In this document: one piece after another, positions 1 to 33,871 of the stretch | How the letters are laid out: every line of letters begins with the position of its first letter | Numbering within the stretch: position 1 is the first letter of the stretch | Source: Candidatus Accumulibacter aalborgensis | GTDB taxonomy: Bacteria; Pseudomonadota; Gammaproteobacteria; Burkholderiales; Rhodocyclaceae | Direction of reading: 5' to 3' | Length of the DNA: 33,871 bases | Assembly (NCBI RefSeq): GCF_900089955.1 | Contig: NZ_FLQX01000103.1 | Span: 1-33,871 of the forward strand | Position numbers and translations under genes: made by a program | Notes under the pieces: generated by a model | The model's database searches: none | Told to the model about the DNA's origin: nothing | Seen by the model: the letters and a program-made list of their open reading frames with translations, nothing else

Positions 1-9
1 CGATTTTCT

Positions 10-35
10 GATTTCCTACAATGAATCAACGACTT
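10..35. repeat. Left arm of an inverted repeat flanking vapBC
   Basis: The plus strand reads GATTTCCTA (10-18), a 7-base spacer, then TCAACGACTT (26-35). Both blocks recur in inverse orientation at 549-576, where AAGTCGTTGA (549-558) and TAGGAAATC (568-576) are separated by 9 bases. The arms enclose the vapB/vapC remnant. They could be ends of a small non-autonomous element or copies of a dispersed intergenic repeat. The arm may extend past the left edge of the window. Confidence 0.5.
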
Positions 36-38
36 AGA

Positions 39-218
39 TCAAGGGCTCCGGGAAGGTCCGTCGAGGCTCCAGCAGAGTTCAGCCAGAACAACGTCCGAAA
101 TAAAGATCGCGCCATCGGTGTCGCTGGCAGCGTCAAAAAGGCCTTGCGCACGCTGGGCCTGATCGTCGTCGTCGCGGGTGAGTAGCCGAACGAGAACGTT
201 CGTGTCTACGGCAATCAC
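39..218 (-). pseudogene. vapC: Truncated VapC-type PIN-domain toxin
   Basis: Reading from a GTG at 218, the product begins with VIAVDTNVLVRLLTRDD, the N-terminal signature of PIN-domain ribonuclease toxins with the first catalytic Asp (residue 5) and the Asn two residues later. A second PIN-like stretch (ISDVVLAELCW) follows, then the frame runs into DGPSRSP and a stop after 59 residues; PIN toxins of this family usually have about 130. The later acidic catalytic residues are therefore missing. The GTG overlaps the stop of the upstream antitoxin gene (GTGA), the usual vapBC coupling. Loss of the C-terminal half suggests an inactive toxin. The break lies next to an inverted-repeat arm at 10-35, so element insertion or deletion is a plausible cause. 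That cause is inference. Confidence 0.7.
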
Positions 219-472
219 GCTGAAGATGGCAGGTTACGCGTACGAGCAGCCTCTGCGATGCCCGCGTCCATTTCCTCGATGCTTAGCGGCGGCCTTGCCG
301 GCTCCTGCAGTAGACCAAACAGGTTTCTCGCCCCGCGGGCAAGGACACGAACGTGCAACGATCCGTCATCCTGGATCTGGAAGTCCAGTTTGCTGCCGGG
401 TGCGATGCCTGCGCGATCACGGATTTCCTTGGGAACCGTGACTTGTCCCTTGTCGGTGACGGTGGCGAGCAT
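215..472 (-). CDS. vapB: AbrB/MazE-type antitoxin (VapB)
   Basis: An 85-residue protein opening with MLATVTDKGQVTVPKEIRDRAG, the SpoVT/AbrB swapped-hairpin DNA-binding fold (about residues 1-45). A variable C-terminal tail (about 46-85, with an acidic SIEEMDAGIAEAA helix) would normally wrap the cognate toxin. VapB-type antitoxins neutralise VapC ribonucleases and repress their own operon. The downstream vapC (stop/start overlap GTGA at 215-218) is truncated, so this is probably an orphan antitoxin whose remaining role, if any, is DNA binding. No palindromic operator as clear as that of the second vapB (12072-12088) was found upstream. Confidence 0.85.
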   Translation of the reverse strand: MLATVTDKGQVTVPKEIRDRAGIAPGSKLDFQIQDDGSLHVRVLARGARNLFGLLQEPARPPLSIEEMDAGIAEAARTRNLPSSA

Positions 473-548
473 CTGACTTCCTTGTAGACCTTGGTGGATG
501 TTTCCGGGTAAGAGCGGTTACGGTAAGAAGTGTAGTGTCAGGTAATGC

Positions 549-576
549 AAGTCGTTGACTAAAAGGATAGGAAATC
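549..576. repeat. Right arm of an inverted repeat flanking vapBC
   Basis: AAGTCGTTGA (549-558) plus TAGGAAATC (568-576) match the reverse complement of 10-35 at 19 bases in two exact blocks, with a spacer of 9 instead of 7 bases. It lies in the 222-base gap between vapB and the end of hsdR, which otherwise holds only a short direct repeat of GTACCCCT (584-591 and 602-609). No transposase gene lies between the arms. Confidence 0.5.
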
Positions 577-694
577 CAACAGCGTACCCCTTGGAGTATA
601 TGTACCCCTGTCAAGTGCTGTCAATGTTCAGTCTGGCTCCCGGATCTCCTGAGAAGTGACCGAATTTCCGCTTTGCTCATTAAGGCAGGGGAAG

Positions 695-3600
695 TCAGAC
701 CCCTTGCGCGTCACCAGTGTCGCTTTGAAATCGGTGATACGCTTCCGACGCCATCCAACCCGTGACGATCTTCTGGAATGGCGCGTCGTTCATGAAGCGC
801 ACGAAAATCTCTTCGTTTTGATCCATGCGCTCAACGAACAATTTTTCCAGCAGGTTCCTGAATACCAGTTCGAACTTGTCACCGGGATTCACTACCGCCG
901 CCTGCCGCAACCCGGCATCGGCCATCGCCGCTTCGACGATCTGATCGAAGAACAGTTGATCCGCCTGGTTGAAGTCGGTACCGAAGCGATCGTTCACCAC
1001 GTCGATGAGTTGCGAGAGTGGAACGGGCTCTGACCGTAGCAGACCGCTGCCGACCTCCGTCGGGCCGTCCAGGCGCCGAGCTTCGCCGTCTTGCAGCGAG
1101 ATGGAGCCCTCGCTGATCTTCTGCAAGCGGTAGTACTCGAGCTGCACTTCATCGTCGAACTGATACGCCGGGCCGTTCTTGCGCCGCGGCAGTTTCGCCG
1201 CGAGGTGGCGGAGAAACACGTACATCCGTTCAAGGTCCGAGTCCTGATACGGAATCACCTGGCTCAAGAAACCATAAAGGTTCAGAAACGCCTGCACCTT
1301 GCCGCGCCACAGCTCAGCCTCTTCCTCGCTGCCCGCCTGCCCATCGCTCTGGCGGAGCGTGAAGCGCGACACCGCTGGATCGAGCGCGGCATTCATGGCC
1401 TGATGATCCATGGCGCTCTGCCGCTGCGTCGCTTTGAAGTACACGTTGCAGAAACGCTCGACCTCATCATCCAGGTAGATCCCGGAGGCATCGATCTCGC
1501 CCTTGATCGCGTACATGCGCGCAGGGTCGACTTCGTCCCCCATGGCAGCTCCTTCGTAATACACCTTGAAGGCCGCGCGAATCTCCTCGCGAGCGTTGAC
1601 GAAGTCGAGAATGAAGGTATCCTCCTTGAGCGGATGAGTCCGGTTCAGTCGTGTCAGTGTCTGGACGGCCTGGATGCCGGCGAGCCGCTTGTCCACAAAC
1701 AGCGTATGCAACAGCGGTTGATCGAAGCCGGTCTGGTACTTCTCGGCGACCAGCAGCACCTGATACTCCTGCGCCGCGAACTTCTCGGGCAACTCCTTCT
1801 CCGAGATGCCGTCGTTCATGCTCACTTCGCTGTAGCTGACATCGGCGAGCTTGTCGTCCTGCACCGTGCCCGAGAAGGCTACCAGCGACTTGATGGCGTA
1901 GCCCTTTTGCCCAATGTATCGGTCGAAGCTCTGCTTGTAGCGCACGGCCTCCAGGCGCGACCCGGTCACCACCATCGCCTTGGCCCGACCGCCGACCTTG
2001 TGCCGGGTGACGGCCTGGAAGTGCTCGACCATGACCTCGGTCTTCTGCGCGACGTTGTGCGGATGCAGGCGCATGAAGCGGGCGAGCGCCTGCGCCGCCT
2101 TCTTGCGCTCGACGTTCGGGTCGTCCTCGCAGGACTTGAGCAGCTTGAAGTAGGTCGCGTAGGTCGTGTAGTGTTTGAGCACATCGAGGATGAAACCCTC
2201 CTCGATTGCCTGGCGCATGGTGTAACGATGCGCGGGCTGGCCGGCGCGTCCAAACACGGCGAGGGTCTTGTACTTGGGAGTTGCCGTGAAGGCGAAAAAG
2301 CTCAGGTTCGCCTGTCGTCCGCGCTTGGCCATGCTGCGGAACAGTTCTGCCAGGTCGTCACGGCCTTCCTCGGTCGCGCGATTCTGCGCTTGTTCCCTGA
2401 GACCTTCGCCGCCGAGAACTTCCTTGAGGTCGGTCGCCGTCTCGCCGCCCTGCGAGCTGTGTGCCTCGTCGATGATGACCGCACACCGCCGTGTGGCCAG
2501 AGTTCCGGTGCCGGAGATGCCGCGCTCCTCAGCCAACTTGAGCAACTGGCGCGAGACGAACGGAAATTTCTGCAGCGTCGTGATGATCACCGGCACCGCA
2601 TTCTCCAGCGCCTCGGCGAGTTGCCGCGAACTCTCGTCGATCCGCTGCACGACCCCCCTCTTGTGCTCGAACTGGTAGATCGTGTCCTGCAGTTGCTGGT
2701 CGAGCACGACGCGGTCGGTGACCACGATCACGCTATCGAAAAGGCGTCGACTGTTCGTGTCGTGCAGCGATGCCAGGCGATGCGTCAGCCAGGCGATGGT
2801 GTTGCTCTTGCCGCTGCCCGCCGAGTGTTCGACAAGGTAGTTCTGGCCCACGCCCTCGCTGCGCGCGGCGTCCACCAGCATGCGCACCGCCTGCAGTTGG
2901 TGGTAGCGCGGGAAGATCATCGATTCCACTTTGACCTTGCGGCCCTGCTCGTCGCGCTTCTCGTCGACCTGCAGGTGGATGAAGCGCGCGAGCAGGTCGA
3001 GGAGGCTGTCCCGTTGCAGTACCTCTTCCCACAGGTAGGCCGTGCGATAGCTGCGACCGGCGGGATCGGGCGGGTTCCCGGCGCCGCCGTCGCAACCCTT
3101 GTTGAAGGGTAGAAAATGCGTCGCCGTACCGGCCAGGCGGGTGGTCATCAGCACCGACTCGGTGTCGGCCGCGAAGTGCACCAGCGTGCGGCGCTTGAAC
3201 TCGAAGATCGGCTCGCGCGGGTCACGGTCCTGCTTGTACTGCTGGCGCGCATCCTCAACCCGCTGGCCGGTGAGCGGGTTCTTCAACTCCACCGTGACCA
3301 CCGGGATGCCGTTCAGGGTCAGCGTGACATCGAGAGACTTTTCGCTGCGCGGCGAGAAGTGAAGCTGACGCGTTAGCCCGAGGCGGTTCGCGGCGTAGCG
3401 CGCTTCCAGCTCCGGGTTCAGCTCGTGCGCTGCCTTGAAGAAAGCCGCATGTAGTGTCCGCCCATAGCACTTGAAGCCGTGGCGCAGCGTCGCGAGCGCG
3501 CCGTTCTGGTCCATCCATTTGCACAGATCGCCGAGAACCTGCTCATCGGTCTTGTCGCCGTGCAGCGCCGCCAGCTTGGCCCACTCCTTCGGTTGCGTCT

Positions 3601-3739
3601 CGCGGATGAAGGCGAGCATCGTTTCGGGGAAGATCGCGCGTTCGCGGTCGAAGCCCTCGCGCGCGATCGGCACATAGCCGTTTTGCAGCAGGTGCGCTTC
3701 GATGACGGTTTCGAAGGAGGCCTCGTTGGTCCGGTTCAC
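695..3739 (-). CDS. hsdR: Type I restriction enzyme R subunit (DNA translocase/endonuclease)
   Basis: A 1014-residue motor and nuclease subunit, the usual length for the family. The N-terminal nuclease domain shows D137 followed by E151-L-K153 in a VTVELKNP context, the PD-(D/E)xK pattern. The SF2 translocase core follows: Walker A HSAGSGKSN (about 305-313), DEAH box VIIDEAHSS (424-427), FFAFTATP (about 481-488), and the motif V/VI region with EKYQTGFDQP and QTLTRLNRTHP. With HsdM and HsdS it should cleave unmethylated DNA after ATP-driven translocation. The start is a GTG that overlaps the stop of the PIN gene by four bases (GTGA). It is the last gene of a seven-gene operon and is separated from hsdS by four genes, an unusual layout. 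All core motifs are intact. Confidence 0.95.
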   Translation of the reverse strand: MNRTNEASFETVIEAHLLQNGYVPIAREGFDRERAIFPETMLAFIRETQPKEWAKLAALHGDKTDEQVLGDLCKWMDQNGALATLRHGFKCYGRTLHAAFFKAAHELNPELEARYAANRLGLTRQLHFSPRSEKSLDVTLTLNGIPVVTVELKNPLTGQRVEDARQQYKQDRDPREPIFEFKRRTLVHFAADTESVLMTTRLAGTATHFLPFNKGCDGGAGNPPDPAGRSYRTAYLWEEVLQRDSLLDLLARFIHLQVDEKRDEQGRKVKVESMIFPRYHQLQAVRMLVDAARSEGVGQNYLVEHSAGSGKSNTIAWLTHRLASLHDTNSRRLFDSVIVVTDRVVLDQQLQDTIYQFEHKRGVVQRIDESSRQLAEALENAVPVIITTLQKFPFVSRQLLKLAEERGISGTGTLATRRCAVIIDEAHSSQGGETATDLKEVLGGEGLREQAQNRATEEGRDDLAELFRSMAKRGRQANLSFFAFTATPKYKTLAVFGRAGQPAHRYTMRQAIEEGFILDVLKHYTTYATYFKLLKSCEDDPNVERKKAAQALARFMRLHPHNVAQKTEVMVEHFQAVTRHKVGGRAKAMVVTGSRLEAVRYKQSFDRYIGQKGYAIKSLVAFSGTVQDDKLADVSYSEVSMNDGISEKELPEKFAAQEYQVLLVAEKYQTGFDQPLLHTLFVDKRLAGIQAVQTLTRLNRTHPLKEDTFILDFVNAREEIRAAFKVYYEGAAMGDEVDPARMYAIKGEIDASGIYLDDEVERFCNVYFKATQRQSAMDHQAMNAALDPAVSRFTLRQSDGQAGSEEEAELWRGKVQAFLNLYGFLSQVIPYQDSDLERMYVFLRHLAAKLPRRKNGPAYQFDDEVQLEYYRLQKISEGSISLQDGEARRLDGPTEVGSGLLRSEPVPLSQLIDVVNDRFGTDFNQADQLFFDQIVEAAMADAGLRQAAVVNPGDKFELVFRNLLEKLFVERMDQNEEIFVRFMNDAPFQKIVTGWMASEAYHRFQSDTGDAQGV

Positions 3740-4230
3740 GGCGCTCCACCCAGTACAAATCGAGCACGCTCGCGCCGTAGCATTTCAAAAGGCGTCAAGC
3801 ACTTGATACCAAGACCAATGCAAGCGTCAGGAATCTTGATCTTGCGCGTCGACGCGGACGGAACCTCGTGGGTAACGACGGTGTGCTGGCCTGCAAGCGC
3901 CTGCGCCACGACGTAGTAGTCCGCCACTTGGAGAAATGTGGCGATCGCAGATTGCTCGTATGACTGACCTGTTGCCCAAGTGCTTACCGCAGCCAGCGAC
4001 GGGAACATGGAAGAATCAGGCCGCAAGAAAAAACCAACCCCGCGCTGCGCCGCCCATTCCGAAAGCGCATCGTCCCCAGCAACGATTTCATCACCAACCT
4101 TCTCGATGCTGAACACACTGCCGGATTGATTGTTCGTCACAAGCCAGTCCCAGAACGCAGGACAAAAGTCGAGCCCGTAATGCAATCGATGCGCCGACAT
4201 GAAGACGTTTGCATCGAGCACATACGCCAT
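3736..4230 (-). CDS. PIN-like protein of the DUF4411 type (putative toxin RNase)
   Basis: A 164-residue protein opening MAYVLDANVFMSAHR, with the D-x-N of a PIN-type nuclease active site (D6, N8). Further acidic positions are in EKVGDEI (about 43-49), and a late QVADYYVVAQAL helix followed by VVTHE resembles the C-terminal catalytic region. Length and layout fit the DUF4411 family, often encoded beside Xre/ImmA-type proteins. The ATG overlaps the stop of the upstream ImmA-like gene (TGATG at 4230), and its stop overlaps the hsdR start (GTGA). It is probably a toxin-like RNase whose partner is the upstream gene; activity and target are inference. Confidence 0.75.
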   Translation of the reverse strand: MAYVLDANVFMSAHRLHYGLDFCPAFWDWLVTNNQSGSVFSIEKVGDEIVAGDDALSEWAAQRGVGFFLRPDSSMFPSLAAVSTWATGQSYEQSAIATFLQVADYYVVAQALAGQHTVVTHEVPSASTRKIKIPDACIGLGIKCLTPFEMLRRERARFVLGGAP

Positions 4231-5372
4231 CAGAAGAGAACCCCGAGCGTTCGTCCGAGCTGGTCGAACGTGGACATCTTCTTGAAGCCGAGCAATCGGA
4301 ATGCTTCGGTGAACGAAGAGCGGCCCTCGAGCGCACTGGTCACTACCGCACGGGCGAAACGTTTACTCGCCCGCGCGCCGACGCTGCGATAGAAGTCACC
4401 ACCGGTACCATGTGCGATTTCACGGAATCGCGCCAGCTCGTGTTCGTATGCCTCCCAATACGTGGCCCCGACGAGCGAGCCAGAATCATGCATACGTCGC
4501 AGAATCACCAACGTGCTCACCTTGAACCGTCGCGCAAGCCGATCAAGCTCGGCGCGCAACTCGAAACCGGGTTCGTGAGCCGCGCGGAACGCCTCCAAAG
4601 GAACCAGCAGCTCGGCGGCGACCTGGTTACACCAACGCTCCACCGCCTGTGCCGGGACCGCGGACGCTTGAGCGTCCGAGAGCGCGGACTCACCGAGCCA
4701 GATGTGCGCAAGTTCGTGCGCCAGCGTGAACATCTGCGCTGCCTTACTGTCGGCGCCATTGATGAACACCAGCGGGGCAAGGTCATCGGCCAGAGCGAAA
4801 CCGCGGAACTCCTGCGGATTGAGCTTGCGCCGGGTGTTACTGCCGACCACACCGCTGACCATGACCAGAACGCCGAGTCTATCGGCCTGCGCGATGAAGC
4901 GTCGCAGCGCCTCGGTCCAGGTTGGCAACTGAGCGCGCGCGTCGAGATCAAAGCCCAGCGCCTTGCGGATGATCCCTGCGGAACGAGCAATGTCGTCGCC
5001 GACACGGATCGACCCCACGAATCGCAGCCGATCATCACCGGCGGATCGAGCGAAATCGCGGTACCAGTCTTGCCGCTGTTGGCACAGATAGACTGTATCC
5101 AGGAGATCCGGACTGGGCTGGCGAACGGTGGTATCAGCGACCATGCGGAAATCAGGAATCGGAACGGCCTCTTGCGGCGGCTCCGCAAGAAACATAAATC
5201 CAACCGGCGTATGCGTTGCCTTCGCGAAATTCTCGAGTTGTTTGAACGTAGGCTGTGCGTCACCGCGCTCCCACTGATCTAGCCGAGGGAACCGCTTGTC
5301 GAAGTAGGCAAGATCGAGCCGAGAGCGTTCGCGCGCCCACGTCAACATCGCTGGTCGGATTTCAACTCGCAT
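4230..5372 (-). CDS. Xre-like/ImmA-IrrE family metallo-endopeptidase
   Basis: A 380-residue protein. The N-terminus (about 1-65) resembles an Xre-type helix-turn-helix segment (AMLTWARERS, then LDQWERGDAQPTFKQLENFAK). A C-terminal half carries the zinc-peptidase motif HELAHIWLGE (H219, E220, H223) followed by a VAAELLVP helix, as in ImmA/IrrE proteins (COG2856). Such proteins usually cleave or bind a repressor or antitoxin under stress. The start chosen is ATG 5372, which shares one base with the stop of the ptuB-like gene (TGATG); an in-frame start 51 bases upstream would lie inside that gene. It is directly followed by the DUF4411-type PIN gene, a pairing that suggests a toxin-antitoxin-like module. 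The regulatory target is unknown. Confidence 0.85.
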   Translation of the reverse strand: MRVEIRPAMLTWARERSRLDLAYFDKRFPRLDQWERGDAQPTFKQLENFAKATHTPVGFMFLAEPPQEAVPIPDFRMVADTTVRQPSPDLLDTVYLCQQRQDWYRDFARSAGDDRLRFVGSIRVGDDIARSAGIIRKALGFDLDARAQLPTWTEALRRFIAQADRLGVLVMVSGVVGSNTRRKLNPQEFRGFALADDLAPLVFINGADSKAAQMFTLAHELAHIWLGESALSDAQASAVPAQAVERWCNQVAAELLVPLEAFRAAHEPGFELRAELDRLARRFKVSTLVILRRMHDSGSLVGATYWEAYEHELARFREIAHGTGGDFYRSVGARASKRFARAVVTSALEGRSSFTEAFRLLGFKKMSTFDQLGRTLGVLF

Positions 5373-6019
5373 CACGTCATCTTCGCAAGTTTCTGCCCGA
5401 GCCACCACACGGCAACCGAGCAATAGGGTGCGATCTGACCGTTGCCGGCGATGTACTTGTCGCGTTCCCGTACTAATCGCTCGCGAGGCACGGGGCCGCC
5501 GATCCGCGCCTTCTCACGCCTCCACCAGTCGAGGACGGCGTCGAGGAGGCCTTTCCTGTTGTTCTTCAGCAGGGGAAGATTGAGGTTCAGCACTTGGTGC
5601 AACTGATCATCGAACACGGCGTCATCCGCGCGGATCGAGCCATCCAGTTCGTACCGGACGCGTGTCTCGATGTGGTGCGCCGCGTCAGCGGGGTTCCACT
5701 GAAGATCGCTGTCACCCTTCCGAGCGTCGCAGTGCTGCAGGTGAGGCGGTTGCCCGTTACCGCCGAGACAGGCACCGAGCAGATTCCGGTAGTTGAGATG
5801 CTCGTCGGGGTAGCGGGACTGGCACCGCCAATGCTCAATCTTCATGGTCGTCGGCCCGTTGTGGAGCCGGCCCATGCAGTAGCAGCATAGGCCGCGCCGC
5901 TCGGTAACGAGCGTATGCCGAAGATCGTCTTTCGATGCATAGTTGTCATAGTCGCTGTGCGGCATCTGGCGATGCGCGGTCAGGCTCGCCGGTTCAGCAC
6001 CCTTGACGATCTGCCTCAC
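5372..6019 (-). CDS. ptuB: HNH endonuclease of the PtuB/TIGR02646 type
   Basis: A 215-residue protein with C45-x2-C48 (GLCCYCMGRL), then KIEHWRCQS (E62, H63), the asparagine-rich LNYRNLLGACLGGNG, and HCDARKGD (H96, C97). This is the layout of small zinc-binding HNH nucleases of the TIGR02646/PtuB kind. In Septu defence systems PtuB is the nuclease partner of the PtuA ATPase. The GTG start overlaps the ptuA-like stop by four bases (GTGA), so equal-level coupled synthesis is likely. It sits in a type I restriction operon, where it may act as a second nuclease triggered when restriction fails; that link is inference. An effector from a retron-linked ATPase/HNH pair is an alternative, but no reverse transcriptase is nearby. 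Confidence 0.8.
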   Translation of the reverse strand: MRQIVKGAEPASLTAHRQMPHSDYDNYASKDDLRHTLVTERRGLCCYCMGRLHNGPTTMKIEHWRCQSRYPDEHLNYRNLLGACLGGNGQPPHLQHCDARKGDSDLQWNPADAAHHIETRVRYELDGSIRADDAVFDDQLHQVLNLNLPLLKNNRKGLLDAVLDWWRREKARIGGPVPRERLVRERDKYIAGNGQIAPYCSVAVWWLGQKLAKMT

Positions 6020-7269
6020 GGCTCACCCTCCATGAAGTCGAGGAGGGTTCTGATCCGGGTGACCTCAGGATCGTCCTCGCCCAGCTTGCCGACGAGTTGG
6101 ACCAGCAGACCACGGGCACTCCCGTATCGCTGCTTTCCAACCTCCTGCGAGATCTGCGAGAGCAGTGCGTTGATCTCCTGGGCGCGCGGGTCGGCGTCCA
6201 TGATTTCTTCGAGCACACGGCTCGAGTCGACCCCAAACGAATGGGTCGGCGAGTAGACCTGGCCGTCCGCGATGATCTGAATGCGGTCGTGCTCGACCTC
6301 GCCGATGACCTGCGGCGAGTGCGTTGTTGCGATGAATTGGCAGCGCGGAAATGCCGCCGTGAGGTTGCGAACGATCTGCCGCTGCCACTTTGGGTGCAGG
6401 TGCAGATCGATCTCGTCAATCAGCACGACGGCTTCCGCCTCGACAGCGGGGTCGGTCATCTCTGGGTTGGCCTGGGCGAGACGCCGCGTCAGGTCGAGCA
6501 CCAGTGCCAGCGTGCCTCGCTCACCGTCCGACAACTGTCGAACGGCAACAGTGGTGCTGCCGTGATCGATCAGCAACCGCGGGCGCTCGTCGCCGTCCAC
6601 TCTCAGATGGGCGTACCCCGGGAGGAATCGGGTTACCGCATCATCGAAGGCTGCAAGCGCGTGCCCGGCCGAAGCCCGTTCCGACTTCAGAGCTTCCTGG
6701 ACTCGCATCCACGCCGCGAACTCGCTCAGCCGAAGCTCGCGATTCGCGAAAGCATCCGCGAAAGCCGCGGCGATCCCGCCGACAGCCACGTTCTTCCCCG
6801 GCGCGCGCTCGGACGGCACCGCCCGATTGGTCGAGAACAGCACCGCCAGCGGCCGTCCTCCGGGCTCTCTACCTGTCACCGGCCTGGGAGCGGCGCCGAG
6901 GAACGTGGCCTTTTCGGGCGTGTTGTGTACCTGCTCGCGCGGCATGCCCGCCTTCTTCTCCTGCCGCGCACTGGACTCCCGCGGCTTGTGAATCAGGTAG
7001 TGATACTCCGATCCGCCGATCTGTACGCCACATTCGATACTCAGCGCATCCGCGCCCACCCGGATGTCGTCAACGGCGAACAACTCAACCGGCGCGCGGA
7101 GCTTGTTCGCTTGCTTTGCGAAGGCCGAGAGACACACACGAAGCGCATCGAGCATGCTGGTCTTGCCGACGCCGTTGACACCGACGATCAGGTTGAACCC
7201 CGGCTGAAAACGAAACTCGGCCGCCTCGATCGCGCGAAGGTTGGCGAGCTTGAGTGCGGTGACTCTCAT
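6016..7269 (-). CDS. ptuA: AAA/ABC-type ATPase of the PtuA type (Septu-like)
   Basis: A 417-residue SMC/OLD-like ATPase without a long coiled coil. It has Walker A GVNGVGKTS (about 30-38), the ABC signature LSDGERG (246-252), Walker B VVLIDEIDLHLHP (281-293) and H-loop ATTHSPQ (314-320). The N-terminal MRVTALKLANLRAIEAAEF is typical of this group. Paired with the HNH gene directly downstream (GTGA overlap), it fits the PtuA component of Septu anti-phage systems, which sequesters and controls the PtuB nuclease. The ATG overlaps the hsdS stop (ATGA at 7266-7269). No TOPRIM domain is visible, arguing against a true OLD nuclease. All nucleotide-binding motifs are intact. Confidence 0.85.
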   Translation of the reverse strand: MRVTALKLANLRAIEAAEFRFQPGFNLIVGVNGVGKTSMLDALRVCLSAFAKQANKLRAPVELFAVDDIRVGADALSIECGVQIGGSEYHYLIHKPRESSARQEKKAGMPREQVHNTPEKATFLGAAPRPVTGREPGGRPLAVLFSTNRAVPSERAPGKNVAVGGIAAAFADAFANRELRLSEFAAWMRVQEALKSERASAGHALAAFDDAVTRFLPGYAHLRVDGDERPRLLIDHGSTTVAVRQLSDGERGTLALVLDLTRRLAQANPEMTDPAVEAEAVVLIDEIDLHLHPKWQRQIVRNLTAAFPRCQFIATTHSPQVIGEVEHDRIQIIADGQVYSPTHSFGVDSSRVLEEIMDADPRAQEINALLSQISQEVGKQRYGSARGLLVQLVGKLGEDDPEVTRIRTLLDFMEGEP

Positions 7270-8432
7270 GCCGCGCTCTCAACATTGATCTGCCCCGTCA
7301 CGACTGCGGCGATGAGTGCGGCGCGGCGCTCCTTGAGCAGGGTGGTCGAGCGTTCCGTCGCGATACGCAGCTTGTCGATCTTCTTGGTCTCGACCGCTAT
7401 GTGGGCGACGATTGCTCGCTGCTCGCTGAGCGAAGGCACTGGCAGAAAGACCTCGAAGAAACCCTCGGGATAGAGGCGCAGCCGCGATGACCACACGCCC
7501 TTGGAATATCGAGTGACCTCCTGAGCAAAAACGGGTAGGCGCACCAGTGCATCGAGGTAACTCGGTTCCAGTCGATCGCCTGGCTCATAGACATTGTAAG
7601 CCGGGCTTGCGATTCCATCGACCGGTGACACGCCCATAGCGCCCATCCATGCCCACAGTGTGTTGATCACAAGATCGCCGGTGAGACAGATCTTGTACCC
7701 CTCAGTTGTCTCCGCCTCGAACATGTTGACGTCTTTCTCGGAACGTGGAGTGACGCCAGTGAGGTGCGACACAGTGAGGAGTTCTTCCTCGCCCGTGGCT
7801 GAACGCTGATCGCGTTCCTTGAACAACCATCGCGTGCGTTCAGTCTCCCAAGGCGCCGGAATCTCACCGAGCCAGGGGATGCCGGAGTCGCGGAGGGGGG
7901 CACGGGGGTCGAGGCCGCGGGTGACGGCGCGGGTGATGAGCGCCCGGCGCTTCTCGGCCAACAGCCCGAGCAGCCGCTCCTTCGCCGCCACCAGCGCATC
8001 CAGCCGCGCCGTCTCGCGGTCGAGGTAGTCGGCGATGGCGCGTTGCTGCGGGACCGGAGGGACAAGAACATGTCTGCTGTAGGCCGACTCACGATTTAGG
8101 CCGGGAACTGCGGCTTCGTCGGTCCCTTCATCCAGACGCAATGTCTGGAGAAGCCAGAAGATCCAGCGGAGGTGGTTCTCGCTAGTCGACTCGTCTACGA
8201 AGAAGGTCGTATCGGACGCGTAGCACGGCTCCGGCGTCCAGTTGACCTTGCCATAGGAGCCCTTTCGTCCAACGACGATTGCCGGCGCTCCAGTGTTGGC
8301 TCGTGAGAAAGAAGCGAACGGTCCGTTGGAGCCAAAGACCTGGAACGGGCCGTCCTGAACTTCATCAGTTGGCAACGCGTCGCCATACCCGAAGCGAGCG
8401 ACGAACTTCAGTTTGGCCTTCGGCCACGTCAC
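7266..8432 (-). CDS. hsdS: Type I restriction-modification specificity subunit
   Basis: A 388-residue DNA-recognition subunit with two target-recognition domains, each followed by a conserved helical spacer. The first spacer (about 124-195) includes VPQQRAIADYLDRETARLDALV and ends in the RDSGIPWLGEIPAPW motif that opens the second half. The second (about 338-388) contains LSEQRAIVAHIAVETKKIDKL and a similar RRAALI helix. HsdS sets the recognition site and positions two HsdM subunits. The first recognition domain is rather short (about 120 residues) but looks intact. The GTG start overlaps the hsdM stop (GTGA at 8429-8432). The DNA target cannot be read from sequence alone. Confidence 0.93.
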   Translation of the reverse strand: MTWPKAKLKFVARFGYGDALPTDEVQDGPFQVFGSNGPFASFSRANTGAPAIVVGRKGSYGKVNWTPEPCYASDTTFFVDESTSENHLRWIFWLLQTLRLDEGTDEAAVPGLNRESAYSRHVLVPPVPQQRAIADYLDRETARLDALVAAKERLLGLLAEKRRALITRAVTRGLDPRAPLRDSGIPWLGEIPAPWETERTRWLFKERDQRSATGEEELLTVSHLTGVTPRSEKDVNMFEAETTEGYKICLTGDLVINTLWAWMGAMGVSPVDGIASPAYNVYEPGDRLEPSYLDALVRLPVFAQEVTRYSKGVWSSRLRLYPEGFFEVFLPVPSLSEQRAIVAHIAVETKKIDKLRIATERSTTLLKERRAALIAAVVTGQINVESAA

Positions 8433-10453
8433 TCCGTCACCTCCCGCAGCAAGCGCATGATTTCCTCCTCCGCCTGCTCCAGCTCTGCATCAATCTCCTC
8501 CAGCGGCCGCGGTGGCGTGTACCTGTAGAAGTGTCGGTTGAAGTTGATCTCGTAGCCAACCTTGTCCTTGGCTCGGTCCATCCAGGCGTCGGGCACGTGC
8601 GGACGCACCTCGCGCTTGAAGTAGGCGTCGATGTCGTCCTTGAGCGGCACGTTCTCGAAATCGCGCAGGTCGGCGTCCGGCTCATAGCCTTCGTCGCGCC
8701 CGCCCTTGGCGACCGGCTCGGCCTCGGGGTCCTTGTGCGTGAAGACGCTGCGGAAGAGCTTCTGCTCGGTCGCCTTCCAGCGCGATTTGCGCAGGCGCAG
8801 CAAGTCCTCGATGCGGCGCCACAGCGCATTCCAGTCGCGCTGCGGCTCGCGGCCGAGCGCCTTGTCGATCGCCTGCACGTCATCGAGCAGGTGCGGGCAC
8901 GCGTCAAGGAAACGGGCCTTGTCTTCGAGCGTCATCCGGTAGCGCAGGCGTAGGGGCCGCTCGACGGTGACGCGGGTGTAGCCGAAGTCGGCGTTGTCGA
9001 AGGTTTTGGATGTCTCGCCGTCGGTCCGCTGGCCGTAGAGCCTGACGATTGCGGCGATCTGCGTGTCGGTGATGTGCCGGCGCTTGTCGCCGAGGCTGCG
9101 CTTGCTGTCCTCGCTGCCGCCCGCGGTCCACACGTTGCGTGCATCCAGGAGCTGGATTTTGCCCCTGCGCTGCTCCTCCTTGCGGTTGGTGACGATCCAG
9201 ACGTAGGTGCCGATGCCGGTGTTGTAGAACATCTGCTCCGGCAAAGCGATGATCGCTTCGAGCCAGTCGTTCTCGATGACCCACTTGCGGATGTCACTCT
9301 CGCCCGAGCCGGCGCCGCCGGTGAACAGCGGCGAGCCGCTGAAGACGATGGCGAGCCGCGACCCTTGCCTGTGTAGTGCCGGGCGGACGGGTTCGAACTT
9401 GTCAACCATGTGCTGCAGGAAGAGCAGCGAGCCGTCGTTGACACGCGGAAGCCCGGCGCCGAAGCGACCGTCGAAGCCACACCTGTCGCGCTCCTGCACG
9501 ATGGCCTTCTGCTGCTTCTTCCAGTCCACGCCGAAGGGCGGATTGGTGAGGAAGTAATCGAAGGTCTCGCCAGCGAACTGGTCGTCGGTGAAGCTGTCGC
9601 CGTAGCGGACGTTGTTGCCGGCGCCGTTGTGGTCTACCTGCTTCATCAGCATGTCGGACGCCGCGGTGGCGAAAGCGCGCTTGTTGTAGTCCTGCCCGTA
9701 GACGTAGAGCCTCGCCGCGCCGTGATGCTCGCGCAGGTAGTTCTGCGCCTCGGCCAGCATGCCGCCGGTGCCGCAGGCCGGGTCGAGCAGCTTGCGCACG
9801 GTGCCGGGGGTGGCGAGCAATGGGTCGTCGTCGATGAACAGGAGGCTCACCATCAGCCGGATGACCTCGCGCGGCGTGAAGTGGTCGCCCGCGGTCTCGT
9901 TGGCCAGTTCGTTGAAGCGCCGGATGAGGTTCTCGAAGATGAGCCCCATCTGCTCGTTGGGCACCGTTTTCGGGTGCAGGTCTACGTCGCAGAACTTGGT
10001 GACGACGAGGTAGAGGATGTTCGCCTCGCGCATCCGCTCGATCTCGTTCTCGAACTCGAAGAAGTCGAAGATGTCGCGCACGTTCTTCGAGAAGCCCTTG
10101 ATGTAGCTGACGAGGTGTTTTTCGATATGGTCGGGGTCGCCCTTCAGCTTCTCGAAGTCGAGTGGCGAGTGGTTGTGGAAACGCTGACCGGCAACGTCGT
10201 TGAGCCGGCTGTCGAGTGCGTCACCTTCGAGCTTGCCGCCTCTTCGTACTTCGTACTCGGCCAGAACCCTTGCCTTGGTGGGTGCGAGCACACAGTCGAA
10301 GCGCCGCAGCACGGTCATCGGCAGCATGACGCGCTCGTACTGCGGCGGACGGTAGGGGCCGCGCAGGAGATCGGCAATCTGCCAGATCAGCGTGGAGAAG
10401 TAATTGTGGTCAGGCACCGATGCGGTTCGCTTCAGGTTGGCGATGGTGGACAA
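8429..10453 (-). CDS. hsdM: Type I restriction-modification N6-adenine methyltransferase
   Basis: A 674-residue methyltransferase, first gene of the defence operon. It has the N-terminal HsdM bundle (FSTLIWQIADLLRGPY, about 19-34), HFTPREVIRLMVSLL (about 191-205), SAM-binding motif I LLDPACGTGGML (222-233) and catalytic NPPF (304-307). It should methylate adenine at the site read by HsdS and form the M2S methylase. The frame opens with TTG at 10453; a GTG at 10417, just before PDHNYFS, is an alternative, and neither has a strong Shine-Dalgarno sequence. The C-terminal extension after about residue 480 includes a charged region and ends in a predicted helix (PLEEIDAELEQAEEEIMRLLREV) likely to contact HsdS. 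Confidence 0.95.
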   Translation of the reverse strand: MSTIANLKRTASVPDHNYFSTLIWQIADLLRGPYRPPQYERVMLPMTVLRRFDCVLAPTKARVLAEYEVRRGGKLEGDALDSRLNDVAGQRFHNHSPLDFEKLKGDPDHIEKHLVSYIKGFSKNVRDIFDFFEFENEIERMREANILYLVVTKFCDVDLHPKTVPNEQMGLIFENLIRRFNELANETAGDHFTPREVIRLMVSLLFIDDDPLLATPGTVRKLLDPACGTGGMLAEAQNYLREHHGAARLYVYGQDYNKRAFATAASDMLMKQVDHNGAGNNVRYGDSFTDDQFAGETFDYFLTNPPFGVDWKKQQKAIVQERDRCGFDGRFGAGLPRVNDGSLLFLQHMVDKFEPVRPALHRQGSRLAIVFSGSPLFTGGAGSGESDIRKWVIENDWLEAIIALPEQMFYNTGIGTYVWIVTNRKEEQRRGKIQLLDARNVWTAGGSEDSKRSLGDKRRHITDTQIAAIVRLYGQRTDGETSKTFDNADFGYTRVTVERPLRLRYRMTLEDKARFLDACPHLLDDVQAIDKALGREPQRDWNALWRRIEDLLRLRKSRWKATEQKLFRSVFTHKDPEAEPVAKGGRDEGYEPDADLRDFENVPLKDDIDAYFKREVRPHVPDAWMDRAKDKVGYEINFNRHFYRYTPPRPLEEIDAELEQAEEEIMRLLREVTE

Positions 10454-10601
10454 AGTGCGCCAACCGGAAGTGAGGAATCCCTGGTGGCCGGTTATGGCGT
10501 GTCTTGAAAAGTCATGACCGTTTGGAGGTCAGCCGCCTGTGGACTGGTCCGTGAGCGCTTCGGGACCGGCACCCTGTTCCTTGCCGAGCGTGGCCCGGCC
10601 T
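10454..10601. other. Gap between yqjK-like gene and hsdM
   Basis: This 148-base gap should carry the promoter of the defence operon (read leftward) and the end of the yqjK-like gene. A short dyad TGACC-N7-GGTCA lies at 10515-10531. No convincing -35/-10 pair or U-tailed terminator hairpin could be recognised. Confidence 0.35.
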
Positions 10602-10922
10602 TTACGGGCGAGACGACAGGCCGGCAGCGAAAAGCTCGCCGCGAAGCAGGCGCCAGGTACGCCAGGCAAAGAGACCCCGTTGGGTCCATCGCCACATGCG
10701 GTTGGGTTTCAGCACGACCAGCACGAGAACGGTCGCCGCGACCAGTTCAGGGTGTTGCCTGACGTAATCGGCGCCGTTGCGCACGACGGAAACTGCTCTG
10801 TCGGCGCCCTGCAAGGCGCTGCTCAGCGGTTGCAGTTGTTGGCCGAGGAGTTGGCGCTGCGTGCTGATCCGCTCGATCAGCCGGCCGCGTTCGACGGCCA
10901 GGTCAAGCAGAGCCTGATTCAT
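10602..10922 (-). CDS. yqjK: YqjK-like protein
   Basis: A 106-residue protein starting MNQALLDLAVERGRLIERISTQR, matching the YqjK pattern of an N-terminal basic/acidic helix rich in Arg-Gly-x-Leu, then a hydrophobic segment (PELVAATVLVLVVLKP, about 57-72) and a basic C-terminus. ATG 10922 was preferred over one 39 bases upstream because it gives the family-typical N-terminus and only a 20-base overlap with the yqjE-like gene. It is third in the yqjD-yqjE-yqjK cluster; function is unknown, possibly envelope or stress related. Confidence 0.7.
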   Translation of the reverse strand: MNQALLDLAVERGRLIERISTQRQLLGQQLQPLSSALQGADRAVSVVRNGADYVRQHPELVAATVLVLVVLKPNRMWRWTQRGLFAWRTWRLLRGELFAAGLSSRP

Positions 10923-11313
10923 TGCCGGCAGTGCCTTTGAGCTGACGAAGGTCTTCTTCAAGTTCGGCGATGCTGGCCGCGAACAGACGCTCGGGTGTGT
11001 GCATGGCCCGCCTGAGAGCGAAGTAGCAGAGAGCGGAAACCGTCAGGAAGAGCGCGCTGAAGCCGCCCAGGAGGGCAGCTCGTTGGTCCCAGAACACGAC
11101 GATCAGCAGGGCGATGGCCAAGACGAGGCCAACCGCCAGACAGAATGCCATCGCCTGCGACAAGAGCAGCAGACGAACGGCCCGCAGCTTCTCCTCCTTG
11201 ATTTCATTGCCGAGGAGTTCGAACCGCGTCCGTCCGGTGGCCAGCAGTGTTGCGGCGACGCTTCTGGTGGCGGAGAACAGTCCGCCGCGACCGCTGCCGG
11301 GACGTTCATCCAT
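10903..11313 (-). CDS. yqjE: YqjE-like phage-holin-superfamily membrane protein
   Basis: A 136-residue protein with a cytoplasmic N-terminus (about 1-50), two adjacent membrane spans (about 52-74, AMAFCLAVGLVLAIALLIVVF, and about 80-100, LLGGFSALFLTVSALCYFAL) and a charged C-terminal helix (LFAASIAELEEDLRQLKG). This is the YqjE/Holin_9 layout: small inner-membrane proteins often encoded with YqjD and YqjK. The start has an AAGGAG about 12 bases upstream. The gene lies 15 bases after the yqjD-like gene in the same direction. Despite the superfamily name, nothing suggests phage lysis. Confidence 0.8.
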   Translation of the reverse strand: MDERPGSGRGGLFSATRSVAATLLATGRTRFELLGNEIKEEKLRAVRLLLLSQAMAFCLAVGLVLAIALLIVVFWDQRAALLGGFSALFLTVSALCYFALRRAMHTPERLFAASIAELEEDLRQLKGTAGNESGSA

Positions 11314-11328
11314 GGAGCACGCCGCTCC

Positions 11329-11649
11329 TTAGCGGCGGCCGATGATCACGCCGAGCAGCAGACCGATGGCGGCCGCCACGCCGACCGCGCGCCACGGATT
11401 TTCGTGAACGAAATCATCGGTGGCACGGGCAGCGGCCTTGGTTCTGTCTACCAGCGCAGCTTCGGCATCGGCCAGGCGGAGCTTGGCATCGCGCAGGCGC
11501 TCGCCGATACGTTCGCGCAGATCGCCCATCTTGTCGCCGGCAACGCCAGCGGTGGCGCGCAGGATTTCCTCTGCGTCGGCGACCACGACCTTCATGTCGG
11601 AGACGAGTTTCTGTTTGTTGGCGTTGGAAAGTTCGGTAACTTCGGACAT
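11329..11649 (-). CDS. yqjD: ElaB/YqjD/DUF883 membrane-anchored protein
   Basis: A 106-residue protein: a long amphipathic helix (about 5-75, with the DAEEILRATAGVAGDK motif typical of DUF883), a short VHENPWRAVGVAAAIGLLLGVIIGRR ending that forms one C-terminal membrane anchor, and a final Arg-Arg. E. coli YqjD and ElaB are C-tail-anchored inner-membrane proteins that bind stationary-phase ribosomes. ATG 11649 is chosen over one 12 bases upstream because GAGG sits 7 bases before it. It is first of the three-gene yqj cluster. Confidence 0.85.
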   Translation of the reverse strand: MSEVTELSNANKQKLVSDMKVVVADAEEILRATAGVAGDKMGDLRERIGERLRDAKLRLADAEAALVDRTKAAARATDDFVHENPWRAVGVAAAIGLLLGVIIGRR

Positions 11650-11752
11650 GATGGACCTCACAGTGGATGATGATGACGGGAAGATCGCTGGTGCAGCAGC
11701 AAGGACGCCTTCTTCAACGAAGCGTTCAGATTATAGAAATCGCGGACGAAGA

Positions 11753-11800
11753 TCAATGCAAACGATGAATGCAGATGTTGGTGTCGAGCATGTAGCGCAT
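11753..11800 (-). pseudogene. vapC: 15-codon remnant of a second VapC PIN toxin
   Basis: Three bases after the vapB stop, an ATG opens MRYMLDTNICIHRLH and then a stop. The first 11 residues are the classic VapC/FitB PIN opening with the first catalytic Asp and Asn. The rest of the roughly 130-residue toxin is absent; the sequence passes straight into the spacer upstream of the yqjD-like gene. This is a deletion remnant and cannot be a working toxin. Confidence 0.75.
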
Positions 11801-11803
11801 TGT

Positions 11804-12052
11804 TCAGCGGGCGATCGTGTTCCAGTCACGCTCGCGCTGATCGTGGATCTCGCGTCCGTCAGCCATGAAATCCGACGGAAAACCCGCGAGAGCGGTGCCC
11901 AGCCCGGCCAAGGTCTTTTTGTTCACGGGACGGACAACGAGTGTGTCGCCGACGCGCTCGATGTCGACCTCCTGGCTGGGGTCGACAATGGCGAGTTCGC
12001 GGGGAATGCGGACGGCAAGCGAGTTGCCGCTCCTGAAGACCTTGGTCAACAT
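11804..12052 (-). CDS. vapB: AbrB-type antitoxin VapB, orphan
   Basis: An 82-residue protein opening MLTKVFRSGNSLAVRIPRELA, the SpoVT/AbrB-like fold of VapB antitoxins (about 1-45). The C-terminal tail (SDFMADGREIHDQRERDW) is the usual toxin-binding and proteolysis-prone region. The ATG at 12052 is used because it gives the family N-terminus; the frame stays open upstream through the promoter without family similarity. Its vapC partner is cut to 15 codons, yet the antitoxin and its palindromic operator look complete, so it may persist as an orphan that protects against related VapC toxins or regulates in trans. That role is inference. Confidence 0.85.
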   Translation of the reverse strand: MLTKVFRSGNSLAVRIPRELAIVDPSQEVDIERVGDTLVVRPVNKKTLAGLGTALAGFPSDFMADGREIHDQRERDWNTIAR

Positions 12053-12071
12053 GCCTGCCTCTTGAGAACGA

Positions 12072-12088
12072 GTATATACAGTATATAC
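12072..12088. promoter_or_regulatory. Palindromic operator upstream of second vapB
   Basis: Two copies of the self-complementary octamer GTATATAC (12072-12079 and 12081-12088) are separated by one base, forming a 17-base dyad 20 bases before the vapB ATG. The AT-rich block probably also contains the -10 element. It fits a site bound by the AbrB-fold dimer of VapB for autorepression. Confidence 0.65.
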
Positions 12089-12093
12089 AAGAA

Positions 12094-12108
12094 GCCCCTG
12101 GTCGGGGC
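12094..12108 (-). terminator. Possible weak terminator after the hyf/ehr operon
   Basis: On the minus strand GCCCC-GACCA-GGGGC is followed by TTCTTGT, 13 bases beyond the hyfI stop. The stem is only 5 bp and the U-tract is poor, so termination may be partial and readthrough into vapB is possible. Confidence 0.35.
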
Positions 12109-12120
12109 GCAGTGCCGACT

Positions 12121-12645
12121 TTACTCCGGCCCCACCCGACACCGCCGCACCGCCGTCAATATCCCGCGCAGGATTTCGAGGGGCGGCGGCGGACAGCCGG
12201 GAACCGCAATGTCCACCGGAATGACGTTGGCCACGCGCCCGCAACTCGCGTAGCTCTCGCCGAAAATGCCGCCGTTGCAACCGCAATCGCCGACCGCAAC
12301 GACCAGCTTGGGCCCCGGGGTGGCGTCATAGGTGCGCCGCAAGGCCAGTTCCATGTTCCTCGAAACGGGTCCGGTGACCAGCAGCATGTCGGCGTGGCGC
12401 GGGCTGGCGACGAATTTGATTCCCAGCCCCTCGATGTTGTAGTACGGGTTGTTCAGCGCGTTGATTTCGAGTTCGCAGCCGTTGCACGAGCCGGCATCGA
12501 CCTGGCGAATGGTCAGCGCCTGGCCGAGAATGGCGAGAAGTTCACGCTGCATGTGCTCGCCTTCGACGCGCAGCGAATCGCTGTTCTCGGGCGGCGCCTC
12601 GCTGCGGATGCCGTTGCCTGCGATCTGTTTGAGGATGCGCCACAT
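12121..12645 (-). CDS. hyfI: NuoB/HyfI-like small subunit of an Ehr-type complex
   Basis: A 174-residue iron-sulfur subunit homologous to NuoB and to group 4 [NiFe]-hydrogenase small subunits (HyfI/HycG). Four cysteines positioned for a single [4Fe-4S] cluster are visible: SC54NGC57ELE, GDC121GCNGG and PGC151PPPP. Within the complex it should carry electrons next to the large subunit. The ATG shares one base with the stop of the large-subunit gene (TGATG at 12645). It is the last gene of the operon. The cluster ligands are intact even though the large subunit lacks the NiFe ligands, so electron transfer may persist with a different redox partner. Confidence 0.88.
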   Translation of the reverse strand: MWRILKQIAGNGIRSEAPPENSDSLRVEGEHMQRELLAILGQALTIRQVDAGSCNGCELEINALNNPYYNIEGLGIKFVASPRHADMLLVTGPVSRNMELALRRTYDATPGPKLVVAVGDCGCNGGIFGESYASCGRVANVIPVDIAVPGCPPPPLEILRGILTAVRRCRVGPE

Positions 12646-14225
12646 CAGAGGTCGTGTCCTGCGTAGCTCAAGTTGAAGGACTTGTTGATCAGCGGAAAGT
12701 CGGGGACGATGTTGCCGATGACCGCGTGTTCGAGCAGCGGCCAGTTCTGCCAGGACGGATCGTGACAGTGGCAGCGACGGATGCGGTTGGCGCCCTGCTC
12801 GCCGTCCCATTCGAGCCCGACGAAGACTTCGCCGCGCCAGCCTTCGACCCAACCGGCGGCAAATGCTGTCTTGGCCGGCAGCCGCAGCTCGGTGCGAGTT
12901 TCGCCGCCGCTCTTGCCCCCGTCCTCGCCGAGCCGAGAGAGGATGACGCGCATCAGCCGCAGCGATTCGAAAACCTCGTCAAAGCGTACGGCCACCCGCG
13001 CTGCAACGTCGCCGGTGCGCTGGGTGGCGATCTTCACTGCCAACTGGTCATAGGGCGCCCACGGCAGGTCGCAGCGCAGATCGGCGGCCTGCCCGCTGGC
13101 CCGACCGGCGAGGCCGGTGAGCCCGAGTCGAGCGGCGAGTTCCGGCAGCACCCGGCCGGTGGTCATGAAGCGGTCCTGCAGGCCCGAGTGCTCGTCGTAG
13201 ATCTGGCGCAGCGCCCGCACTTCGCGCTCGACCGCGTCGCACTGCCGCAAGAGGCGGTCGACAGAGGTGCTGTCGATATCCGCAGCGACACCACCGGGGA
13301 CGATACAGTCCATCATCAGGCGGTGGCCAAAGGCTTCTTTCGACAGACGTAGCCAGTCTTCTCTGAGCCGCGAGAACTGCGCGAGCCCAAAGGCGAAAGC
13401 GGCGTCATTACCCAGCGCGCCGAGGTCGCCGAGGTGGTTGGCGACGCGCTCGCGCTCGAGGAGCAAGGCGCGCAGCAAGCCGGCGCGCTCGCCCAGCTCG
13501 CAGCTCGCCACCGATTCCAGCGCCATGCAGTACGCCCAGGCGTAGGCGACCGTCGAATCGCCGGAAACCCGTCCGGCCAGGCGATAGGCTTCGCGTGGCG
13601 GCAGCTCGGTGAAGCGCTGCTCGATGCCTTTGTGTTTGTAACCCAGGCGTTGCTCCAGGCGCAGCACTTTCTCGCCGACGACTGAAAAGCGGAAGTGCCC
13701 CGGTTCGATGATCCCTGCGTGTATGGGGCCAACCGGGATCTCGTGCACGCCATCGCCCTCGACGCGAACGAAGGCATAGTCGGTGGCTTCTCGCAGCGCG
13801 GCGGCGGCTTTCTCGGCTCCGTCGCGGCGCAGCGGCAGATACTGCTCTGGCCAGGTGCCGTGATCGAGCCACGGACGGCGGTCGGCGAAGCCTTCGGCCC
13901 TGACGCCGAGCAGATCAGCCGCCGCCCGCTGCATGCGCCCGGCGCCGGGAAAAATCGGCACCAGGTCAGGATAGGTCGGGGCCCGCTCGGCGAGTGGCAA
14001 ATCGAGCCAGAGCAGGCCTTCGCGCAGCGCATAGGCGGCCGAGACGGCGAAGCCGCCCGACGCACCGCGCGTGCGATCGGACGCCCAGAGAGCGACCAGC
14101 CGCCCGGCTTGTGCGGATACCCCGCGGGCGACCACAGCCCAGGTTTCGGCACGGACCGTGGCGCGCCAGATCGGCAGAGGTGCAGGCAGGCGTTCGCAAT
14201 CGAGGCTGAAGCCGGAAATCAGCAT
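12645..14225 (-). CDS. hyfG: HyfG/NuoCD-like large subunit lacking NiFe ligands
   Basis: A 526-residue fusion: NuoC-like N-terminal region (about 1-135) and NuoD/hydrogenase-large-subunit domain (about 160-526) opening with GPIHAGIIEPGHFRF. Where NiFe enzymes carry RxCGxC, this protein reads RVSGDST (about 219-225); near the C-terminus, where DPCxxC is expected, it reads HDPSWQNWP and ends in NIVPDFPLINKSFNLSYAG. All four NiFe-binding cysteines are thus absent, as in energy-converting hydrogenase-related (Ehr) complexes. It should be structural or use another substrate. ATG 14225 is preferred (GGAG 9 bases upstream); a TTG at 14240 is an alternative overlapping hyfF. Confidence 0.88.
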   Translation of the reverse strand: MLISGFSLDCERLPAPLPIWRATVRAETWAVVARGVSAQAGRLVALWASDRTRGASGGFAVSAAYALREGLLWLDLPLAERAPTYPDLVPIFPGAGRMQRAAADLLGVRAEGFADRRPWLDHGTWPEQYLPLRRDGAEKAAAALREATDYAFVRVEGDGVHEIPVGPIHAGIIEPGHFRFSVVGEKVLRLEQRLGYKHKGIEQRFTELPPREAYRLAGRVSGDSTVAYAWAYCMALESVASCELGERAGLLRALLLERERVANHLGDLGALGNDAAFAFGLAQFSRLREDWLRLSKEAFGHRLMMDCIVPGGVAADIDSTSVDRLLRQCDAVEREVRALRQIYDEHSGLQDRFMTTGRVLPELAARLGLTGLAGRASGQAADLRCDLPWAPYDQLAVKIATQRTGDVAARVAVRFDEVFESLRLMRVILSRLGEDGGKSGGETRTELRLPAKTAFAAGWVEGWRGEVFVGLEWDGEQGANRIRRCHCHDPSWQNWPLLEHAVIGNIVPDFPLINKSFNLSYAGHDL

Positions 14226-14229
14226 CGAC

Positions 14230-15684
14230 TCAAGCTCCAATCATCCGGGCTGCCTGGCGATACCAGGCGTCCAGATATGGCGGGATGTACAGGCCCAGCA
14301 TCAGCCCCAGGCCGAGATGGGTAAACACCGGCAGCAGCGCCGGAGGATGGTGCAGCGCGGTGACCGAAGTTTCGCCGAAGACCATCGGCTGTACCCGGCT
14401 GAAGACCGAGGCGAAGGCAACGCCGAGTGCCAGCAGCAGAAACGGAGTTGCCCACGGCTGGTCGCGCATGGCGGTGGTGAGAATCAGGAATTCACTGGCG
14501 AAGACGCCGAAAGGCGGCATTCCGAGGATGGCCAGCGAACCGAGCATCATCCCCCAGCCGACCGTCGGGCTGACCTTGATCAGGCCGCGGATGTCGGCCA
14601 TGTTCTGCGTCCCCGCCTTCTGCGTCGCATGGCCGACGGCAAAGAAGATGGCCGACTTGATCAGCGAATGGACGGTCATGTGCAGCAAGCCGGCATAATT
14701 TGCGATCGGCCCGCCCATGCCGAAGGCGAAAGTGATCAGCCCCATGTGCTCGATAGACGAGTAGGCGAACATGCGCTTGACGTCCTTCTGCCGCGACAGG
14801 AAGAACGCCGCCACGACCACCGACAGCAAACCGAAGCCCATCATCAGGTGTCCGGCGAGCGGGCTCCCCAGCGCTCCGTCGGTCAGGACCTTGCAGCGCA
14901 GCAGGGCATAGACCGCGACGTTCAACAGCAGTCCGGAGAGCACGGCGGAAACCGGCGTTGGCCCTTCGGCGTGCGCATCCGGCAACCAGTTATGCATCGG
15001 CACCAGACCGACCTTGGTGCCATAGCCGATGAACAGAAAGGCGAAGGCCAGGGTGATGATGCCCGGATCGAGCTGAGCCTTGACCGCGTCGAGATTGGTC
15101 CACAACAGGCCGCCGCCCCCGGTGCCGATCACTTTTTCCGCGGCCATGTAGAGCAGCACGGTGCCGAACAAGGCCTGCGCAATACCGACGCCGCAGAGGA
15201 TGAAGTATTTCCACGCCGCCTCGAGGCTCGCCGCCGTCCGGTACACGCTGACCAGCAGCACGGTGGTCAGCGTCGCTGCCTCCATTGCGACCCACAGAAT
15301 GCCCATGTTATTGGTAGTCAGCGCCAGCAGCATCGTGAAACCGAACAACTGATACATGCTGTGGTACACACGCAGCCGCCGCGGTGTCATTTTGCCGTGG
15401 TCGCGTTCGACGCGCATGTAAGGCCGCGAGAAGATGGCGGTGGTCAGTCCGACGAAGCTGGTCAGGGTGACCAGAAAGACATTCAGCGGATCGATGAAGA
15501 ACTCGTGGTTCCAGACGAAAAGCGACCCGCCCGAGATGACCTCGATGGTCAGTACGCAGGTGGCGACGAAAGTACCGAGGCTGAAAGCGACGTTGATTTC
15601 GCGTGCGGCCTCGCGTTGCCCGGTCAACGCCAGCACCACGCTGCCAAAGAGCGGGATGCCGAGGACGAAGAAGAGCGTTGCCAA
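14230..15684 (-). CDS. hyfF: HyfF/NuoN-type proton-translocating membrane subunit
   Basis: A 484-residue antiporter-like subunit (Proton_antipo_M family) with about 13-14 membrane spans. Conserved pieces are ILWVAMEAATLTTVLLV (the Glu of TM5), GTKVGLVPMHNWLPDAHAEGPTPVSAVLSG (TM7 Lys and the broken TM8) and RMFAYSSIEHMGL (the TM helix before the TM12 Lys). It probably moves protons or sodium in the complex. The start is taken as TTG 15684, because hyfE ends TGA-A-TTG just as hyfC ends TGA-A-ATG, with AAGGA upstream; an ATG at 15732 would overlap hyfE by 47 bases and add a hydrophilic Ser/Thr tail. Confidence 0.88.
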   Translation of the reverse strand: MATLFFVLGIPLFGSVVLALTGQREAAREINVAFSLGTFVATCVLTIEVISGGSLFVWNHEFFIDPLNVFLVTLTSFVGLTTAIFSRPYMRVERDHGKMTPRRLRVYHSMYQLFGFTMLLALTTNNMGILWVAMEAATLTTVLLVSVYRTAASLEAAWKYFILCGVGIAQALFGTVLLYMAAEKVIGTGGGGLLWTNLDAVKAQLDPGIITLAFAFLFIGYGTKVGLVPMHNWLPDAHAEGPTPVSAVLSGLLLNVAVYALLRCKVLTDGALGSPLAGHLMMGFGLLSVVVAAFFLSRQKDVKRMFAYSSIEHMGLITFAFGMGGPIANYAGLLHMTVHSLIKSAIFFAVGHATQKAGTQNMADIRGLIKVSPTVGWGMMLGSLAILGMPPFGVFASEFLILTTAMRDQPWATPFLLLALGVAFASVFSRVQPMVFGETSVTALHHPPALLPVFTHLGLGLMLGLYIPPYLDAWYRQAARMIGA

Positions 15685-15685
15685 T

Positions 15686-16354
15686 TCAGTCTTCCTTGAG
15701 CTTTTCGAGGTGGCTGATGTCGAGGCTGTCAAACTGTTCGCGAATCTGGAACATGAACACGCCGAGAATCAGGATGCCGACCAACACGTCAAGGGCAATG
15801 CCGAGTTCGACGACCATCGGCATGCCGTAGGTGGCCGAGGTGGCGGCGAAGAACAGACCGTTTTCCATTGACAGGAAGGCGATCACTTGCGGCACCGCCT
15901 TCGAGCGGGTGATCATCATCAGGAACGAGAGCAGGACGCAGGCGAGCGCAATACCCAGCGTGCCGCGGGCGACGCTGACCGACAGTTTGGAGATCGGCAG
16001 CGCCAGGTCGAAGGCGAAAATGACCAGCGCAATGCCGATGATCATCGTCGTTGGAATATTGATCAGCGTCTCGACGTCCCAGCGCACGTCCAGACGGGCG
16101 ATGACGCGATGCAGTAGCAAGGGAATCAGGATTACCTTGAGCAGCAGGGTAATGCCGGCTGACAGGTACAGGTGCGGTTGCTGCGTGGCGTAGCCGACGA
16201 CCACGGTTGCGGCGACCAGCACGGCGCCCTGCGCGGTGAACAGGTGAATCAGCGACAGGATTCGCCGCTGCGAGATCATCGCGAACGCCAGCATCAACAG
16301 AATCGACGCCAGCAGATTGATCAGTTGGCCGACGAGTTCAGTCATTGCGGTCAT
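15686..16354 (-). CDS. hyfE: HyfE-like membrane subunit
   Basis: A 222-residue very hydrophobic protein with about six or seven membrane spans, beginning LINLLASILLMLAFAMISQRRILSLIHLFTAQGAVLV. It matches HyfE (NuoK-related), a small subunit next to the antiporter-like proteins in group 4 hydrogenase and Ehr complexes. A Glu in the membrane (FLSMENGLFF, about residue 164) is a likely proton-path residue, as in NuoK. It starts one base after the hyfC stop and ends one base before the hyfF start; a second ATG is three codons in. Confidence 0.85.
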   Translation of the reverse strand: MTAMTELVGQLINLLASILLMLAFAMISQRRILSLIHLFTAQGAVLVAATVVVGYATQQPHLYLSAGITLLLKVILIPLLLHRVIARLDVRWDVETLINIPTTMIIGIALVIFAFDLALPISKLSVSVARGTLGIALACVLLSFLMMITRSKAVPQVIAFLSMENGLFFAATSATYGMPMVVELGIALDVLVGILILGVFMFQIREQFDSLDISHLEKLKED

Positions 16355-16355
16355 T

Positions 16356-17303
16356 TCAGCCGCGCACCAAAATATGGACGAGCATGCCGATCACCGCCAA
16401 CAGGAAAGCGGTGGCGAGAAATTCCGGCACGCGAAAGATGCGCATCTTGGCGCTGACCGTCTCAAGCACAGCGAGCAGCGCGCCGCCGATCGCCAGCTTC
16501 AGGATCAGCACCGGCATCGCCAGCAGCAGGGCCAGTGGCGCTTGCGCCTCGGCAATCCCCCATGGCAGGAACAGTGCCAGACCGATGCACGAGTAGGCGA
16601 AGAGCTTCAGGCTGGCACCCCACTCGAGCAGGGCCAGGTGGCGGCCCGAGTATTCGAGGATCAGCGCCTCGTGGATCATGGTAAGTTCGAGGTGGGTCGC
16701 CGGGTTGTCCACCGGCACGCGCGCATTCTCGGCCAGCGACACGATAATGAAGGCCACCCCGGCGAAGGCCAGGCTCGGATAGATCGTCAGATCGCGATGC
16801 GCCAGCGTCTCGACGATGGTCGTCAGCGAGGTCGACTTCGAGATCAGAGACGCCGAGAAGAGGACCATCAAGAGCGCCGGTTCGGCGAGAAAGCCGATCA
16901 GCATTTCGCGCCGGGCACCGAGCGTGCCGAACGAGGTGCCGACATCCATCGCCGCCAGCGAAATGAACACCCGCGCAAAGGCGAACAGGCCGACCAGGGC
17001 AATCGCGTCGGCCGCTGGCGACAGCGGCAGATCGGTGGACAGCGTCGGAATGATCGCGCTAGCCAGCGCCATGCAGCCGAAAACGATGTACGGCGCGCCG
17101 CGGAACAGTGGCGAGGCGTGCTCGGCCAGCACCGATTCCTTGTTGAACAGCTTGTGCAACATACGGTACGGCTGCAGGACGCTGGGCGCCGACTTGTTCT
17201 GCAGCCAGGCACGCCACTGATTGATCCAGCCACTGAGCAGAGGCGCCAGCAGCAGCGCCATGACGATCTCCAGCAGTTGTGAGAAGACGCCGAGCCAGCT
17301 CAT
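16356..17303 (-). CDS. hyfC: HyfC/NuoH-like membrane subunit
   Basis: A 315-residue NuoH-family protein with about eight membrane spans. Its cytoplasmic loops face the NuoB/NuoD-like pair: LLHKLFNKE-type loop (QPYRMLHKLFNKESV, about 44-58), GTSFGTLGARREMLIGFLAEP (about 120-140) and SLAENARVPVDNPATHLELTMIHEA (about 187-211, with the conserved acidic residues of the coupling channel). It anchors the soluble arm to the antiporter-like module. The ATG overlaps the hyfB stop (ATGA at 17300-17303). Confidence 0.9.
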   Translation of the reverse strand: MSWLGVFSQLLEIVMALLLAPLLSGWINQWRAWLQNKSAPSVLQPYRMLHKLFNKESVLAEHASPLFRGAPYIVFGCMALASAIIPTLSTDLPLSPAADAIALVGLFAFARVFISLAAMDVGTSFGTLGARREMLIGFLAEPALLMVLFSASLISKSTSLTTIVETLAHRDLTIYPSLAFAGVAFIIVSLAENARVPVDNPATHLELTMIHEALILEYSGRHLALLEWGASLKLFAYSCIGLALFLPWGIAEAQAPLALLLAMPVLILKLAIGGALLAVLETVSAKMRIFRVPEFLATAFLLAVIGMLVHILVRG

Positions 17304-19303
17304 TGCTTCACCACCACCAGGACCGCGATCAGCGTCACGAAACTGTAGAGGAGATAGACGGCAATCCGCCCCTGCTGCAACAAGCCGATCAGGCTGGCCA
17401 GACGCTCGACGGCGCGGCCCAGCGGCACGTAGAGCCAGTGCCAGAAGTGGTCAGCGACGCTGACCCGATAGCGGGGTTCGGCGTCGAATGGCGTCGGCAG
17501 CTCACGTTCCATGCGGAAAAAGGGCTCGAAAATCTGCCGGATCGGCTGACCGAAACCCTCGGCGGTATCCTGCATGCGAGCGTTCTGCCACCGGTAGCCG
17601 CAGTCCCAGGGCGCCGCGCGCCGCAGGCGGCCGTGGTACAGCAGGCGCACCAGCAGGAAGGCGAGCGCGAAGCTGGCCGCCACGCCGAGCAGGAAAATGG
17701 CCGGCCCGTAACTGGCTCGCTCGATGGCCACCGGGACCAGCAGCCAGCCGCTGTCGTTTACGGTTTCACCGAGACCCGCGCCAACCAGTACCCTTGTCAC
17801 CGGGTCGATCAGCGCAATGAACTGGACTGGAAACAGCCCCAGCGCGAGGCAACCGCCGACCAGCCAGGCCATGCCGATGCGCTCCCAGCCGCCGGCGTCA
17901 CGCGCTCGTGCCAGTTTCTCCTCGCGCGGCTGGCCGAGGAAGATGACCCCGAAGAACTTGACCATGGTGTAGCCGGCGAGTGCGGCGATCAGCGCGATCA
18001 GCGCCGCGAACACCGGGATCAGCATGTCCAGGAAAGAACTCGGCAAGCCGGATGAGAACAGGAAGCTTTGCAGCAGCAGCCACTCGGAGACGAAACCACC
18101 AAGCGGCGGCAGGCCGGCGCTGGCCAGCACGGCAACCAGCGTGACCCACGCCACCCAGGGCATGGTGCGAATCAAGCCACCGAGTTTGCCGAGGTTGCGC
18201 TCGCCGGTTGCATGCAGGACTGCACCCGTACCCACGAAGAGCAGACTCTTGAAGAAGGCATGGCTTGCCACATGGTAGAGCACCGCGGTCAGCGCCAATG
18301 CCGCCATTGGCTGCATGCCGAAGGCCGAGAACAACACCGTCAGGCCGATGCCGGCGAAAAGCAGACCGATGTTTTCGATCGACGAGTAGGCCAGCAGTCG
18401 TTTCATATCGACCTGCACGGCGGCGAAGACGACACCGAACAGCGCCGTCGTCAGGCCAACCGCAAGCAGCAGCAGTCCCCACCACCAGACCGTGGTGTGC
18501 AGCAGGTCGAAAAAGACGCGCAGTACGCCGTAGATCGCGGTCTTCAGCATCACCCCGCTCATCAGCGCGGAGACCGGCGAGGGAGCGGCGGGGTGGGCCT
18601 CGGGAAGCCATACGTGGAGCGGCACGATGCCAGCCTTGGCGCCGAAACCGAACAGCGCGAGGAGAAAGGCGACCGACGCCCAGAACGGCGAAAGTGCCTG
18701 GACGCGCATGCTGGCGAAGGTGTAGTCGCCGGTATTGGCCTGCAGGACGCCGAAGCACAGCAGGATGCTGATGGCGCCGATATGCGCGATCAGCAAATAA
18801 AGGTAGCCGGCACGCTGGATCTCGACAATGCGATGGTTGGCGGTGACCAGGAAGAACGACGACAGGGCCATTGTCTCCCACATCACCATGAAGGCGTAGG
18901 CGTCATCGGCGAGGACGACAAGCGCCATGCTGGCGAGAAAGAGGTGGTACTCGAGCGCCAGCAGCCCGGGCGGCGTACCTTCGCCCTTGCGGAAATAGCC
19001 GGCAGCAAACGCGGACACGCCCGCCGAGACGCTGCCGATGACCATCAGAAAGAAAGCCGACAGGCTGTCGAGGCGGAAGTGGAATGGCAAACTCGGGAGC
19101 CCGATCGGCAGAACGGCCACCTCGGGCGAACTCATGACCGAACTCAGTGCGACGCCAAACAGCAGCAGCCCGAAAGCCCCGCCGGCAGGAAACAGCACTC
19201 TCGCGACCAGGGTCAAGCGGCGCAAGGCGAACACGCCAGCGACGCCAATCAGCAGCCAAGCCGCAACCACCAGCAGAACCCAGTCGAGATGCACCCAATT
19301 CAT
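17300..19303 (-). CDS. hyfB: HyfB/NuoL-like proton-translocating membrane subunit
   Basis: A 667-residue antiporter-like subunit from ATG 19303 (MNWVHLDWVLLVVAAWLL), with about 16 membrane spans. It shows FMVMWETMALSSFFLV (TM5 Glu), GAKAGIVPLHVWLPEAHPAAPSPVSALMSG (TM7 Lys and broken TM8) and RLLAYSSIENIGLL. The C-terminal part includes a hydrophilic loop with CGYRWQNARMQDTAEGFGQPIRQIFEPFF and a final span, typical of HyfB/HycC. This start forms an ATGA overlap with a five-codon mini-ORF that has a GGAGGT site. The alternative ATG 19381 adds 26 polar residues and lies between a leader palindrome and the true ribosome site. It is the first gene of the operon. Confidence 0.9.
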   Translation of the reverse strand: MNWVHLDWVLLVVAAWLLIGVAGVFALRRLTLVARVLFPAGGAFGLLLFGVALSSVMSSPEVAVLPIGLPSLPFHFRLDSLSAFFLMVIGSVSAGVSAFAAGYFRKGEGTPPGLLALEYHLFLASMALVVLADDAYAFMVMWETMALSSFFLVTANHRIVEIQRAGYLYLLIAHIGAISILLCFGVLQANTGDYTFASMRVQALSPFWASVAFLLALFGFGAKAGIVPLHVWLPEAHPAAPSPVSALMSGVMLKTAIYGVLRVFFDLLHTTVWWWGLLLLAVGLTTALFGVVFAAVQVDMKRLLAYSSIENIGLLFAGIGLTVLFSAFGMQPMAALALTAVLYHVASHAFFKSLLFVGTGAVLHATGERNLGKLGGLIRTMPWVAWVTLVAVLASAGLPPLGGFVSEWLLLQSFLFSSGLPSSFLDMLIPVFAALIALIAALAGYTMVKFFGVIFLGQPREEKLARARDAGGWERIGMAWLVGGCLALGLFPVQFIALIDPVTRVLVGAGLGETVNDSGWLLVPVAIERASYGPAIFLLGVAASFALAFLLVRLLYHGRLRRAAPWDCGYRWQNARMQDTAEGFGQPIRQIFEPFFRMERELPTPFDAEPRYRVSVADHFWHWLYVPLGRAVERLASLIGLLQQGRIAVYLLYSFVTLIAVLVVVKQ

Positions 19304-19317
19304 ATTGACAACAGCAT
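19300..19317 (-). promoter_or_regulatory. Mini-ORF (MLLSI) and Shine-Dalgarno coupled to hyfB
   Basis: On the minus strand a consensus GGAGGT (19332-19327) sits 9 bases before an ATG that opens MLLSI followed by TGA. That stop overlaps the hyfB ATG as ATGA. The only strong ribosome site thus serves the mini-ORF, and hyfB may be translated by termination-reinitiation. It could also be chance, with ribosomes choosing between the two ATGs 14 bases apart. Confidence 0.45.
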
Positions 19318-19384
19318 GTTGTTCAGACCTCCAAAAAGCCCGCCAGAAAGTCGCTACACGGGGCGCTTGAAGGGTGTCCATACT

Positions 19385-19401
19385 TTGGCTAGAGTAGCCA
19401 A
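19385..19401. promoter_or_regulatory. Perfect dyad in the hyfB leader
   Basis: TTGGCTA-GAG-TAGCCAA is a perfect 7-bp inverted repeat with a 3-base loop, about 80 bases upstream of hyfB and downstream of its predicted promoter. In RNA it would form a short hairpin in the 5' leader; in DNA it could be a second operator. It has no U-tract, so a simple terminator is unlikely. Confidence 0.45.
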
Positions 19402-19439
19402 GGCAACGACTCTTTCGCTACGGCGTGAACCTGATGAGA

Positions 19440-19467
19440 ATTATATTTCTTCCTGCTACAATTGCAA
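19440..19467 (-). promoter_or_regulatory. Sigma-70-like promoter of the hyf/ehr operon
   Basis: Minus strand TTGCAA (19467-19462) is followed after 16 bases by a perfect TATAAT (19445-19440). Transcription would start near 19433, giving a leader of about 130 bases before hyfB. The -35 box is the centre of the 16-bp palindrome at 19457-19472, implying repression by whatever binds there. Confidence 0.6.
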
Positions 19468-19472
19468 TTGTA
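19457..19472. promoter_or_regulatory. 16-bp perfect palindrome, probable operator
   Basis: TACAATTGCAATTGTA is identical to its reverse complement and very AT-rich for this genome. It lies 26 bases before the ATG of the small regulator gene and over the -35 element of the divergent operon promoter. A dimeric ribbon-helix-helix protein is the obvious candidate ligand. Confidence 0.6.
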
Positions 19473-19498
19473 ATTTAATTAACATTGAATGTGCTTAA

Positions 19499-19681
19499 AT
19501 GGAAAACCGCACTGCACGCTTGACCATTCTCGTCGACCCTCGCAAGAAGCGAATCTTCGAGGAAATCTGCGCCGCTCACGATCTGACGCCTTCCCAGGTG
19601 GTCAGGAAGCTGATTCGTCAATACATCATCGAGAACGCCGGCGACCGGGAACTGCCAGACTGGCTGAAGGGACGCTCCTAG
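19499..19681 (+). CDS. Small ribbon-helix-helix (CopG/Arc-like) regulator
   Basis: A 60-residue protein: MENRTARLTILVDPRKKRIF has the alternating polar/hydrophobic strand typical of ribbon-helix-helix proteins (TARLTILVDP, about 5-14). Two helices follow (KKRIFEEICAAHDL and TPSQVVRKLIRQYIIENA), with the TPSQVVRKLI pattern of helix B. Such proteins bind operators as dimers of dimers through the paired strands. It is divergent from hyfB with a strong palindrome in the shared region, so it may regulate that operon and itself. No toxin gene follows; the next gene converges from the other strand 21 bases on. An antitoxin-like origin is possible. The start has no clear Shine-Dalgarno site. Confidence 0.75.
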   Translation: MENRTARLTILVDPRKKRIFEEICAAHDLTPSQVVRKLIRQYIIENAGDRELPDWLKGRS

Positions 19682-19702
19682 GGTTCAGACTGTGGCCCTG
19701 GT

Positions 19703-20485
19703 CTACAGGTCGTAGTCGTAATCGATGGTCAGCGGTGCGTGGTCGCTGAAACGCTGCTCCTTGTAGACCGAGGCGGAACGTGCCTTGTCGGCGATGGCGG
19801 CAGTGGCCAGTTGATAGTCGAGCCGCCAACCGACGTTCTTCGCCCGGGCCTGACCGCGATTCGACCACCAGGTGTAAGCGTCCCCGGTGCTCTCGGGATG
19901 CAGTTTGCGGTACACGTCGCACCAGCCGCCTTCGTCGAGCAGTCGGTCTACCCAGGCGCGCTCTTCGGGCAGAAAGCCGGAATTCTTGCGGTTCCCCCGC
20001 CAGTTTCTGAGGTCGATCTCCCGGTGGGCAATGTTCCAGTCGCCGCAGACGATGACTTCGCGCCCACTCGTCGCCAGGTCGACGAGATGCGGGTAGATAA
20101 AGGCCATGAATCGGAACTTCGCCGCTTGTCGTTGCTCGGAGCTGGACCCTGAAGGCTGATAAAGCGAAACGACCGACAGCGCGCCGAAGTCGGCGCGCAG
20201 GTAACGTCCTTCACTGTCGAACTCGGTGCTGCCGAGAACGTCGATCACCCGCTCGGGTCTGCTTTGGCACCAGAGGCCAACGCCACTGTAGCCTTTTTTG
20301 TCCGCGCAGCGGTAATAGGCATGGAAGCCGTCGGGACGGGCCATCTCGTCGGCGAGGTCGGCCTGCTGGGCTTTCAGCTCCTGCACGCAAATGACTTGAG
20401 CATTCTGTGTGGCGAGCCAGGGCGAGAGGCCTTTGCGCCATGCCGAGCGAATGCCATTGAGGTTGAGCGTAATGATGCGTAACAT
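19703..20485 (-). CDS. xth: Exodeoxyribonuclease III / AP endonuclease
   Basis: A 260-residue ExoIII-family enzyme from ATG 20485 (MLRIITLNLNGIRSAWRKG). It carries the metal-binding Asn and Glu (LNLNG and VICVQELKAQ), the YSGVG loop, catalytic CGDWNIAH with Asp and Asn, an aromatic YTWWSNRG region and the C-terminal SDHAPL Asp-His. It should cut DNA at abasic sites and degrade 3' ends in base-excision repair. An in-frame ATG nine codons upstream is less likely because family members begin at this residue. It is divergent from pyrE, a common neighbour in betaproteobacteria, with a 43-base spacer that must hold both promoters. Confidence 0.93.
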   Translation of the reverse strand: MLRIITLNLNGIRSAWRKGLSPWLATQNAQVICVQELKAQQADLADEMARPDGFHAYYRCADKKGYSGVGLWCQSRPERVIDVLGSTEFDSEGRYLRADFGALSVVSLYQPSGSSSEQRQAAKFRFMAFIYPHLVDLATSGREVIVCGDWNIAHREIDLRNWRGNRKNSGFLPEERAWVDRLLDEGGWCDVYRKLHPESTGDAYTWWSNRGQARAKNVGWRLDYQLATAAIADKARSASVYKEQRFSDHAPLTIDYDYDL

Positions 20486-20528
20486 AGGGAATCTTGGTGG
20501 GAACGGGATCAATCGAGAAACGGCTTTT

Positions 20529-21176
20529 ATGGACTTTCGTCAGGAATTCATCGAGTTTGCGGTTGCACAGGAGGTGCTGCGCTTTGGCGAGTTCAAGACC
20601 AAGGCCGGCCGGCTGTCGCCCTACTTTTTCAACGCCGGCCTGTTCAACGATGGCGCGGCGCTGGGCCTGCTGGCCGAATTCTACGCCAAGGCGATCACTG
20701 CCAGTGGTCTGGCCATCGACTCACTGTTCGGCCCAGCCTACAAGGGGATTCCGCTGGTTGCGGTGATCGCTGTCGCGCTGGCCAGAGGCGGACGCAACCT
20801 GCCGTTCTCGTTCAATCGCAAGGAGGTCAAGGATCACGGAGAGGGCGGCAGCATTGTCGGTGCTCCGCTGGCTGGCCGCGTGTTGATCGTCGACGATGTG
20901 ATTTCGGCCGGTACTTCCGTTCGCGAGTCGGTTGAGCTGATTCGTGCCGCCGGGGCGACGCCCTGCGGAGTGGTGATTGCCCTCGATCGCATGGAGCGAG
21001 GTAGTGGCGAGCTGTCTGCGGTGCAGGAGGTCAAGCGGGACTACGATATCCCGGTTCTGGCCGTCGCCAGCCTTGACGATTTGCTGGTCTTCCTCGGGCA
21101 GAGTTCCGCCGGCCAGCACAATGAGGAGGCAGTGGCTCGCTATCGGCAGGAATATGGTGTTGCGCGCAGCCGCTAG
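20529..21176 (+). CDS. pyrE: Orotate phosphoribosyltransferase
   Basis: A 215-residue enzyme that joins orotate and PRPP to give orotidine monophosphate in pyrimidine synthesis. Visible features are FKTKAGRLSPYFFNAG (orotate and dimer contacts, about 22-37), FGPAYKGIP (67-75), the flexible catalytic loop FNRKEVKDHGEGG (about 95-107) and the PRPP-binding motif VLIVDDVISAGTS (118-130). Length is typical. The ATG at 20529 gives the conserved MDFRQEFIEFAV start. The 3' end overlaps the next reading frame by 23 bases, suggesting co-transcription. Confidence 0.95.
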   Translation: MDFRQEFIEFAVAQEVLRFGEFKTKAGRLSPYFFNAGLFNDGAALGLLAEFYAKAITASGLAIDSLFGPAYKGIPLVAVIAVALARGGRNLPFSFNRKEVKDHGEGGSIVGAPLAGRVLIVDDVISAGTSVRESVELIRAAGATPCGVVIALDRMERGSGELSAVQEVKRDYDIPVLAVASLDDLLVFLGQSSAGQHNEEAVARYRQEYGVARSR

Positions 21177-21783
21177 CTATGGCCTGTTGCTGTTGGCAGT
21201 GGCCGGCAGCGGGGCGAGCAGTGCTGCGCCCCGGATCTATTGCTGCCCCGACGAGTCCGGCAAGCAGGTCTGTGGCGACATTCTGCCCGCCGCCTGTTAT
21301 GGCCGTGCCTATCGCGAAGTGGGTGATTCCGGCCGCACGGCGCGGCTGGTGGACGCCCCCCTGACCCCCGAGCAGCGCGCCAGGCGAGCGGCTGAAGAGC
21401 AAAGGCGAGCGGAGGAGGAGCGTTTGCTCAACGAGCAGAAGCGACGGGATCAGGCCCTCCTCAATACCTATTCCAGCGAGAACGATATCGAACTCATGCG
21501 CAGCCGCGCCGAGCGGGACATCACCGCGGCGATCAAGGCGGCTGAGGAACGGATTACCGAAATACGCCGACTGCGCAAGAAATTCGAGGATGAGGCGGAG
21601 TTTTACAGGAAGCGGCAGTTGCCCGCCGATGTGGCCAAGGGCTTGCGCGATGCCGACTACGAGATCGCTTCGCAGGAGTGGGTCATCGAGTCGAAGAAGA
21701 AGGATTGGGAGACGATGCGCAGGAAATATGACCAGGATCTGCGCCGTTTTGTCGAAATTTCGAAGCGTCCACCGGCACGCTGA
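21154..21783 (+). CDS. Exported coiled-coil protein of unknown function
   Basis: A 209-residue protein with a probable Sec signal peptide (MVLRAAASYGLLLLAVAGSGASSA, cleavage near residue 24-25). A short cysteine-rich segment follows (YCCPDESGKQVCGDILPAACYGRAY, four cysteines plus one, roughly DUF4124-like in placement). The rest is a highly charged helical region (about 68-205, RRAAEEQRRAEEERLLNEQ, AAEERITEIRRLRKKFEDEAEF) expected to form a coiled coil. It should act in the periplasm. The ATG lies within the last codons of pyrE with AGGA upstream. No catalytic motif is visible and the function is not recognised. Confidence 0.75.
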   Translation: MVLRAAASYGLLLLAVAGSGASSAAPRIYCCPDESGKQVCGDILPAACYGRAYREVGDSGRTARLVDAPLTPEQRARRAAEEQRRAEEERLLNEQKRRDQALLNTYSSENDIELMRSRAERDITAAIKAAEERITEIRRLRKKFEDEAEFYRKRQLPADVAKGLRDADYEIASQEWVIESKKKDWETMRRKYDQDLRRFVEISKRPPAR

Positions 21784-21860
21784 GGCACGCAGCGGTCGGC
21801 CGCCCGCCCGCTCGCTCGCCGTGAATATCGGCCTGCTCCCGACGATCTGTGTAGCCGAAT
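21784..21860. other. Short gap between convergent genes
   Basis: This 77-base GC-rich gap separates the convergent ends of the coiled-coil gene and gatB. No stable hairpin with a U-tract could be seen for either direction. Confidence 0.3.
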
Positions 21861-23312
21861 TCAGCCGAGTTTCTTGCGCAGTAGCTCGTTGACTTGCTGT
21901 GGGTTGGCCTGGCCGCGCGTCGCTTTCATGGCTTTACCGACCAGTGCGTTGAAGGCCTTTTCCTTGCCCGCCCTGAACTCGCCGACCATCGTTGCATTGG
22001 CACTCAGGACCTCATCGATCAACGCTTCCAGCGCGCTGCTGTCGGTAATCTGCTGCAGGCCATCGCGGGCGATGATCTCGTCGGCCGAACTGCCCTCACC
22101 GTTCCACATGGCGTCGAACACCCTCTTGGCGATGTTGTTGGAGATCGTGCCGTCGCCAATGCGGGCCACCAGTCCACCAAGTTGTTCTGCCGAGACGCAA
22201 GAGTCGCTGATTTCGCGCGCTTCCCTGTTGAGGCGGGCGGCGAGGTCAACCGTCACCCAGTTGGCACAAGCCTTGGCGTTTGACTTGCCGGCAGCGGCAA
22301 CGGCCGCTTCGTAGTAGCCGGCGAGTTCTAGCGAGGTCGTGAGGACCTTGGCGTCGTAAGCGGAAAGCCCGTAGTCGGTGATCAGGCGGTCGCGTTTGGC
22401 CGCGGGCAGTTCGGGCATCTGCGCACGCATCCGGTCGACCCACTGTGCGTCGATGACCAGCGGCAAGAGGTCGGGGTCGGGGAAGTAGCGGTAATCGTGG
22501 GCGTCTTCCTTCGAGCGCATGGCGCGCGTTGCACCGCTATCCGGGTCGAACAGTACCGTCGCCTGCTCGATGCGGCCACCGTCTTCGAGGGTGGCAATCT
22601 GCCACTGCACTTCGTAGTCGATCGCTTGTTGCATGAAGCGGAAGGAGTTCAGGTTCTTGATTTCGCGTCGCGTGCCCAAATGCGTCTGACCGACGGGGCG
22701 TACCGAGACGTTGGCGTCACAGCGGAACGAGCCCTCCTGCATGTTGCCGTCGCAGATACCGATCCAGCGGACGAGCGCGTGCAATACGCGGGCATAGGCG
22801 ACCGCTTCGGCGGCAGAGCGCAGGTCCGGTTCGGTGACGATCTCCAGCAGCGGTGTTCCGGCGCGGTTGAGGTCGATTCCGGATTTGCCGACGAACTGGT
22901 GGCCGAGTTCTTCGTGCAGCGACTTGCCGGCGTCCTCCTCGAGATGGGCGCGGGTCAGGCGGACCACCTTCTCTACCTCGCCGATCTGAATCGAGAGCTT
23001 GCCGCCGACGACGACCGGCAGTTCGTACTGGCTGATCTGATAGCCTTTCGGCAGATCAGGGTAGAAGTAGTTCTTGCGTGCAAAAACCGATCTGGGCGCG
23101 ATTTGTGCCTCGACCGCGAGGCCGAATCTGATCGCGCACTCGACTGCTCCCCGGTTCAACACCGGTAGCACTCCGGGCAAGGCGATATCGACCGCGTTCG
23201 CCTGGACGTTGGGCGACGCGCCAAAGGCGGTTGAACTGCCCGAAAAAATCTTGGCTTGCGTCGACAACTGTGCGTGCGTCTCGATGCCGATGACGACTTC
23301 CCATTGTTTCAT
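21861..23312 (-). CDS. gatB: Asp/Glu-tRNA(Asn/Gln) amidotransferase subunit B
   Basis: A 483-residue subunit opening [25 protein letters not shown], the GatB kinase-like catalytic cradle. [17 protein letters not shown] (about 69-85), the HLEEDAGKS loop (about 122-130) and [17 protein letters not shown] (about 147-163) follow, with a C-terminal YqeY/tail domain (about 330-483) that binds tRNA. It phosphorylates the glutamate or aspartate on misacylated tRNA and uses ammonia from GatA. It is the last gene of gatC-gatA-gatB, 37 bases after gatA. Length and motifs are normal. Confidence 0.96.
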
Positions 23313-23349
23313 CAGTGCTTACTCACTCTTCAAGAACGCTGCCGGCTGA

Positions 23350-24816
23350 TCACAGCTCAGCGGGACTCTGCAGGTGCCAGGCGTTGGCCTGCTGGTACCG
23401 GTGCGCGACATTCAGCAGTCTGGCTTCGGAAAAATAGTTGCCGATCAGTTGCAGGCCGGCCGGCAGCCCGCCGGCAAACCCGCAGGGAAGCGAAATCGCC
23501 GGCAGGCCGGCCAGGTTGACGGCGATCGTGTAAATGTCGGAAAGGTACATCTGGACCGGATCGGCAGCCTTCTCGCCGAGCTTGAACGCCGTGCTCGGGC
23601 TGGTCGGTCCGATGATCACGTCGCACTGCCGAAAGGCTTCGGCAAAGTCACTGGCGATCAGGCGGCGAATGCGTTGCGCCTGCAGGTAGTAGGCGTCGTA
23701 GTAGCCATGCGACAGGACATATGTGCCGATCAGGATGCGCCGTTTGACCTCGGCGCCGAAACCCTGGGCACGGCTCCTGCTGTACATCTCGTTCAAGTCC
23801 TGATAATCCGGCGCCCGGTGGCCGTAGCGCACACCGTCAAAGCGGGCGAGGTTCGAACTCGCTTCGGCCGGTGCAATCACGTAGTAGGCGGCGACCGAAA
23901 GTCCCATGCTCGGCAGGCGGATGGCGACCGTTTCGGCACCGAGTTTGCGGTAGCCGGCGATCGCCTGCTCGACGAGTTGCATGACTTCCGGACTGCAGCC
24001 GTCGCCAAAGAACTCTGCCGGCAGACCGATCTTCAATCCGGCCAGCGGTTGGCCGTCGGTGACGGCGTTGATTTCGCGGCTGTAGTCTTCACCTGGACGG
24101 TCGAGGCTGGTCGAGTCGCGCTCGTCAAAGCCGGCCATGCTGTTGAGCAGCACGGCGCAGTCGGCTGCTGACCGGCCGAGCGGGCCGGCCTGGTCGAGCG
24201 ACGAGGCGAAGGCGATCATCCCGTAGCGCGACACCACGCCATACGTCGGCTTCATCCCGGTCAGGTTGCACAGGGCAGCCGGTTGCCGGATCGATCCGCC
24301 GGTGTCGGTGCCAGTGGCAGCCGGCGCCAGGCGGGCGGCGACCGCGGCCGCCGAGCCGCCGGACGACCCGCCAGGAACGCAAGTCAAATTCCAGGGGTTC
24401 TTCACCGGGCCAAAGAACGACGTTTCGTTCGACGAACCCATGGCGAACTCGTCCATGTTGGTCTTGCCGAGCAGGACCGCTCCGGCAGCCTTGAAGCGGG
24501 TGATCACGGCGGCATCGTAGGGGCTGATGAAATTGCTCAGCATTTTCGATGCGCAGGTGGTAAGCCAGCCCTGGGTACAGAAAATGTCCTTGTGCGCGAT
24601 CGGGATGCCGGTCAGCGGACCACCTTCGCCGCGCGCCAGTCGCGCATCGGCAGCGTGTGCCTGGGCAAGACTGCGGGCTGGGTCCACGGTGATGAAGGCA
24701 TTGAGCTGAGGGTTATGGCGGGCGATTCGGTCGAGGTAGAGTTGCGTCAGTTCAACACTCGAAATCTCTTTCGTCGCCAAGGCCTTGGCCAGGGCCGGCA
24801 AGCTTTGCTCAATCAT
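23350..24816 (-). CDS. gatA: Asp/Glu-tRNA(Asn/Gln) amidotransferase subunit A (amidase)
   Basis: A 488-residue amidase-signature enzyme releasing ammonia from glutamine for the GatB reaction. The Ser-cisSer-Lys triad can be placed: K76 in [11 protein letters not shown]151 in VPGGSSGGS and S175 in [30 protein letters not shown] is the conserved stretch before the triad serines. The ATG overlaps the gatC stop by four bases (ATGA at 24813-24816). Confidence 0.97.
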
Positions 24817-25112
24817 TCGATCACCTTCGGCACCAGGTACAGGCCGGCCTCGGTTTCCGGCGCGATGGCCTGGAAAGCTGCCCGTTGCTCGTCGAGTTGA
24901 CCGGTTTCGGTCACGCGGTCGGCGCGCAGGCGCTGCGCGACATCCTGAGCATGCGCCATCGGTTCGACGCCGGTGGTATCAACCGCCTGCATCGCTTCTA
25001 TCAAGCCAAAAATCTCGTTCATGTGGCCGAGCGTGCTGTGCACCTCGGGGTCACTGATTTCGATCCGGGCAAGGTGGGCAACGCGCCGGACCTGTTCTGG
25101 GGTGAGCGACAT
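24813..25112 (-). CDS. gatC: Asp/Glu-tRNA(Asn/Gln) amidotransferase subunit C
   Basis: A 99-residue protein beginning [20 protein letters not shown], with the conserved [14 protein letters not shown] region (about 44-57) and a VPKVIE C-terminus. GatC wraps around the GatA-GatB interface and stabilises the complex. It is first of the gatCAB operon and divergent from mreB across a 102-base spacer, an arrangement common in betaproteobacteria. Confidence 0.96.
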
Positions 25113-26258
<1,146 letters not shown>

Positions 26259-26306
26259 GGCTCAGCGGTGTAGTCGCCGCGCGTCGCCCGCTTCGATGCC
26301 TGATTG

Positions 26307-27239
26307 ATGGATCACCAGCCGCCACCGTTTTTCAAACGCGGGCCGGCGCCCGTCGCGCTACTGTGTCTTTATGTGGCGCTGTCGCTGGCGCTGCTGGTCG
26401 TTGACGCGCGCATGCAGACGCTTGAGGTACTGCGTCAGGCGTTGTCGATGTTCACGCACCCTGTGCAGCAGTTTGCCCACCTCCCGGCGCAGGTGTTCGA
26501 TAATTCCGGCAGCTATTTCGCGAGTGTGGCGCGCTTGCAGGACGACAATGCGGCGCTGAAGAAGATCGGCCTGGAGAACGTGGCCACGCTGCTGCGCACC
26601 CAGCAACTTGAGGTCGAGAACGAGCGCCTGCGCAAATTGCTCGGCGTCAAGGAAAGGCAGCGGGCCAGTGGCCAGGCGGCACAGATCCTCTATGCGGCGC
26701 GTGATCCCTACTCGCGGCGCATCGTGATTGACAAGGGACAGCAGGACAAGGTACTTGCCGGGCAGCCGGTCATCGACGATGCGGGTATCGTCGGCCAGGT
26801 GACCAGGGTATTTCCCTTCGTTGCCGAAGTCACCCTGATTACCGACAAGGAGCAGGCGGTGCCTGTACAGATCGTGCGCACCGGTTTGCGCTCGGTCGTT
26901 TTCGGTCTCGGCGACGGCCAACTCGAGCTGCGTTTCCTGCCGGCCAACGCCGATGTCCAGAATGGCGACCTGCTGGTCACCTCGGGTCTGGATGGCATTT
27001 TTCTGCCCGGCTTTCCGGTCGCCAAGGTCGTGCACATCGAGCGTGATACCTCGTACTCGTTTGCCAGGATCTTCTGTACGCCGCTGGCCGGCGTGGAAAA
27101 CTTCAGCGAGGTGATGGTTCTCGACCCTCGTCCGGCGATCACTTTGCCCGAGCCACTGGCGCGCGAGGCAGCGGGCCGGCCGGCCAAGACCTTGGTCAAG
27201 TCCGGGCTGACCAAGAAGAAGCGCCTGAAAAAGGAGTGA
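26307..27239 (+). CDS. mreC: Rod shape-determining protein MreC
   Basis: A 310-residue protein with a short cytoplasmic start, one membrane span (about 16-36), a coiled coil (about 70-110, VARLQDDNAALKKIGLENVATLL then LEVENERLRKLLGV) and the periplasmic double beta-barrel domain (about 115-270, with RDPYSRRIVIDKGQQDKV and GIVGQVTRVFPFVAEVTLITD). A basic tail ends KKKRLKKE. It links MreB to PBP2 and RodA. ATG 26307 is used; a TTG directly before it is in frame. It lies 48 bases after mreB. Confidence 0.95.
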   Translation: MDHQPPPFFKRGPAPVALLCLYVALSLALLVVDARMQTLEVLRQALSMFTHPVQQFAHLPAQVFDNSGSYFASVARLQDDNAALKKIGLENVATLLRTQQLEVENERLRKLLGVKERQRASGQAAQILYAARDPYSRRIVIDKGQQDKVLAGQPVIDDAGIVGQVTRVFPFVAEVTLITDKEQAVPVQIVRTGLRSVVFGLGDGQLELRFLPANADVQNGDLLVTSGLDGIFLPGFPVAKVVHIERDTSYSFARIFCTPLAGVENFSEVMVLDPRPAITLPEPLAREAAGRPAKTLVKSGLTKKKRLKKE

Positions 27240-27245
27240 CCACAG

Positions 27246-27767
27246 ATGCAGACCAGCTACTCATCATCGCGCATTCTGTTGCCCGTTCGTCCGTGGTTCA
27301 TCGGCTTCACTTTGCTGGTCGCACTGCTGCTGAACTTTCTGCCGACGGCGGCCCTGCCGGCAATTCCCGACTGGCTGGCTCTGGTGATCGTCTTCTGGAG
27401 CATTCGCGAGCCGCGTCGGGTTGGCATGGGGCTGGCCTTCCTTTTTGGTCTGGCGATGGATGTGGCCGATGCCAGTCTGCTGGGCCAGCACGCGCTAGCC
27501 TACGTGTTGGTCGCCTATGGGGGACTCTCGCTGTCCAGACGGATCCTGTGGTTTCCGCTCGGCGAGCAGGCCTTGCAGGTTTTTCCGCTACTGTTGCTGG
27601 TGCAGATCGTGCAGTTCGGCGTGCGCACCATGGCTGGCGCCGATTTTCCCGGCCTCTCGTATTTTCTCGGGCCGTGCTTCGCTACGCTGCTGTGGCCCTT
27701 GCTGACTTTCGTTCTCTTGTTGCCGCAGCATCAACCGGTCGACCGTGATGCCAATCGGCCGCTTTGA
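27246..27767 (+). CDS. mreD: Rod shape-determining membrane protein MreD
   Basis: A 173-residue integral membrane protein with about five spans (first around 18-38, GFTLLVALLLNFLPT). It has the conserved PDWLALVIVFWSIREPRRVGMGLAFLFGLAMDVADASLLGQHALAYVL stretch in its middle (about 39-87), where AMDV-x-DASLLGQHAL is the family hallmark. It is part of the elongasome between mreC (7-base gap) and mrdA. Confidence 0.93.
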   Translation: MQTSYSSSRILLPVRPWFIGFTLLVALLLNFLPTAALPAIPDWLALVIVFWSIREPRRVGMGLAFLFGLAMDVADASLLGQHALAYVLVAYGGLSLSRRILWFPLGEQALQVFPLLLLVQIVQFGVRTMAGADFPGLSYFLGPCFATLLWPLLTFVLLLPQHQPVDRDANRPL

Positions 27768-27862
27768 TCCGCTGAGCAGGCAGGTGACGAGCTGCCATCG
27801 GCGCACTCTCCGCTGTGCGCTCCGCGCGTCGCGGGATCTGCGCTGACGCCAGGGGGTCGGAC

Positions 27863-29758
27863 TTGCTTGCTCGTCAGTCGCCGCTCAATGCCCAGGATCG
27901 CGAGCTTCATCGCTTCCGCTTTCGCGTCGCTTTTGCCGCCGTCGCAGTGGCGGTGGCCTTTTTCGTGCTGATCGCCCGCTTCGTTCACCTGCAGGTCATG
28001 CGGCACGACTACTACACGACACGCGCCGAGGATAATCGCATCTCCCTGGTGCCTATCGTTCCCAATCGTGGCGTCATCGTCGACCGTCAGGGAGTTGTCC
28101 TGGCGCGTAACTACTCGGCCTTCACCCTTGAAATCACGCCGTCAAAGGTCGATGACCTCGACGCGACGATAGAAGGACTGGGCAAGGTGATCGAGGTCCT
28201 GCCCAAGGACCGCAAGCGCTTTCGCAAACTGCTCGACGAGAGCAAGACCTTTGAAAGCCTGCCGATTCGTTCGCGCCTGAGCGAGGAAGAGGTCGCGCGC
28301 TTTGCCGCCAACCGTTACCTCTTTCCCGGCGTCGAGGTCAAGGCGCGCCTGTTCCGTCAGTATCCGCTCGGTGCGGTCGCCTCGCACGCCATCGGCTACA
28401 TCAGCCGCATCAACAAGCGCGACCTGGAGATGATCGAGGAGAGCGAACAGGCGGCAAACTACAAGGGGACCGACCACATTGGCAAGACGGGGCTTGAGCA
28501 GAAGTACGAATTCCAGTTGCACGGCGAGACCGGCTATGAGCAGGTGGAAATCGACGCCGGCGGACGGGCGATTCGCAATCTCTCGCGTACGGCTCCGGTG
28601 CAGGGCAACAACCTGACGCTGACCCTCGATGCCGGATTGCAGGAAATGGCTGAAAAGGCATTTGGCGACCGTCGTGGCGCTCTGGTGGCGATCGAGCCTT
28701 CCACCGGAGGAATCCTCGCGCTGGTGTCTACCCCGACCTTCGACCCCAATCTGTTCATCGACGGTATCCGCACCGACGACTGGGACCTGCTCAACACTTC
28801 GCCCGACAAGCCCTTGCTCAACCGGGCGCTGAACGGGGCCTATCCGCCGGGTTCGACGTTCAAGCCGTTCATGGCCCTGGCCGCACTGGAAACCGGTAAG
28901 CGGACGGCGGGTCAGACGATCTCCGACCCCGGTTTCTTCAACTTTGGTGGCCACCAGTTCCGCGATGACAAGAAGGGCGGTCACGGGACGGTCGACATGT
29001 ACAAGTCGATCGTTCAGTCCTGCGACACCTACTACTACATGCTCGCCAACGACATGGGAATCGAAAGCATCGCTCGTTTCATGGGGCAACTGGGGCTCGG
29101 TCGGCGGACCGGCGTGGACATCGAAGGGGAGTCGGAAGGTGTGCTGCCCTCGCCGGAATGGAAGAGGCGTCGTTTCAAGCGGCCTGAGCAGCAGAAGTGG
29201 TTTGCCGGTGAGACGATCTCGATCGGCATCGGCCAGGGGTATAACGCTTACACGCCTATCCAGTTGGCGCAGGCGGTGGCTACCGTCGCCAATAACGGCG
29301 TCATGTATCGGCCGCACCTCGTCAAGTACATTACCGATAGCCGGACCGGCGAGAAGACGATGATCGAACCCGAACCGCTGCGCGTCCTGCCGTGGAAGCG
29401 ACAGAACGTCGAGACGATCAAAAAGGCGATGATCGGCGTCAACACTGCGGGCACCGGGGCACGCGCTTTTGCCGGTGCGGCCTACGTTTCGGGAGGCAAG
29501 ACCGGCACGGCACAGGTTTTCAGTCTCAAGGGGTCGGATTACAAGTCCGCCAGGCTGAAGGAGGAGTTGCGCGACCATGCCCTGTTCATCGCCTTCGCAC
29601 CGGCGGATGAGCCGAAGATCGCGCTCGCCGTGCTGGTCGAAAACGGTGGTTTTGGCGCTCAGTCGGCAGCGCCGATCGCGCGTATGGTTTTCGATTACTA
29701 TCTGCTCGGCAAATTGCCCAAAGGGGCAGCCAACGAAGTCGATGCGGAGGAAGACTAA
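27863..29758 (+). CDS. mrdA: Penicillin-binding protein 2, peptidoglycan transpeptidase
   Basis: A class B penicillin-binding protein: N-terminal membrane anchor (about 21-44), pedestal domain (NRGVIVDRQGVVLARN, IGYISRIN, HIGKTGLEQKYE) and transpeptidase domain with nucleophile motif STFK (Ser about 331, in YPPGSTFKPF), SCD motif (VQSCDTYYY) and KTG motif (SGGKTGTAQ). It crosslinks peptidoglycan during elongation with RodA. The start is uncertain: TTG 27863 has AGGGGG six bases upstream and yields 631 residues; GTG 27815 yields 647 but lacks a ribosome site. Four bases separate it from rodA. Confidence 0.95.
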   Translation: MLARQSPLNAQDRELHRFRFRVAFAAVAVAVAFFVLIARFVHLQVMRHDYYTTRAEDNRISLVPIVPNRGVIVDRQGVVLARNYSAFTLEITPSKVDDLDATIEGLGKVIEVLPKDRKRFRKLLDESKTFESLPIRSRLSEEEVARFAANRYLFPGVEVKARLFRQYPLGAVASHAIGYISRINKRDLEMIEESEQAANYKGTDHIGKTGLEQKYEFQLHGETGYEQVEIDAGGRAIRNLSRTAPVQGNNLTLTLDAGLQEMAEKAFGDRRGALVAIEPSTGGILALVSTPTFDPNLFIDGIRTDDWDLLNTSPDKPLLNRALNGAYPPGSTFKPFMALAALETGKRTAGQTISDPGFFNFGGHQFRDDKKGGHGTVDMYKSIVQSCDTYYYMLANDMGIESIARFMGQLGLGRRTGVDIEGESEGVLPSPEWKRRRFKRPEQQKWFAGETISIGIGQGYNAYTPIQLAQAVATVANNGVMYRPHLVKYITDSRTGEKTMIEPEPLRVLPWKRQNVETIKKAMIGVNTAGTGARAFAGAAYVSGGKTGTAQVFSLKGSDYKSARLKEELRDHALFIAFAPADEPKIALAVLVENGGFGAQSAAPIARMVFDYYLLGKLPKGAANEVDAEED

Positions 29759-29761
29759 CGG

Positions 29762-30868
29762 ATGTTCCAGCAGTTTCTGCACCGGGCCTGGGTGCGCCTG
29801 ATCGAGCACCTCGACGGACCGCTGTTGCTGGTCACTGGCGCGATCATGGTTGCCGGACTGGCGACCGTTTATAGCGCCACCTACGACGCCAATAATCGCC
29901 TGCTGGCGCAGGCCGTGAACATGGTCGTCGGGTTGTGTGCGATGTGGTCCGTGGCACAGGTGCCGCCGCAGAAGTTGATGCGTTTTGGTGTCCCGCTCTA
30001 CGTCATCGGCGTGATCCTGCTGCTGCTCGTTTTTCTCTTCGGGGTCAAGGTCAATGGCGCCAGGCGCTGGTTGTCGCTCGGGTTTACGCGCATCCAGCCG
30101 TCCGAATTGCTGAAGCTGGCTGTGCCGCTGATGCTCGCCTGGTATTTCCACAAGCACGAGGCGGTGCTGAAAGCCCGCCATTACATCGTCGCCTGCGTGC
30201 TTCTCCTGGTGCCTTTCGCGCTGATCGCCAAACAACCCGACCTCGGCACGGCCATTCTCGTCGGCGCCGCCGGCTTTTATGTCATCTTTTTCGCCGGTCT
30301 GCCATGGCAGGTGATCGTCGGCCTGTTCGCCGCCGCTGCCGGTGCGGCGCCTTTTGTGTGGACCGTGCTGCACGACTATCAGCGGAAACGCATTCTGACC
30401 TTGATCGACCCGACCAGCGATCCCCTCGGGTCGGGTTATCACATCATTCAATCGACCATTGCCATCGGCTCGGGTGGCAGTTTTGGCAAGGGTTGGCTGG
30501 AAGGTACGCAGACCCACCTGGAGTTCATCCCCGAACGCCATACGGACTTCATCTTTGCGGTTTTCTCCGAGGAACGCGGATTGCTCGGCAACACCGTTCT
30601 GCTCCTGCTTTACCTGCTGCTCATCGGACGTGGTCTGATGATCGCTGCCAACGCCTCGACCTTGTTCGCCCGGGTGATGGCCGGCTCGATCACGCTGAGC
30701 CTGTTCACCTATGTCTTCGTCAATATGGGCATGGTCAGCGGGATTCTGCCGGTGGTGGGCGTTCCACTACCGTTCATGAGCTATGGCGGGACGGCGCTGG
30801 TGACGCTGTCGATCGGCATCGGAATCCTGATGAGCATCCAGACGCATCGCATGCTGGTTCGGCAATGA
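29762..30868 (+). CDS. rodA: SEDS peptidoglycan glycosyltransferase RodA
   Basis: A 368-residue SEDS-family protein with ten membrane spans. Family blocks are KVNGARRWLSLGFTRIQPSELLKLAVPLML (about 96-125), KQPDLGTAILVGAAG (about 157-171, with the conserved Asp-Leu-Gly-Thr), GSGGSFGKGWLEGTQTHLEFIPERHTDFIFAVFSEERG (catalytic extracellular loop, about 237-275) and LPFMSYGGTALVTLSIGIGILMS. It polymerises lipid II in partnership with PBP2. The stop overlaps the rlpA start (ATGA). Confidence 0.97.
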   Translation: MFQQFLHRAWVRLIEHLDGPLLLVTGAIMVAGLATVYSATYDANNRLLAQAVNMVVGLCAMWSVAQVPPQKLMRFGVPLYVIGVILLLLVFLFGVKVNGARRWLSLGFTRIQPSELLKLAVPLMLAWYFHKHEAVLKARHYIVACVLLLVPFALIAKQPDLGTAILVGAAGFYVIFFAGLPWQVIVGLFAAAAGAAPFVWTVLHDYQRKRILTLIDPTSDPLGSGYHIIQSTIAIGSGGSFGKGWLEGTQTHLEFIPERHTDFIFAVFSEERGLLGNTVLLLLYLLLIGRGLMIAANASTLFARVMAGSITLSLFTYVFVNMGMVSGILPVVGVPLPFMSYGGTALVTLSIGIGILMSIQTHRMLVRQ

Positions 30869-31929
30869 GCTCGAAGGATTTCGCCTGGGTCGGGCGCCTG
30901 GCGTCGCCAACGGTCTGGCGGTGGCTGCTGCCCGTGCTCCTGACCGCCTGCGGGAGCCAGCCGTCGCGCGCGCCTGAACCGGGTGCGCGGACCGTTGAGC
31001 CGGGACCTGCCAGGATGGTCAAGAAGGCGACCGTCGGGCAAAAGCGGGGCGGGGCCTACTACAAGGACGACGGACCGGGCGACGAGATTCCGGACAACCT
31101 TGATGATATTCCGGACGCCCAGCCGCGACTCGAACCCCTGCATCGCTTCGCCAACCGGCCCTATGTCGTTCTCGGCAAGGCCTATGAGCCGAACAGCAGC
31201 CTCAAGCTGCACCAGGAGAGCGGTGTCGCGAGCTGGTACGGGAAGAAGTTCCACGGCCAGAAGACGTCGATCGGCGAACCCTACGACATGTTCTCGATGA
31301 CCGCCGCGCACCCGACGCTGGCCATTCCCTCGTATGTCCGGGTGACCAACGTCGCCAATCGAAAGTCGGTCGTCGTGCGCGTCACAGATCGCGGTCCCTT
31401 TCACGCCGATCGCATCATCGACCTCTCCTACGCCGCCGCTTACCGCCTGGGCTACGTGGACAACGGCAGCACCCTGGTGCGCGTCGAATCGATTCTGCCG
31501 GAGGGCGCGACGACGATGACCTATGCCCAGGTGACCGCTGCTCCGCGTTCGCCAAGGGTGGCAATCTCCGGCGAGCGTGACGAGATTGAACTCCTGGCGG
31601 CAAAGCTGGGTGTCGACAAGGCGTCTGCACCCTCACTGATTCAGGATCTGACGCCCCTCCCCGCGTCGTCGGCCCCTTCGTCGCCGGCGGCGAACGGGCG
31701 TGGTGTCTTCCTGCAACTGGGCGCTTTCGCCAGTGCCGACAATGCCGAAAGTCTGCGCTCGCACCTGCTGCGCGAACTCGATTGGCTGAACGAGGGAATT
31801 CAGGTCAGCGCCGGCGGCGGCATGTATCGCGTCCATCTCGGTCCCTATACGAGCCGCACCGACGCCGAAAAAGTCGCCGAGAGGATTCGTCTGGCTCTCG
31901 GTTACAAGCCTACCTTTGTGTCTCGCTGA
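30865..31929 (+). CDS. rlpA: Septal/peptidoglycan lipoprotein RlpA with SPOR domain
   Basis: A 354-residue lipoprotein: signal peptide with lipobox LLTAC (Cys 29), a linker, a double-psi beta-barrel lytic transglycosylase domain (about 115-205, [24 protein letters not shown] with the catalytic-type Glu and later [19 protein letters not shown]), a Pro/Ser-rich linker (about 255-275) and a C-terminal SPOR domain (about 278-350, [20 protein letters not shown]) that binds denuded glycan. It starts with an ATGA overlap after rodA. The extreme 3' end overlaps the antisense tail of a degraded helicase gene, so the last residues may have been changed by the recombination that placed that DNA there. 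Confidence 0.93.
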
Positions 31930-32575
31930 TCTGACCGATGCGCTGGATACGGCCCTTGCGCTGCTCCAGCCGTGTCGGATTCCATGGCCAGTCAAGATTG
32001 ACCAAGGAGCCAGGTCGTTGCAGGTTGAGTCCCTCGGACGCCGCATCGGTACCGATCAGCAGGCGAATTTCGCCACGCTTCACCTTGGCCTTGATCTCGT
32101 CACGGGAGTACGCCTTGAACTGCCAGTCAATCAGAATGCCGGAATTCACACCGCCGGCATAGCGGGAACTGCCCATGCGTCGCCGGAGCAAGGTCTTGAG
32201 AAAGCCCCCGCCCTGCACCCGCTGGCCAAGTAGCCGGCAGAATTCCTGCGCTGCATCGTAGGCATTCTGCAGGTACGGCGGCAGCGGTACCGCTTCGTCG
32301 TCGCCCTCGCCAAACAGGCAGACCCGCACCGGCTTCAGGTAAGGCTCGCCGGTGGCGGGGACAATGGCGTTTTCCAGATCGGAATTGCACACCACGCGCA
32401 CCTTGCCACTCACCTTTTCGAGCGCCTCACCGGCCACTTCCAGCAGGGACGAAAGGAAATAGCCCGCAATGCGGTCATAGCTGACGGCACTGCTCAAACG
32501 CGCAGTCAACAGCGACGTGTCGAGCCTGCCGCGGCGGGAAGAATGGCGCAGGATAGTCACGCGCGAATCAAGCAC
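31910..32575 (-). pseudogene. Collapsed PLD/SNF2-type helicase with in-frame deletions
   Basis: A 221-residue frame (GTG start) stitched from pieces of a much larger helicase. Residues about 1-70 resemble a PLD-like N-terminal domain ([35 protein letters not shown]). About 97-140 resemble a region between helicase lobes ([25 protein letters not shown]). About 145-216 carry SF2 motifs V and VI ([35 protein letters not shown]). Walker A and DExx box are absent, so it cannot be an ATPase. The C-terminus ends inside the antisense of the rlpA end. Four bases separate it from the DUF2442 gene. It most likely belonged with the DUF499-type ATPase upstream. Remarkably, several deletions left one open frame. 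Confidence 0.7.
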
Positions 32576-32578
32576 TCG

Positions 32579-32833
32579 TCAAATTGAGGCCGCTACCAGA
32601 TCCCGGCAGGTTTCGTGCAGCCGAGCCGGCGAGAGTTCCAGTCCATTCGGCCAGCACAAAGCGCCCGCATCAATGAACATGTGTTGGAAGTAGGCCTCAT
32701 CGCGCAGGGGTTCGAGCAAGGGGCCGCTACGCTGCAAGAGGGCGCGGCCGTCGAAAGTCCCTTCGGCTCCGTCAGAAAAGCTCAAAACCGCCCGAAAGTC
32801 GCCCCGATAGCGGGCTGTCAATACCTTAATCAT
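32579..32833 (-). CDS. DUF2442 domain protein
   Basis: An 84-residue protein with the DUF2442 pattern: MIKVLTARYRGDFRAVLSFSDG, GTFDGRALL, FQHMFIDAGALCWPNGLELSP. Proteins of this family are often encoded next to DUF4160 proteins and have been considered toxin-antitoxin-like; no intact DUF4160 gene precedes it here. The ATG overlaps the stop of the DUF499 fragment (ATGATTAA), and the helicase remnant starts four bases after its stop. It looks intact amid broken neighbours and may be a later arrival or a survivor. Function is unknown. Confidence 0.7.
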   Translation of the reverse strand: MIKVLTARYRGDFRAVLSFSDGAEGTFDGRALLQRSGPLLEPLRDEAYFQHMFIDAGALCWPNGLELSPARLHETCRDLVAASI

Positions 32834-33850
32834 CCTGGTCTGCTCCCCGAATACGTTCCATGGGTTCGAAGTACAGCTTGTCCGCTCGCCCGGTCTCCCA
32901 CAAGTTGGAGACGACCATGCGCATCAGCCGGATCAGGCCGCGGGTCTGCTGGAAACCGGGGTTCTCCTTGAAGCGCGCGTAGAGGTCGCGCAGACCGAAG
33001 TGAAAAGGGTAGGACTCGGCCAACTGCGCGGCAAAGGAGTCCGGTGAATGGTTGGTCACATCCATTTCCCGAGCGGCCTTGACGGCTACCGCGTAGTCGC
33101 TGGCCACCTTGTTGCGGACGGATTCGTGCGGCAGGGCCTGGAGCAGACGGGTACGCAGGATGTGATACAACTCCTCGCCCTGCGACGACACGGGCTCGAT
33201 GCGCAGCCCCGACCGACTGTTTTGTTCCTGAGATTGTTCAGGGCGCCGTTGAGCATCGCGCCACCGGCCTGCCAGGAAGCCGTCAGATCGGCGATGACCA
33301 CGCAGACATTCGACAGTTCGGCCTTGTTGACGGCTACCAGCAGGTTGGCGATTGCGGTCGCGGTCACCGTCGATAGCGTCGTCGAGCCAATCGACTTGGC
33401 CTGAACGGCTTCGAGATAGGGCGGCAGTTCGTCGAGAAAAATCAGGGTTGGCTCGCCTTTCAGGCGATTGATCCAGGCGCTTTGTTCGGGGGCCTGAAGC
33501 GGCTGGTAGTGGTCCTTGAAGACCTCCTTCTTGCCCAGTTGATCGGCGAGTTCGCCCCAGATGCCAAACTGGGCATCAGTTTGGCGGCCATGAAAGCCGA
33601 TGACCCGGATGGCTCCCACGGCGTGGCCCGCACCATTCCTGCCAAGCACTTTTGCACGTAGGGCGGGGTGCTTGGCCAGCAGGCCGAGAGCGATCATGTT
33701 GTGCGTCTTGCCGCCGCCCATCGACTGCGTCAGCAGAAAGGTGCTGGCCTGGTCGCCACGATTCTCCAGGCGAGCGAAGGTCTTCTCGAACAGAGTCTTC
33801 ATCCCGTTGGGTAATCGTTTAGCCCCCCGCTCGCCGGCACCGCCCCTCAA
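32826..33850 (-). pseudogene. Frameshifted and truncated DUF499-type ATPase
   Basis: Two overlapping frames form one broken gene. The first (33850 to about 33228) carries PNGMKTLFEKTFARL, Walker A SMGGGKTHNM, Walker B TLIFLDELPPYLEAV and VCVVIADLTASW, all DUF499-like. The second (about 33227 to 32826) continues the family pattern with GLRIEPVSSQGEELYHILRTRLL and RLMRMVVSNLWE. Restoring one G in the minus-strand AGGAAC (plus 33227-33228) joins them. The N-terminal 50-60 residues are missing (a stop lies directly before the TTG at 33850) and the end comes at about 340 residues where relatives have roughly 1000. DUF499 ATPases occur with DUF1156 methylases and helicases in defence-type loci; no methylase is in the window. 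Confidence 0.75.
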
Positions 33851-33871
33851 TCAGGCGGCAGCCGGTAGCGG
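33851..33871. other. Window edge upstream of the DUF499 fragment
   Basis: Only 21 bases remain. In the DUF499 frame they contain a stop immediately upstream, so the family N-terminus is not simply cut by the window edge. Confidence 0.4.

What the first reader, a model, noticed from the sequence alone, without database searches (positions are those of the whole stretch)
695..10453. Type I restriction operon carrying a Septu-like ATPase/HNH pair between hsdS and hsdR
Seen: hsdM, hsdS, ptuA-like, ptuB-like, immA-like, PIN and hsdR are on one strand, each joined to the next by a 1- or 4-base stop/start overlap, so all seven are probably one mRNA with coupled translation. Known: in E. coli the PrrC anticodon nuclease gene sits in a type I operon and is held silent by the restriction complex until a phage anti-restriction peptide releases it; Septu uses a PtuA ATPase and a PtuB HNH nuclease. 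Inference: the pair here may be a back-up nuclease guarded by, or sensing failure of, the restriction complex.
Basis: partly seen in the sequence, partly recalled or inferred. Interest (0 to 1): 0.78.

Follow-up and report, generated by a model that had tools for sequence, protein, structure and literature searches.

The report
Restriction operon with built-in Septu nuclease
A bacterial DNA-restriction operon carries a second phage-defence pair (Septu) between two of its genes; in related operons the pair's ATPase has been inherited with the restriction genes, while its cutting half has been swapped like a plug-in part.

Summary
Observation confirmed. Seven same-strand genes (hsdM, hsdS, ptuA, ptuB, ImmA peptidase, DUF4411 PIN, hsdR) overlap by 4,4,4,1,1,4 bases. 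PtuA/PtuB match Septu models at 3e-115 and 2e-70. The seven-gene order was found only here, but hsdM-hsdS-ptuA-ptuB-hsdR recurs in 13 of 17 loci of one HsdR clade (11 of 15 found through HsdR alone) and in 0 of 52 fetched loci with HsdR below 57% identity. Two other type I families also have PtuA there. ImmA-PIN is a separate guest: L161 has it without PtuAB. PtuA's ATPase core tracks HsdR (r 0.88) while its tail tracks PtuB (r 0.84); tail plus ptuB has been exchanged as one cassette, at least 4 changes on the HsdR tree. Best reading: a type I restriction-Septu composite giving two-layer defence with interchangeable effectors. A PrrC-like guard is neither shown nor excluded. Defence genes between hsdS and hsdR are published (DarTG2, TgvAB); my searches found no paper on Septu there or on the exchange. 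New variant of a known kind.

The parts
8429..10453 (-). hsdM, type I methyltransferase subunit (likely true start GTG at 10417)
   Evidence: Pfam HsdM_N 5e-25, N6_Mtase 1e-52; PADLOC PDLC03029 1.5e-258
7266..8432 (-). hsdS, specificity subunit
   Evidence: PADLOC Specificity_I 1e-76; Pfam Methylase_S below its cut-off
6298..7269 (-). ptuA, ATPase core (residues 1-324), co-inherited with hsdR
   Evidence: PDLC00271 3e-115 for the whole protein; HsdR-core Mantel r 0.877; one clade 99/95
6016..6297 (-). ptuA, C-terminal tail (residues 325-417, mostly helical), exchanged together with ptuB
   Evidence: break at residues 323-332 in 4 of 4 pairs of unlike PtuB type tested, three of which share L134; helices from residue 349 in the model
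5372..6019 (-). ptuB, HNH nuclease, W type
   Evidence: PDLC00322 2e-70; W clade 96/94
4230..5372 (-). ImmA/IrrE-like M78 metallopeptidase, first gene of an independent two-gene module
   Evidence: PF06114 8e-22; same pair without PtuAB in L161, stand-alone on plasmids L021, L022
3736..4230 (-). DUF4411 PIN-type putative RNase, second gene of that module
   Evidence: PF14367 2e-52; invariant D6, E48, D104, E122
695..3739 (-). hsdR, type I translocase-endonuclease
   Evidence: TIGR00348 9e-57 (below its cut-off); Pfam HSDR_N, SWI2_SNF2

Best explanation
[quoted passage not shown] SHOWN by sequence: gene content and overlaps; a PtuA core that tracks HsdR; a PtuA tail + PtuB unit replaced as one block between conserved flanks; independent coming and going of the ImmA-PIN pair. 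INFERRED: one mRNA with coupled translation keeps PtuA and PtuB in proportion to Hsd. The Hsd complex methylates self and cuts unmodified phage DNA. PtuAB is the second layer, an ATPase that holds an HNH nuclease until a phage that survives restriction triggers it. The PtuA core is the fixed switch, the tail is the dock for PtuB, and swapping tail + PtuB changes what is cut while keeping the switch and the restriction partner. The window's W-type PtuB is nearest by PDB sequence search to the retron Ec83 HNH protein, so DNA or a substrate other than tRNA-Tyr is at least as likely as tRNA. ImmA-DUF4411 most likely acts as an add-on toxin module (PIN RNase with its peptidase partner).
For: Same order hsdM-hsdS-ptuA-ptuB-hsdR in 13 of 17 clade loci, 11 of 15 found by HsdR search alone, 10 of 14 without the window (searches; annotation 22, 49, 54, 62, 78, 79), against 0 of 52 fetched loci with HsdR at or below 56.2% identity. 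hsdS/ptuA overlap by 4 nt in 13 of 13 (ATGA printed for 12; L153 worked out from ORF coordinates). PtuA of this operon is one clade, 99/95, apart from 12 rows without type I neighbours and 2 family-2 rows. HsdR-PtuA Mantel r 0.87, p 1e-4. HsdR-core r 0.877 and tail-PtuB r 0.84 (both p 1e-4), but HsdR-PtuB r 0.17 (p 0.10) and core-PtuB r 0.14 (p 0.14). DNA identity L018/L134: 73-96% up to ptuA +960, 28-53% to the hsdR start, then 58-88%. At least 4 cassette changes on the HsdR tree. PtuB types W and K1 each have a relative outside type I operons next to them (100/99 and 84/88). Core and C-terminal helices are separated in the model.
Against: No expression, phage or binding data. Co-inheritance may reflect physical linkage rather than function, and such blocks also arise from homologous recombination in conserved flanks. 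Four of 17 clade loci lack PtuAB and use other cargo, so the RM half does not need it. The two blocks are not perfectly separate: HsdR-tail r 0.34 (p 0.015), core-tail r 0.28 (p 0.026), whole PtuA-PtuB r 0.36 (p 0.012); and within W type PtuB does follow HsdR (r 0.79, p 5e-4, n 8; K types together r 0.86, p 0.07, n 5). Mantel p-values treat related rows as exchangeable. L135 breaks the pattern: its PtuA before residue 245 is 36% like that of L154 although their HsdR are 83% alike. The break (323-332) lies about 10-20 residues before the low-confidence linker of the model (341-360), not exactly on it. No sigma-70-like promoter was found before hsdM either, so the single transcript is inferred from overlaps only.
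Confidence: 0.6

Rival explanations
1. PrrC-like guard: PtuA (core) binds the Hsd complex, which keeps PtuAB silent; a phage anti-restriction protein that blocks or remodels Hsd releases PtuAB to nick DNA or cut tRNA and abort infection. (Overlaps with the best explanation; odds are not exclusive.)
For: prrC is embedded in a type IC operon and fires on inhibition of it (PMC12707154, passage). PtuAB is toxic alone and neutralised by the retron in Eco7, where it depletes tRNA-Tyr; Septu EcB88 also cleaves tRNA-Tyr (PMC11555353, PMC13096335, passages). PtuA core co-inherits with HsdR while the effector is swapped, as expected if the core, not PtuB, faces Hsd.
Against: A cloned two-gene Septu protects E. 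coli (whether that host made Hsd proteins was not in the passages). HsdR relatives at 87-89% identity carry other cargo or no PtuAB. PtuA also sits in unrelated type I families and beside BREX genes, so no single Hsd surface is needed. PrrC's fused ATPase-nuclease is absent. W-type PtuB is nearest in PDB to the Ec83 HNH (8e-4), then Septu PtuB (2e-3), with Ec78/Eco7 entries at 0.09 to 0.42; retron-Eco4 (Ec83) was said likely not to target tRNA.
Confidence: 0.22
2. Passive cargo hotspot: the hsdS/hsdR junction simply tolerates insertions; PtuAB, ImmA-PIN, OLD-like, Dam/AlbA and AAA-protease genes are unrelated guests that share a promoter and nothing else.
For: Near-identical RM backbones carry different cargo (L065, L066, L161, window). 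Published embedded pairs TgvAB and DarTG2 use this slot, and TgvAB acted without HsdR nuclease activity (PMC11411939, passages). The RptR paper calls the site a potential hotspot.
Against: Random turnover predicts mixed PtuA lineages; instead the PtuA core is one clade that follows HsdR, kept in 13 of 17.
Confidence: 0.22
3. ATP-use coupling: PtuA bound to ATP keeps PtuB off (recalled from the Septu structure paper); HsdR translocation burns ATP on unmodified phage DNA and so licenses PtuAB when restriction is under way, rather than when it fails.
For: Both halves are ATPases in one gene run; ATP inhibition of PtuAB is recalled, not read (not held).
Against: No sequence evidence separates this from simple co-expression; PtuAB pairs also occur away from hsdR.
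Confidence: 0.06

Closest known systems
Septu type I (PtuA-PtuB)
   Same: Adjacent AAA_21 ATPase and HNH genes, PADLOC PtuA1/PtuB1 at 3e-115 and 2e-70; PtuA fold match.
   Different: Sits inside a type I RM operon; PtuA core forms its own clade; tail + PtuB exchanged as a cassette.
E. coli prrC in the EcoprrI type IC operon
   Same: An ATPase/nuclease function embedded in a type I operon (PMC12707154, passage; the hsdS-hsdR position is recalled, and the PrrC170 set in PMC11555353 is listed as HsdR, HsdS, PrrC, HsdM).
   Different: Two proteins (ATPase + HNH) instead of one PrrC; control by Hsd unproven.
RRDM island: DarTG2 between hsdS and hsdR in EPEC (PMC12255303, passages)
   Same: Second defence module in the same slot of a type I operon.
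   Different: DarTG2 toxin-antitoxin, RptR regulator and M48 peptidase instead of Septu.
TgvAB embedded in the V. cholerae VPI-2 type I operon (PMC11411939, passages)
   Same: Two-gene defence system between hsd genes.
   Different: GmrSD-like modification-dependent system; no Septu.
Type I-A retrons Ec78/Eco7 and Ec83/Eco4 (PtuAB effectors)
   Same: Homologous PtuA and PtuB; with Septu, their solved structures are the best hits.
   Different: No reverse transcriptase among the genes scanned and no retron RNA in Rfam at window 1-13000.
Septu beside Hma (PADLOC 2021, PMC8565338, passages)
   Same: Septu type I frequently beside another methylase-containing system.
   Different: Hma is a helicase-methylase-ATPase system, not type I RM.

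Membership tests
Type I restriction-modification | hsdM, hsdS and hsdR genes with motor and endonuclease domains | tested here: met
Type I restriction-modification | methylates and restricts a specific site | not testable with these tools
   needs methylome and plating data
Septu type I | adjacent PtuA ATPase and PtuB HNH genes | tested here: met
   PADLOC models 3e-115 and 2e-70; PtuA structure match
Septu type I | protects against phage | not testable with these tools
   no experiment
Type I-A retron | reverse transcriptase and msr-msd beside ptuAB | tested here: not met
   no RT among the operon genes scanned; no retron RNA in Rfam on 1-13000
PrrC anticodon nuclease | single PrrC protein (ATPase fused to nuclease) | tested here: not met
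   two proteins; no PrrC model among the 25 PADLOC hits shown (of 166) for the ATPase or (of 30) for PtuB, nor among the NCBIfam hits
PrrC anticodon nuclease | gene embedded in a type I operon | tested here: met
   that prrC itself lies between hsdS and hsdR is recalled
PrrC anticodon nuclease | held silent by Hsd, freed by anti-restriction peptide | not testable with these tools
   needs bench work
PIN-type toxin (DUF4411) | DUF4411 match with conserved PIN acidic residues | tested here: met
PIN-type toxin (DUF4411) | PIN fold | tested here: inconclusive
   model of 3 aligned rows failed, pLDDT 43.7

The most novel reading that the evidence does not exclude
A restriction-guarded plug-in weapon: the PtuA core is a dedicated fourth partner of this type I enzyme that senses failure or engagement of the Hsd complex, and the PtuA tail + PtuB is an interchangeable warhead, so that lineages keep the sensor and change the molecule attacked, outrunning phage counter-measures such as phage tRNAs.
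Probability: 0.22. Interest if true: 0.82.

Novelty: new variant of a known kind. Interest (0 to 1): 0.6.

Why it matters
It turns a one-genome oddity into a recurrent composite system with a natural experiment built in: RM backbones 87-89% alike (HsdR) with and without PtuAB, and similar PtuA cores with three unlike effector cassettes. That makes two open questions directly testable: whether type I enzymes guard nucleases other than PrrC, and what decides the target of PtuAB (DNA or tRNA).

Tried and rejected
Retron reading: rejected, no RT among the scanned genes, no retron RNA (four weak hits, none to a retron, all below gathering score). Seven-part machine: rejected, modules separate. PtuB in viral contigs: no pattern match. 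HsdR in phage records: 3 matches at E 1e-100, all below 60% identity. A search with PtuB alone found 6 of 369 genomes and missed the K2-type PtuB of G256 and G304, so HsdR and a PtuA profile were used instead. DUF4411 fold: useless model, not searched further. Close E. coli copies of the family-2 pair: none by megablast; distant blastn found partial matches in 187 of 5426 genomes, none covering 80% (one read). Promoters: on the minus strand one sigma-70-like site, at 624-595, downstream of hsdR; none before hsdM.

What was and was not fetched: of 53 HsdR rows, the window and 40 others were read with upstream DNA, 12 were not; of 33 rows, 4 were already held, 16 were fetched, 13 were not; the rows not fetched had 32-52% identity. 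All rows were held. Of 762 plasmid records four neighbourhoods were read; of 43 DUF4411 plasmid records three.

Rows dropped or altered before counts: L063 and L064 were found through PtuA and are kept out of the 11 of 15; four K. vulgare plasmid records counted once; L015 and L024 left out of the core/tail comparison; L162 and L163 gave no PtuB row; L153 PtuA trimmed to the conserved start; for HsdR with a stop inside (L136) only the best piece was used. L023 (HsdR about 22%) was HMM-scanned but is not in the 52. Of the 52, L097 shows under 300 bases upstream of hsdR, so its slot is unseen, and some others are cut by contig ends. The HMMs were seeded partly with the positives. No formal test of tree congruence was run; the match of trees is by eye plus the Mantel tests.

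Papers: PMC12255303, PMC11411939, PMC13096335, PMC11555353, PMC8565338, PMC11980606, PMC12707154, PMC13273310, PMC8790059: matching passages only. The Payne 2024 preprint and the PtuAB structure paper: not held, seen as citations or recalled. 'Not in print' rests on searches of an open-access library (listings only, except the papers above); most subscription papers and preprints are not in it.

Full report
OBSERVATION. On the minus strand seven genes run hsdM (10453-8429), hsdS (8432-7266), ptuA (7269-6016), ptuB (6019-5372), immA (5372-4230), DUF4411 (4230-3736), hsdR (3739-695) with overlaps 4, 4, 4, 1, 1, 4 nt. PtuA and PtuB score best with PADLOC Septu models PDLC00271 and PDLC00322; the retron Ec78 models of NCBIfam match below their cut-offs. 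Homologues suggest hsdM starts at GTG 10417.

RECURRENCE. HsdR was searched in 369 genomes of the class (47 with E <= 1e-60), 398 of the phylum (30 with E <= 1e-200), 337 of the class of G526 (6 with E <= 1e-250), 120 of the order (2 with E <= 1e-250) and in plasmids (762 records with E <= 1e-50); the genome sets overlap. In the list (67 fetched loci) identity to the window's HsdR falls from 67.9% straight to 56.2%: 15 rows above, 52 below. Adding the window and L161 gives a clade of 17. PtuAB lies between hsdS and hsdR in 13 of 17: window, L018 (Ketogulonicigenium vulgare plasmid), L063 (Roseovarius), L064 (Devosia MAG), L067, L068, L131, L133, L134, L135, L152, L153, L154. L063 and L064 came from a PtuA scan; without them it is 11 of 15, and without the window as well 10 of 14. 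Several members are close kin (L018, L133, L134, L153: HsdR 88-93% alike), so these counts are not independent. None of the 52 other loci has ptuB by HMM at E <= 1e-5; two have weak ATPase hits only (L087, L076), and L065 inside the clade a third. The four clade loci without PtuAB carry an OLD-like ATPase (L065), a D12 methylase with an AlbA/Fic-like gene (L066), an AAA + subtilase pair (L132) or ImmA-DUF4411 (L161).

MODULES. L161 (HsdR 87.5%) has hsdS-immA-DUF4411-hsdR with 4, 1, 4 nt junctions and no PtuAB; its ImmA and PIN are 70% and 65% identical to the window's. L072 (HsdR 50%) also has an ImmA-DUF4411 pair before hsdR. Acetobacter vaccinii has the pair in an unrelated type I operon, and Sphingomonas and Croceicoccus plasmids have it without one. 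L131 has PtuAB followed by the AAA + subtilase pair, and its near twin L132 has only the latter. L152 has PtuAB followed by an antitoxin-like gene and a broken PIN-like gene, named by eye. In these loci PtuAB sits next to hsdS, and other guests lie between ptuB and hsdR.

OTHER FAMILIES. Enterobacter sp. MGH 14 has hsdM-hsdS-ptuA-ptuB-hsdR with HsdR of PADLOC model PDLC03041. G038 (L026) has ptuA-ptuB-hsdR of the same type, but its contig ends before any hsdS. G056 (L178) has a PtuA and a 130-aa gene of no Pfam family between a weakly matching hsdS-like gene and an EcoEI-type HsdR. A PtuA profile, itself seeded mostly with embedded rows, found 12 PtuA in 9 of 369 class genomes at E <= 1e-45: 5 in type I operons (one of them L026, judged by hsdR alone), 1 beside BREX PglZ/BrxL, 1 beside DUF6079/methylase/helicase, 1 beside a C5 methylase, 4 with none of these adjacent.

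INHERITANCE. The PtuA of this operon is one clade (99/95) among 27 rows. By eye its main splits match the HsdR tree: L067, L068, L135 and L154 against the rest, window with L152, and L131 beside the Roseovarius-Devosia-Ketogulonicigenium group; L153, L063 and L064 move within that group. PtuAB presence needs at least 4 changes on the HsdR tree, which fits one gain and three losses or replacements. HsdR and PtuA distances correlate (r 0.87, p 1e-4); HsdR and PtuB over all 13 loci do not (r 0.17, p 0.09 to 0.10). Within W-type loci alone PtuB does follow HsdR (r 0.79, p 5e-4, n 8), so the mismatch comes from exchange between types.

CASSETTE. PtuB falls into W (8 loci), K1 (3) and K2 (2). In 4 of 4 tested pairs of unlike type, PtuA identity drops at residues 323-332 (for example 89% to 27% for L018/L134, 0 of 500 shuffles as strong); three of these pairs share L134. 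Of four same-type pairs, two show no significant change (win/L152, L063/L134), one a milder drop at 328 (L018/L133, 79% to 56%) and one a different change at 245 (L135/L154, 36% to 78%). Split at residue 324: HsdR-core r 0.877, tail-PtuB r 0.84, core-PtuB r 0.14, but also HsdR-tail r 0.34 (p 0.015) and core-tail r 0.28 (p 0.026), so separation is strong, not complete. Mean identity of same-type versus unlike-type pairs is 44% against 27% for tails and 49% against 27% for PtuB, but 47% against 49% for cores and 74% against 75% for HsdR. At DNA level the replaced block runs from about ptuA +960 to the hsdR start, with conserved flanks (L018/L134 and L133/L134; L068/L154 is less sharp). W has a relative outside type I operons at 100/99 and K1 one at 84/88, so cassettes probably come from the wider Septu pool. 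The model has a low-confidence stretch at residues 341-360, shortly after the break, before four C-terminal helices. That the tail docks PtuB is inference.

MECHANISM. Committed reading: co-expressed two-layer defence with a fixed PtuA switch and a changeable effector. The target is open: PtuAB of retron-Eco7 and Septu EcB88 hit tRNA-Tyr, retron-Eco4 is said likely not to hit tRNA, and Septu of ATCC25922 is reported to act on DNA (PMC13096335, PMC11555353, passages). The window's PtuB is nearest to Ec83 (Eco4) by PDB sequence search (E 8e-4), then Septu PtuB (2e-3), with Ec78/Eco7 entries at 0.09 to 0.42; all are weak. A PrrC-like guard stays possible and is the bold case.

KNOWN CONTEXT. Defence genes embedded in type I operons are published: prrC (its exact slot recalled), DarTG2 and another gene pair between hsdS and hsdR, TgvAB and RloF. 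'Guilt by embedding' is an established idea. Septu beside Hma is published. Septu inside type I operons and the tail-PtuB exchange were not found in my searches (listed in Tried and rejected).

Noticed in passing
window 1-624: Downstream of hsdR on the same strand: a sigma-70-like site (624-595, 11 of 12 matches), an AbrB/MazE-type antitoxin gene (472-215) and a VapC-like PIN gene (by eye) that ends early, so the toxin half looks broken.
   Followed up: partly
own genome G000: 22 stretches match the N6_Mtase family in one 4.7 Mb genome (some are pieces of one gene), so the host may carry many restriction systems.
   Followed up: no
L131 3567-7182, L132 3913-7522: An AAA ATPase + subtilase (S8) pair sits between hsdS (or ptuB) and hsdR in two related loci: a possible further embedded defence module.
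   Followed up: partly
L031 5882-12314: A PtuA-PtuB pair directly upstream of BREX PglZ and BrxL genes, with a 4-base ptuB/pglZ overlap.
   Followed up: partly
L178 6196-11466: A PtuA-like ATPase between an hsdS-like gene and an EcoEI-type hsdR is followed not by a recognisable PtuB but by a 130-aa protein of no Pfam family.
   Followed up: partly
L135 8402-9772: PtuA of L135 and L154 are 36% alike before residue 245 and 78% after it, a second kind of break inside the ATPase part.
   Followed up: no
L066 5903-10932: RM backbone with HsdR 89% like the window's has a D12 adenine methylase, two ORFs of no Pfam family and an AlbA/Fic-like gene in the slot.
   Followed up: no
L181 6572-8573: A relative of the Enterobacter embedded PtuAB lies on its own between smrB and fimbrial genes in one E. 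coli chromosome read (187 of 5426 genomes match part of the query): a possible natural control.
   Followed up: partly
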